Notes under the pieces: generated by a model
What the model saw: only the letters and a program-made list of their open reading frames with translations
The model's database searches: none
Told to the model about the DNA's origin: nothing
Shown: one piece after another, positions 1-64,000 of the stretch
Numbering within the stretch: the stretch's first letter is position 1
Layout of the letters: every line of letters starts with the position of its first letter
Translations under genes and position numbers: made by a program
Source: Hypomesus transpacificus
Lineage: Eukaryota > Chordata > Actinopteri > Osmeriformes > Osmeridae
DNA length: 64,000 nt
Reading direction: 5' to 3'
Assembly: GCF_021917145.1 (NCBI RefSeq)
Contig: NC_061062.1
Span: 6,291,847 to 6,355,846 of the forward strand

Positions 1-1314
1 CAACATCCTCATGTCTGGAATCTGTCCAGGTGAGAGGGCTCTGAAGGAGGAGGGTTCATCATCCCTGTGGAGGGAAACACACACATCCATCATGTGTTAT
101 TGTACACAGGTGACATGCAGATAGAGGTCTACATACTTAAGAGGTCTATTGCACTCAATGTACAATTTGGAAAAAAACATCATCCAAATGAACATTCTGT
201 ATTCTTGTAATAAATCAACTAAAACACATCAGACGTCCAAACCATAAACTGACAACTACTGGGCTTGCAGCATAAACTCTATTTTAGTGCGGACTTACTT
301 TCGACTCCCCCTATTCCAAAAGAGAGCTTTGGGTAACTCTCCAGAGTAGAGAGCTACTTTCTCTCTGTTTCAGCACACATACACACAACAAATTAGACAA
401 CATGATATCCATTGTAGAATCATATTTCATCATAACTAGAAAAGATTGTTGAAGTCTAAAAACAATTCTAAAATAGCATCTCAGAAATATTTTGTAAGAA
501 AGAACTTACATCTTCCTTGGCATTTTTCAATTCATTTTTTCTCTCCTCTGTAAAGACACACATGACAAGGGAAAGTCAATACCAAATCAAATGTTTTGTT
601 CTGTAACAAATAAAACACTGGAAGGTCAAGATACAGGAAGCAGCAACAAGGTTTCAGCATCAACTTTATGTGAAGCTAAATGAGCATTATAAACTCCCCT
701 TAGTAATAAATGGTACATTCTAGTCATTAGTCGCTAAATTATGAACAGCATTATTGTTACAGCACCATACAGCATGACATGGTTTAAATCTTGCTACACA
801 TTTTTTTATTTTCTTGCTGTTAGTCGTTGCGTACAATTTAGTCTGCATCTCAAATCCTTATATAAAATAATATAATTATTTAAAACGCATTTGTTCATTC
901 GTATTTTGTAACATTTAATGATTTAGGCTTCTTTTGTGTCTGTTTTTTCCTGTCTTTAACGAATACATTATTTTTGTTGTGTTAATTCCATCATGGTCTG
1001 TCTGCCATACATCTGCTCTCACGCATTTCAGCCATTTCTCACACCTTGTATTTCACACGACTGTTAAATATTTCTCACGCTGAGAAGTAAGGGATAACTA
1101 GTCCAGCTATAAAATCAATGGACGAGGCATACCGAGGGAAGATGTCGGCTTATATGATAGTTGTCAGTTACAGGCTATAGTTAAATGTCAATACTGTAAA
1201 AGCATCACAGGCCCGCCCCCAGCAGTTATGTAAACCATTCCCCCCAAGCAAACGTGTATTAGAAGGAAATTCTCATCTTTGTCCTCACCTCAATACCTCC
1301 ATCTTCCTGATCAT
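1..1314 (-). pseudogene. 5' exons of coiled-coil gene, copy 1 (rest lies left of window)
   Basis: Same exon series as the complete gene at 22282-29141. Exon 1 is 1289-1314 (MIRKMEVL), exon 2 is 510-547, exon 3 is 299-360, and exon 4 is 1-64, cut by the window edge. All keep GT-AG sites (minus strand). The oddity is exon 2: the A-run after GGAGAG has 6 As here against 8 in the other copy. That leaves exon 2 at 38 nt instead of 40 and, joined to exon 1, brings a TGA into frame after GEKK. Unless the run is an assembly error or another start is used, this copy cannot make the full protein. An alternative exon 1 is at 2458-2483. Function unknown. Confidence 0.6.
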
Positions 1315-1429
1315 GATCACAAACCGTTAGTAGCAAAAGTCACATAACAAAAATTGAATCTTCTCTGAAATGACATTAGAATGTGTGTGTTGGCAGAACA
1401 TAATGTTACAAAACTTCTAAGATTAACTA

Positions 1430-1469
1430 TGACGTCATAATGCAAAAGTTAAGAATGCGCCGCCATTGG
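1430..1469 (-). promoter_or_regulatory. Putative promoter of coiled-coil gene copy 1: CRE plus CCAAT box
   Basis: A perfect palindromic CRE (TGACGTCA) lies at 1430-1437 and an inverted CCAAT box (ATTGG) at 1465-1469, about 115-155 bp upstream of the exon 1 ATG at 1314 on the minus strand. The same pair is at 29257-29264 and 29292-29296 in the other copy. The arrangement fits a TATA-less promoter; activity is inferred. Confidence 0.45.
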
Positions 1470-1499
1470 TTAGACTGTCGGATGCAGACTGCCGCGTCC

Positions 1500-1800
1500 A
1501 TGACATTTACATTTATGCATTTAGCAGACGCTTTTATACAAAGCGACTTCCAATATATAGTTTTACAAAGGTGCCTAGGTCACTGATCATAACAACGAGA
1601 GAGCCCCAAACATTTCGAGTTGCCAAACATGAAGCCAACGTGAAACCAAATAAGTCCCAAAGGGAAGAACAATAAGAGCATGTAGTTACACAAGTTACAA
1701 TTTAACAGCAAGAACCTCAAAAGAGCAAGAGAGTAGGCTACCTGTGGCAAAAGCAAGCAACAATAATATATTTCGTCCATAATGGATTCTGTCGGCACGT
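1500..1800 (-). mobile_element. L2-type LINE 3'-end fragment
   Basis: It contains the fish L2-type tail in reverse (tttagcagacgctttta, then aaagcgacttcc) followed by sequence matching the 3' part of the L2-like fragment at 57385 (cactgatcataacaacgag, gccaaacatgaagc). It sits between the two tandem copies of the exon 1 region and has a twin at about 29326-29627, so it predates the 27.6 kb duplication. Confidence 0.6.
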
Positions 1801-2457
1801 CCCTTCAAAATTACTAAACACAATCGCTATCTGCCGTCTCACAAAACCCCACCTCACGTTGAAAAAAAAGCGATTAAGCAGTTGTATATCTGTTTCAGTT
1901 TGTGTTTATGTTTGTTTCTGGCTAGCTCCAGTCTTTACATCAGTCTCAGTGTTGATCATGGAGTTATTTATTCATCAGGACTTACTGCTTTTATCACTGA
2001 ACAATAGGTCACTGATAATAAATACATCATGAACATTTTTTGATCTTGGTCAGTAAGCAGCATTGTGAGTTGCTGTGGAAGAGCAGGCTATAACTGTTAA
2101 ACTCATTATTGGCTAAATTATGAACAGCATTATTGTTACAGCACCATACAGCATATGACATGGTTTAAATCTTGCTGCACATTTTTTCCCCTTTACTTTC
2201 AGTTGTAGCCTACTATTGAGTCTGCATCCCAAATCCTTGGCAATAACTATTTTAAACATATTTTTTTATTCGTATTTTGTATAAATGTTATGCTTTAGGC
2301 TTCTATTGTTTCTGTGTTTTCTGTCTTACAGATACATTATTATTGTTATGTTAAGTCCATAATGGTCTGCCATATTGTTATCTAAACCTTTCTCCCCAAG
2401 CAAACATGCTTATTAATAGAACATTTCTCAGTTGTGCCACTTAGTCTTTGTCCTCAC

Positions 2458-2483
2458 CTCAATACCTCCATCTTCCTGATCAT
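2458..2483 (-). CDS. Alternative first exon of coiled-coil gene, copy 1
   Basis: A second copy of exon 1: ATG at 2483, 26 nt encoding MIRKMEVL plus two bases, followed by a GTGAGG donor. It lies in a roughly 560 bp stretch (about 2105-2665) homologous to 720-1500. Its upstream side keeps a CRE-like TGACATCA (2601-2608) and an ATTGG box (2636-2640). Its phase is the same as exon 1, so both could splice to exon 2. Use of this exon is inferred. Confidence 0.45.
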
Positions 2484-2694
2484 GATCACAAACCGTTAGT
2501 AGCTAAACCAAAAGTTAACTACATTCACTTGAATCTTCTTTGAAATGACAGTAAAACGCAGTGCTGGCACAACTTAATGTTGCAAAACTTCTGAGGTTCA
2601 TGACATCACAATGAAAACGTTTAGAATGCGTCCCCATTGGTTAGAATCTGTAGGTCGCATCAACTGCGGACTTAAGCCGAATCCCAATACTCCC

Positions 2695-2893
2695 CCTCAC
2701 CCCTTCCACAGCTTCACTTCCTGGAGTTGGAGCAAGAACAGGAAGTGATGTAATCTGACAGTGCTGATATGATGTTGCTGGAAGTGATTCACATGTCAGA
2801 TGCAGGTGTTTCACTCTGACACACAAACCACTCTTGAAGAAGAGAGGAGGGGTTTTGTAGAGAACAGGGGGATCGGCAGCACCGTGCATTTAC
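2695..2893 (-). pseudogene. V0: orphan TRBV promoter and RSS relic, copy 1
   Basis: This stretch matches the interval between a subgroup B RSS and a subgroup A leader elsewhere in the array. At 2840-2893 there is a decayed RSS (ggttttgt nonamer-like and accgtgc heptamer-like, both reversed). At 2713-2752 there is the inverted ETS/CRE-like promoter motif (acttcctggag ... aggaagtgatgtaatc). The V exon on the left and the one on the right are missing; the left side now abuts the alternative exon 1 region of the coiled-coil gene. Confidence 0.55.
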
Positions 2894-3108
2894 CAGTCAG
2901 GAATCAAAAACAAAGTTCACATTCAAAGCAGACTACCACCCCCTATAGACTAATATCTGTAAGTACCCATGCATCGCATCCTCTCAAAGTAACAACCCTC
3001 AACAGAAGTAACATCTGTAGTTGTGATGACGATATCTATCTCCTCTGAGTACATTACTGTTATTGTGGTTTGATCCAGGTGTGCTGAGGGGCCTGTTGAT
3101 CTCTGAAA

Positions 3109-3649
3109 GGTTTTTGTAGAGCGGAGCTGAGCTCTGTACCACTGTGTAGCTGGCTGCACAGAAATATTGTCCATCATCTTTAGGTTGCCTCAGTTGGAGA
3201 TGAAGGTAGGCTTCTTTCTTACCATCTCCACTCACATTGAAGATCCCTTGATATGGAGACTCAACAGTGGGATTTTTTAAGAAAACATACCCTATTAGTT
3301 TCAGAGCAGTGTCTCCCACTGAGCGCTGGTACCAGAGTATAGTGTCGTAATTAGGAATGTTATAACTGCAGTTCAGTTGGATCCTTTCTTCTGGCTTCCC
3401 CAGGAGAGTAAAAGGAGTTTGGTTCACCTCTTGACTGAGTGACTCTACTGTGGAGTGAGAAGAAGAGTAAAACTGATTTAGAGAATCCTTAAAGCTTGCC
3501 ACACAGATTTGTTTATTCCTGTAAAACTACAACACTACAGTTGAAAGTAATTTTCCTGGTAATGTGAAAATGTGATGTCCTGTAAGCTCAGTAGGCTCAC
3601 CTGTAATCCAGAACAAAGGAACAGAGAAGATAGTGAGAAGTCTGATCAT
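3109..3649 (-). CDS. trbv: V1: TRBV-like V segment, subgroup A, copy 1
   Basis: Leader exon 3601-3649 encodes MIRLLTIFSVPLFWIT. A ~150 bp intron follows, then V exon 3147-3447 ending YFCAASY. Framework cues are the first Cys (QLNCSY), LWYQRSVGD in framework 2 and DDGQYFC at the end. RSS: heptamer CACAGTG at 3140-3146, 22 bp spacer, nonamer ACAAAAACC at 3109-3117 (minus). It carries a 3 bp loss (LHLQLRQ instead of LHLLKLRQ) shared with V1' and V4-minus. The promoter motif acttcctggag...aggaagtgatgtaatcc is at about 3699-3738. Looks functional. Confidence 0.85.
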
Positions 3650-3831
3650 GGTGACCATCAGTGCTGAGCCTGGAGGACCAACTGAGGACTCAGCATCACT
3701 TCCTGGAGTTTGAGCATGAACAGGAAGTGATGTAATCCAGCGCTGCTGACATGATATTGCTGGATTTAATTCATACCTAAAATGCAGGTGTTTCACTCTG
3801 ACACACAAACCACTCCTGGATGAGAGAGGAG

Positions 3832-4169
3832 GGTTTTTGTAGAGAACAGTGGTGATCTGGAGCGCTGCATAGCTGGCAGCACAGTAATAAACTGCACTGT
3901 GGCTGTTTACACTCAGTTTCTTAATGACAAGAGAGGGGTTCTTTGCCTTGTCACCACCGAGATCCCCAATAAAATTGAACCTTCAACGTTTGGAGTCCTG
4001 AAATTCAAATACCCGATAAGTGTGAGAGCTGTGTCCCCTGGTTTCTGGAAGTACCAGAGCACCATTGTATAATCTGTTTTACTGTGGGTGCAGACGAGCT
4101 GCACAGTATCTCCATCTCTGCTGAGGAGATCAGAGGGAGTCTGGTGGACCTCCACAGTCTGACACACAC
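3832..4169 (-). pseudogene. V2: TRBV-like pseudosegment, subgroup B, copy 1
   Basis: V exon about 3868-4169 starts VCQTVEVHQTPSD and keeps LVCTH and LWYFQKPGDTA, then loses about 20 bp in framework 3 and reads out of frame. The heptamer is replaced by CAGCGCT (3861-3867) and the distance to the intact nonamer (3832-3840) is 20 bp. Homology to subgroup B stops at about 4262, before the leader exon, so it is also 5'-truncated. The same defects are in V2'. Confidence 0.85.
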
Positions 4170-4262
4170 CTGGACAGACAGAGAGAAGATATTACCACCA
4201 CATGGACACACAAGACATAAAAACACTTTATTACAATATAGAAATCATTCACATTTAGCATA

Positions 4263-5263
4263 TTGATGTGGAAATCTCAGAAGGTTCTAAGATAGAAGTG
4301 GATCAAAAATAGAGTCTCAAGTCTCCAAGTTTAGTTCTCAAGGCCAAAGAGGTGGCTTGATGGTGTTTATTCAGGCAGATAGTTGTATACAAACAACACT
4401 GGTACAGAACAAAAAAAAGCAGGCAACTCCCCCCGACACTGGGTAATATAGGCAGAATATTAAACGCACACCCCTTGTCCCAAGAGATTTTGCAATATGG
4501 AACCTTCTAGAAGCTTCTGGAAGATGAGTCACCCCCCCCCCCGTTACTGTGCACGCAGCCTCATCCTTGTCTTTGGGGGCTGCGCTCCCCTCTTATCCAG
4601 TGACCAGAAATAGCATGTTCTCCAAAAACCTCCACTTTCCTCGACCAACCCAACCATGTTGTTCTCACAAACCTTCCTTCACCCTACTCAGCCCCCTCCT
4701 TACTTGAAGTCACTCTGACATGCCCGCGTCCAGGTCCCACCCTTGGGAGTCAGTAGCTCCTTAGTTTCTCCTGAGAACAGCTGGAAACACTCACTAACCA
4801 TGGCAACCCCTGCTCCCTTGTCTCTTGTTGGTCCAAACTAAACTATCAGCAGTGTTCTACATAACAAGATACGCACACACAGAAGAAAATCCCCCTGTAT
4901 TAATCAGCCCAGCCTCACACTCTCGGCCCCCCTCCTGCCTTCCAAGGCAAGTTTCCTTCCTGCTCAAACAGGCCTGTTTGCAGCCAGATGTTTAAAGGCA
5001 GCCTAAAATTACAAAATATCAAATGACATACTAAGGTTAAAATAAGTCAACAAGCATACAGTAACGTAGACACACCCAGTTCACATATAAGCATCAGAGA
5101 AGTGTCCCTGCAGTACAAGCGCATCTGAGGCACATGACACACATGACATCAACACAACAAACACACATATAAGGAGACATTACATCAATGCTTGCATACC
5201 TGATTGGCAACAAGCCATACCTTAAGGCTGTTTGAATGTTTTGCATGTGTCTTTTGTATGTAT
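4263..5263. other. Intergenic stretch, no gene recognised
   Basis: No open frame or exon series supports a gene. The stretch is rich in C runs and short A/T blocks, has an inverted AATAAA near 4358, and reads like old repeat sequence. The same stretch follows V2' at 32090-33180. Confidence 0.4.
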
Positions 5264-6062
5264 GTGTGATGGCAGAGCATTCCAAGTGTTTGCTGAATTT
5301 ACAGAAAATGCTGATTTGCTAAAACATTATTCACTAATCAATAGAACTAGTCATTGGATACTAGTTAGTATGTTCTCATGTAAGCTTGCAATTAATAAGA
5401 GTAGATTGTGTCTATGTGTCAGGGTTAATAGATATTCAGGATCAGCAGAAAGTACTGGTTACACGTTCCTTGTCATGACTACATTTACAAGACGCTCTTA
5501 TCCAGAACGACTTACAGTTAATACAGGGACATTCCCCCCGAGGCAAGTAGGGTGAGGTGCCTTTCCCAAGGACACAACGTCATTTGGCACGGCGGAGAAT
5601 CAATCCGACAACCTTCTGATTACTAGCCCGACTCCCTCACCGCTCAGCCATCTAACTCTCTGAATACAAGGAGAGCTCCAACTATGAACTCTCTAGTCTG
5701 AGTGGTCATGTGTTAGGAGCAGTGAATCTTTTTCTCTGAGAATGTTGTAACATCATTACTGCCTGCCTGACTATCACTATATATGTTTACATTCTTGTGC
5801 CCTATAAAAGATGGCCCTTCGGCCTTCAGAGCTGAGAGAGACATGATTGAGACCTAAGCCTGGTGTTGTGTTGTCATTTTATTGTCAGAAGTCTGGTTTT
5901 CTCTCCCAATCTGCATATCGATAAATACTTATTAAAATCCAGAACTCAACTAAACTTAGTCACTCCGTTTATGAAGAGACGGACAAAACACTTTCTTCAT
6001 AAAGACCAGACATGTTGTTGTATTCTAAGTGTGAGCACATCGTTTACTATATTGATTTAACA
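5264..6062 (+). mobile_element. LTR-like fossil with a nested SINE, copy 1
   Basis: A unit running from TGTGATGG to TTTAACA. It has a TATA-like box (CTATAAAAG) near 5804, followed by about 250 bp resembling R-U5, and a SINE inside it at 5481-5655. The twin is at about 33665-34459. Family not identified; internal coding parts are not recognised. Present before the tandem duplication. Confidence 0.4.
5481..5655 (-). mobile_element. tRNA-derived SINE, minus, copy 1
   Basis: Same family as 62632-62840: L2-like tail (acgctcttatccagaacgac) at the left, the cacaacgtcatttggcacgg core, and the tRNA-like head (ccgctcagcca) at the right. The twin in copy 2 is at about 33886-34052. Confidence 0.65.
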
Positions 6063-6089
6063 ATTCCCTTTGGAGGAAGCACTTGAAAG

Positions 6090-6091
<2 letters not shown>

Positions 6092-6128
<37 letters not shown>

Positions 6129-6903
6129 ACTTTATTTATATAGCACTTTTCATACAAGAATTGCAGCTCAAAGTGCTTTACATAAAATCAACAAAAACAA
6201 TAATACAAGTGTTGATCTAACTAGCCGCACTCTATCTGCGGTCTCTCGAATCCGTCTTAGATCCGAGCTGCCACTTGCAGTTTCTAATACACAAACATGA
6301 CAAGGGGGTAGACAGGACAGGAAGAAATGTTCAGCATAACATGAGGAGAGAGAGGAGAAAAAAAGGCATCCCCCAGACTATGCTCCTAGAGGAGTACAGT
6401 GTGGGAACAGACAAAAAACACCTCAGCATTAAGCACATACATTGTACAACATTACAGAACCACATGACTTGCAACGGGGAGGGGGGGGAGGGGTATGGAC
6501 AAGCAGCATCTGGACCTGCAGCCATACTAGGCGCTGGTCACAGACCCTTGGTCATGACCCATGACAGAGACGCAATCCACAAGTGAAAGTTAGTGTATGA
6601 GTAGGCCTGGGTTGTCACCATCGCCTAGGCCACAATTACACACTTCTCAGTTCGCAGATCTTATTGCCATGGAGACAGCCTTAATCAGGGCCCAGACAGA
6701 GACAACAATCCTCAGGTGTCTGTTGGAAGGGGGTAGGGAATGCAAGAGAAGTCTCGCTGCAGCGCTCTTCAGGGGAGTTGTTGTTCCAGCAACAGCCTTG
6801 GCCAAGGCCTGTGCTGGTTAGGGTGCCGAAAGCAGATAAGATTGGGGTTGTTTGGTCGAGTAGCCGCATTCCAATTTGCACGTCTACTCCTTTTTCCACC
6901 GAA
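6092..6903 (-). mobile_element. Non-LTR element present only in copy 1
   Basis: About 810 bp absent from the matching site in copy 2, where acttgaaag runs straight into aaggaagcaaatg. The left end has a (GTAA)n run next to tttatttatatagcactttt, typical of the 3' end of fish LINE-like elements read backwards. A short aagaa target duplication flanks it. No reverse transcriptase frame is visible, so it is heavily 5'-truncated or non-autonomous. Inserted after the tandem duplication. Confidence 0.6.
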
Positions 6904-8740
6904 GAAGGAAGCAAATGTATGCAAAAGTGGTAGTGGAAGCTAGGCAACAAGGTTGGATATGGGTGTGTCAGAAGCTTTGTAGGTAAATCAACCACAACAC
7001 GTCTGTTGGACTTTGGTTTTCAAGGACAGTCACTCAAGGGAGTTCATAAAGGAGCTGTAGTCATCTGGTGAAAGGGCAAGCTATAATATAAGTGCTGAAT
7101 TCAAGTTTCATTTTCTGGGAACTTGAGCGGTAAGCGATATCTATCTGGTTTAAGAAGGAAGGGAGGATTTTTTGGAAAGTAGAATGTCCTGTACATGTAA
7201 GCTAATACCCGATGCCATAGTCTGAGTAATTTATTTTGTCGTCACCTGAACAAGGTTACTTACTTAAATAAGTTTGGAAGTATGTTTGGAAGTTCCAAAG
7301 CAAAAGTGTATCAGACAAATTCCAATTCAGTGCTACATTGAACATAAGCTTAAGCAAAACAAGCAGAAGAAGAAGCAGAAGAAGCAACAATTAACGGCCA
7401 AACAGTAAGTAATTAACTCATTTCTTACCGCATAAATTGTGCATAAAATAGAGGAAAACAACACTTAATGTTGAATTACAATTTTTTACCTGTCTATTCT
7501 GCCCTCCTGATGGTGGTGTAAAGTTATGCGTAGTCTGTCTCAACCACTACCACTGCCTTTCCCAGTCCTTTGGTGTCAGGTGAATACACATGTCAACTTT
7601 TACGGATTTATTGCAGCATTGAAATTGCTTACGGAAATATACATTAAATTATACGGAATGATTGACGCCGTTGGTATATGACACCCCCTTTATGCCACAA
7701 AAGCGATTCAGCCAGGCCTTATAAATTATACATTTTCTTACAGCTGATGTTATGAGAATTTTATCACTGTATGGAGGGGGCACAAGAGTTTGCATTTCAC
7801 CCCGTTTTGAACGCACCCTTTGTCAGACATCCCAAACAAGCAGAGACTCATTTCCGGGAGGTGGCTTCCTCCCCCCCGGGGTGCAATCAGGACACGCAAT
7901 GTGCACCTTTATCTATCCGGATATGACCTTAGGACACTCTCTCGCTCGCTCTACATGCAAAATCCCCAATTTCCGGGAGATTGTATAGCATTTGCGGGCG
8001 TCAGGATGCAAATGCGTTGGGATGTCTGCTTTGTTCCCTTAGCTACACTTGTACATCATGAATACACGTGATATAGGCCCATGGTGTATGACGTGGTTGT
8101 CTCAGTTGGTAGGCTGCATTAGAGCCCCTATATGCCACAACATGAAATATACAAATTGAGTCTGTGTTCTCCACCCCCTGCAACTCAGAATACCACAGCA
8201 CCTGGATTGAGAGAAACAATAATTGAAAAAGTTCTCACAATGTGTTAGTCATTTTGATTGCAAAATAAATCAGAACAAATTGCAAAATCTTGGAGGGACT
8301 GGTTATTTTAGCACATATTTGAACAGAGGCTGTTTTAGACAGATAACGGATAAATGTGCCAAAATTCAAAATTCATTCATTCGTTTCTTCAAAAGATTAT
8401 CTCAATTTTGCTCAATCTTAATTCCAGTGGTTTAGATGAATTGTAAATTAAGCCTATACTGTGTAGCAGAGAGTCAACAGACAAAGCTTGGTACATCCAC
8501 ATCTTTCTCCTACCCCCGAAAAGGGGGAAGGGTCCTTCCCCCTTTGTCCTTATCTCCCAGAAGATGCTTCAAACCCCTGACCCAGCATGGGGTCAGGAAC
8601 AGAGACCACATGGTCACACAGTATCAGACAATGGAGTATAAGGGAGAACTTTCTTTTGTGGATTTACAAACATATTTCTCAAGGACTACATGGCTCATGG
8701 ACACTAATTCAATGACAGTAGTCGATGTGTTATAATGTGT
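6904..8740. other. Intergenic, upstream of GIMAP/SLIP-GC gene copy 1
   Basis: No coding exon recognised. A possible splice donor (aaacaGTAAGTAA) near 7404 follows a purine-rich stretch and could end a 5' untranslated exon. The rest is AT-rich with scattered short frames that do not match a known family. The matching stretch in copy 2 is about 34486-36340. Confidence 0.35.
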
Positions 8741-9690
8741 GTTTTCTCATTTGCCTAGAACGTGTTTAATTGATGTTTGATTATAACTCCCCTTCAGATA
8801 CAGTAAATCAGTCAATCTTGATATCAAAATAATTGTATCATACTAACAAAACCAGTTATGAACGTTGTATTGCTCTATTCTGAAGTTCAAGCATTTCATG
8901 GACATTTGAGATAATGGAATTTAAACTATCAGCCACTTCACACCTCTGGGCAGATCTCAAGACGACGCCCAGGTGGAAGTAACTGACCAATGAGAGAGGT
9001 CACCTTCACACGGATGACCCCCTGTTCTTTGGAGTATAAAATCGCCAAACGTACAATCACCCCCGCTTGTTCGTAGGATTAACTTGGGGTGAACGCGTCA
9101 CTCTCTAACCTTTACCTCATAACTTGCATATTCACTTTGCGCCCGGAACTTTGACGAGAGATTCCGTTTCCTATTCGTTGGATATGACGAACCATTGACT
9201 CCGTTCTTCAAACCGACAAAAGTAACTGCGATTTGCAATATTTCTTACTTGTGACATATTGGCATGTTGTGATTGAATTGTCGATGTTTGATTGTATTTT
9301 ACAAATGATTTAACTTGACCATCGTTAGGTCAGTTGCTATTGATCGTCCATTGTTACTATAGAAGCCTCTTCCTCTGTACCTCTTCCTCACTCTCTCTCT
9401 CCTCCCCCTCCACACGCGCTCTACGCAGCCATTGTGTAGTGCGCTCTCATTAGAATTTAGGCATACTGTACTGCTTTAGCCCAACTAACCCATAACTTAT
9501 CTGGCATGTGTTCACTATAATTACATTCTCTTAAATAAATCATTGTGTATAATACTCGCGTATCTCTCACGTTATATGATCTGCTCTACTTTCATAGAAT
9601 TCCCTACTTAAGATTAGACTGATTATTACGAGTGCTATTATTCAATATTATTAAACAAGGTTTCCTCTGTCCCTTTCACGAATCAGAGGT
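8740..9690 (+). mobile_element. LTR-like or promoter-like stretch upstream of the GTPase gene, copy 1
   Basis: It contains a TATA box (gagtataaaatcg) near 9033, an AATAAA near 9533 and an end rich in ggtggtgcccc, an arrangement seen in fossil LTRs. It could equally be the native promoter of the GTPase gene, whose first recognised exon starts 100 bp further on. The twin is at about 36340-37280. Family not identified. Confidence 0.3.
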
Positions 9691-9797
9691 GGTGCCCCCA
9701 AGAACTACTATACTTTATTATAAACTAAGTATTGCTAATCTTAACCGTGCAAACCACACTACAACTGTTATATTGCAATTGGTTTAATCTTTTGCAG

Positions 9798-12700
9798 TGA
9801 GGCTTGTGTTGCTGGGGAAGAATGAACTGGACAATGGCCGAGTGGGAAACCTCATCCTTGGAAGAGATGCATTTCAGACTGAAGCCCTTGAGGTTTGTGA
9901 AGAACATGTAAGTGAGAGAGTCAGAGGACAGGTGGAGGGAAAAGCCATCACAGTCATTAACACTCCTGACCTATTTCATCCCCAACGCTCACAACATGAG
10001 ATCTCGGTGGCAGTGAAAGAGTGTGTGGCCCTGTCTGCTCCAGGGCCTCATGTATTTCTACTGGTGCTGCAGCCTGACAGCTTCTCAGAGGAGGACAGAC
10101 AAAAAGTGAAAGCCATACTGAACTTGTTCAGCGATGAGGCCATGAACTTTACCATCGTACTAACTACTGTTAGAAGTGCGCAACATGTCTCTACAACTTA
10201 CACTGGTGAAAAAGAAGACCCTTTAGGCCTGATCATACAGGAGTGTAAGATGAGGCATCACATGTTTGATAAGATTTACAGATTTAGTCAAGTTCTTAAA
10301 CTCTTTGAGAAGATGGACAAGATGATGGAAGAGAATGGGAGAAAACATCTCACCTGTGAGGAAATTGGGGTGATACCAGGGGGCTCATTACTTCCAGAGA
10401 GCAAACAGAAAGCAAAAAGAGGAAGAGAGAGTGATTCTCACAAAGACAAAGAATGGAAGAAGAAGAGAACAGGAGGTAGGAACCTGCGATAAATAATTTG
10501 TTTAATCACTTTCATTAAAAAATGACTGTTCTGAATAAAGAATGGCTCTTCTGTGGGTTACCATATGGTCCCATAACAGACAAGTTACTGATAGTGTCAT
10601 CATTCCATGGTAAATACTGTGTCACATCCATCTGTTCCACAAATTAAATTATGGTGATAAATAATAAAACAATGGTTATAGCTGAATAATAACAAGATCA
10701 ACACGATGGTTTGTTAGTTTTGGAACGTTTTGGTTTTGCACATATTCAAACAGCCCTCGGACTTCATCCAATCCATTCACAATCATTCTCATCTAAGTCT
10801 TAGATTAAAGGATTAGTCAAACCTGTCTGGATACTGTGGTCAGATCTGGCAAAAAGACATGGACTTTCACATTTACTCTCACTACAGGTAATTGTCAAAG
10901 AACAGATATTGTTTATGGTTTTATGGTCTTTTAATTTATAGAGATTAAAGATATTGCAGCCATACAGCAAGCACAAGAAGTCATGGCACAGGTTCAACAC
11001 AGATTTGAAAAGAAAATCCAAACCCATGCCAATACCAACACAGAATTTATGAACTTCATCAGGTACATTGCCTGTTTCAGTAAAATAGCATTAATTAACA
11101 TGCATGATAATGTTTTCCTGAATCTGCTGTTAATAAAAGCAAACTATCTATTTTTGTGTATGTCTATCTAGCTATTTATCTATGTCTTGTTTGTTTCTTG
11201 TGTCCAGAGACATTATGGCAGATCTGCTAAAGAAGACGATACAGAAAACCACTATTGGTGTGTTTGGAAAGACAGGAGATGGTAAAAGCTCCCTGATAAA
11301 TGCCGTCCTAGATGAGGAGGGGCTGTTACCAACAGGGACACTCGATGCCTGTACATCAGTCATCATACAAGTGGAGGCTGGGGCTGAGAGAGACCAGTAC
11401 ACAGCAACTATTGAATTCATCTCAAAAGAGGTTTCTTACAACTGTTACATTACCACTGTCATACTGTAATGTAACAACTCACATCCTATGTTTAAAATGA
11501 ATACTGAAAAATACTTTGTGTTCGTTTGTAGGCCTGGGAAAATGAGCTAAAGAGCCTGCTAGGTTTTCTAGCAGAACATGAGGAAAGGGATGAAACCATC
11601 TGCAAAATGGCAGAAGACAAGATTGAAGCTCTGTATGGAAAGAATGCAACTTCAAAAAGCTTTGATGAACTGATGAAGGATGATCGTTCAACAGTTATTG
11701 CAGCCCTGCTCAGCTTAACCACTAAAACCATCTCAAATGTTCAGGTAAGTTACAGTTCTTGTAGCTGTAAATTGTAATTGTATGTGAGTTCAAGTTACTT
11801 TATTTACAGCTCATATTTGTTAAAAATGATTACCTTCTAAGTCTAATTCTATGCTCAAACAGGCCTCAGATCTCTCTGAAGAAATCAGGCCTTATATTCA
11901 ACATCAAGAGTCTGATCTTGGGGGACTCTATTGGCCAGTAGTGAAGACTGTGAGAATCAAAGTGCCAGATCACAAAGAGCTTCTCCAGAACATTGTGCTA
12001 GTTGATCTCCCTGGAAATGGAGACTGCAATCAGACCAGGGACGAGATGTGGAAATCGGTAAGTGCTCACTGTAGTGCTCTTTGTCACAAACTGAAGGAGA
12101 TTCTGGATGCATGTGCAGCGCCCAACTTATTTGAATGAAAAAAATTACTTCAAGGAACTTACAAGATTCTTGTGTCAGACCTCAAGTTTAGACACCATAT
12201 TGACAGTAAAATTCCACACCCAATCAAACAAGTGAAAATGAGGAGTATTGATACAAAACAGAAGAAAGACAGAATAAGCAAAAACAGGTGCAGTAAATGA
12301 TTTGACTACCAAGGTTAACTGAGGGGCAGCAATATAAACAAGCCCAACATAGAATGACCAGCAGGGGGAGAGAACCAGGGTGTGACATAATTAAACAAAC
12401 CATTTTTTACATTCATATATGAATTCATTAATAGCATACAAGCTACAGGTTTCAATGACATGAATAAAATGTCATATTTGGCAAGTGAATTTCTTTTTTT
12501 GGGAGAAAATATAGTTTATAGTTTCAATGACAAATTATATAGGTACCGGCGCTTATTTTATTTTTCATATTGAATAGATAGAAACGGGTTTGGATTATAC
12601 TGTACTAGTTGTTTGTAATGAGAATTCTATTCCATTAAACCAAACGAACAACAAAAACAATAACTTTTTTTTTTCTTCCAGATGTTAAGGGAGTGCACAG

Positions 12701-15700
12701 CTGTTTGGGTTGTGAGTGATATCAATCGAGCCGCATCTGACAAGGCAGCCTGGGAGATCCTGAAGAGCAGCATGACAGATATGGTACAGGGAGGGGCATG
12801 CACTGGCATCACTTTCATTTGCACCAAAACTGATCAAATTGGTGCCCAGTCTTACATGAAATCATTAAGGTCAGTCTTTTTTTTATCCTTGATTTTGTGG
12901 ATGTAAGTGTATGCCATACTAAAGAGTGTGTTCAGTGTACTATTAGTTTGTTTATTATGTTATTAGGTTTGAAACAGTATGCATAAAACTACAAAAATTA
13001 CATATTTGATTTTCACATCCCTTAGACTGAACAATGAAGATCTAAAAATCACAGCGGATAATGTAAGTGAAAATTGATACAAACTGACACTACTTCATTA
13101 GATGATCTATCTATGCCAGATGAAATACAAGGTGATTTATTATTCTCCCCATTTCCCAGGAGTCAGAGAAAAAGCTTAAATGCATACAGCACAGGAATAA
13201 CATGGCCAAGAATCGAGTGAAACAAGCCTTTGAAAAACATCTCCAGGTATTTTTCTCACCTTGGAGGTGTTTGTGAAAGATTTTTCTGATCATACAGCTG
13301 GCTATTGACCTATTTTGATTTTTTTTCAGACATACTACATGCCAAGCATTTCAGTGTTTACTGTAAGTTCACAGGAGTTCTGCTCAAAGGAGCCATATCT
13401 GACACAGGAGGACACAGGTAGAGCATCATCAGTTTTAGTAGGTGTCTCTTTTTTCCATTAGAGGAGTGTGTGCTGTTCATCCACACCCATAAAGGGAGTT
13501 TGTGTATTTATTGAAGTGAGCACAAAAGAGCAGATTCACATGTTAATGGAGTCATTATAGCTGACAAAGAGACTATTTTCTTAATTGATTTCTTTGGGGA
13601 AAAACCCCGTTAGAGTTACCAAAGCTGAGAGAGGTGCTGAGGGGATTTAACCACAGTCACACAAACAGAGTGGCCTCACACTATTTTACAAGAGCCACAG
13701 GGATCCTGTCCCTCATACAGACATCCAAAGATAACAACGAGGAGATGGTAAGTGTCACCATTAATGAAGGTGTCCTTGTGTTGTCTGTAAATTAGTCTTA
13801 TCTTGAGGAGAAACTCAGATGGTTTTGTGGTATGTGTTTCAGAATAAGGACAAAGCTAAGCTGCACAGTGAGTTGAAGAAGAAGCTGGACGATGAACTGA
13901 AATGTCTATGGGTTAAACACTTAGAGCCATGTTACAATGAACTGGAAAAGTACCTCTCAGATGGAGTTAACAAGTCAGAGACGAAATGTGCTGAAATAAC
14001 CAAGAAAAACGTGCATGTACCAGTAAGTACTACTACTTGGCAGATTAAGTTATTTTATGGTATTATATTTAAAACTGCTACAGATCTACCATGCTTTAAT
14101 CCACACACATTTAATTAATTTACCATTCAATATTATTTCCTTAGGCAGGCAAAGATGGACGTGGACACCATCAGACTCTATCCGCCTTGTGCAGAAATAA
14201 AGGTTTCTTCAGGTCAAACAATGGAGAAACAAGAGACCTGAACGGGTCTTTGGCTGAACACATGTATGAAAGCATCAATGAAAAGTTTAATGCCTTGTTC
14301 CCGTAAGTATTCTTACAGTAGTCTTAAAAGTGTTTTTCATCCACAACCTCTGTGTGTGACGTGTCCAATGTTATGTGTGCAGAAATGAAGGGGAAACTAG
14401 CCTGTCAGTGCGGGGGAAGTTCAAACGATTCAGTGTCTGCTCGATCAGTGTCACTAAGGGCTACAGCAACCCTGCCGCAATGACTCACATTCTGAGGTTC
14501 TTAAAAGCTGAGGTAAGTGAGAGTGTTTACACCGCTGTATTTCTTTCTTGGTGGTAAATATATCACCAAACACTGAGGTAAAAAAATGAAAAACCTGCCA
14601 CAATATGCTATAAGTACAATAAACATATAACATACACATAAACCACTTCTAATAGCTATTGGGGGAAACACACTTCAACATTTGTTTGTAAAATTAATTT
14701 CCCTATTATGTGTCCCACATTTGACGAGTGTGGTGAAACAATGAACATTCCACAAATTAATTTAACTTTAGTGAAGTTGCCATGTATGTTCACAGTGTAA
14801 CTCTTCTCTAAAGCCTTATTGCTTCATTTGGAAACTTTGGTTGGCCTTCTAGTACTTTTTTTATTAGTACTCTCACATCGTTGCACAAACCTACACTTAA
14901 CGATGCATTATTTTGTCATTCTGCTAATCAACAAAGTGTACTGAAAGTGTTTATAATTGTTTTGAAATGCTAAAATTATTATAAAATTATGTGATGTAAG
15001 GTTGGACAATGGAAATCCATGCTATCTGACACTTTTTAGTCTCACAACCACTTGTTTTTGAGTCTCTGAATGGAAGCGATCCTCCTAAAACTGGATTTCG
15101 GTGTTTCTTTAGTAATGCTGATTAATAGTTAAAGAAACCTATAATGTTTTCAAAATGTACTATTGTTTTCTGAATGCAATATTTCATTGATTTCCCATGA
15201 AAATATACAGGAAGCCAAGCTGAAGGATTTAATAGATATAGAGATTGGGCAACAAAAGAAGGAAATATATGCATCAATCACAGATGCCATCAAAGACGAC
15301 ATGGTTCCTGGCTACAACAGTAAGTCAGTGGAATTGTGCTTAATTCCAGAAAGACTTATTTGAAGAGTTATGTGATTATGTAATTACGGTAATATAAACC
15401 AAATTGCTTGTTTGGTTGCAGAGGCTGAAGAATGTGTTGGACCGAGATCCATGTCGGAGAAGCAGAGAGTACTGATACAACATACTGAGTCACTGAAGCA
15501 CACCATGTTCAACAAAGCAAAGATCAGGATGTTGGATTTGTTCAGAAAACTGATGACGGTTTGTTCACTTTTACATGTGAAGTTCAAATATGAGAATTCT
15601 TTAGGATTTCGGAATTCTTTAGGAAGATTTAGTTGCTTAGGTGAATCGATTCCTTCGGAAATATTTAAACAAATGTTTGTTTGACTTTAATCTTTTTTTT

Positions 15701-16047
15701 TCTTTCTTTGCAAGGAACTTACCGAGACCAAGTTGAGAGAGTACCTACTGAAAGCTATGGCTCATGCACTGACTGAATCCAACTTCCCGTTTATCTTGGG
15801 TAAGTCAGGATCTCAACAGATCTTCATCTTAATCCATATCCATCTGCCTGAACAGTAAACTCACATTCCAAAGCCTTGCTTGGACACTGATGTTTGTAAA
15901 TCTGATCAAAATGCTTTCTCAGGAGTCTGATCATTCAGCTGGTATTAATCACACGAGAAAACACGACTGACTGTGTTCTTCTTTGTTGTAGATGTCAGCG
16001 CTGATATTAGAGAGCTGGAGATGTTATCTGCCCTAACTGATGAATAA
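9798..16047 (+). CDS. nuggc-like: GIMAP-like pseudo-GTPase fused to SLIP-GC-like GTPase, copy 1 (17 exons)
   Basis: Exons: 9798-10475, 10942-11062, 11208-11430, 11532-11744, 11863-12057, 12682-12869, 13026-13062, 13160-13246, 13330-13417, 13614-13747, 13843-14022, 14145-14302, 14383-14512, 15211-15319, 15422-15558, 15715-15799, 15992-16047 (TAA). All have GT-AG sites, and phases add up to one open frame of about 938 residues. Residues 1-226 are a GIMAP/AIG1-type domain (RLVLLGKNELDNGRVGNLILG; P-loop lacks GKS; INTPDLF kept). Residues about 287-295 are an intact P-loop (GKTGDGKSS), followed by DLPG near 460 and TKTD near 525 as in nuclear GTPase SLIP-GC, then a helical tail. The first codon is split, so an upstream exon exists but was not found. 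SLIP-GC is known from germinal-centre lymphocytes; function here is inferred. Confidence 0.8.
14513..15210. other. Long intron 13 of GTPase gene copy 1
   Basis: AT-rich intron without a recognisable element. It is about 280 bp longer than the matching intron in copy 2 (42270-42689), so one copy gained or lost sequence here. Confidence 0.5.
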
Positions 16048-16439
16048 CAGCGGCAAGAATCTATTGAAGAGTGGGTGTGGAAAACAGGTTTTTGTGTAGC
16101 CATGCCATAGTGTCAGAAATTGTCAGTGTATTGTTTTGGCGCTATATAAATTAAATTGAATTTAATTCAATATATGATTCAGTTTAAAATGTAGATCCCG
16201 TTAGTATATAGAGTTTGCTTCATTACAAGTGCAGAATGAAGAGGGTGAAAAGTTGTCCTTTGTAGCTGATTATTACTCACTTTGGCATTACATCATTAAA
16301 ATTCAGACGCTGTTTCAGTGAATCTCTTTAATGTAACTACTGTCTATGAACCTACTGCCCATTCAATGAAAAAGGAATTTTATACATTTAATTCACTTTT
16401 TATTTTATGCTTCAGTTAACATTTCTGATGCCAATACAC

Positions 16440-16566
16440 ACATAGATGTCAAGATTGTGGCGCGCACAGGTGCGGTGGCTCCTTGCTCTCCAGTGTGGTG
16501 TTTTGTTTGTACTGTTTTGTACTCGTTTTTTGTGTTTGTTAGTCGAGATTTGCAAAGCAAGCTATG
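16440..16566. repeat. Repeat-like fragment at the right end of tandem unit copy 1
   Basis: A short segment (gtggcgcgcacaggtgcggtg ...) shared with 44040-44159. It is the last homology between the tandem copies: copy 1 leaves it at 16566 for a V-gene fragment, while copy 2 continues into other DNA. Its origin (LINE 5' part or other repeat) is not certain. Confidence 0.5.
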
Positions 16567-16571
16567 ATGAA

Positions 16572-16792
16572 ATCAGAGGGAGTCTGGTGGACCTCCACAG
16601 TCTGACACACACCTGGACAGACAGAGAGAAGATATTACCACCACATGGACACACGAGACATAAAAACACTTTATTACAATATAGAAATCTTTCACATTTA
16701 GCATGTCTAAACAGTCATGACTTTGAGAGGAATATATAACATTTACCGGTCAGGATGAAGAACATCACAGTGACTATGAGACATGTGATCAT
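16572..16792 (-). pseudogene. V3 fragment at tandem-duplication junction
   Basis: The leader exon is intact at 16747-16792 (MITCLIVTVMFFILT), then an intron, then only the first ~41 bp of a subgroup B V exon (16572-16612, VCQTVEVHQTPSD). Homology stops at the duplication junction 16566/16572, with about 5 bp of filler. No RSS remains. The full-length counterpart is V3 on plus at 54130-54633. An open stretch continuous with the leader extends upstream to 16909. Confidence 0.85.
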
Positions 16793-17016
16793 GTTGACTC
16801 TCAGTCCAGAAATTTTCAGGGACTCTGAAGAGCTCTGAGCTCTGGTTGATCCAGAACAAGACTTCACCCCCAGTCTGGTGCTTGAGGACTTGTTGAGCTG
16901 TAACTCCACCTACAGGACAGATGACAGATGTATATTTGTGGTGACGATACCCATCTCGTCTGAGTACAGGCCTGTTATTGTGGTTTGATACAGGTGTGCC
17001 TTGATAGTGTCTGGAA

Positions 17017-17547
17017 GGTTTTTGTATAGCGGAGCAGAGTTCTGTACCACTGTGTCATATAAGCTGCACAGAAATATTGTCCATCATCTTCAGGTTGCCT
17101 CAGTTGGAGATGAAGGTGGGCTTCTTTCTTACCATCTCCACTCACATTGAAAATCCCTTGATATGGAGACTCAACAGTGGGACTTTTGTAATAAACATAC
17201 CCTATTAGTTTCAGGGCAGTGTCTCCCACTGAACGCTGGTACCAGAGTATAGTGTCGTAATTAGGAATGTTATGACTGCAGCTCAGTTGGATCTTATCTT
17301 CTGGCTTCCCCAGGAGAGTAGAGGGAGTCTGGATCACCTCTTGACTGGGTGACACTGCTGTGGAAAGAGAAGGAGAGTAACTCTGATTTATACAAAGTTT
17401 GCCACACATATTCAATTAATCATGTTACTACACTACAGTTTAAAGGTATTTAAGTAGCAGTGTCAAAGTGTAATGTCCTGTAATGTCAGCAAGGTTACCT
17501 GTAATCCAGAACAAAGGAACAAAGAAGATAATGAGAAGTCTGATCAT
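17017..17547 (-). CDS. trbv: V4-minus: TRBV-like V segment, subgroup A
   Basis: Leader 17499-17547 (MIRLLIIFFVPLFWIT); V exon 17055-17357, beginning AVSPSQEVIQTPS and ending YFCAAYMT. RSS heptamer CACAGTG 17048-17054, 22 bp spacer, nonamer ACAAAAACC 17017-17025. One codon shorter than V4-plus (LHLQLRQ), a loss shared with V1 and V1'. The inverted ETS/CRE-like motif is upstream at about 17597-17636. Frame open throughout; looks functional. Confidence 0.85.
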
Positions 17548-17700
17548 GGTGACTATCAGTGCTGAGCCTTGAAGACCAACTGAGGACTTAGCATCACTTC
17601 CTGTAGTTTGAGCAGGAACAGGAAGTGATGTAATCCAAATGTGCTGATATGATGTTGCTGGATTTAATTCATACCTCAAATTCAGGTGTTTCACTCGGAG

Positions 17701-18215
17701 GGTTTTTGTAGAAAACAGACGGGATCAGTAGCACTGTGCATAGCTGGCAGCACAGTGCTGCACTGTGGCTGTTTACACTTACACAAGGCATTCTTTGCCT
17801 TGTCACTGCTGAGATCCCCAATGAAACTAAAATGTTCTTTATTTGAACCTTCAAAGTTTGGAGTCCTGAAATTCAAATACCCGATAAGTGTGAGAGCTGT
17901 GTCCCCTGGTTTCTGGAAGTACCAGAGCATCATTCTGTTGTCAGTCTGGCCGTGGGTGCAGACGAGCTGCACAGTATCTCCATCTCTGCTGAGGAGATCA
18001 GAGGGAGTCTGGTGGACCTCCACAGTCTGACACACACCTGGACAGACAGGGAGAAGATATTACCACCACATGGACACACAAGACATAAAAACACTTTATT
18101 AAAATATAGAAATCATTAACATTTTGCATATCTAAACAGTAATTATTCAGAGAGTAATAGAACATTTACTGGTCAGGATGAATAAAATCACTGTGAATAT
18201 GAGACATGTGATCAT
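17701..18215 (-). pseudogene. V5-minus: TRBV-like pseudosegment, subgroup B
   Basis: Leader 18170-18215 ends in A instead of G at the splice junction but keeps the frame. V exon 17739-18037 is normal through LWYFQKPGDTA and NFEGSNKEHFSF, then loses about 18 bp plus further bases in framework 3, destroying the YYC region and frame. The RSS survives (heptamer 17732-17738, 22 bp spacer, nonamer 17701-17709), so it could still be cut but would join out of frame. Confidence 0.8.
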
Positions 18216-18398
18216 GTTGACTCTCAGTCCAGAAATGTTCAGGGACTCTGAGGAGCTCTGAGCTCTGGAGTGATATAGAACAAGACTTCACCCCCAGTCT
18301 GCTGCTGGAGGACTTGTTGAGCTGTAGCTCTACCTACAGGACAGACACCACATCTGTTCTGATGATGCAGGAAAACAAACCCAAGGCTTACACAAACC

Positions 18399-18918
18399 AG
18401 TTTTTGTTCAGCTGTACAATCAGTTTGTATCACTGTGTTGGCTGACAGCACAGAAATACAGCCCGCTGTCCTCTGGTGTCAAGTCCTTCACGGTGAACGC
18501 TCCGTTCTGAGCTACAGATTTAACAGCTGAGTATTTGGTTTTACTGAGATCTCCTTAGTCCGGCTGCAGACCAACGCTTGTGAACACGATGAGCATCATG
18601 GACTCCCCTGGACGCTGTCTGAACCAGTACATATGATGGTAACTCGCGTCTTTCTCATGGCTGCAGTTCATCTCTGCAGTTTTCCGGGCAAGACTCCAGA
18701 TTGTTCCTGGCTGCTGTGTGACATCACTCTACTGGCAGTGACCTGTGGAATGGAGATTATAATCATAGCAGAGTGGAAGTGATGCTCTTGTAAACATCTA
18801 CACTGTGTGAGCGTTATCTAGTCCATCATGGAGATGTTTCCTATGTAGCCACTGACCCTACAGTACCTGTGAGCCAGAGTAAAGAGAGAGACACTGGGAG
18901 GAGAGCTTGGAGAGTCAT
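18399..18918 (-). pseudogene. V6-minus: TRBV-like pseudosegment with two stops
   Basis: Leader 18867-18918 (MTLQALLPVSLSLLWLT) and V exon 18438-18742 mirror V6-plus. Two codons are now stops: the fifth codon after the splice (GHCQ then TAG, where V6-plus has AAG) and the Tyr of PDYGD (TAA for TAC). RSS intact: heptamer 18431-18437, 23 bp spacer, nonamer ACAAAAACT 18399-18407. Confidence 0.85.
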
Positions 18919-19094
18919 GCTGGCCCTCTAGATCTGGAGAGAGCTGCTCTGAACAGAACCACTGGTGCACTTTCTCCAAACTGAGCTTCTGTAGGAATGG
19001 GAGGGCAGGAGGATGTGTTTGTGTGTGTGTGTGTGTCTGTGTTTGTGAGTAAAAGGCCTGCATCATCTGAGGTGCATCGGAAAGCTCCTCCTCT

Positions 19095-19284
19095 ACATTT
19101 ACATTTAGTCATTTAGCAGACGCTCTTATCCAGAGCGACTTACAGTAAGTACAGGGACATTCCCCCCGAGGCAAGTAGGGTGAAGTGCCTTGCCCAAGGA
19201 CACAACGTCATTTGGCACGGCGGGGAATCGATCCGGTAAACTTCTGATTACTAGCCCGACTCCCTCACCGCTCAGCCACCTGAT
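19095..19284 (-). mobile_element. tRNA-derived SINE between V6-minus and V7-minus
   Basis: A 190 bp element flanked by TCCTCT at 19089-19094 and 19285-19290. The other inverted-repeat arm has the uninterrupted site near 51810, so this insertion is younger than the inverted duplication. The L2-type tail is at the left and the tRNA-like head at the right. Confidence 0.85.
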
Positions 19285-19394
19285 TCCTCTCCTCATAGCT
19301 GAGCAGAGTTCTGGCCCTGGATCAAAGCTGGTGACAGTGGCTTCATGCAGGTGTGTGGAGGAGTCCTACCACACAGACAGCACAGTCTGGGGGA

Positions 19395-19865
19395 TGTTTT
19401 TGTATTGAACAGGGGGGATTTACACCACTGTGGAGACTAGCAGCACAGAAATACACTGCACTGATCTCTGAAGAGAGCTGCTCTAGGGTTAATGTGCAGG
19501 TTTGGCCTTGGTTTGCACTTCCTTTCATCTTGAACCCAGTTTCAGGATTGCCTGAGTCTGCTAGCATGTATCCCAGATACACTAGTTCCATAATGTTGGA
19601 TTGTTTATACCAGTAAATGCGATTGTAACCCTGGATATCATGTCGGCAGTTAAATTCAGCAGAATCTCCCAGGTTCTTCAACAAGGCTGCAGGATTCTGG
19701 TGAACTTGGTCACTCAGAGACGAACCTGCAGAGGAGAGAAGACAAGATTTTTTTGCCTTTATTAAAAAAGTAACACGTAGGCAAATAAATTAAAAATGGC
19801 ATGAATATAAACTTACCTGAACCCCAGACAGCATGAATGGATATGCTGATGAGCAGGATGATCAT
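19395..19865 (-). CDS. trbv: V7-minus: TRBV-like V segment
   Basis: Leader 19817-19865 (MIILLISISIHAVWGS); V exon 19433-19725 with DQVHQNPAALLKNLGDS, FNCRH, IYWYKQ and AVYFCAASL. RSS: heptamer CACAGTG 19426-19432, 22 bp spacer, nonamer ACAAAAACA 19395-19403. Frame open. Unlike its plus twin it keeps a good nonamer. A perfect AGTGACGTCA decamer lies about 320 bp upstream (20184-20193, reversed). Confidence 0.8.
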
Positions 19866-20183
19866 GGTGCTCCTGTCTGCTGAAGCTCTACCAGTGAGGC
19901 TTCACTCAGATAATCAGGGACTTGTTCTGACCTGTTACTGCTGGAACACTGTTGTCTTTACTGGGACTGGCTTTGATTCTGTGTTGGTTTGTTGGATTGA
20001 TAAATGTGCAGGAAAGCACTTTGTAACGGTTTGAAAAGTTCTGTTCACATGAAGTCTGCTTACTGACTGAGAGGGAGGAGGCTGTCTACCACTGAGCTAC
20101 ACCCACCCCCTGCTGTGTCACAGTGACTCTGCCCAGAGGAGGTGGATGGAGGGAGTGTCAGCAGAACACACTGTCATCTCACA

Positions 20184-20193
20184 TGACGTCACT
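20184..20193 (-). promoter_or_regulatory. TCR-beta-type decamer/CRE upstream of V7-minus
   Basis: TGACGTCACT on plus, which is AGTGACGTCA read in the direction of the V genes. It matches the conserved decamer of mammalian V-beta promoters (AGTGAYRTCA). It is 319 bp from the leader ATG, farther than usual. Confidence 0.45.
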
Positions 20194-20337
20194 CAGGACC
20201 TTTCAGGAGAAGTCTGAGGCAACAGCAACATTAGAGACGTGAGGATTAATGGAACTAGAGTGCCCCCTACAGTCCATAATGGGGATAAACATCATCAGAT
20301 GGTTCATCATTCTGAATGAAGATCAAAACTCACAGGG

Positions 20338-20861
20338 GGTTTTTGTGCAGCTGCACATGATGTCTGTATCACTGTGTTCATAAACAGCACAGAAGTACAT
20401 GCCGTTGTCTTCTGGTAAAGAGTTCTTCACTGTGAAAGACCCTCTCTGTGCTACAGTCTTGTTTGCAGAGAATATGACTTCACTGAACTCTCCATAGTCA
20501 GGCTTGCTGCTGGCAACAGTGAACGCAACCTGCTTCATCCCCTGTCCTGGTAGCTGTCTGTACCAGTACATCTGGTAGTACCCAACACCCTTGGTGTGAC
20601 TGCAGTCCATCTCAGCAGGCTGCCCCTTGATTGACCAGAGGATGCTGGGGGTCTGGGTGACATCACTCCCCTCAGAGAGACCTGGAGACACAGAGACCAA
20701 AACCAGGACATGAGGATGACTTGATGAACCACCGTTGAGGTCCACCAGCTCAGCTAGACCTGAGAATGAATCTCTCCACACTGTAGCAGAGAGAACAGTT
20801 CCTGGAAAGTACCTGCAGCCCACAGTAGCGACACAGAGACTGGGATGACAAGAGAGATCAT
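20338..20861 (-). CDS. trbv: V8-minus: TRBV-like V segment
   Basis: Leader 20813-20861 (MISLVIPVSVSLLWAA; an upstream in-frame ATG at about 20888 could lengthen it); V exon 20377-20681 with SDVTQTPSILWSIKGQ, MDCSH, MYWYRQLPGQG and GMYFCAVYE, the most classical TRBV frameworks in the window. RSS: heptamer 20370-20376, 23 bp spacer, nonamer ACAAAAACC 20338-20346. Decamer-like AGTCACGTCA (reversed) at 20941-20950, 80 bp upstream. Looks functional; very close to V8-plus. Confidence 0.88.
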
Positions 20862-21206
20862 GGATGAGGATGTCAGAGCTGAACACATCTCAGCAACTGA
20901 CCAGAAACATGACTGTGCTTCTCTCTCTGGAGGGAGGAAATGACGTGACTCTGAAGAAGCCCTCCTGATCTCCACCTCCAGTCCTGTCACCTCCTCCACC
21001 AGGTTAGATGCTGTTTCTCTGTGTGTCCTCAGAACAAGTCAGACTGCAGTTGAACCTTTATCAGCAGATCACCAGTGTGGTGGTGTGTGAGCGTTGATCA
21101 AAGTGCTGCTCCTGATTCCCTGGCAGACGTTAGCCCCAGGTGTTGAGAGGGAGCCAGTCTCAGACTGGCTGCTCACACACACTGATCACCACTCTTATCA
21201 CAGGAG

Positions 21207-21675
21207 GGTTTTTGTAGAGGAGAGAAGGAGGGTGCATCACTGTGCAGACTAGCAGCACAGAAATACACTGCTCCGTCACTTGGAAAGAGTGTGGAGATGG
21301 AGAGTTTTGACTCGCTACGCCCATCTCCCTCAAAGCTGAATTGTCCTTTCACATCTTCTTCTGGATATGGAGAATTAAGATTCAGATAACCAAGTAGCTG
21401 GAGAGCCCCATCTAAATGTTGTTTGTACCAGAGGATACGATCATAGCTTTTAACGCTGTGTGAACAAAGGATCTCTTTGTCAACCGAGTCTCCCAGGTTC
21501 TTGATCAGAGCAGAGGGGGTCTGCTGAACTGACTGACTGGCAGAGGAACCTGTGGAGAGAAACAGTGGTGATGAGATAAACTAAAACCATGATTCTGTTT
21601 TTCTCTCTGAAATGTTGTTCTGCTCACCCTTGATGCAGGCAGACAGAGAGAGCAGAGGATGAAGGCTAGGATCAT
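21207..21675 (-). pseudogene. V9-minus: TRBV-like segment with leader frameshift
   Basis: The V exon 21245-21549 is open (SASQSVQQTPSALIKNLGDS, ILCSH, ILWYKQ, AVYFCAASL) and the RSS is good (heptamer 21238-21244, 22 bp spacer, nonamer 21207-21215). The leader exon 21628-21675 is 48 nt, one C shorter than in V9-plus (CTGCCTGC against CTGCCCTGC), so leader and V exon are out of frame. A decamer AGTGACATCA is at 21767-21776. Probably non-functional unless another donor rescues it. Confidence 0.7.
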
Positions 21676-21766
21676 GGTGAACAGTCTTCTGTTGTGTCAC
21701 GACCTGATGACCTGCTGGCATTCAGCATGGTCCTGTACATGAAGAGGATGAGGGCGGGGCTACCAG

Positions 21767-21776
21767 AGTGACATCA
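21767..21776. promoter_or_regulatory. Decamer upstream of V9-minus
   Basis: AGTGACATCA, a perfect match to the V-beta decamer consensus, about 92 bp from the leader ATG, in opposite orientation to the gene. The plus twin at 49326 has TGATGTCACA, one base off. Confidence 0.45.
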
Positions 21777-21839
21777 CAACTGTCACCTCAGTACCAACAT
21801 CCTCAATCTTCAAAAGTTGAGGTCTGTCTCCCCCTGCTG

Positions 21840-22281
21840 ACTCAGTGTTCAACCCATCTCCTCATTACATACACACAATCTAACATTTAACAGCTTTAAA
21901 TCCAAAGCAGCACATTCAGGGAGAGGGTGATCATCCACAATGCTGTTGGCCTGGTTTCTCCAGGCTTCTTGCACTGAGCTACCCCCAACCCCTTCTGTGT
22001 CATCACATGGTTCATGATACCTGAAGAAGGAAGTGTTGGTTAGCTTAGGTTAACGGTTGATGATGTTGTTTGTTGATGTTGCCATGCATCAATAAAACCT
22101 TTATTTGAATCAACATTGCACTGTAGAAGCATGTGGTCAATATGTCAACTTTATTAAGGTTCATTGGTTCAAGGTTGATAAGGTTCATGTTTGAGGAAAA
22201 GCCTGTAGATGTAGTGGAGATGATTGATTTCCCTCCAGGCGGCCGCCATGACTGATCTGAGTCCCCAACTGAAGGTGTAGA
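21840..22281. other. Spacer between V9-minus and coiled-coil gene
   Basis: No gene seen. It contains a tRNA-like A-box stretch and the downstream flank of the coiled-coil gene; AATAAA-like signals are near 22090 (caataaaacc). Mirrored at 48674-49330. Confidence 0.4.
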
Positions 22282-25200
22282 CTACGTATCCTCAAAGGCC
22301 TTTATGTTACGGTCGGCCTCTTTGTTAAGTTTCTCCACATATGCTTCAATCTCAGCCAGTCTGGCTCTTTTTTTCTCCTCTTTTGTTGCCTTCTTTTTTG
22401 GTTTTACTTTCTGCCAGAACTGTTTCCAGAAACCACGTTTCTTCTCCTTGTCTGTTTACAAGAGACAAGCATTTAATACTTCAACGTGGTCTAGAGCACA
22501 CAGAATAACGATTGTCAAGCCTACAACAGTGTCTCAATTAAATCATTCTGACATCATTATATAGTACACTTTCACATCACAAAAACATTTCTTACTTGTC
22601 TCTGACTGTGCCTTATCTGACTCATCCGTCTCTGACTCTTCCTTATCTGACTCTTCAGTCTCTGTCACTTCCTTCTCTGACCCTTCCTTCTCTGTCACTT
22701 CCTTTTCTGTCACTTCCTTCTCTGACACTTCCTTCTCTGTCACTTCCTTCTCTGGCCCCCACGCATTCTTAACCTTCTCTCTGCTTTTGCGTTTCATTTC
22801 TGCATCGTCCTTCTTTACGACTGTGCAATCCTCCTTGGTATCTGCTATTTTCTCCTCCTTGAGTTTCTCTTGCCTTTTCATTTCTAGTTCCATCTCTTTT
22901 ATTCTTTGCTCCTCTTCTCTCCTGTACTGACTCCTTTCCTCGATGGCTCTCCTATTCTCTTTCTCCTTTCTCCTCATGACTGCTAGTCTATGCTTCTCCT
23001 GCCACTGTCGTCTTGCCTCATCGGACTCTTGTCCGCATTCCTGCCGTTGTCTTTCCTCCTCCTCCCATCTCTTCTCTGATTCTTTCATTTTTGCATCCTC
23101 TCTCATAATTCTCTCCCTATCTTTAACCAACTCTATTTGCTTGTCCAATGTTGTTTGGAGCCAAAAGTTATCTGCAGCTTTTTCTCTCATGTCATATAAC
23201 CTGGCCAACTGGGTTTTGTCCCTCTCTTTTAGTCTCTCCATTTCCGCCTCCATCCACTCTTTCTCCTTGTCTCCTTTCTCCTCATGTTGTTTGACCTCTT
23301 CCTCTGACTTTTTCTCAAGCTCTTTCTGTCTCTTCAATTCTTTCTCTTTCCATCTCCTGTCTCCTTTTTGTCTCCATCTCAGCTCCATGGCTTTTCTATG
23401 CTCTTCTCTTTGCCTCCTCTCCTCCATTTTTATTTCCATCTCTCTTTTTCTTCCCTCCTCTTGGCTTTCCGTCTCGAGCCTTTTCCTTTCCTGCTCACTG
23501 TCTTGCTCCATTTGATCCATTTCTCCAACCTCACCCCTTTTTTCCTCAGTGACCACTTGTTGTTGCTCTGTCTTCATGGCAAGTCTGTGGTCCTCTGCTT
23601 CAGTCTGCTGCTCTTCTTGATTTTCTCCCTTTTTGTCAAGTTCCCTCTGCATGTTTGCTTTGTGTCTCTCCTCCTCCTTCTCTCTCTCTAGTTCTTTCTG
23701 TCTCCCTTCCTCCTCCTGTCTCTCCTGTTCTTGCTCTCTCTCATTCTCTTTCAGTCTCTTAACTTTCCTTTGCAGGTCCTCTTCTTGTCTGGCCTCCTCT
23801 GCGCTCTCCATTTCTTTTTGTCCCTTCTCTTTCCTCTCCCCTGTCAGTTGTTCTTCCTTCATCTCAATCTCTCGATGTTTTGCAAGCCCGTCAAATCTCT
23901 CAATGTCCCTCTGATGCTCTTCTTTGTGTTTTGTTGCCTCCATCTCTTTCTGTCTTTCTTCTTCCTCTTGTCTCTCCTGTCTGTAATCTCTTTCTGTCTC
24001 TCTCTGTCTTTCAACGTACCTCTGCAGTGCTTCTGTTTCTCTTGTCTCCTCGCTCGTTTTGTCCATCTGTTTATGTCTCTCTTCCTCCTTTTCAAGTCTA
24101 ATTTTATCTTTTTGACTTTCCCTCTCTCTTTTCCTTGCATTCTCTTCGAATCTTTCAATTTCCTTCCGAAGATCCTCTTTTTGTCTTGCGACCACCCTCT
24201 CTCTTTCTAATTCTTTTTGTCTCTTCATCTCCCTCTCTCGTCTCTCCTGTTCTTGCTGTCTTTTAGTCTCTTTCAGTCTCTCTATCTGTTCAAGTCTTTC
24301 AACTTCCCTTTTCAGTGCTTCTTTTTCTTTTGCATCCTCCATCTCCTGTTTGGCCTTTCTGTCAAACTTGTTCTGTCTTTTTAGTTCTTTCTGAATATCC
24401 TCTTTTTGTCTTGCGTCCTCCCTCTCTCTTTCTAATTCTCTTTGTCTCTTCATCTTCCTCTCTCGTCTCTCCTGTTCTTGCTGTCTTTTAGTCTCTTTCA
24501 GTCTCTCTATCTGTTCAAGTCTTTCAACTTCCCTTTTCAGTGCTTCTTTTGCATCCTCCATCTCCTGTTTGGCCTTTCTGCCAATCTTGTTCTGTCTTAC
24601 TAGTTCTTTCTGAATTTCCTCTTTTTGTCTTGCGTCCTCCCTCTCTCTTTCTAGTTCTTTCTGTCTCTTTTCCTCCTCCGCTTGTCTCTCTTTTTCTTGT
24701 TGAAGTTCAATGTCTCTTTGACTCACCTTCTCTTCAAGTCTTTCAATTTCCCTCCGAAGATCCTCTTTTTGTCTCGCGGCCTCACTCTCTCTTTCCAGTT
24801 CTCTCTGTCTCTCCCTCTCCTTCTCTCGTCTCTGCATCTCTTCAAATTCCCTTTTCAGTGCTTCTTTTTCTCTTGCACCCTCCACCTCCTGTTTGGCCTT
24901 TCTGTCAAACTTGATCTGTCTTTCTAGTTCTTTCTGAATTTCCTCTTTTTGTCTTGCGTCCTCCCTCTCTCTTTCTAGTTCTTTCTGTCTCTTTTCCTCC
25001 TCCGCTTGTCTCTCTTGTTCTTGTTGACGTTCAATGTCTCTTTGTCTCACCTTCTCTTCAAGTCCTTCAAATTCCCTCCGAAGATTCTCTTTTTTTCTCG
25101 CGGCCTCACTCTCTCTTTCCAGTTCTCTCTGTTTCTCCCTCTCCTTCTCTCGTCTCTGCATCTCTTCAAATTCCCTTTTCAGTGCTTCTTTTTCTCTTGC

Positions 25201-28200
25201 ACCCTCCATCTCCTGTTTGGCCTTTCTGTCAAACTTGATCTGTCTTTCTAGTTCTTTCTGAATTTCCTCTTTTTGTCTTGCGTCCTCCCTCTCTCTTTCT
25301 AGTTCTTTCTGTCTCTTTTCCTCCTCCGCTTGTCTCTCTTTTTCTTGTTGAAGTTCAATGTCTCTTTGACTCACCTTCTCTTCAAGTCTTTCAATTTCCC
25401 TCCGAAGATCCTCTTTTTGTCTCGCGGCCTCACTCTCTCTTTCCAGTGCTCTCTGTCTCTCCCTCTCCTTCTCTTGTCTCTGCATCTCTTCAACTTCCCT
25501 TTTCAGTGCTTCTTTTTCTCTTGCACCCTCCATCTCCTGTTTGGCCTTTCTGTCAAACTTGATCTGTCTTTCTAGTTCTTTCTGAATTTCCTCTTTTTGT
25601 CTTGCGTCCTCCCTCTCTCTTTCTAGTTCTTTCTGTCTCTTTTCCTCCTCCGCTTGTCTCTCTTGTTCTTGTTGACGTTCAATGTCTCTTTGTCTTACCT
25701 TCTCTTCAAGTCTTTCAATTTCCCTCCGAAGATCCTCTTTTTGTCTCGCGGCCTCACTCTCTCTTTCCAGTTCTCTCTGTCTCTCCCTCTCCTTCTCTTG
25801 TCTCTGCATCTCTTCAACTTCCCTTTTCAGTGCTTCTTTTTCTCTTGCACCCTCCATCTCCTGTTTGGCCTTTCTGTCAAACTTGATCTGTCTTTCTAGT
25901 TCTTTCTGAATTTCCTCTTTTTGTCTTGCGTCCTCCCTCTCTCTTTCTAGTTCTTTCTGTCTCTTTTCCTCCTCCGCTTGTCTCTCTTGTTCTTGTTGAC
26001 GTTCAATGTCTCTTTGTCTTACCTTCTCTTCAAGTCTTTCAATTTCCCTCCGAAGATCCTCTTTTTGTCTCGCGGCCTCACTCTCTCTTTCCAGTTCTCT
26101 CTGTCTCTCCCTCTCCTTCTCTTGTCTCTGCATCTCTTCACCTTCCCTTTTCAGTGCTTCTTTTTCTCTTGCACCCTCCATCTCCTGTTTGGCCTTTCCG
26201 TCTAACTTCTTCTGTCTTTCAAGTTCCTTCTGATGATCTTGTTTTTGTCTTGCATCCTCCCTCGCTCTCTCTAGTTCTTCCCTTCCCTCTAGGGCTTCCC
26301 TTTCTGTGTCCAGAGCTTTTTGTCTCTCCTTTTGTCTCCTAGCCTCTCTTTGCATCAGCTCTTCTTCTCTCCTTTCTCTCTCCCTCTGCGTCTCATCCTT
26401 TCTTTGTTTTTCTAATGATTGCTCTTTCATCCGTCTCTCCATTTCTCCCCTTCCCAACACTTCTCTGCTTTTTCCTGCCCGGCACTGTGACTCTGTTGTG
26501 TTTTTTTCTTCATCTTGCCTTGCTTTTATTCTATCCTTCTCATATATTTCTTGGACCTTCTCCCTTTTCATCTCTAGAAGTTCACTTTTCAGCTTCTTGA
26601 TCTCACACTGCAGTTTGTCTCTCTGCCTCTTCATGTTGTCCCGTTCTTCCACTTCCCTCCGTGTCTCGTTCTCCTTTTCTCGCAAGCTGTCCATCACAAT
26701 CTGCCTTTTGTCAATATTCTGCTTTGTTCGCTTATCAACCTTTCTCTCTGTGTACATTTCATCACTGTACATCTCTCTTTCTTCCCCTCTCTTGATCACT
26801 TTCTCTCTACTGTTCTCCACCCTCTTCCTGTCCAGACGTCTATGGCAAGCACCATCGCATGCTGCTTCTTTGAGTGTCTGCACCTGCATGCATAAAAGGT
26901 CAATGAAACACCATATACAAGGTGGCCTTTACTGTCCTCTATAAACATTTAACTCACAAATGACAAAACTGAATAGGGACACCTATGTGTCCCCATTGTA
27001 ACTCTTCTGTGTGTCTCTGTGTCCCTATAGTAACTTTTTATTTTGTGTTTACGACCATAAAGAATCTTGCAACTGATGCTAGAACACAATAATACCATTG
27101 TTTTGGGGCATAACTTTGGGTATGTGCTGAGGAAGTAGTAAGTAACATTGTCATACCTCCATCTTGAGATTCTTTATCTCAGCCTTCTTCCTGGTTTCAA
27201 CATGCTGTAATTTCTCAACCAAGTTGCTCAGAGAAATATTTTTTAGTTGAAGCTCCCGGATGGTCTTCCTCAAATCCTCCACCAGGTGTTCTAGCTCGTT
27301 TATCTTCCCGCTGAATGTCAAATGGTCCCATTACAACATGGTCAATATCTTTGTAGTTCACTCCACATGTCAAGAAATCCTTCCTAACATGTCTAATGCA
27401 TAATCATTTTGTACCATTTAGAGTGTGCGTGTCTTGTGAAGAGGACACTTACTGGTTCATTTGAGGATGCCCCCTTGTGGCTACAGGAAGTTGACAGGGA
27501 AGTCGGTGAGACGAGAAGGAAGAGCTCTCGTCGGAGGAACTCTCAGAGTCACTGAGCCCCAGGGTGATGGTTCCAAGATAGAACCTCTCCCCTCTGCAGT
27601 AACATGGACACATCACAGGCAGCAGGTTATCAACTCACATTCAAACGCGACAGACCGGACATCACAATTGTGTTTTAACCTCTTTCCAAACACTGGCATT
27701 TAGTCTCTGTCCTGCCTTAAAACCATCATATCATCTAAACCCGAACTTCAACCCCAAACTTAGCCGTCATTTGGACGCCCGGACCTTCCTACGATTCTGT
27801 TGAGGCAACCCTGTCTTACCGTATGTTCTTCAACATCCTCATGTCTGGAATCTGTCCAGGTGAGAGTGCTCTGAAGGAGGAGGGTTCATCATCCCTGTGG
27901 AGGGAAACACACACATCCATCATGTGTTATTGTACACAGGTGACATGCAGATAGAGGTCTACATACTTAAGAGGTCTATTGCACTCAATGTACAATTTGG
28001 AAAAACACATCATCCAAATGAACATTCTGTATTCTTGTAATAAATCAACTAAAACACATCAGACGTCCAAACCATAAACTGACAACTACTGGGCTTGCAG
28101 CATAAACTCTATTTTAGTGCGGACTTACTTTCGACTCCCCCTCTTCCAAAAGAGAGCTTTGGGTAACTCTCCAGAGTAGAGAGCTACTTTCTCTCTGTTT

Positions 28201-29141
28201 CAGCACACATACACACAACAAATTAGACAACATGATATCCATTGTAGAATCATATTTCATCATAACTAGAAAAGATTGTTGAAGTCTAAAAACAATTCTA
28301 AAATAGCATCTCAGAAATATTTTGTAAGAAAGAACTTACATCTTCCTTGGCATTTTTCAATTCATTTTTTTTCTCTCCTCTGTAAAGACACACATGACAA
28401 GGGAAAGTCAATACCAAATCAAATGTTTTGTTCTGTAACAAATAAAACACTGGAAGGTCAAGATACAGGAAGCAGCAACAAGGTTTCAGCATCAACTTTA
28501 TGTGAAGCTAAATGAGCATTATAAACTCCCCTTAGTAATACATGGTACATTCTAGTCATTAGTCGCTAAATTATGAACAGCATTATTGTTACAGCACCAT
28601 ACAGCATGACATGGTTTAAATCTTGCTACACATTTTTTTATTTTCTTGCTGTTAGTCGTTGCGTACAATTTAGTCTGCATCTCAAATCCTTGGCAAATAA
28701 TTATTTAAAACGCATTTGTTCATTCGTATTTTGTAACATTTAATGATTTAGGCTTCTTTTGTGTCTGTTTTTTCCTGTCTTTAACGAATACATTATTTTT
28801 CTTGTGTTAATTCCATCATGGTCTGTCTGCCATACATCTGCTCTCACGCATTTCAGCCATTTCTCACACCTTGTATTTCACACGACTGTTAAATATTTCT
28901 CACGCTGAGAAGTAAGGGATAACTAGTCCAGCTATAAAATCAATGGACAAGGCATACCGAGGGAAGATGTCGGCTTATATGATAGTTGTCAGTTACAGGC
29001 TACATAGTTAAATGTCAATACTGTAAAAGCATCACAGGCCCGCCCCCAGCAGTTATGTAAACCATTCCCCCCAAGCAAACGTGTATTAGAAGGAAATTCT
29101 CATCTTTGTCCTCACCTCAATACCTCCATCTTCCTGATCAT
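22282..29141 (-). CDS. Large coiled-coil protein, trichohyalin-like composition (8 exons, ~1651 aa)
   Basis: Exons from 5' to 3' on minus: 29116-29141, 28340-28379, 28129-28190, 27820-27894, 27453-27593, 27157-27310, 22596-26883, 22282-22451. The summed 4956 nt is an exact multiple of three and every join keeps frame. The N-terminal ~180 residues include an acidic Ser-rich patch (SDSESSSDESS) and a heptad region (INELEHLVEDLRKTIRELQL). Exon 7 encodes 1429 codons of almost uninterrupted charged coiled coil with 108-residue repeats, then an acidic tail of (S/T)EKEV units. Exon 8 is a basic tail (KEKKRGFWKQFWQKVKPKKK). No membrane segment or signal peptide. I do not recognise the gene; similarity to trichohyalin may be compositional only. 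The ATG at 26889 is intronic, so exon 7 is not the start. Confidence 0.75.
24590..26215 (-). repeat. 324-bp tandem repeat inside coiled-coil exon 7
   Basis: About five near-identical 324 bp units (for example the same sequence recurs at 24954, 25278, 25602 and 25926), encoding 108 residues around QKELEREREDARQKEEIQKE. The period is a whole number of codons, so unit gain or loss keeps frame. More diverged units flank the block on both sides. Confidence 0.9.
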
Positions 29142-29256
29142 GATCACAAACCGTTAGTAGCAAAAGTCACATAACAAAAATTGAATCTTCTCTGAAATGA
29201 CATTAGAATGTGTGTGTTGGCAGAACATAATGTTACAAAACTTCTAAGATTAACTA

Positions 29257-29296
29257 TGACGTCATAATGCAAAAGTTAAGAATGCGCCGCCATTGG
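29257..29296 (-). promoter_or_regulatory. Putative promoter of coiled-coil gene, copy 2
   Basis: CRE TGACGTCA at 29257-29264 and inverted CCAAT at 29292-29296, about 116-155 bp upstream of the exon 1 ATG at 29141. Confidence 0.45.
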
Positions 29297-29325
29297 TTAG
29301 ACTGTCGGATGCAGACTGCCGCGTC

Positions 29326-29627
29326 CATGACATTTACATTTATGCATTTAGCAGACGCTTTTATACAAAGCGACTTCCAATATATAGTTTTACAAAGGTG
29401 CCTAGGTCACTGATCATAACAACGAGAGAGCCCCAAACATTTCCAGTTGCCAAACATGAAGCCAACGTGAAAACAAATAAGTCCCAAAGGGAAGAACAAT
29501 AAGAGCATGTAGTTACACAAGTTACAATTTAACAGCAAGAACCTCAAAAGAGCAAGAGAGTAGGCTACCTGTGGCAAAAGCAAGCAACAATAATATATTT
29601 CGTCCATAATGGATTCTGTCGGCACGT
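29326..29627 (-). mobile_element. L2-type LINE 3'-end fragment, copy 2
   Basis: Twin of 1500-1800, with the same ends and only a few substitutions. Confidence 0.6.
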
Positions 29628-30283
29628 CCCTTCAAAATTACTAAACACAATCGCTATCTGCCGTCTCACAAAACCCCACCTCACGTTGAAAAAAAACGAT
29701 TAAGCAGTTGTATATCTGTTTCAGTTTGTGTTTATGTTTGTTTCTGGCTAGCTCCAGTCTTTACATCAGTCTCAGTGTTGATCATGGAGTTATTTATTCA
29801 TCAGGACTTACTGCTTTTATCACTGAACAATAGGTCACTGATAATAAATACATCATGAACATTTTTTGATCTTGGTCAGTAAGCAGCATTGTGAGTTGCT
29901 GTGGAAGAGCAGGCTATAACTGTTAAACTCATTATTGGCTAAATTATGAACAGCATTATTGTTACAGCACCATACAGCATATGACATGGTTTAAATCTTG
30001 CTGCACATTTTTTCCCCTTTACTTTCAGTTGTAGCCTACTATTGAGTCTGCATCCCAAATCCTTGGCAATAACTATTTTAAACATATTTTTTTATTCGTA
30101 TTTTGTATAAATGTTATGCTTTAGGCTTCTATTGTTTCTGTGTTTTCTGTCTTACAGATACATTATTATTGTTATGTTAAGTCCATAATGGTCTGCCATA
30201 TTGTTATCTAAACCTTTCTCCCCAAGCAAACATGCTTATTAATAGAACATTTCTCAGTTGTGCCACTTAGTCTTTGTCCTCAC

Positions 30284-30309
30284 CTCAATACCTCCATCTT
30301 CCTGATCAT
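30284..30309 (-). CDS. Alternative first exon of coiled-coil gene, copy 2
   Basis: ATG at 30309, 26 nt, GTGAGG donor, identical coding to exon 1 at 29141. CRE-like TGACATCA is near 30428-30435. It would add about 1.2 kb to intron 1. Whether it is transcribed is not known. Confidence 0.45.
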
Positions 30310-30521
30310 GATCACAAACCGTTAGTAGCTAAACCAAAAGTTAACTACATTCACTTGAATCTTCTTTGAACTGACAGTAAAACACAGTGCTGGCACAACT
30401 TAATGTTGCAAAACTTCTGAGGTTCATGACATCACAATGAAAAAGTTTAGAATGCGTCCCCATTGGTTAGAATCTGTAGGTCGCATCAACTGAGGACTTA
30501 AGCCGAATCCCAATACTCCCC

Positions 30522-30719
30522 CTCACCCCTTCCACAGCTTCACTTCCTGGAGTTGGAGCAAGAACAGGAAGTGATGTAATCTGACAGTGCTGATATGATG
30601 TTGCTGGAAGTGATTCACATGTCAGATGCAGGTGTTTCACTCTGACACACAAACCACTCTTGAAGAAGAGAGGAGGGGTTTTGTAGAGAACAGGGGGATC
30701 GGCAGCACCGTGCATTTAC
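30522..30719 (-). pseudogene. V0': orphan TRBV promoter and RSS relic, copy 2
   Basis: Twin of 2695-2893: the ETS/CRE-like inverted motif at about 30539-30578 and a decayed RSS near 30666-30715, without any V exon. Confidence 0.55.
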
Positions 30720-30934
30720 CAGTCAGGAATCAAAAACAAAGTTCACATTCAAAGCAGACTACCACCCCCTATAGACTAATATCTGTAAGTACCCATGCAT
30801 CGCATCCTCTCAAAGTAACAACCCTCAACAGAAGTAACATCTGTAGTTGTGATGACGATATCTATCTCCTCTGAGTACATTACTGTTATTGTGGTTTGAT
30901 CCAGGTGTGCTGAGGGGCCTGTTGATCTCTGAAA

Positions 30935-31475
30935 GGTTTTTGTAGATCGGAGCTGAGCTCTGTACCACTGTGTAGCTGGCTGCACAGAAATATTGTCCAT
31001 CATCTTTAGGTTGCCTCAGTTGGAGATGAAGGTAGGCTTCTTTCTTACCATCTCCACTCACATTGAAGATCCCTTGATATGGAGACTCAACAGTGGGATT
31101 TTTTAAGAAAACATACCCTATTAGTTTCAGAGCAGTGTCTCCCACTGAGCGCTGGTACCAGAGTATAGTGTCGTAATTAGGAATGTTATGACTGCAGTTC
31201 AGTTGGATCCTTTCTTCTGGCTTCCCCAGGAGAGTAAAAGGAGTTTGGTTCACCTCTTGACTGAGTGACTCTACTGTGGAGTGAGAAGAAGAGTAAAACT
31301 GATTTAGAGAATCCTTAAAGCTTGCCACACAGATTTGTTTATTCCTGTAAAACTACAACACTACAGTTGAAAGTAATTTTCCTGGTAATGTGAAAATGTG
31401 ATGTCCTGTAAGCTCAGTAGGCTCACCTGTGATCCAGAACAAAAGAACAGAGAAGATAGTGAGACGTCTGATCAT
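30935..31475 (-). CDS. trbv: V1': TRBV-like V segment, subgroup A, copy 2
   Basis: Leader 31427-31475 (MIRRLTIFSVLLFWIT, two changes from V1); V exon 30973-31273, heptamer 30966-30972, 22 bp spacer, nonamer 30935-30943. The V exon differs from V1 by very few codons (for example QLNCSH for QLNCSY). Looks functional. Confidence 0.85.
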
Positions 31476-31657
31476 GGTGACCATCAGTGCTGAGCCTGGG
31501 GGACCAACTGAGGACTCAGCATCACTTCCTGGAGTTTGAGCATGAACAGGAAGTGATGTAATCCAGCGCTGCTGACATGATGTTGCTGGATTTAATTCAT
31601 ACCTAAGATGCAGGTGTTTCACTCTGACACACAAACCACTCCTGGATGAGAGATGAG

Positions 31658-31995
31658 GGTTTTTGTAGAGAACAGTGGTGATCTGGAGCGCTGCATAGCT
31701 GGCAGCACAGTAATAAACTGCACTGTGGCTGTTTACACTCAGTTTCTTAATGACAAGAGAGGTGTTCTTTGCCTTATCACCACCGAGATCCCCAGTGAAA
31801 TTGAACCTTCAACGTTTGGAGTCCTGAAATTCAAATACCCGATAAGTGTGAGAGCTTTGTCCCCTGGTTTCTGGAAGTACCAGAGCATCATTGTATAATC
31901 TGTTTTACTGTGGGTGCAGACGAGCTGCACAGTGTCTCCATCTCTGCTGAGGAGATCAGAGGGAGTCTGGTGGACCTCCACAGTCTGACACAGAC
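31658..31995 (-). pseudogene. V2': TRBV-like pseudosegment, subgroup B, copy 2
   Basis: V exon about 31694-31995, with the same framework 3 deletion, the same broken heptamer (31687-31693) and the same missing leader as V2. The defects therefore predate the tandem duplication. Confidence 0.85.
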
Positions 31996-32089
31996 CTGGA
32001 CAGACAGAGAGAAGATATTACCACCACATGGACACACAAGACATAAAAACACTTTATTACAATATAGAAATCATACACATTTAGCATAT

Positions 32090-32950
32090 TTATGTGGAAA
32101 TCTCAGAAGGTTCTCAGATAGAAGTGGATCAAAAATAGAGTCTCAAGTCTCCAAGTTTAGTTCTCAAGGCCAAAGAGGTGGCTTGATGGTGTTTATTCAG
32201 GCAGATAGTTGTATACAAACAACACTGGTACAGAACAAAAAAAAGCAGGCAACTCCCCCCGACACTGGGTAATATAGGCAGAATATTAAACGCACACCCC
32301 TTGTCCCAAGAGATAAGATTGTGCAATATGGAACCTTCTAGAAGCTTCTGGAAGATGAGTCACCCCCCCCCCCCGTTACTGTGCACGCAGCCTCAACCTT
32401 GTCTTTGGGGGCTGCGCTCCCCTCTTATCCAGTGACCAGAAATAGCATGTTCCCCAAAAACCTCCACTTTCCTCGACCAACCCAACCATGTTGTTCTCAC
32501 AAACCTTCCTTCACCCTACTCAGCCCCCTCCTTACTTGAAGTCACTCTGACATGCCCGCATCCAGGTCCCACCCTTGGGAGTCAGTAGCTCCTTAGTTTC
32601 TCCTGAGAACAGCTGGAAACACTCACTAACCATGGCAACCCCTGCTCCCTTGTCTCTTCTTGGTCCAAACTAAACTATCAGCAGTGTTCTTCATAACAAG
32701 ATACGCACACACAGAAGAAAATCCCCCTGTATTAATTAGCCCAGTCTCACACTCTCGGCCCACCTCCTGCCTTCCAAGGCAAGTTTCCTTCCTGCTCAAA
32801 CAGGCCTGTTTGCTGGCAGATGTTTAAAGGCAGCTTAAAATTACAAAATATCAAATGACATACTAAGGTTGAAATAAGTCAACAAACATACAGTAATGTA
32901 GACACACCAAGTTCACATCAGAAACAACAGAAAAGTATACCTGCAGTACA
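32090..32950. other. Intergenic stretch, copy 2
   Basis: Counterpart of 4263-5100, including the C-run near 32363. No gene seen. Confidence 0.4.
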
Positions 32951-32955
32951 AGCGC

Positions 32956-33056
32956 ATCTGAGGCACATGACATACATCTGAGGCACATGACATACATCTG
33001 AGGCACATGACATACATCTGAGGCACATGACATACATCTGAGGCACATGACACACA
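32956..33056. repeat. 20-bp minisatellite specific to copy 2
   Basis: Five units of about 20 bp (tctgaggcacatgacataca). Copy 1 has a single unit at the same place (about 5126-5145), so the array expanded after duplication. Confidence 0.85.
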
Positions 33057-33183
33057 TGACATCAACACAACAAACACACATATATGGAGACAGTACATCA
33101 ATGCTTGCATACCTGATTGGCAACAAGCTATTCCTTAAGGCTGTGTTAGAATGTTTTGTTTGTGTCTTTTGTGTGTATGTGTG

Positions 33184-33662
33184 GTGGAATCAACTCCCCA
33201 CCTCCATCAGAGACACGGACTGTCTCTCCACCTTCAAGAGAAGGCTCAAGATGCACTTGTTCCGGGAGTTCAATGGTACTTAGGAATGGTTTGCTGAACC
33301 CAACGCTAGTCTCCTCAAGGATCACAATGACTCTTGCTTAGACTGTTGCTCTTGTTGGTTAGTGGTAGCTGGTTTAAACTGTTGTATTCTATTTTAGTTA
33401 ATCCTATTTTTATTGCTTTTCTACAGGTACACCTGCACTTAGAGATTAATGTTGTGTAATTTAACTTGTTTAACTACATGCTCTTATGGTTTCTTCCCTT
33501 TAGCACTATTTTTTGGTTGTTCACAATATGTACTTCTTGTTTTTGACTACCCGCAATGCTGTGGGGCTATCTTGTTGTTATTATCAGTGACCTATGCACT
33601 TTGTAAAGCTCTCTCTTGGAAGTCGCTTTGGATAAAAGCGTCTGCTAATTGAATAAATGTAA
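33184..33662 (+). mobile_element. L2-type LINE, 5'-truncated, only in copy 2
   Basis: It begins in the C-terminal part of ORF2 (WNQLPTSIRDTDCLSTFKRR) and ends with the L2 tail (ttggataaaagcgtctgcta, then aataaatgtaa). Flanked by ATGTGTG at 33177-33183 and 33663-33669. The empty site is at about 5258 in copy 1. A clear insertion after the tandem duplication. Confidence 0.85.
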
Positions 33663-33664
33663 AT

Positions 33665-34459
33665 GTGTGATGGCAGAGCATTCCAAGTGTGTGCTGAATT
33701 TACAGAAAATGCTGATTTGCTAAAACATTATTCACTAATCAATAGAACTAGTCATTGGACACTAGTTAGTATGTTCTCATGTAAGCTTGCTATTAATAAG
33801 AGTAGATTGTGTCTATGTGTCAGGGTTAATAGATATTCAGGATCAGGAGAAAGTACTGGTTACACGTTCCTTGTCATGACTACATTTACAAGACGCTCTT
33901 ATCCAGAACGACTTACAGTTAGTACAGGGACATTCCCCCCGAGGAAAGTAGGGTGAAATGCCTTTCCCAAAAACACAACGTCATTTGGCACGGCGGGGAA
34001 TCGATCTGGCAACCTTCTGATTACTAGCCCAACTCCCTCACCGCTCAGCCATCTGACTCTCTGACCACAAGGAGAGCTCCAACTATGAACTCTCTAGTCT
34101 GATTGGTCATGTGTTGGGAGCTGTGAATCTCTTTCTCTGAGACTGTTGTAACATCATTACTGCCTGCCTGACTAATACTATATATGTTTACATTCTTGTG
34201 CCCTATAAAAGAAGGTCCTCCGGCCTTCAGAGCAGAGAGAGACATGATTGAAACCTAAGCCTGGTGCTGTGTTGTCATTTTATTGTCTGAAGTCTGGTTT
34301 TCTCTCCCAATCTGCAGATTGATAAATACTTAAAATCCAGAACTCAACTGAATTTAGTCACTCCGTTTATAAAGAGACAGACTAAACACTTTCTTCATCA
34401 AGACCAGATTTGTTGTTGTATTCTAAGTGTGAGCACATCGTTTACTATATTGATTTAAC
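33665..34459 (+). mobile_element. LTR-like fossil with nested SINE, copy 2
   Basis: Twin of 5264-6062, with the TATA-like box near 34205 and the SINE at about 33886-34052. The L2 fragment inserted at its left edge. Confidence 0.4.
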
Positions 34460-34485
34460 AATTCCCTTTGGAGGAAGCACTTGAA

Positions 34486-36340
34486 AGAAGGAAGCAAATG
34501 TATGCAAAAGTGGTGGTGGAAGCTAGGCAACGAGGTTGGACAGCCAGCCACACAAGACCATGGATATGGGTGTGTCAGAGGCTTGGTAGCTAAATCAACC
34601 ATAACACATCTGTTGGATTTTGGTTTTCAAGGACAGTCACTCAAGGGAGTTTATAAAGGAGCTGTAGTCATCTGGTGAAAGGGCAAGCTATAAATAAAAC
34701 TTAAAAGTGCTGAATTTAAGTTTTATAATCTGGGAACTTGAGCGGTAAGCGTTATATCTGGTTTAAGAAGGAAGGAAAGATTTTTTGGAAAGTGGAATGT
34801 CCTGTACATGTAAGCTAATACCTGATGCCATAGTCTGAGTAATTTATTTCGTCGTCACCTGAACAAGGTGAACTTAAATACATTTGGAAGTTCCAAAGCA
34901 AAAGTGTATCAGACAAATTCCAATTCAGTGCTACATTGAACATTAGCTTAAGCAAAACAAGCAGAAGAAGAAGCAGAAGAAGCAACAATTAACGGCCAAA
35001 CAGTAAGTAATTAACTCCATCAGTTTGAGTATTTCTTACTGCATAAATTGTGCATAAAATAGAGGAAAACAACACTTAATGTTGAATTACATTTTTTTAC
35101 CCATCTATTCTGCCCTCCTGATGGTGGTGTAAAGTTATGCGTAATCTGTCTCAACCACTACCACTGCCTTTCCCAGTCCTTTAGTGTCAAGTGAATACAC
35201 ATGTCAACTTTTACGGATTTATTGCAGCATTGAAATTGCTTACGGAAATATACCTGAAATTATACGGAGTGATTGACACGGTTGGTATATGACACCCCCT
35301 TTATGCCACAAAAGCGATTCAGGCCTTATAAATTATACATTTTCTTACAGCTGATGTTATGAGAATTTTATCACTGTATGGAGGGGGCACATGAGTTTGC
35401 ATTTCACCCCGTTTTGAACGCACCCTTTGTCAGACATCCCAAACAAGCAGAGACTCATTTCCGGGAGGTGGCTTCCTCCCCCCCGGGGTGCAATAAGGAC
35501 ACGCAATGTGCACCTTTATCTATCCGGATATGACCTTAGGACACTCTTTCGCTCGCTCTACATGCAAAATCCCCAATTTCCGGGAGATTGTATAGCATTT
35601 GCGGGCGTCAGGATGCAAATGCGTTGGGATGTCTGCTTTGTTCCCTTAGCTACACTTGTACATCATGAATACACGTGATATAGGCCCATAGTGTATGACG
35701 TGGTTGTCTCAGTTGGTAGGCTGCATTAGAGCCCCTATATGCCACAACATGAAATATACAAATTGAGTCTGTGTTCTCCACCCCCTGCAACTCAGAATAC
35801 CACAGCACCTGGATTGAGAGAAACAATAATTGAAAAAGTTCTCACAATGTGTTAGTCATTTTGATTGCAAAATAAATCAGAAAAAATTGCAAAATCTTGG
35901 AGGGACTGGTTATTTTAGCACATATTTGAACAGAGGCTGTTTTAGACAGATAACAGATAAATGTGCCAAAATTCATAGTTTCTTCAAAAGATTATCTTAA
36001 TTTTGCTCAATCTTAATTCCAGTGGTTTAGATGAATTGTAAATTAAGCCTATACTGTGTAGCAGAGAGTCAACAGACAAAGCTTGGTACCATCTACACCT
36101 TTCTCCTAGGGTCCTTCCCCCTTTGTCCTTATCTCCCAGAAGATGCTTCAAAGCCCTGACCCAGCATGGGGTCAGGAACAGAGACCACATGGTCACACAG
36201 TATCAGACAATGGAGTATAAGGGAGAACTTTCTTTCGTGGATTTACAAACATATTTCTCAAGGACTACATGGCTCATGGACACTAATTCAATGACAGTAG
36301 TCGATGTGTTATAATGTGTGTTTTCTCATTTACCTAGAAC
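34486..36340. other. Intergenic, upstream of GTPase gene copy 2
   Basis: Counterpart of 6904-8740. Non-coding by eye; the possible donor after aaacagtaagtaa is near 35005. Confidence 0.35.
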
Positions 36341-37280
36341 GTGTTTAATTGATGTTTGATTATAACTCCCCTTCAGATACAGTAAATCAGTCAATCTTGA
36401 TATCAAAATAATTGTATCATACTAACAAAACCAGTTATGATTGTTGTATTGCTCTATTCTGAAGTTTAAGCATTTCATGGACATTTGAGATAATGGAATT
36501 TAAACTATCAGCCACTTCACACCTCTGGGCAGATCTCAAGACGACGCCCAGGTGGAAGTAACTGACCAATGAGAGAGGTCACCTTCACACGGATGACCCC
36601 CTGTTCTTTGGAGTATAAAATCGCCAAACGTACAATCACCCCCGCTTGTTCGTAGGATTAACTTGGGGTGAACGCGTCACTCTCTAACCTTTACCTCATA
36701 ACTTGCATATTCACTTTGCGCCCGGAACTTTGACGAGAGATTCCGTTTCCTATTCGTTGGATATGACGAACCATTGACTCCGTTCTTCAAACCGACAAAA
36801 GTAACTGCGATTTGCAATATTTCTTACTTGTGACATATTGGCATGTTGTGATTGAATTGTCGATGTTTGATTGTATTTTACAAATGATTTAACTTGACCA
36901 TCGTTAGGTCAGTTGCTATTGATCGTCCATTGTTACTATAGAAGCTTCTTCCTCTGTACCTCTTCCTCACTCTCTCTCTCCTCCCCCTCCACACGCGCTC
37001 TACGCAGCCATTGTGTAGTGCGCTCTCATTAGAATTTAGGCCTACTGTACTGCTTTAGCCCAACTAACCCATAACTTATCTGGCATGTGTTCACTATAAT
37101 TACATTCTCTTAAATAAATCATTGTGTATAATACTCGCGTATCTCTCACGTTATATGATCTGCTCTACTTTCATAGAATTCCCTACTTAAGATTAGACTG
37201 ATTATTACGAGTGCTATTATTCAATATTATTAAACAAGGTTTCCTCTGTCCCTTTCACGAATCAGAGGTGGTGCCCCCAA
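36340..37280 (+). mobile_element. LTR-like or promoter-like stretch, copy 2
   Basis: Twin of 8740-9690: TATA box near 36612 and AATAAA near 37112. Nearly identical between copies, more so than much of the intron sequence. Confidence 0.3.
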
Positions 37281-37444
37281 ACCAAAACAATAGGGGGGCA
37301 CGGCTGTGGCCGTGACAAACACAGGCTGTTTACGACAGAAACAGATGAATGTGCCAAAATTCATAGTTTCTTCAAAAGATTATTTTAATTTTGCTCAATC
37401 TTAATTCCAGTGGTTTAGATGAATTGTAAATTAAGCTTATACTG
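37281..37444. repeat. Patch replaced upstream of GTPase exon 1, copy 2
   Basis: 37323-37444 repeats about 35934-36055 (ctgttttagacag..., tcttaattccagtggttta), preceded by about 40 bp of unrelated sequence. Copy 1 has different sequence here (9700-9768). It ends 30 bp before the exon 1 acceptor. Confidence 0.75.
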
Positions 37445-37474
37445 TTATATTGCAATTGGTTTAATCTTTTGCAG

Positions 37475-40400
37475 TGAGGCTTGTGTTGCTGGGGAAGAAT
37501 GAACTGGACAATGGCCGAGTGGGAAACCTCATCCTTGGAAGAGATGCATTTCAGACTGAAGCCCTTGAGGTTTGTGAAGAACATGTAAGTGAGAGAGTCA
37601 GAGGACAGGTGGAGGGAAAAGCCATCACAGTCATTAACACTCCTGACCTATTTCATCCCCAACGCACACAACATGAGCTCTCGGTGGCAGTGAAAGAGTG
37701 TGTGGCCCTGTCTGCTCCAGGGCCTCATGTATTTCTACTGGTGCTGCAGCCTGACAGCTTCTCAGAGGAGGACAGACAAAAAGTGAAAGCCATACTGAAC
37801 TTGTTCAGCGATGAGGCCATGAACTTTACCATTGTACTAACTACTGTTAGAAGTGCGCGACATGTCTCTACAACTTACACTGGTGAAAAAGAAGACCCTT
37901 TAGGCCTGATCATACAGGAGTGTAAGATGAGGCATCACATATTTGATAAGATTTACAGATTTGACGAGAGTCAAGTTCTTAAACTCTTTGAGAAGATGGA
38001 CAAGATGATGGAAGAGAATGGGAGAAGACATCTCACCTGTAAGGAAATTGGGGTGATACCAGGGGGCTCATTACTTCCAGAGAGCAAACAGAAAGCAAAA
38101 AGAGGAAGAGAGAGTGATTCTCACAAAGACAAAGAATGGAAGAAGAAGAGAACAGGAGGTAGGAACCTGTGATAAATAATTTGTTTAATCACTTTCATTA
38201 AAAAATGACTGTTCTGAATGAAGAATGGCTCTTCTGTGGGTTACCATATGGTCCCATAACAGACAAGTTACTGATAGTGTCATCATTCCATGGTAAATAC
38301 TGTGTCACATCCATCTGTTCCACAAATTAAATTATGGTGATAAATAAAACAATGGTTATAGCTGAATAATAACAAGCTCAACACGATGGTTTGTTAGTTT
38401 TGGAACGTTTTGGTTTTGCACATATTCAAACAGCCCTCAGACTTCATCCAATCCATTCACAATCATTCTCATCTAAGACTTAGATTAAAGGATTAGTCAA
38501 ACCTGTCTGGATACTGTGGTCAGATCTGGCAAAAAGACATGGACTTTCACATATACTCTCACTACAGGTAATTGTCCAGATATTGTTTATGGTTTTATGG
38601 TCTTTTAATTTATAGAGATTAAAGATATTGCAGCCATACAGCAAGCACAAGAAGTCATGGCACAGGTTCAACACAGATTTGAAAAGAAAATCCAAACCCA
38701 TGCCAATACCAACACAGAATTTATGAACTTCATCAGGTACATTGCCTGTTTCAGTAAAATAGCATTAATTAACATGCATGATAATGTTTTCCTGAGTCTG
38801 CTGTTAATTAAAACAAACTATGTATCTATTTTTATGTTTGTCTATCTAGCTATTTATCTATGTCTTGTTTGTTTGTTGTATCCAGGCACATTATGGCAGA
38901 TCTGCTAAAGAAGACGATACAGAAAACCACTATTGGTGTGTTTGGAAAGACAGGAGATGGTAAAAGCTCCCTGATAAATGCCATCCTAGATGAGGAGGAG
39001 CTGTTACCAACAGGGACACTCGATGCCTGTACATCAGTCATCATACAAGTGGAGGCTGGGGCTGAGAGTGACCAGTACACAGCAACTATTGAATTCATCT
39101 CAGAACAGGTTTCTTACAACTGTTACATTACCACTGTCATACTGTAATGTAACAACTCACATCCTATGTTTAAAATGAATACTGAAAAATACTTAATGTT
39201 CATTTGTAGGCCTGGGAAAATGAGCTGAAGAGCCTGCTAGGTTTTCTAGCAGAACCTTGGCAAAGGGATGAAAGCATTTGCAAAATGGCAGAAGACAAGA
39301 TTGAAGCACTGTATGGAAAGAATGCAACTGCAAAAAGCTTTGATGAACTGATGAAGGATGATCGTTCAACAGTTATTGCAGCCCTGCTCAGCTTAACCAC
39401 TAAAACCATCTCAAATGTTCAGGTAAGTTACAATTCTTGTAGCTGTAAATTGTAATTGTATGTGAGTTCAAGTTACTTTATGTACAGCTCATATTTGTGA
39501 AAAATGATTACCTTCTAAGTCTTAATTCCATGCTCAAACAGGCCTCAGATCTCTCTGAAGAAATCAGGCCTTATACTCAACATCACGAGTCTGATCTTGG
39601 GCGACTCTACTGGCCAGTAGTGAAGACTGTGAGAATCAAAGTTCCAGATCACAAAGAGCTTCTCCAGAACATTGTGCTAGTTGATCTCCCTGGAAATGGA
39701 GACTGCAATCAGACCAGAGACGAGATGTGGAAATCAGTAAGTGCTCACTGTAGTGCTCTTTGTCACAAACTGAAGGAGATTCTGGATGCATGTGCTGCGC
39801 CCAACTTATTTGAATGAAAAAAAAAATTACTTCAAAATTACTTCAAGGAACTTACAAGATCCTTGTGTCAGACCTCAAGTTTAGACACCATATTGACAGT
39901 ACAATTCCACACCCAATCAAACAAGTGAAAATGATGAGTATTGATACAAAACAGAAGAAAGACAGAAAAAGCAAAAACAAGTGCAGTTAATGATTTGACT
40001 ACCAAGGTTAACTGAGGGGCAGCAATATAAACGAACCCAACATAGAATGACCAGCAGGGGGAGAGAACCAGGGTGTGACATCATTAAACAAACCATTTTT
40101 TACATTCATATATGAATTCCTTAATAGCATTTATTTGTGTTCATATGTATTCATGCTATTATATTAGCAAAGCTACAGGTTTCAATTACATGAAAAAATG
40201 TCATATTTGGCAAGTGAATTTCTTCTTTTGGGATAAAATATAGTTTATAGTTTCAATACACTGACAAATTATATAGGTACAGGCGCTTATTTTTTTTTTC
40301 ATATTGAATAGAGAAAACGGGTTTGGATTATACTGTACCAGTTGTTTGTATTGAGAAATCTATTCCATTAAACCAAACGAACAACAAAAACAATAACTTT

Positions 40401-43400
40401 GTTTTTCTTCCAGATGTTAAGGGAGTGCACAGATGTTTGGGTTGTGAGTGATATCAATCGAGCCGCATCGGACAAGGCAGCCTGGGAGATCCTGAAGAGC
40501 AGCATAACAGATATGGTACAGGGAGGGGCATGCACTGGCATCTCTTTCATTTGCACCAAAACTGATCATATGGATCCCCAGTCTTACATGAGATCATTAA
40601 GGTCAGTCTTTTTTTTATCCTCGATTTTGTGTATGTAAGTGTATGCAGTACTAAAGAGTGTGCTCAGTGTAATATTAGTTTGTTTATTATGTTATTAGGT
40701 TTGAAACAGTATGCATAAAACTACAAAAATTACATAATGATTTTCACATCCCTTAGACTGAACAATGAAGATCTACAAATCACAGCGGACAATGTAAGTG
40801 AAAAATTGATACAAACCGACACCACTTCATTAGATGATCTATCTATGCCAGATGAAATACAAAGTGATTTATTATTCTCCCCATTTCTCAGGAGTCAGAG
40901 AAAAAGCTTAAATGCATACAGCACAGGAATAACATGGCCAAGAATCGAGTGAAGAATCGAGTGAAACAAGCCTTTGAAAAACAGGGTCAACTCCAGGTAT
41001 TTCTCTCACCCAGGAGGTGTTTGTGATTGATTTTTCTGATCATACAGCAGGCTGATTGACCTTCTAGGATTTTTTTTCAGAAATATTACATGCCAAGCAT
41101 TTCAGTGTTTACTGTAAGTTCACTGGAGTTCTGCTCAAAGGAGCCATATCTGACACAGGAGGACACAGGTAGAGCATCATCAGTTTTAGTAGTTGTCTCT
41201 TTTTTTCCATTAGAGGAGTGTGTGCTGTTCATCAACACCCATAAAGGGAGTTTGTGTATTTCTTGAAGTGAGCACAAACAGAGTAGATTCACATGTCAAT
41301 GTAGTCATTATAGCTGACACTACACTATCTATTTTATTTATGTATTTCCTTGGAAAAAAAACCTGAAGAGATACAACTGCTGAGAGATGTGCTGAGAAGG
41401 TTTAACCACAGTCACACAAACAGAGTGGCCACACAGTATTTTACAAGAGCCACAGGGATCCTGTCCCTCATACAGACATCCAAAGATAACAACGAGGAGA
41501 TGGTAAGTGTCACCATTAATGAAGGTGTCCTTGTGTTGTCTGTAAATTAGTCTTATCTTGAGGAGAAACTCAGATGGTTTTGTGGTATGTGTTTCAGAAT
41601 AAGGACAAAGCTAAGCTGCACAGTGAGTTGAAGAAGAAGCTGGACGATGAACTGAAATGTCTATGGGTTAAACACTTAGAGCCATGTTACAATGAACTGG
41701 AAAAGTACCTCTCAGATGGAGTTAACAAGTCAGAGACGAAATGTGCTGAAATAACCAAGAAAAATGTGGATGTACCTGTAAGTACTACTACTTGGCAGAT
41801 TAAGTTATTTTATGGTATTATATTTAAAACTGCTACAGATCTACCATGCTTTAATCCACACACATTTTATTAATTTACCATTCAATATTATTTCCTTAGG
41901 CAGGCAAAGATGGACGTGGACACCATCAGACTCTATCAGCCTTGTGCAGAAATGAAGGTTACCTCAGGTCAAGATATGGAGAAACAAGAGACATGAACAA
42001 GTCTTTGGCTGAAATTATGTATGAAAGCATCAATGGAAAGTTTAATGCCTTCTTCCCGTAAGTATTGTTACAGTAGTCTTAAAAGTGTTATTCATCCAGA
42101 GCCTACCTGTGTGGAATGTGTCCAATTTTATGTGTGCAGAAACGAAGGGGAAACTAGCCTGTCAGTGCGGGAGAAGGTCGAACAATTCAGTGTCTGCTCG
42201 ATCCGTTTCACTGAGGGCTACAGCAACCCTGCCGCAATGACTCACATTCTGAGGTTCTTAAAAGCTGAGGTAAGCGAGAATGTTTACACCGTTCTATCTC
42301 TATCTTTGTGGTAAATATATCACCAAACACTGAGGTAAGAAAAAAGAAAAACTAGCCACAATAGGCTATAAGTACAGCAAAAATATCAGTACCACGTCCG
42401 AATGCTACGGGGGGGGAAACACAATTCAACATTTCTTTGTAAAATGAATTTTCCTATTACAGTATGTGTCCCACATTTGAGTAGTGTGGTGAGACCATTA
42501 ACATTCCATTAATTCATTAACTTAAGTGAAATTGCCATGTATGTTCATAAAGCCTTATTGCTTCATTTGGAAACTTCTGTTGGCCTTCTAGTACTGTTTC
42601 ATTAAAGCTCTCTAGTGCTTGCACTGTTATATAATATAATATTGTTTGCTCAATGCAATATTTAATTTATTTCTCATGAAAATATACAGGAAGCCAAGCT
42701 GAAGGATTTGATATATATAGATATTGCGCAACAAAAGAAGAAAATATATGCATCAATCATAGATACCATTAAAGAAGAAATGCTTCCTGGCTACAACAGT
42801 AAGACAGTGGTATTGTGGTTAATTCCTCAGAGACTTATTTGAAGATTTATGTAATTTCGGTAATAAAAAAACAAATGTTCCTTGTCTGGCTGCAGAGGCT
42901 GTAAAATGTTTTGGACCGGGATCCATGACAGAGAAGCAGAGAGTACTGATACAACATACTGAGTCACTGAAGCACACCATGTTCAACAAAGCAAAGAACA
43001 GGACGCTGGATTTGTTCAAAGATCTGACGGTTTGTTCACTTTTACAAGTGAAGTTCAAATATACAAATTCTTTAGGATTTCTGAATTCTTTAGGAAGATT
43101 TAGTTACTCAGGTGAATCGATTACTTCGGAAATATTTAAACACATGTTTGTTTGACTTTAATCTTTTTTTTTCTTTCTTTGCAAGGAACTTATCAAGACC
43201 AAGTTGAGAAAGTACATACTGGAAGCTATGGCTCATGCACTGACTGAATCCAACTTCCCTTTTAGCTTGGGTAAGTCAGGATCTCAACAGATCTTCATCT
43301 TAATCCATATCCATCTGCCTGAACAGTAAACTCACATTCCAAAGCCTTGCTTGGACACTGATGTTTGTAAATCTGATCAAAATGCTTTCTCAGGAGTCTG

Positions 43401-43518
43401 ATCATTCAGCTGGTATTAATCACACGAGAAAACACGACTGACTGTGTTCTTCTTTGTTGTAGATGTCAGCGCTGATATTAGAGAGCTGGAGATGTTGTCT
43501 GCCCTAACTGATGAATAA
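37475..43518 (+). CDS. nuggc-like: GIMAP-like pseudo-GTPase fused to SLIP-GC-like GTPase, copy 2 (17 exons)
   Basis: Exons: 37475-38158, 38616-38736, 38886-39108, 39210-39422, 39542-39736, 40414-40601, 40757-40793, 40892-40996, 41081-41168, 41369-41502, 41598-41777, 41900-42057, 42140-42269, 42690-42798, 42896-43029, 43186-43270, 43463-43518 (TAA). About 945 residues in one frame. Same domain order as copy 1: degenerate GIMAP P-loop, intact GKTGDGKSS, DLPG and TKTD. All length differences from copy 1 are multiples of three: DES added in the GIMAP domain, a 4-residue repeat (KNRVKNRV) plus two residues in exon 8, one residue lost in exon 15. This pattern is what selection for an open frame would leave. 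Confidence 0.8.
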
Positions 43519-43589
43519 CAGCGGCAATAATCTATTGAAGAGTGGGTGTGGAAAACAGGTTTTTGTGTAGCCATGCCATAGTGTCAGAA

Positions 43590-44160
43590 ATAGAAAACAG
43601 GCCCTAGACTCTGTAAAGGCTTGGCAGTTAAATGTTTTAATAATGTAAGAATGTTAGATATAGAAAACAAGCCCTGGGCTCTGTAAAGCGCCTTGAGATA
43701 ATTGTATTGTTTTGGTGCTATATAAATTAAATTGAATTTAATAAAATTGAAAATATGACCCAGTTTAAAATGTAGATCCCGTTAGTAGGCTATATAGAGT
43801 TTGCTTCATTACAAGTGCAGTATGAAGAGGGTGAAAAGTTGTCCCTTGTAGCTGATTATTACTCACTTTGGCATTACATCATTAAAATTCAGACGTGCTG
43901 TTTTAGTGAATCTCTTTAATGTAACTACTGTCTCTGAACCTACTGCCTATTCAATAAATTGTATATTATACATTTAATTATATTTTTCACTTTTTATTTT
44001 ATTCTTTATTTAACATTTCTGATGCCATTACACACATAGATGTCAAGATTGTGGCGCGCACAGGTGCGGTGGCTCCTTCCCCTCAGTGTGGTGTTTTGTT
44101 TGTACTATTTTGTACTCGTTTTTTGTGTTTGTTAGTCGAGATTTGCAAAGCAAGCTATGT
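43590..44160. other. 3' flank of GTPase gene copy 2
   Basis: It contains two LINE-tail-like stretches (gctctgtaaagcgccttgag, gctatataaattaaattgaa) that may supply the polyadenylation signal, then the last shared repeat before the unit ends at 44159. Copy 1 has only one such tail. Confidence 0.45.
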
Positions 44161-44502
44161 CTGGAGCCGCCAGGACTTAATTGACAACAGATTCCAAATT
44201 TCGTTGTATGCAAATGATAATGATTCTCCTTTCTCTCTCTCTCTCAGTCACCTGCTGAGCTCCGCTCTGGCCAGAAATGAGTCTCTGCAGGTTGGGATGT
44301 CTGTAGTTTAGTTCCTAGTTTAACCGAGTTTGACTCGTGGGTTTTGTTTCACGCTACAGCGTCTAGTTTAGTTACCTTAGAGAGTTTGCCTTCATTCAGT
44401 TCATTTTCGAATTCATTTCGAGTTAATTTCCTTTCTGCGCCCTCCGTGAATGTTTCCTCTGTTCGCTAACCGTGCTTCGTGCCTGTGCTCTTCCGTGGGT
44501 TT
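44160..44502. other. Unique spacer right of tandem unit
   Basis: First DNA not shared with copy 1. AT/CT-rich and interrupted by the hAT-like element; its continuation at 45392-45540 has AATAAA at about 45482. No gene recognised; it could be part of an old repeat. Confidence 0.35.
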
Positions 44503-44510
44503 GTCCACGT

Positions 44511-45383
44511 TAGTGATGTGTCGTTCGTGAACGATTCGTTCATTTTGAACGAATCCTTATAAGGACTCGGGAGTAACGAGTCCTCTCAACGAGTGATTCG
44601 TTCATTTCCCGACTCGGTCTTTCTACGAGTCTTTGGATCATTTTTCACGTGACCTGCATAGGCTCTGTAGCTACAGGAAACGAACGATTCGTTCCTTTCC
44701 CGACTCGGTCTTTCTACGAGTCTTTGGATCATTTTTCACGTGACCTGTATAGGCTGTAGCAAGAGGAAACGAACGATTCGTTCCTTTCCCGACTCGGTCT
44801 TTCTACGAGTCTTTGGATCATTTTTCACGTGACCTGCATAGGCTCTGTAGCTAGAGGAAAAGAATGATTAGTTCCTTCCCCGACTCGGTCTTTCTACGAG
44901 TCTTTGGATCCTTTTTTCACGTGACCCGCATTGTATTTTTTAGTAGAGGAAACAGTTTCCTTATTCCCTTTCGCGTGGCCGCTGTTTTAGTAAGACGTGA
45001 ATGAATTATATTCGCTCAAGTCATCATACTGACTGGTTTTGTTATTTTCACTTTACATTTACACTTACAGTTTAGTGCAGTGTAATTGTTTGACGTGATA
45101 ATTAAATGCTAGTGTGATAATACATGACCAAATCATACAAACTCATGATACATTATTTTAATGCAGGAATTTATTTTGAAATAGTATTTGCTGGTGCACA
45201 TGTCATGCACTAACCTACAGTGGACGTATAGGGGCTATACGTCCTTTGCAGTGGACGTATAGCCCCCAACCCCCCCCCCCCCCCTCCTGAAATGAACAAA
45301 TGACTCGAAAAAAGATTCGTTCATTTTACTGAACGAGATTCAAAGAACCGAATCAGTAAAAAGAACCGAACTTCCCATCACTA
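44511..45383. mobile_element. Non-autonomous hAT-like DNA transposon
   Basis: An 873 bp element with short terminal inverted repeats (TAGTGATG ... CATCACTA) and a perfect 8-bp target duplication GTCCACGT (44503-44510, 45384-45391), as expected for hAT. No transposase frame. It is full of short palindromes around GAACGATTCGTTC and has an internal 90-bp tandem array. Confidence 0.85.
44611..44965. repeat. 90-bp tandem array inside the hAT-like element
   Basis: Four units starting at 44611, 44702, 44791 and 44882 (gactcggtctttctacgag ... cacgtgacctgcata), spaced 91, 89 and 91 bp. Each carries CACGTG and, in three junctions, an AACGAACGATTCGTTC palindrome. Confidence 0.85.
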
Positions 45384-45795
45384 GTCCACGTGTATCAACG
45401 TGTGAGAGGATCTGTTCCTCAACGTCTGTATTCCCTTCAACCTATTGGTCTGTCGTGTTTGTTCTCTGGCTGTTCGTCCTCAATAAACTGTTTCCCTCAA
45501 CTACATCTGTGTTTGCCAGTCCCGTGACACTCTCTCTCTTCCGGTTCTCTGTGGGGGGATAGGCTGTTACTGACTCCATCATTTAGTAATTTGTCTCAGT
45601 AGATATGATACAGAAGGCTAATGAGCTTCAATGTGGAGGTGTCTCTGTTTTTTTTTTTTTTTTCTGAGATGTTATTTTGTTAGTTGCTTTGTGGATCCTT
45701 TTGGATTAGTCAAACTGCTAAATGTGTGTTTCCAGTCTTTTTTATATTCTCTGTGAACAAGGGGTTTTGGTTTATCTGATTCAGCAGGATAACTG

Positions 45796-46355
45796 TAGCC
45801 TGGCTCTGCCTTCCTACGTACTTCCGCTCAATTTGGATTTTGCTTCTGTACTAGGTCTGGGATGTCGGTTCTGAAGTCGGTTTCCAGAAACACATTTTTT
45901 GTAGGTCCAATCAGCGAACAGAGGTAGTGGCTGAGAACGATGACGTTAATGTCGTGCACTTGTTTGAGTAGTTCAGTAATGGCGGCGGAGAAAGATGCGA
46001 GCGAAACTATGCTGCGGTTGTGGCAACGCTGCCGAATATAGGTTAAAGCCGGAGCAAGAACATTCCTTGCTGAGTTTTGTTGGTGGCCATGATGTTGTGG
46101 CCCTCCTCCCCACGGGGTTCGGGAAAAGTTTGATTTTCCAGCTACGGCAGCTAGCTCCGTTACAGTAGTGGTGAAGGAGTTGGCTAAGGCGAACACTTGC
46201 GATTGGTTATGGCAAATCAGAGTGGCTCTGGGCGGATCCAATAGTTTTTAACTTCAACAGAGGACCCGCCTTCAAGGAAGTTAACGTTTGTCAATCGAGA
46301 GATCCCAGACCCTCAGTACAAATGAAATGTACGAGGGTCTGGTTAGGACCAGGCT
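45796..46355. mobile_element. TIR DNA element carrying a RecQ-like helicase relic
   Basis: A 560 bp element with ends AGCCTGGC ... CCAGGCT and a 10-bp direct repeat AGGATAACTG on both sides (45786-45795, 46356-46365). On plus, around 46085-46140, it reads VVALLPTGFGKSLIFQ, matching motif I of RecQ-family helicases. No transposase. The superfamily is uncertain; a 9-10 bp duplication would fit a Mutator-like element. Confidence 0.65.
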
Positions 46356-46365
46356 AGGATAACTG

Positions 46366-47284
46366 AATGCTCATTAATGAATGATTTTTTTTTTTATGTT
46401 CTAGTATATAATCATATTGTTGTTTGGATACGTTTGAGTATTTTTTGTATGGCGAACACAATTGATTTTTGAGGGGTTTGGCAGTTATTTTACTCTCAGT
46501 TTCATAAACAGGTTTTAGGCATGTTTGGTATGCAGTCTGTTTGTTGCATTCTGGGTGTTTGATTGGGTGTTATATGACTCTCTGCAGTTTCTCCTGGTCC
46601 ATCAGGACCTGAGTAGGGTGACATAAGTGCACATGCGCTGGTAATGAGGGGTAGTAAATCACACGGTAACCGGTGGAGCCCCTGGGGCACATTTAGAAGG
46701 CTGAACTGAGCGTGGACCAAAAAGAGTCACCATTACACTGATTTGTGGCTGTGGCTTTTGTATAAACGCTAACACCTTTTGGTCACATGTGAAGGGCGTC
46801 CACACGGCTCTCCCGAGTCTTTACTCCAAGGAAACACTAGCACACAAACGCACACATTCACACATGGTTGAACCGTCCATGGAATGCACACGGAGAATTC
46901 ACGCAACATGCCACCCAGTGGCGTTTCTACATTAGGGGCACGTGGTGAGCGTGAACCACACCGGCCAAAGTTAACATTGGGAGATGGGGCACTTTCAGAT
47001 GTGCCCCATGAAATCTGCCTAGCAACTGAAATATTGCGAAAACCGCGAAAACTGTACCCCGTGACCAAGAAATAAAACATAGGCAGATCATATCAGACAG
47101 AGTAATGCCAATAACGTAACTGCTAGTTAGCTATCGCTAGTTTTCGAGTATTTTGGAAGTGTTCAGACTTCTCTGTGATGTCAAGCTCTCCATCTTTCCT
47201 TCCCTCTGACACCAACACCTTATCTGCAAGTGTGCTGTCTCCCTTCATCTCGCTGAGGTTCAGGAGAGCCATGTTGAGGAAATC
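46366..47284. other. Intergenic spacer
   Basis: No gene seen. AT-rich, with one 63-codon frame near 46884 on plus that lacks any family signature. Confidence 0.35.
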
Positions 47285-47489
47285 GTCAGCAAAATGAAAT
47301 CCTGTACCTTGGACCCCATCCCCACTGCTCTGCTCAAGTCACACATCCCCACTCTCAGTCCTTTCATCACCAAAGTTGTTAACCTTTCCCTTCAGTCTGG
47401 CTGTGTCCCACCGGCTCTCAAGGTTGCAGTCATCCGTCCCCTTCTCAAGAAGCCCACACTGGACCCGGAGGTTCTAGCAAACTACAGGC
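47285..47489 (+). mobile_element. LINE reverse-transcriptase fragment at inverted-repeat edge
   Basis: It encodes SCTLDPIPTALLKSHI ... VAVIRPLLKKPTLDPE ... NYRP, the N-terminal reverse-transcriptase region of CR1/L2-type LINEs. It stops exactly where the inverted copy of the coiled-coil exon begins (47490). Confidence 0.8.
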
Positions 47490-48673
47490 CTACAAGACAG
47501 AGCAACAACAAGTGGTCACTGAGGAAAAAAGGGGTGAGGTTGGAGAAATGGATCAAATTGAGCAAGACAGTGAGCAAGAAAGGAAAAGGCTCGAGACGGA
47601 AAGCCAAGAGGAGGGAAGAAAAAGAGAGATGGAAAGAAAAATGGAGGAGAGGAGGCAAAGAGAAGAGCATAGAAAAGCCATGGAGCTGAGATGGAGACAA
47701 AAAGGAGACAGGAGATGGAAAGAGAAAGAACTGAAGAGACAGAAAGAGCTTGAGAAAAAGTCAGAGGAAGAGGTCACTCACTAAAAAAGAGAGGGACTAA
47801 AAGAGAGGGACAAAACCCAGTTGGCCAGGTTATATGACATGAGAGAAAAAGCTGCAGATAACTTTTGGCTCCAAACAACATTGGACAAGCAAATAGAGTT
47901 GGTTAAAGATAGGGAGAGAATTATGAGAGAGGATGCGAAAATGAAAGAATCAGAGAAGAGATGGGAGGAGGAGGAAAGACAACGGCAGGAATGCGGACAA
48001 GAGTCTGATGAGGCAAGACGACAGTGGCAGGAGAAGCATAGACTAGCAGTCATGAGGAGAAAGGAGAAAGAGAATAGGAAAACCATCGAGGAAAGGAGTC
48101 AGTACAGGAGAGAAGAGGAGCAAAGAATAAAAGAGATGGAACTAGAAATGAAAAGGCAAGAGAAACTCAAGGAGGAGAAAATAGCAGATACAAAGGAGGA
48201 TTGCACAGTCGTAAAGAAGGACGATGCAGAAATGAAACGCAAAAGCAGAGAGAAGGTTAAGAATGCGTGGGGGCCAGAGAAGGAAGCTACAGAGAAGGAA
48301 GTGTCAGAGAAGGAAGTGACAGAGAAGGAAGTGTCAGAGAAGGAACAGTCAGCGACAAGTAAGAAATGTTTTTTGTGATGTGAAAGTGTACTATATAATA
48401 ATGTCAGAATGATTTCATTGAGACACTGTTGTAGGCTTGACAATCGTTATTCTTTGTGCCGTAAACCACGTTGAAGTATTTAATGCTTGTCTCTTGTAAA
48501 CAGACATGGAGAAGAAACGTGGTTTCTGGAGACAGTTCTGGCAGAAAGTAAAACCAAAAAAGAAGGCAACAAAAGAGGAGAAGAAAAGAGCCAGACTGGC
48601 TGAAATTGAAGCGTATGTGGAGAAACTGAACAAAGAGGCCGACCGTAACATAAAGGCCTTTGAGGATACGTAG
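47490..48673 (+). pseudogene. 3' fragment of coiled-coil gene (inverted copy)
   Basis: It starts in the middle of exon 7 and continues to the exon 7 donor near 48359, then exon 8 at 48504-48673 (stop TAG 48671). It lacks about 80% of exon 7 and all earlier exons. A small rearrangement after KKSEEEV puts a TAA in frame near 47781. The acidic (S/T)EKEV tail is shorter than in the full gene. Exon 8 itself is well kept. Confidence 0.85.
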
Positions 48674-48729
48674 TCTACACCTTCAGTTGGGGCCTCAGAT
48701 CAGTCATGGCGGCCGCCTGGAGGGAAATC

Positions 48730-48886
48730 AAGATAGGGTCAAATTAAAAATTCCCTTCAACCCGTTTTTTAATCTAACTTGTAAAAGGAAGGATACTTAC
48801 CCATTGCTCTCCCCTGCAACAGCTCTATATCGTGTCTAGAAGGATGGATGACATTCTGCTGCTGACCTTGATCACCAGGACCTCTA
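48730..48886. other. ~155 bp present only in arm 2
   Basis: Sequence between gggaaatca and atctccactac that has no counterpart in arm 1 (about 22228). No terminal repeats recognised; insertion here or deletion in arm 1. Confidence 0.5.
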
Positions 48887-48899
48887 CAACATCTCCACT

Positions 48900-49420
48900 A
48901 CATATACAGGCTTTTCCTCAAACGAACGAATGAACCTTATCAACCTTGAACTAATGAACCTTAATAAAGTTGACATATTGACCACATGCTTTTACAGTGC
49001 AATGTTGATTCAAATAAAGGTTTTATTGATGCATGGCAACAACAACAAACAACATCATCAACCGTTAACCTAAGCTAACCAACACTTCCTTCTTCATGAA
49101 CTACCATGTGATGACACAGATGGGGTTGGGTTTAGCTCAGTGCAAGACAGCCTGGAAGAAACCAGGCTAACCACATTGTGGATGATCACCCTCTCCCTGA
49201 ATGTGCTGCTTTGGATTTAAAGCTGTGAAATGTTAGATTGTGTGTATGTAATGAGGAGATGGGTTGAACACTGTGCCAGCAGGGGGAGACAGACCTAAAC
49301 TTTTGAAGATTAAGAATGTTGGTACTGATGTCACACTGGTAGCCCCGCCCTCCTCTTCTTCATGTACAGGACCATGCTGAATGCCAGCAGGTCATCAGGT
49401 CGTCACACAACAGAAGACTG
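48900..49420. other. Spacer and promoter region of V9-plus
   Basis: It holds a tRNA-like A-box stretch (tttagctcagtgcaag) near 49132, the motif gtgctgctttggatttaaag shared with the V11 and V13 upstream regions, and a decamer-like TGATGTCACA at 49326-49335 about 100 bp from the leader. Confidence 0.4.
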
Positions 49421-49426
49421 TTCACC

Positions 49427-49896
49427 ATGATCCTAGCCTTCATCCTCTGCTCTCTCTGTCTGCCCTGCATCAAGGGTGAGCAGAACAACATTTCAGAGAG
49501 AAAAACAGAATCATGGTTTTAGTTTATCTCATCACCACTGTTTCTCTCCACAGGTTCCTCTGCCAGTCAGTCAGTTCAGCAGACCCCCTCTGCTCTGATC
49601 AAGAACCTGGGAGACTCTGTTGACAAAGAGATCCTTTGTTCACACAGCGTTCAAAACTATGATTGTATCCTCTGGTACAAACAACATTTAGATGGGGCTC
49701 TCCAGCTACTTGGTTATCTGAATCTTAAGTTTCCATATCCAGAAGAAGATGTGAAAGGACAAATCAGCTTTGAGGGAGATGGGCGTAGCGAGTCAAAACT
49801 CTCCATCTCCAAACTCTCTCCAAGTGACGGAGCAGTGTATTTCTGTGCTGCTAGTCTGCACAGTGATGCACCCTCCCTCTCTCCTCTACAAAAACC
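49427..49896 (+). CDS. trbv: V9-plus: TRBV-like V segment
   Basis: Leader 49427-49475 (MILAFILCSLCLPCIK, 49 nt, in frame); V exon 49554-49858, GSSASQSVQQTPSALIKNLGDS ... ILWYKQHLDG ... AVYFCAASL. RSS: heptamer 49859-49865, 22 bp spacer, nonamer 49888-49896. Intact, unlike V9-minus. Confidence 0.87.
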
Positions 49897-50152
49897 CTCC
49901 TGTGATAAGAGTGGTGATCAGTGTGTGTGAGCAGCCAGTCTGAGACTGGCTCCCTCTCAACACCTGGGGCTAACGTCTGCCAGGGAATCAGGAGCAGCAC
50001 TTTGATCAACGCTCACACACCACCACACTGGTGATCTGCTGATAAAGGTTCAACTGCAGTCTGACTTGTTCTGAGGACACACAGAGAAACAGCATCTAAC
50101 CTGGTGGAGGAGGTGACAGGACTGGAGGTGGAGATCAGGAGGGCTTCTTCAG

Positions 50153-50162
50153 AGTCACGTCA
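50153..50162 (+). promoter_or_regulatory. Decamer-like CRE upstream of V8-plus
   Basis: AGTCACGTCA, one base from the V-beta decamer consensus, about 80 bp before the leader ATG and followed at once by an ETS-like TTTCC. Confidence 0.45.
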
Positions 50163-50241
50163 TTTCCTCCCTCCAGAGAGAGAAGCACAGTCATGTTTCT
50201 GGTCAGTTGCTGAGATGTGTTCAGCTCTGACATCCTCATCC

Positions 50242-50765
50242 ATGATCTCTCTTGTCATCCCAGTCTCTGTGTCGCTACTGTGGGCTGCAGGTACTTTCCA
50301 GGAACTGTTCTCTCTGCTACAGTGTGGAGAGATTCATTCTCAGGTCTAGCTGAGCTGGTGGACCTCAACGGTGGTTCATCAAGTCATCCTCATGTCCTGG
50401 TTTTGGTCTCTGTGTCTCCAGGTCTCTCTGAGGGGAGTGATGTCACCCAGACCCCCAGCATCCTCTGGTCAATCAAGGGGCAGCCTGCTGAGATGGACTG
50501 CAGTCACACCAAGGGTGTTGGGTACTACCAGATGTACTGGTACAGACAGCTACCAGGACAGGGGATGAAGCAGGTTGCGTTCACTGTTGCCAGCAGCAAG
50601 CCTGACTATGGAGAGTTCAGTGAAGTCAAATTCTCTGCAAACAAGACTGTAGCAGAGAGAGGGTCTTTCACAGTGAAGAACTCTTTACCAGAAGACAACG
50701 GCATGTACTTCTGTGCTGTTTATGAACACAGTGATACAGACATCATGTGCAGCTGCACAAAAACC
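50242..50765 (+). CDS. trbv: V8-plus: TRBV-like V segment
   Basis: Leader 50242-50290 (MISLVIPVSVSLLWAA; upstream in-frame ATG at 50215); V exon 50422-50726, ending GMYFCAVYE. RSS: heptamer 50727-50733, 23 bp spacer, nonamer 50757-50765. Differs from V8-minus at only a few codons (EVKF for EVIF, AERG for AQRG). Looks functional. Confidence 0.88.
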
Positions 50766-50909
50766 CCCTGTGAGTTTTGATCTTCATTCAGAATGATGAA
50801 CCATCTGATGATGTTTATCCCCATTATGGACTGTAGGGGGCACTCTAGTTCCATTAATCCTCACGTCTCTAATGTTGCTGTTGCCTCAGACTTCTCCTGA
50901 AAGGTCCTG

Positions 50910-50919
50910 AGTGACGTCA
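50910..50919 (+). promoter_or_regulatory. Perfect decamer upstream of V7-plus
   Basis: AGTGACGTCA in the sense orientation, 319 bp from the V7 leader. A tRNA-like A box (gtagctcagtggtaga) lies between, near 51004. Confidence 0.45.
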
Positions 50920-51237
50920 TGTGAGATGACAGTGTGTTCTGCTGACACTCCCTCCATCCACCTCCTCTGGGCAGAGTCACTGTGACACAGCAGGGGGTGG
51001 GTGTAGCTCAGTGGTAGACAGCCTCCTCCCTCTCAGTCAGTAAGCAGACTTCATGTGAACAGAACTTTTCAAACCGTTACAAAGTGCTTTCCTGCACATT
51101 TATCAATCCAACAAACCAACACAGAATCAAAGCCAGTCCCAGTAAAGACAACAGTGGTCCAGCAGTAACAGGTCAGAACAAGTCCCTGATTATCTGAGTG
51201 AAGCCTCACTGGTAGAGCTTCAGCAGACAGGAGCACC

Positions 51238-51706
51238 ATGATCATCCTGCTCATCAGCATATCCATTCATGCTGTCTGGGGTTCAAGTGAGTTTACATTC
51301 ATAAGATTATTAATTCCTTTGGTTACTTAAAAAAAAAAATAAAGGCAATAACATCTTGTCTTACCTCATCTGCAGGTTCGTCTCTGAGTGACCAAGTTCA
51401 CCAGACTCCTGCAGCCTTGATTAAGGACCTGGGAGATTCTACTGAGCTGAACTGCAGACATCATATCCAAAGTTACAGTGTTATCCTCTGGTACAAACAA
51501 TCTGACACAGGAGAACTAGTGTATCTGGGATACATGCAAGGGACAACTGGATTTCCTGAAGCTGGGTTCAAAATCACAGGAAATGCAAACCAAGGCCAAA
51601 CCTGCACATTAACAATAGAGCAGCTCCCTTCAGACAGCAGTGCAGTGTATTTCTGTGCTGCTAGTCTCCACAGTGGTGTATTTCCCCTCTGTTCAATACA
51701 TAAACG
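51238..51706 (+). CDS. trbv: V7-plus: TRBV-like V segment with weak nonamer
   Basis: Leader 51238-51286; V exon 51376-51668, DQVHQTPAALIKDLGDS, LNCRH, ILWYKQ, AVYFCAASL, open frame. The heptamer is perfect (51669-51675) and the spacer is 22 bp, but the nonamer reads ACATAAACG (51698-51706), two changes from V7-minus and three from the consensus ACAAAAACC. It should recombine poorly. Confidence 0.8.
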
Positions 51707-51978
51707 TCTCCCAGACTGTGCTGTCTGTGTGGTAGGACTCCTCCACACACCTGCATGAAGCCACCGTCACCAATTTTGATCCAGGGCCAGAACTCTGCTC
51801 AGCTATGAGGAGAGGAGGAGCTTTCCGATGCACCTCAGGTGATGCAGGCCTTTCACTCACAAACACAGACACACACACACACATCCTCCCGCCCTCCCAG
51901 TTCTAGTGAAGCTCAGTTTGGAGAAGGTACACCAGTGGTTCTGTTCAGAGTAGCTCTCTCCAGATCTAGAGGGCCAGC

Positions 51979-52498
51979 ATGACTCTCCAAGCTCTCCTCC
52001 CAGTGTCTCTCTCTCTACTCTGGCTCACAGGTACTGTAGGGTCAGTGGCTACATAGGAAACATCTCCATGATGGACTACATAACGCTCACACGGTGTAGA
52101 TGTTTACAAGAGCATCACTTCCACTCTGCTATGATTATAATCTCCATCCCACAGGTCACTGCCAGAAGAGTGATGTCACACAGCAGCCAGGAACGATCTG
52201 GAGTCTTGCCCAGAAAACTGCAGAGATGAACTGCAGCCATGAGAAAGACGCGAGTTACTATCAGATGTACTGGTTCAGACAGCGTCCAGGGGAGTCCATG
52301 ATGCTCATCGTGTTCACAAGCGTTGGTATGCAGCCGGACTACGGAGATCTCAGTAAAACCAAATACTCAGCTGTTAAATCTGTAGCTCAGAACGGAGCAT
52401 TCACCGTGAACGACTTGACACCAGAGGACAGCGGGCTGTATTTCTGTGCTGTCAGCCAACACAGTGATACAAACTGATTGTACAGCTGAACAAAAACT
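51979..52498 (+). CDS. trbv: V6-plus: TRBV-like V segment
   Basis: Leader 51979-52030 (MTLQALLPVSLSLLWLT); V exon 52155-52459, KSDVTQQPGTIWSLAQK, MNCSH, MYWFRQRPGES, GLYFCAVSQ. RSS: heptamer 52460-52466, 23 bp spacer, nonamer ACAAAAACT 52490-52498. Open throughout, where V6-minus has two stops. Confidence 0.87.
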
Positions 52499-52681
52499 GG
52501 TTTGTGTAAGCCTTGGGTTTGTTTTCCTGAATCATCAGAACAGATGTGGTGTCTGTCCTGTAGGTGGAGCTACAGCTCAACAAGTCCTCCAGCACCAGAC
52601 TGGGGGTGAAGTCTTGTTCTGGATCACACCAGAGCTCAGAGCTCCTCAGAGTCCCTGAACATTTCTGGACTGGGAGTCAAC

Positions 52682-53218
52682 ATGATCACATGTCTCATGT
52701 TCACAGTGATTTTTCTTCATCCTGACCGGTAAATGTCATATATTCCTCTCAGAGTCATTACTGTTTAGAAATGCTAAATGTGACTGATTTCTATATAGTA
52801 ATAAAGTGTTTTGATGTCTTGTGTGTCCATGTGGTGGTAATATCTTCTCTCTGTCTGTCCAGTTGTGTGTCAGACAGTGGAGGTCCACCAGACTCCCTCT
52901 GATCTCCTCAGCAGAGATGGAGATACTGTGCAGCTCGTCTGCACCCACGGCCAGACTGACTACAGAGTGATGCTCTGGTACTTCCAGAAACCAGGGGACA
53001 CAGCTCTCACACTCATCGGGTACTTGAATTATGGGGCTCCAAACTTTGAAGGTTCAAATAAAGAACATTTTAGTTTCACTGGGGATCTCAGCAGTGACAA
53101 GGCAAAGAACGCCTCTTTTGTTATTAAGAACCTGAGTGTAAACAGTCACAGTGCAGTTTATTACTGTGCTGCCAGCTATGCACAGTGCTACAGATCCCGT
53201 CTGTTTTCTACAAAAACC
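52682..53218 (+). pseudogene. V5-plus: TRBV-like segment with leader frameshift
   Basis: The V exon 52863-53180 is complete and open (VCQTVEVHQTPSD ... AVYYCAASYA) with a good RSS (heptamer 53181-53187, 22 bp spacer, nonamer 53210-53218). The leader exon 52682-52728 is 47 nt because its T-run has one extra T (GATTTTTC against GATTTTC in V11 and V13), so the leader does not join in frame. Either a pseudogene or a run-length error in the assembly. Confidence 0.65.
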
Positions 53219-53284
53219 CTCAGAGTGAAACACCTGAATTTGAGGTATGAATTAAATCCAGCAACATCATATCAGCACATTCGG

Positions 53285-53330
53285 ATTACATCACTTCCTG
53301 TTCCTGCTCAAACTCCAGGAAGTGATGCTA
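53285..53330 (+). promoter_or_regulatory. Inverted ETS/CRE-like promoter motif of V4-plus
   Basis: attacatcacttcctg and ccaggaagtgatgc face each other 20 bp apart, about 45-85 bp upstream of the leader ATG. Read in reverse, aagtgatgtaat is one base from the V-beta decamer and is joined to an ETS core GGAA. The same block precedes every subgroup A gene (about 3699, 17597, 56029, 60199, 62293). Confidence 0.55.
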
Positions 53331-53371
53331 AGTCCTCAGTTGGTCTTCAAGGCTCAGCACTGATAGTCACC

Positions 53372-53905
53372 ATGATCAGACTTCTCATTATCTTCTTTGT
53401 TCCTTTGTTCTGGATTACAGGTAACCTTGCTGACATCACAGGACATTACACTTTGACACTGCTACTTAAATGCCTTTAAACTGTAGTGTAGTAACATGAT
53501 TAATTAAATATGTGTGGCAAGCTTTATATAAATCAGAGTTACTCTCCTTTTCTTTCCACAGGAGTGTCACTCAGTCAAGAGGTGATCCAGACTCCCTCTA
53601 CTCTCCTGGGGAAGCCAGAAGATAAGATCCAACTGAGCTGTAGACATAACATTCCTAATTACGACACTATACTCTGGTACCAGCGTTCAGTGGGAGACAC
53701 TGCCCTGAAACTAATAGCGTATGTTTCATACAAAAGTCCCATTGTTGAGTCTCCACATCAGGATATCTTCGATGTGAGTGGAGATGGTGAGAAAGAAGCC
53801 CACCTTCATCTCCTCAAACTGAGGCAACCTGAAGATGATGGACAATATTTCTGTGCAGCTTATATGACACAGTGGTACAGAACTCTGCTCTGCTTTACAA
53901 AAACC
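53372..53905 (+). CDS. trbv: V4-plus: TRBV-like V segment, subgroup A
   Basis: Leader 53372-53420 (MIRLLIIFFVPLFWIT); V exon 53562-53867, QEVIQTPSTLLGKPEDK, LSCRH, ILWYQRSVGD, QYFCAAYMT. RSS: heptamer 53868-53874, 22 bp spacer, nonamer 53897-53905. Has the full LHLLKLRQ stretch. Looks functional. Confidence 0.87.
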
Positions 53906-54129
53906 TTCCAGACACTATCAAGGCACACCTGTATCAAACCACAATAACAGGCCTGTACTCAGACGAGATGGGTATCGTCACCACAAATATACATCTGTCA
54001 TCTGTCCTGTAGGTGGAGTTACAGCTCAACAAGTCCTCCAGCACCAGACTGGGGGTGAAGTCTTGTTCTGGATCAACCAGAGCTCAGAGCTCCTCAGAGT
54101 CCCTGAACATTTCTGGACTGGGAGTCAAC

Positions 54130-54671
54130 ATGATCACATGTCTCATACTCACTGTGATGTTCTTCATCCTGACTGGTAAATGTTATATATTCCTCTTAGT
54201 CATTACTGTTTAGATATGCTAAATGTGAAAGATTTCTATATTGTAAGTGTATTATTAAGTGTTTTGATGTCTTGTGTTTCCATGTGGTGGTAATATCTTC
54301 TCTCTGTCTGTCCAGGTGTGTGTCAGACTGTGGAGGTCCACCAGACTCCCTCTGATCTCCTCAGCAGAGATGGAGATACTGTGCAGCTCGTCTGCACCCA
54401 CAGTAAAACAGATTATACCGTGATGCTCTGGTACTTCCAGAAACCAGGGGACACAGCTCTCACACTTATCGGGTATTTGAATTATGGGATTCCAAACTTT
54501 GAAGGTTCAAATGATGAACATTTCAGTTTCACTGGTGATCTCGGTGGTGACAAGGCAAAGAACGCCTCTCTTGTCATTAAGAAACTGAGTGTAAACAGCC
54601 ACAGTGCAGTTTATTACTGTGCTGCCAGCTATGCACAGTGCTACAGATCCACTCTGTTCTCTACAAAAACC
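54130..54671 (+). CDS. trbv: V3-plus: TRBV-like V segment, subgroup B
   Basis: Leader 54130-54175 (MITCLILTVMFFILT); V exon 54316-54633, VCQTVEVHQTPSDLLSRDG, LVCTH, LWYFQKPGDTA, AVYYCAASYA. RSS: heptamer 54634-54640, 22 bp spacer, nonamer 54663-54671. The 5' flank is open and in frame with the leader back to about 54013. Full-length counterpart of the V3 fragment at 16572. Confidence 0.87.
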
Positions 54672-54771
54672 CTCATCTCTCATCCAGGAGTGGTTTGTGT
54701 GTCAGAGTGAAACACCTGCATCTGAGGTCTGAATTAGATCCAGCAACATCATGTCAGCAGAGCTGGATTAC

Positions 54772-56027
54772 ATAATAATAACAATAATAATAATAAATGT
54801 TATTTATATAGCGCTCTTCAAAGTGCTCAATGTCACTGTACATGGTTAAAATAAACATAAAACAAGTACATCATATAAAATCACAGCATTAATTACACAT
54901 TAAAAGCAGATCTAAAAAGGTGCGTTTTGACTAGTGATTTAAAAGTTGACACGTTGGTGCAGTCTCTGATGGGTTTGGGGAGTGAGTTCCAAAGGGAGGG
55001 AGCGGCGATGGAAAAAGCTCTGTCACCCCAGGTTCGGTGCTTGGTCCTGAGTGGGTTGGACAGGAGGTTGGCATCAGAGGAACGGAGGGAGCGGGAGGGA
55101 GTGTGTTGGTGGAGCAGGTCGGTGAGGTAGCGGGGGGCCTGGTTGTGAAGGGCTTTGTGAGTGAGAAGAAGGACTTTAAAGTGAATGCGTTGTGGGACGG
55201 AGCCAGTGGAGGTTCTGGAGGACGGGGGTGATGTGGTCACAGGAGCGGGTGTGAGTGAGCAGACGTGCGGCGGAGTTCTGGATGTACTGGAGTTTATTGA
55301 GGATTTTGGATGGTGAGCCGTAAAGGATGCTATTGCAGTAATCGAGTCTGGAAGTGATGAACGAGTGGATCAGAATCTCGGCAGAGGAAGAGGAGAGTGA
55401 TGGACGGAGGCGTGCAATGTTTTTGAGATGGAAGAATGCAGTGCAGGTGATGTTATTGATGTGGCGTTCGAAGGTGAGGTGACTATCAAAAATGATGCCA
55501 AGGTTGAGGATTTGAGGGGAGGGGAACAGAGTGGCGTTGTCAATGTTGATGGTGAGGTTGTGGGTGGTTTTGGTGAGGGATTTCGGACCGATGATGATGA
55601 AGTCTGTTTTGTCACAGTTGAGTTTGAGAAAGTTTATTTGCATCCAGGATTTAATTTCACTGAGACAGTTGGTGAGGGTGAAGATTGTAGCAGGGGTGAT
55701 GGAGGTAGTGGAAATGGTTGGATGGTAAAGTTGGATGTCATCGGCGTAGCAGTGAAAGCAGAGTCCATGACGGCGTATGATGTTGCCGAGATGAAGCAGG
55801 TAAAGGATGAATAGGAAGGGACCAAGCACCGAACCCTGGGGGACGCCTTGGGACAAAGGGGCAGGGGAGGAGGTGCAGTTGTTGATGTGCGGTGATATTA
55901 ATGGTGGATTGAAGGCGGGAGAGGAGGATAGAGTGGTTAACACTGTCAAAGGCTGCAGTGAGGTCGAGAAGGATGAGGATGTTTAGATGGCCGGAGTCTG
56001 AAGAGAGGAGGAGATCGTTGACACGTA
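54772..56027 (-). mobile_element. CR1/L2-superfamily LINE, 5'-truncated, in V10 promoter
   Basis: Reverse-transcriptase region on minus: [23 protein letters not shown] (about 55850-55730), then the C-terminal region [18 protein letters not shown] and NSLPKPIRDC. The frame shifts once near 55200. The 3' end (left) has tatttatatagcgctctt and an (AAT)n run. A TACAT duplication marks the ends. It splits the promoter motif of V10. Confidence 0.85.
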
Positions 56028-56110
56028 CATCACTTCCTGTTCCTGCTACAACTCCAGGAAGTGATGCTAAGTCCTCAGTTGGTCCTCCAGGCTCAGCACT
56101 GATGGTCGTC

Positions 56111-56655
56111 ATGATCAGACTTCTCACTATCTTCTCTGTTCCTTTGTTCTGGATCACAGGTAAGCCTGCTGAATTTACAGGACATTACACTGTGACACTG
56201 CTACTAAAATGCATATAAACTGTAGTGTTTTACAGAAATAATGAAATCTGTGTGGAAAGCTTTAAGGATTGTATGATTCAGTATTAAAAAGTAATACCCT
56301 TGTCTCTCCACAGGAGTGTCACTCAGTCAGGAGGTGAACCAGACTCCCTCTACTCTCCTGTGGAAGCCAGAAGAGAAGATCCAACTGAGCTGCCGTCATA
56401 AGATTCCAAGTTACAACAATATTCTCTGGTACCAGCGCTCAGTGGGAGACACTGCTCTGAAACTAATAGGGTTTGTTTATTACAAAAATCCCACTGTTGA
56501 GTCTCCATATCAGGGCATCTTCAATGTGAGTGGAGATGGTGAGAAAGAAGCCCACCTTCATCTCCTCAAACTGAGGCATCCTGAAGATGATGGACAATAT
56601 TTCTGTGCAGCCAGCTACACAGTGGTACAGAGCTCAGCTCCGCTCTACAAAAACC
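56111..56655 (+). CDS. trbv: V10: TRBV-like V segment, subgroup A
   Basis: Leader 56111-56159 (MIRLLTIFSVPLFWIT); V exon 56314-56617, QEVNQTPSTLLWKPEEK, LSCRH, ILWYQRSVGD, QYFCAASY. RSS: heptamer 56618-56624, 22 bp spacer, nonamer 56647-56655. Coding parts look functional; only the promoter-proximal ETS motif remains next to it because a LINE lies directly upstream. Confidence 0.85.
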
Positions 56656-56759
56656 TTTCAGAGATTAACAGGCCCTTCTTCACACCTGTATTAAACCACA
56701 ATAACAGGCCTGTACTAATACATGATGGGTATTGTCATCACAGCTGCAAATGTTAATTT

Positions 56760-57384
56760 GAGGGTTTACTTTGAGAGGATGCAAAGCATGAAAGGTAGTT
56801 ACAGATGTTAGTCTACAGGGGGTGGTAGACTGCTTTGAATGTAAATGTTATTTTTGAGAGCATTAACAGGGCAGAAATCAACCATGACATTGCTTTTGAA
56901 TGGCGTTTATTGGGGATCTTTGACATTCCTCACAATTACATAGAGATTTCACACATTTGCGTTCTGTATCATTGCATTTGTAGAGGATTGAAATTGGGCC
57001 ACTAGACATCCTGTCACAATTCTCAGTCTCTGAACCCAAACGCAGACCAGGACAAGGTAGGTGGTGAAAAAGGTGAGGCGTTACTGACGACTGAAGAGGT
57101 GTAGCCAGGTGTGTACGGGTGATTGGGTGCTGGTGAATGGTTCTGGTTGCCAGGCCGGAGTGAGGGGAATTGCAGGGTGAAGGTACTGAAACAGAGGAAC
57201 AGGAATCCGATAACATAAACAAGCATCAAAGAGCGACGCAAACAGAGACTGACTAGCGAAACGATATAGGCTGACACGCAAGCACAAGATACAAGTTTAG
57301 CTGACGATCCGGCAGGGACTGGATGTCAGGCCACAGCTTAAATTCTGTTGTGAGTATGATGATCAGGACTAGGTGTGTTTACAT
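56760..57384. other. Intergenic spacer
   Basis: The first 120 bp resembles the 3' flank of V12 (gagagg atgcaaagcatga, gggggtg). The rest has no recognised gene. Confidence 0.4.
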
Positions 57385-58440
57385 TACATTACATTTATTC
57401 TTTTTACAGACGCTTTTATCCAAAGCGACTTTCAAGAGAGAGCTTTACAAAAGTGCATAGGTCACTGATCATAACACCGAGATATCCCCAAACATTGCAG
57501 GTAGCCAAACATGAAGCATACATTGTGAAAAAAACTAACATTTAAAAATAAGTGACAGTCAGTGTCTCTGATGGAGGTGGGGAGTTGATTCCACCACTGG
57601 GGGGCCAGACAGGAGAATAGCTTGTGTTGAGACCGGGCGGTCTTGAGCGGTGGGACCACCAGACGGTTGTCAGAAGAAGACGGCGGGTGGGGGTGTAAGG
57701 TTGCAGGAGAGACTTGATGTAGTCGGGTGCAGTCCCATTCACCGCTCGGAAGGTCAGTACCAGGGTCTTGAATCTGATACGTGCCGTGATGGGTAGCCAG
57801 TGAAGTGAGATGAGGAGCGGGCTAACATGGGAGCGTCTGGGTAGGTTGAAGACCAGGCGGGCTGCTGCGTTCTGAATCTGTGCGGGTTGCGCATGCTGGG
57901 AGGCCGGCGAGCAGCGAGTTGCAGTAGTGCAACTTGGAGAGGACAAGTGCTTGGACTAGCAGCTGGGTGGAATGCTCAGACAGGTATCTCCTGATCTTCC
58001 GGATGTTGTAGAAGGTGAACCTACACGACCAGGAGACCGCAGCAATGTGGGCTGTGAGGGAGAGCTCTTCATCCATGGTCACCCCGAGGTTCCTAGCAGA
58101 GGATGAGGGGGTCACCGTCGCCGATCCCAGGGTGATTGAGAGATCGTGGGAGATGGAGGGTTTGGCCGGGATGATGAGAAGTTCTGTTTTGGCGAGGTTC
58201 AGCTGGAGCTGGTGCTTGGTCATCCAAGCGGAGATGTCTGTGAGGCAGGCCTCAATCCTAGCTGAGATCTCCGGATCAGTCGGGGGGAACGACAGGTACA
58301 GCTGCGTGTCATCAGCGTAGCAGTAGATGCATTCGATATGGACTGTGGCTGCATATAATGACCGGCGAGAGTAGCCGCTTGCAGTCGGGGAGGAGTTAAA
58401 AAAGGCTCTGTGAAGTCGGACATTTCAGCTTCTCGTGGTT
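57385..58440 (-). mobile_element. L2-type LINE fragment
   Basis: ORF2 C-terminal half on minus in two frames: LNLAKTELLIIPAKPS, ARNLGVTMDEELSLTAHI, LVQALVLSKLHYCNSLLAG, then NAAARLVFNLPRRSHVSPLL and WWNQLPTSIRDTDC. The left end carries the L2 tail (cagacgcttttatccaaagc). Frameshifts and stops show it is dead. Confidence 0.85.
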
Positions 58441-59280
58441 TGTTGCGTTGACGTCAGTCACGGCCGATTAAGCGCTGATTGCTTACTTTACTTTATTTAT
58501 AATTAAACATAGTCTTTTTGTTAGTGAAAAGGCGGACTAAAACCCTTTCTTTAACAAATGTTTTATTCAATTAAACAGTTTGGTCGGGATTTGAGCATTG
58601 GCGAAACTGAAGGTGTCAGAATAATTACAAAACACGCGTCAAAGTTGTCGTGTGTGAGTCTAGCCAATCATGAAATAGCTGTGTCGTCATTAGAACCAGT
58701 GCAGTTGCTCTTGAGAAAATGCGCTCGGCTACACAGCCGACAGTTTTCAAATCGATCTCACGGTACTTTGATGGCTACGTCACAGGGACCTAGCCTCGGC
58801 GCCGTCTCAAGTCGGACAAAAAGTTTAACCAGAATTCACTGTTTCAAGTCAGCCGCCTGTAGCTGGCTGCAGTGCTGCATGAAGTCAGTCCATGTCGAAC
58901 ACACCTAGTGGTAGAAGAAGCCATGGGAGGGGATTATGTTGATTGCTGATGAGGAACAGGTGAGAGCAGATTCAAGATCCCGCCTTGCACTCGTTGCCCG
59001 GCAACCAGAACGGGGTACGTTCAGGGACGTAACAGAAGAACAAACCAGACAGACAGACAGGGAAAACATGCTCAAGGGGATGGGGTCGTGACACATTCTT
59101 TCCTCTTTGTCTGCCCCATGGCTGGGTAGTTCAACTGGAGATAGTGTAGCATCAACAAGTAATAAATAATAAACTGAGGTAAATAATTGCATGCTAACCC
59201 AAATAGTTTTACAGTTGTTACCTTATAACCTTTTTTTCCTAACACTTCCCCAATTAAGTTTTAACCAGACTAGTGTAAAG
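58441..59280. other. Intergenic spacer
   Basis: A 116-codon frame at 58558 on plus has no family signature and may be chance. The right half (59090-59260) resembles 61140-61330 upstream of V13, so it belongs to the B-A duplication unit. Confidence 0.35.
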
Positions 59281-59284
59281 AGGT

Positions 59285-59345
59285 GACATGGCTCATTGGT
59301 AGAGCACGTCAATGTAGGTCAAGAGATCCCAGGTTCAAATATCTC
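59285..59345 (+). other. tRNA-like sequence upstream of V11
   Basis: An A-box-like tggctcattggtagagca and a B-box-like ggttcaaat 28 bp later. It does not fold into a full tRNA. A twin is upstream of V13 at 61368-61426, at the same distance from the leader. Confidence 0.4.
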
Positions 59346-59566
59346 CTGAATGCGGTGCTTTGGATTAAAGATGTTCAATGAAAACCTAGATAATGTGTGT
59401 GTAATGAGGAATGGGTATCGTCATCACAAATATACATCTGTCATCTGTCCTGTAGGTAGAGCTACAGCTCAACAAGTCCTCCAGCAGCAGACTGGGGGTG
59501 AAGTCTTGTTCTATATCACTCCAGAGCTCCTCAGAGTCCCTGAACATTTCTGGACTGAGAGTCAAC

Positions 59567-60102
59567 ATGATCACATGTCTCATAGGCACAGTGATTTTCT
59601 TCATCCTGACCGGTAAATGTTATAAATTCCTCTCAGAGTCAAGACTGTTTAGATGTGCTAAATGTGAATGATTTCTAGAGAGTAATAAAGTGTTTCTATG
59701 TCTTGTGTGTCCATGTGGTGGTAATATCTTCTCTCTGTCTGTCCAGGTGTGTGTCAGACAGTGGATGTCCACCAGACTCCCTCTGATCTCCTCAGCAGAG
59801 ATGGAGATACTGTGCAGCTCGTCTGCACCCACGGCCAGACTGACTACAGAGTGATGCTCTGGTACTTCCAGAAACCAGGGGACACAGCGCTCACACTCAT
59901 CGGGTATTTGAATTATGGGACTCCAAACATTGAAGGTTCCAATGAAGAACACTTCAATTTCGTTGGGAATCTCGGTGGTGACAAGGCAAAGAATGCCTCT
60001 CTTGTCATTAAGAAACTGAGTGTAAACAGCCACAGTGCAGTTTATTACTGTGCTGCCAGCTATGCACAGTGCTACAGATCCCCTCTGTTCTCTACAAAAA
60101 CC
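59567..60102 (+). CDS. trbv: V11: TRBV-like V segment, subgroup B
   Basis: Leader 59567-59612 (MITCLIGTVIFFILT); V exon 59747-60064, VCQTVDVHQTPSD, LVCTH, LWYFQKPGDTA, AVYYCAASYA. RSS: heptamer 60065-60071, 22 bp spacer, nonamer 60094-60102. Looks functional. Confidence 0.87.
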
Positions 60103-60284
60103 CTCATCTCTCATCCAGGAGTGGTTTGTGTGTCAGAGTGAAACACCTGCATCTGAGGTCTGAATTAGATCCAGCAACATCTTATCAGCACAGTCGGATG
60201 ACATCACTTCCTGTTCCTGCTCCAACTCCACTAAGTGATGTTAAGTCCTCAGTTGGTCCTCCAGGCTCAGCACTGATGGTCACC

Positions 60285-60840
60285 ATGATCAGACTTCTCA
60301 CTATCTTCTCTGTTCCTTTGTTCTGGATTACAGGTAAGCCTGCTGACCTTAAAGGACATTACACTGCAACGCTGCTACAAAAAAATACCTTTAAACTGTA
60401 GTGTTGTAGTTTTACAGGAATAATCAAATCTGTATGGCAAATTTTAAGAATTGTAAAAATCATTATTACAGTCATACACTCTCCTTCTCACTCCACAGGA
60501 GTGTCACTCAGTCAAGAGGTGAACCAAACTCCCTCTACTCTCCTGGGGAAGCCAGGAGCGAAGATTCAACTGAGCTGCAGTCATAACATTCCAAGTTACT
60601 ACATGATTCTCTGGTACCAGCGCTCAGTGGGAGACACTGCTCTGAAACTAATAGCGTATGTTTCATACAAAAGTCCCACTGTTGAGTCTCCATATCAGGG
60701 CATGTTCAATGTGACTGGAGATGGTGCGAAACTAGCCTACCTTCATTTCCTCAAACTGAGGCAACCTGAAGATGATGGACAATATTTCTGTGCAGCCAGC
60801 TACACAGTGGTAAAGAGCTCAGCTCCGCTCTACAAAAACC
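60285..60840 (+). CDS. trbv: V12: TRBV-like V segment, subgroup A
   Basis: Leader 60285-60333 (MIRLLTIFSVPLFWIT); V exon 60499-60802, QEVNQTPSTLLGKPGAK, LSCSH, ILWYQRSVGD, QYFCAASY. RSS: heptamer 60803-60809, 22 bp spacer, nonamer 60832-60840. Only 220 bp after V11. Looks functional. Confidence 0.87.
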
Positions 60841-60899
60841 TTTGAGAGATCAACAAGCCCTTCTTCACACCTGTATCAAACCACAATAACAGTAATGTA

Positions 60900-61367
60900 C
60901 TCAGAGGAGGTGGATATCGTCATCACAACTACAGATGTTACTTCGTTTGAGGGTTCCTACTTTGAGAGGATGCGATGCATGATGGGTAGTTAAAGATGTT
61001 AGTCTGTAGGGGGTGCTTTGAATGTGAAAGTTGTTTTTGAGACCGTGCACTGGGCATAAATTAACCATGACATTGCTTTCAACTGGTGTTTATTGGTCAC
61101 CTGTGACATTCCTTATAATTACATATAGAGATTTCACACATTTGCGTTCATAATTCTGGACTTTTAAGAGTCTGCATTGGGAAAACAGTCGTTCTTCACG
61201 CCTCTGTCTGCTACACAGATAGGTGGCTTGACAATAGTGTAGCATCAACCAGCAATAAGAATATACTTCTGTAAATAATTCCACCCTCACCCAAATGGTT
61301 TTACAGTTATAATGTTTTTAACCGACTTGTCCACACTGAATGTAAAAACCAAACAAGTGTAAAGACT
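60900..61367. other. Spacer between V12 and V13
   Basis: 3' flank of V12 and 5' flank of V13. No gene. Its parts recur around 56760 and 59090, marking the edges of the repeated B-A unit. Confidence 0.45.
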
Positions 61368-61658
61368 TGATATGTCTCAGTGGTTGAGCAATTGAATGCA
61401 GATCATGAAATCCCAGGTTCAAATAACCACCTGGATGAGATGCTTTAGATTAAAGATGTTCAATGAAAACCTAGATAACGTGTGTGAAATGAGGAGATGG
61501 GTATCGTCATCACAAATATACATCTGTCATCTGTCCTGTAGGTGGAGTTACAGCTCAACAAGTCCTCCAGCACCAGACTGGGGGTGAAGTCTTGTTCTGG
61601 ATCAACCAGAGCTCAGAGCTCCTCAGAGTCCCTGAACATTTCTGGACTGGGAGTCAAC

Positions 61659-62194
61659 ATGATTACATGTCTCAGAGGCACAGTGATTTTCTTCATCCTG
61701 ACCGGTAAATGTTATATATTCCTCTCAGAGACATTACTGTGTATATATGCTAAATGTGAACGATTTCTATATTGTAATAAAGTGTTTTGATGTCTTGTGT
61801 GTCCATGTGGTGGTAATATCTTCTCTCTGTCTGTCCAGGTGTGTGTCAGACTGTGGAGGTCCACCAGACTCCCTCTGATCTCCTCAGCAGAGATGGAGAT
61901 ACTGTGCAGCTCGTCTGCACCCACGACCAGGCTGACTACAGAGTGATGCTCTGGTACTTCCAGAAACCAGGGGACACAGCGCTCACACTCATTGGATATA
62001 TTTACTTTCAGAGTCCCACATATGAGGGTTCATACAACAAATATTTTACAATGACGGGTGATTTCAGTGGGAGTGGAACCAAGAAGGGCTTTCTGTCTAT
62101 TAGAAGCCTGTCTATGTCTGAAGATAGTGCAGTTTATTACTGTGCTGCTAGCAAAGCACAGTGCTGCAGATCCCCTCTGTTCTCTACAAAAACC
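61659..62194 (+). CDS. trbv: V13: TRBV-like V segment, subgroup B, with divergent framework 3
   Basis: Leader 61659-61704 (MITCLRGTVIFFILT); V exon 61839-62156. Up to GDTALTLIGY it is almost the same as V11, but from CDR2 on it reads IYFQSPTYEGSYNKYF ... GFLSIRSLSMSEDSAVYYCAASKA, unlike the other B genes. RSS: heptamer 62157-62163, 22 bp spacer, nonamer 62186-62194. Open; looks functional and mosaic. Confidence 0.85.
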
Positions 62195-62376
62195 CTCCTC
62201 TCTCCTCCAAGAGTGGTTTGTGTGTCATAGTGAAACACCTGCATCTGAGGTCTGAATTAGATCCAGCAACATCATATCAGCACAGTCGGATTACATCATT
62301 TCCTGTTCCTGCTACAACTCCAGTAAGTGATGCTAAGTCCTCAGTTGGTCCTCCAGGCTCAGCACTGATGGTCACC

Positions 62377-63147
62377 ATGATCAGACTTCTCACTATCTTC
62401 TCTGTTCCTTTGTTCTGGATCACAGGTAAGCCTGCTGACCTCACAGGACATTACACATTGACGCTGCTACTAAAATGCCTTTAAACTGTAGTGTTGTAGT
62501 TTTACAGAAATAACAAAATCTGCATGGCAAATGTTAAGGATCGTATAAATCATTATTACAGTAATACCCTCTCCTTCTCTCTCCACAGGAGTGTCACTCA
62601 GTCAAGAGGTGAACCAGACTCCCTCTACTCTACTACTGACATGAGAGTCAGGTTGTTGAGCGGTTAGGGAATCGGGCTAGTAATCTGAAGGTGGCCAGTT
62701 CGATTCCCGGCTGTGCCAAATGACGTTGTGTCCTTGGGCAAGGCACTTCACCCTACTTGCCTCGGGGGAATGTCCCTGTACTTACTGTAAGTCGCTCTGG
62801 ATAAGAGCGTCTGCTAAATGACTAAATGTAAATGTAAATGTACTCTCCTGTGGAAGCCAGAAGAGAAGATCCAACTGAGCTGCCGTCATAAGATTCCTGA
62901 TTACTACACTATACTCTGGTACCAGCGCTCAGTGGGAGACACTGCCCTGAAACTTATAGGGTTTGTTTATTACAAAACTATTACCGTTGAGTCTCCGTAT
63001 CAGGACATCTTCGATGTGAGTGGAGATGGTGAGAAAGAAGCCTACCTTCATCTCTTCAAACTGAGGCAACCTAAAGATGATGGACGATATTTCTGTGCAG
63101 CTTATATGACACAGTGGTACAGAGCTCAGCTCCGCTCTACAAAAACC
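62377..63147 (+). pseudogene. V14: TRBV-like segment interrupted by a SINE
   Basis: Leader 62377-62425 is intact and the V exon starts at 62589 (QEVNQTPSTL). A 209-bp SINE sits in framework 1 at 62632-62840. The remainder (62841-63109) is open: KPEEKIQLSCRHKIPD, ILWYQRSVGD, RYFCAAYMT, with a good RSS (heptamer 63110-63116, 22 bp spacer, nonamer 63139-63147). Recent knockout of an otherwise sound gene. Confidence 0.9.
62632..62840 (+). mobile_element. tRNA-derived SINE with L2-type tail, inside V14
   Basis: The head has A-box-like gagcggttagggaatcggg and B-box-like ccagttcgattcc. The tail ends taagtcgctctggataagag, then cgtctgctaaatgactaaatg. Target duplication TACTCT at 62626-62631 and 62841-62846. 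The shared tail with the L2 fragments in this window fits L2-driven mobilisation. Confidence 0.88.
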
Positions 63148-63189
63148 TTTCAGTGATCAACAGGCCCTTCAGTACACCTGTATCAAACC

Positions 63190-63300
63190 ACAATAACAGT
63201 CCTGAACTCAGAGGAGAGAGAAAGAGGGAGACAGAGAGAGGGGCGGAGTGACAGAGATAGAGTGAGTTGAAGAAAAAGAGATAGAGACAGAAAGCATCAC
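63190..63300. repeat. Purine-rich low-complexity run
   Basis: GA-rich stretch with gagagagaaagaggg-type units, following the V14 3' flank. Confidence 0.6.
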
Positions 63301-63347
63301 TAGGGATATCATATCCTGTCTTCACCAATAAGAACCATGAAGCAGTG

Positions 63348-63420
63348 TATGTTAGTTGGTGTAGGTTAGCTAGTGTAGGTTAGCTAGTGTAGGGTAGCTG
63401 GTGTAGGTTTGCTTGTGTAT
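63348..63420. repeat. 15-bp minisatellite
   Basis: Five imperfect units of about 15 bp (gtgtaggttagctag). Confidence 0.7.
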
Positions 63421-63651
63421 TGCAAGTGGCAGATCATAATGTCTGCTCTTCTTGTTCCTATGGCCGCAGAAGGCTGTTTACGTTTTGGAACTCTGTTTGC
63501 TGTATTCAAGTTTTTTTTAAATTGTGTGTCCACTTTTTAAAAAGAGGCCTGGGGCCCACCGTCAGTTGGCTTTACTAAATAAAGGATAAATAATTTATTC
63601 ATAATTAATTTATTTTATAAACACATCAAATGGAGATCTGAATACACACAC
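63420..63651. other. AT-rich spacer
   Basis: No gene seen; ends at the probable LTR. Confidence 0.4.
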
Positions 63652-64000
63652 TGTGACAAGGGGGCCTTGTCAACCATGGTCCTGGCAGCATGTTGGCCTC
63701 GTTACCGACGCAAAGCCTCAACGAAGCACACCTGTTGCACATCTACCCCACTCCTGGTGAGTACAAAAGGGGACAAAAAGGGGTGATATGGTGGTTGATG
63801 TGGACATGTTCTATGCTACATAGACTCGCCCCAAGGAGAGAAGCACCCTAACGCTTGAGGCAGGCGGGCCAGAGGCTACGACCCGTGGAGACCGAAGAGA
63901 CACGCCGACATAGTTCTCATTTTCCTTAGTACTGTTTTTGTTTTACCCCAAAAGGGGCTATTAAAAAACCTTTGGCTTACCTTCTCTTTCATTAGTCTGG
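63652..64000 (+). mobile_element. Probable LTR, cut by window end
   Basis: It begins TGTGACAAGGGGG, has a gtacaaaagg box near 63770 and attaaaaaacc near 63960, the usual order of an LTR. Family and the rest of the element are not visible. Confidence 0.4.

Follow-up and report, generated by a model that had tools for sequence, protein, structure and literature searches.

A duplicated fish gene model that probably joins a degenerate GIMAP-type head to a dynamin-like GTPase

Introduction

The GTPase SLIP-GC (NUGGC) is made up of an N-terminal helix, a GxxGxGKSS motif, a DLPG-type G3, a TKxD motif and a long helical C-terminal part. It is reportedly located in nuclear speckles and is said to be expressed in germinal-centre B cells, and the mammalian protein is not known to carry a GIMAP head.

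Several described arrangements come close to the one reported here. GIMAP8 is described as holding three G domains in one protein (PMC4201521), amphioxus possesses AIG1 proteins joined to CARD and HINT domains (PMC12373286), and in fish NUGGC is tandem and copy-variable, as described for Cottus and stickleback (PMC5638112). In a salmon study, gimaps are mentioned next to SLIP-GC, both as genes of lymphocytes (PMC6972705). No description of an AIG1 plus SLIP-GC fusion was found in the parts of the literature accessible to a limited search, outside which most subscription papers lay.

Here we analyse a stretch of 64,000 nucleotides from Hypomesus transpacificus (contig NC_061062.1, positions 6,291,847 to 6,355,846; hereafter the window). 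One gene, present twice in it, would encode 938 residues or more, in which a GIMAP-type head with an AIG1 profile is followed by a basic linker and then by a complete dynamin-like GTPase that we place with SLIP-GC (NUGGC).

Gene Model and Its Second Copy

The first copy (copy A) lies on the forward strand and comprises 17 exons (9798-10475, then 16 exons at 10942-16047), which form a single open frame of 938 residues closed by a TAA stop codon at 16045-16047; all 16 introns are GT-AG. Exon 1 (9798-10475) encodes a degenerate AIG1/GIMAP head with a basic tail, and exon 2 (10942-11062), in phase with it, contains an in-frame ATG and encodes a linker before the second G domain. The G1 motif of that domain, GKTGDGKSS, is found in exon 3 (11208-11430), its G3 motif DLPG in exon 5 (11863-12057) and its G4 motif TKTD in exon 6 (12682-12869), all three being intact downstream of the exon 1/2 join. 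The frame also stays open, between GT-AG introns, through exons 4 (11532-11744), 7 (13026-13062), 8 (13160-13246), 9 (13330-13417), 10 (13614-13747, with a weak acceptor), 11 (13843-14022), 12 (14145-14302), 13 (14383-14512), 14 (15211-15319), 15 (15422-15558) and 16 (15715-15799), and exon 17 (15992-16047) carries the stop codon, with an ATTAAA downstream at 16150.

Copy B (37475-43518, forward strand) is located approximately 27.7 kb downstream of copy A. All 17 exons were found in it, its 16 introns are likewise GT-AG, and its frame remains open to the same last residues and stop. Exon lengths are equal in 14 of the 17 exons, and the net changes in copy B are 6 additional bases in exon 1, 18 in exon 8 and a loss of 3 in exon 15 (through three single-base gaps); exon 2 shows no difference at any of its 121 positions. 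A preliminary description of this DNA had proposed a frame running from a GIMAP-type exon through 16 further exons, a phase of exon 1 fitting exon 2, and phases agreeing exon by exon in both copies. The model bears this out, with an in-frame join at 10475/10942, and at 38158/38616 in copy B, and net length changes that are all multiples of three. When the fused protein was searched against the translated window, up to an E value of 1, copies A and B alone were returned. As the copies share ancestry, being 96.5% identical across 9764-12437, they are not independent witnesses and their agreement was counted once.

The divergence between the copies is mosaic, reaching 25% in intron 14 (15320-15421) and 0% in introns 10 and 16, which gene conversion would explain. 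Just before exon 1, copy B (37318-37445) resembles sequence further upstream in copy A (8322-8462) and not 9702-9763.

The GIMAP-Type Head

Residues 1-185 match the Pfam AIG1 domain (PF04548) with an E value of 3.5e-32 and a score of 111.9 bits, for a cut-off of 27. The solved structures matched by the head represent eight distinct sequences, namely GIMAP5, GIMAP2 (four), GIMAP7, GIMAP4 and GIMAP1, with no other family among them. Asn and Gly stand in place of the P-loop Lys and Ser in the alignments with GIMAP2 and GIMAP5, and Asn in place of the Asp of DTP in G3, giving NTP. The G1 stretch reads GKNELDNG when aligned to GIMAP2, and TTVRSA occupies G4 where GIMAP2 has THKEDL. The missing P-loop lysine had been noted in the preliminary description, and the alignments confirm it while adding the Ser, the G3 Asp and G4 to the losses. 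The head does retain the conserved box of GIMAP proteins between G3 and G4, where its LSAPGPHVFLLV corresponds to LSAPGPHVLLLV in GIMAP2 and GIMAP5. An AIG1 domain and the conserved box are thus both present and the G1, G3 and G4 nucleotide-binding motifs are lost, for which reason the head was classed as AIG1-related and not as a GIMAP GTPase. A P-loop GTPase domain without such motifs should not bind GTP normally, and from their loss the head is predicted to be nucleotide-blind. The approximately 40 residues that follow the AIG1 domain are rich in Lys, Arg, Glu and Ser. A predicted structure of the head, built from the two copies, had a mean pLDDT of 44.6 and was set aside as unusable.

The Second GTPase Domain

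Dynamin_N (PF00350) matches residues 282-501 with an E value of 3.2e-16, and the intact GKTGDGKSS, DLPG and TKTD motifs claimed for this part of the protein hold. The second half therefore possesses what is expected of a SLIP-GC protein, a G domain of the dynamin type in which G1, G3 and G4 are intact. Its assignment to the SLIP-GC (NUGGC) type is tentative, being made on the N-terminal helix, the motifs and the Pfam match, which is to Dynamin_N only. No family named for SLIP-GC or NUGGC was present among the Pfam and NCBIfam matches of the protein, those to NCBIfam being weak and far under their cut-offs, and a search of the PDB with the second half returned no significant solved relative (three sequences, E values of 0.73-0.95).

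The Start of the Gene

Position 9798 had been given as the start of the gene. Exon 1 begins there at a phase-1 acceptor, no in-frame ATG precedes the AIG1 domain and the first Met is residue 115, so 9798 is not where the gene starts. A search for coding first exons, defined as an ATG plus a donor scoring at least 0, was made in 4500-9780 for copy A and in 32500-37450 for copy B. This gave 52 and 50 candidates, respectively, 18 of which are common to both copies, and in none of these 18 does the donor reach 5 bits. The top-scoring candidate of copy A (6561-6588) was rejected because it lies inside 805 bases that have no match in copy B. This unmatched block (6097-6901) begins with a GTAA microsatellite and may represent an insertion or a deletion.

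A candidate non-coding first exon, purine-rich and with a GTAAGT donor, is located at 7290-7404 on the forward strand, its left end being approximate. The donor at 7404 scores 9.0 bits, the top of the three donors of at least 7 bits listed in 7000-9780. Splicing 7404 to 9798 gives ...AAACA|TGAGG, which creates an ATG preceded, three codons earlier in the same frame, by a TAA, and both the splice-made ATG and the TAA are identical in copy B, where the donor follows 35002. On this basis it is predicted that a non-coding first exon ends at 7404 and that the start codon is formed at the splice. The three longer upstream frames were also compared with Pfam for further AIG1 exons and gave no match.

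An interferon-response-like element overlapping a GAS-like element (AGTTTCNNTTTC) is found at 7104-7121 in copy A only. It occurs once in the window, at least one occurrence is seen in 22 of 100 shuffles, and its counterpart in copy B (34719-34736) has three mismatches. Owing to the shuffles and to its absence from copy B, it was lowered from promoter support to a lead.

One Protein or Two Genes

We consider it fairly probable that both halves belong to one protein. In leave-one-out scoring, the splice sites of the exon 1/2 join are ordinary, as its donor reaches 4.3 bits (1.5 to 12.3 for the other 15 donors) and its acceptor 6.9 bits (-5.4 to 12.6 for the other 15 acceptors). Against one protein, approximately 8% of GT sites in the window score at least as well as this donor and 3% of AG sites at least as well as this acceptor, and one in three random exon joins would be in phase. 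The join is a model, since exon 1 read unspliced reaches a TAA stop at 10490-10492, starting 15 bases past the last exon base. That stop is the starting point of an alternative which we regard as rather unlikely, in which two genes adjoin, a GIMAP-like gene ending unspliced at the TAA and a dynamin-like GTPase gene starting either at the ATG of exon 2 (MAQVQHRF) or in a short exon at 10522-10609. The stop and an AATAAA at 10534 (together 10490-10539, forward strand) were counted for two genes, as were a second AATAAA at 10663, which is present in both copies, the G at both -3 and +4 of the exon 2 ATG, and the ATG at 10522, which with a 7.1-bit donor at 10609 yields an in-phase stretch of 29 residues that recurs in copy B with a single replacement. 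However, only 449 bases separate the unspliced stop from exon 2, a very short intergenic distance, the AATAAA at 10534 is not conserved and reads AATGAA in copy B, and a scan of 10476-10941 for an interferon-type element or a TATAWAW box found neither. The unspliced tail of exon 1 is one codon shorter in copy B. Comparison of the fusion and of its halves with genome and viral contig collections, both of which are without fish, confirmed no locus and says little.

The changes between the copies bear on whether the fused protein is maintained. Over 937 codons dN/dS is 0.93, which fits relaxed or diversifying selection. The head (226 codons) has six replacement changes and one silent change, so no constraint is visible in it, and there are 23 replacement and 9 silent changes in residues 227-540 and 58 and 15, respectively, in the remaining C-terminal part. 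Of 4000 simulations that placed 112 random substitutions on copy A, only 1.25% were stop-free, and the coding frame therefore seems to have been maintained ever since the genes were duplicated; for the seven changes of the head alone, 76% of simulations were stop-free and the test is uninformative. It is conceivable, and in our estimate improbable, that the fusion is decaying, copied along with the T-cell-receptor array described below under little constraint. The overall dN/dS, the excess of replacement changes in the C-terminal part and the mismatched counterpart in copy B of the interferon-type element would all agree with such decay. Yet neither copy has a stop or a frameshift, each retains GT-AG at 16 of 16 introns, the rarity of stop-free simulations speaks for a maintained frame, and a dN/dS of about 1 fits diversifying selection too.

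Genomic Surroundings

The window contains 16 exact recombination signals of the 23-type (CACAGTG-N(21-25)-ACAAAAACC), with none expected from 100 shuffles. Two V frames were searched in Pfam and both are V-set, and more such frames occur among the open frames of the window, which we read as a V array of the T-cell-receptor alpha/delta type. V segments with signals extend over 3109-21244 and 30935-30972 on the reverse strand and 49859-63147 on the forward strand, and the blocks on opposite strands are partly inverted copies of each other. Further V segments are inverted at 49464-54196. Copy A, on the forward strand, is situated between reverse-strand V segments, and copy B between reverse-strand and forward-strand ones. 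Both are contained in a tandem duplication (1-16566 and 27831-44159, the second unit being followed to 44159 only) with a spacing of approximately 27.7-27.8 kb, mostly 90-100% alike where compared, and its unit carries V segments as well as the GTPase gene. Given this location inside a T-cell-receptor V array, V(D)J recombination between flanking segments could delete or invert the gene.

Other elements of the region include an open frame of 1461 residues on the reverse strand (22546-26928), rich in Glu, Arg, Lys and Gln and containing five 324-base repeats that are 95-100% alike. It had no Pfam match up to an E value of 0.01, and pieces of an inverted copy of it are found at 47383-48375. Reverse transcriptase pieces occur inside the V array at 55179-55982 and 57825-58424, both on the reverse strand, with RVT_1 matches of E 7.3e-16 and 3.8e-6, respectively, the latter below the curated cut-off; these are probably non-LTR elements.

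Proposed Working and Significance

If both halves do form one protein, the second G domain would most probably act as a GTP-driven switch or as an oligomerising part, and the head, unable to cycle on GTP, would offer a fixed surface for docking or pairing, through which the GTPase may be recruited either to a target or to GIMAP partners. The open frame, the splice signals and the loss or retention of motifs are observed, and one shared transcript, the binding of GTP by just one of the two parts and an adaptor role for the head are inferred; the proposal of the preliminary description, a pseudo-GTPase sensor coupled to an active effector, is a guess. That a pseudo-GTPase head and a large immune GTPase inside a V array amount to a sensor and effector which lymphocyte development can switch off, the gene being deleted or inverted in some T cells, and which is copied with the V segments, is an idea we hold to be very doubtful.

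A single protein would unite two lymphocyte GTPase families that have been studied apart, and would offer a natural experiment on the function of an AIG1 domain deprived of GTP. Through the location within a T-cell-receptor V array, the copy number of the gene is linked to receptor rearrangement, and its fate in somatic cells may be as well.

Comparison with Known Systems

Fish GIMAP8-like proteins reportedly have a similar N-terminal head without a P-loop, in which case the blind head would be an old module reused in fish and the novelty would lie in its partner alone. The second half of the predicted fusion resembles SLIP-GC as outlined above in its N-terminal helix, its GxxGxGKSS, DLPG-type G3 and TKxD motifs and its helical C-terminal part, and it is on that same outline that the fusion is set apart from mammalian SLIP-GC by bearing a GIMAP head. 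Like the GIMAP/IAN GTPases, the fusion has an AIG1 domain and the conserved stretch between G3 and G4; unlike them, it has a head without G1, G3 and G4 and a second G domain that is dynamin-like and not AIG1.

The presence of several G domains in one protein is shared with GIMAP8 (PMC4201521). The AIG1 proteins of amphioxus likewise have AIG1 shuffled onto other domains, although there the partners are CARD and HINT and the animal is not a vertebrate (PMC12373286). The GTPase gene of the window is present as tandem copies, as is NUGGC in Cottus and stickleback (PMC5638112).
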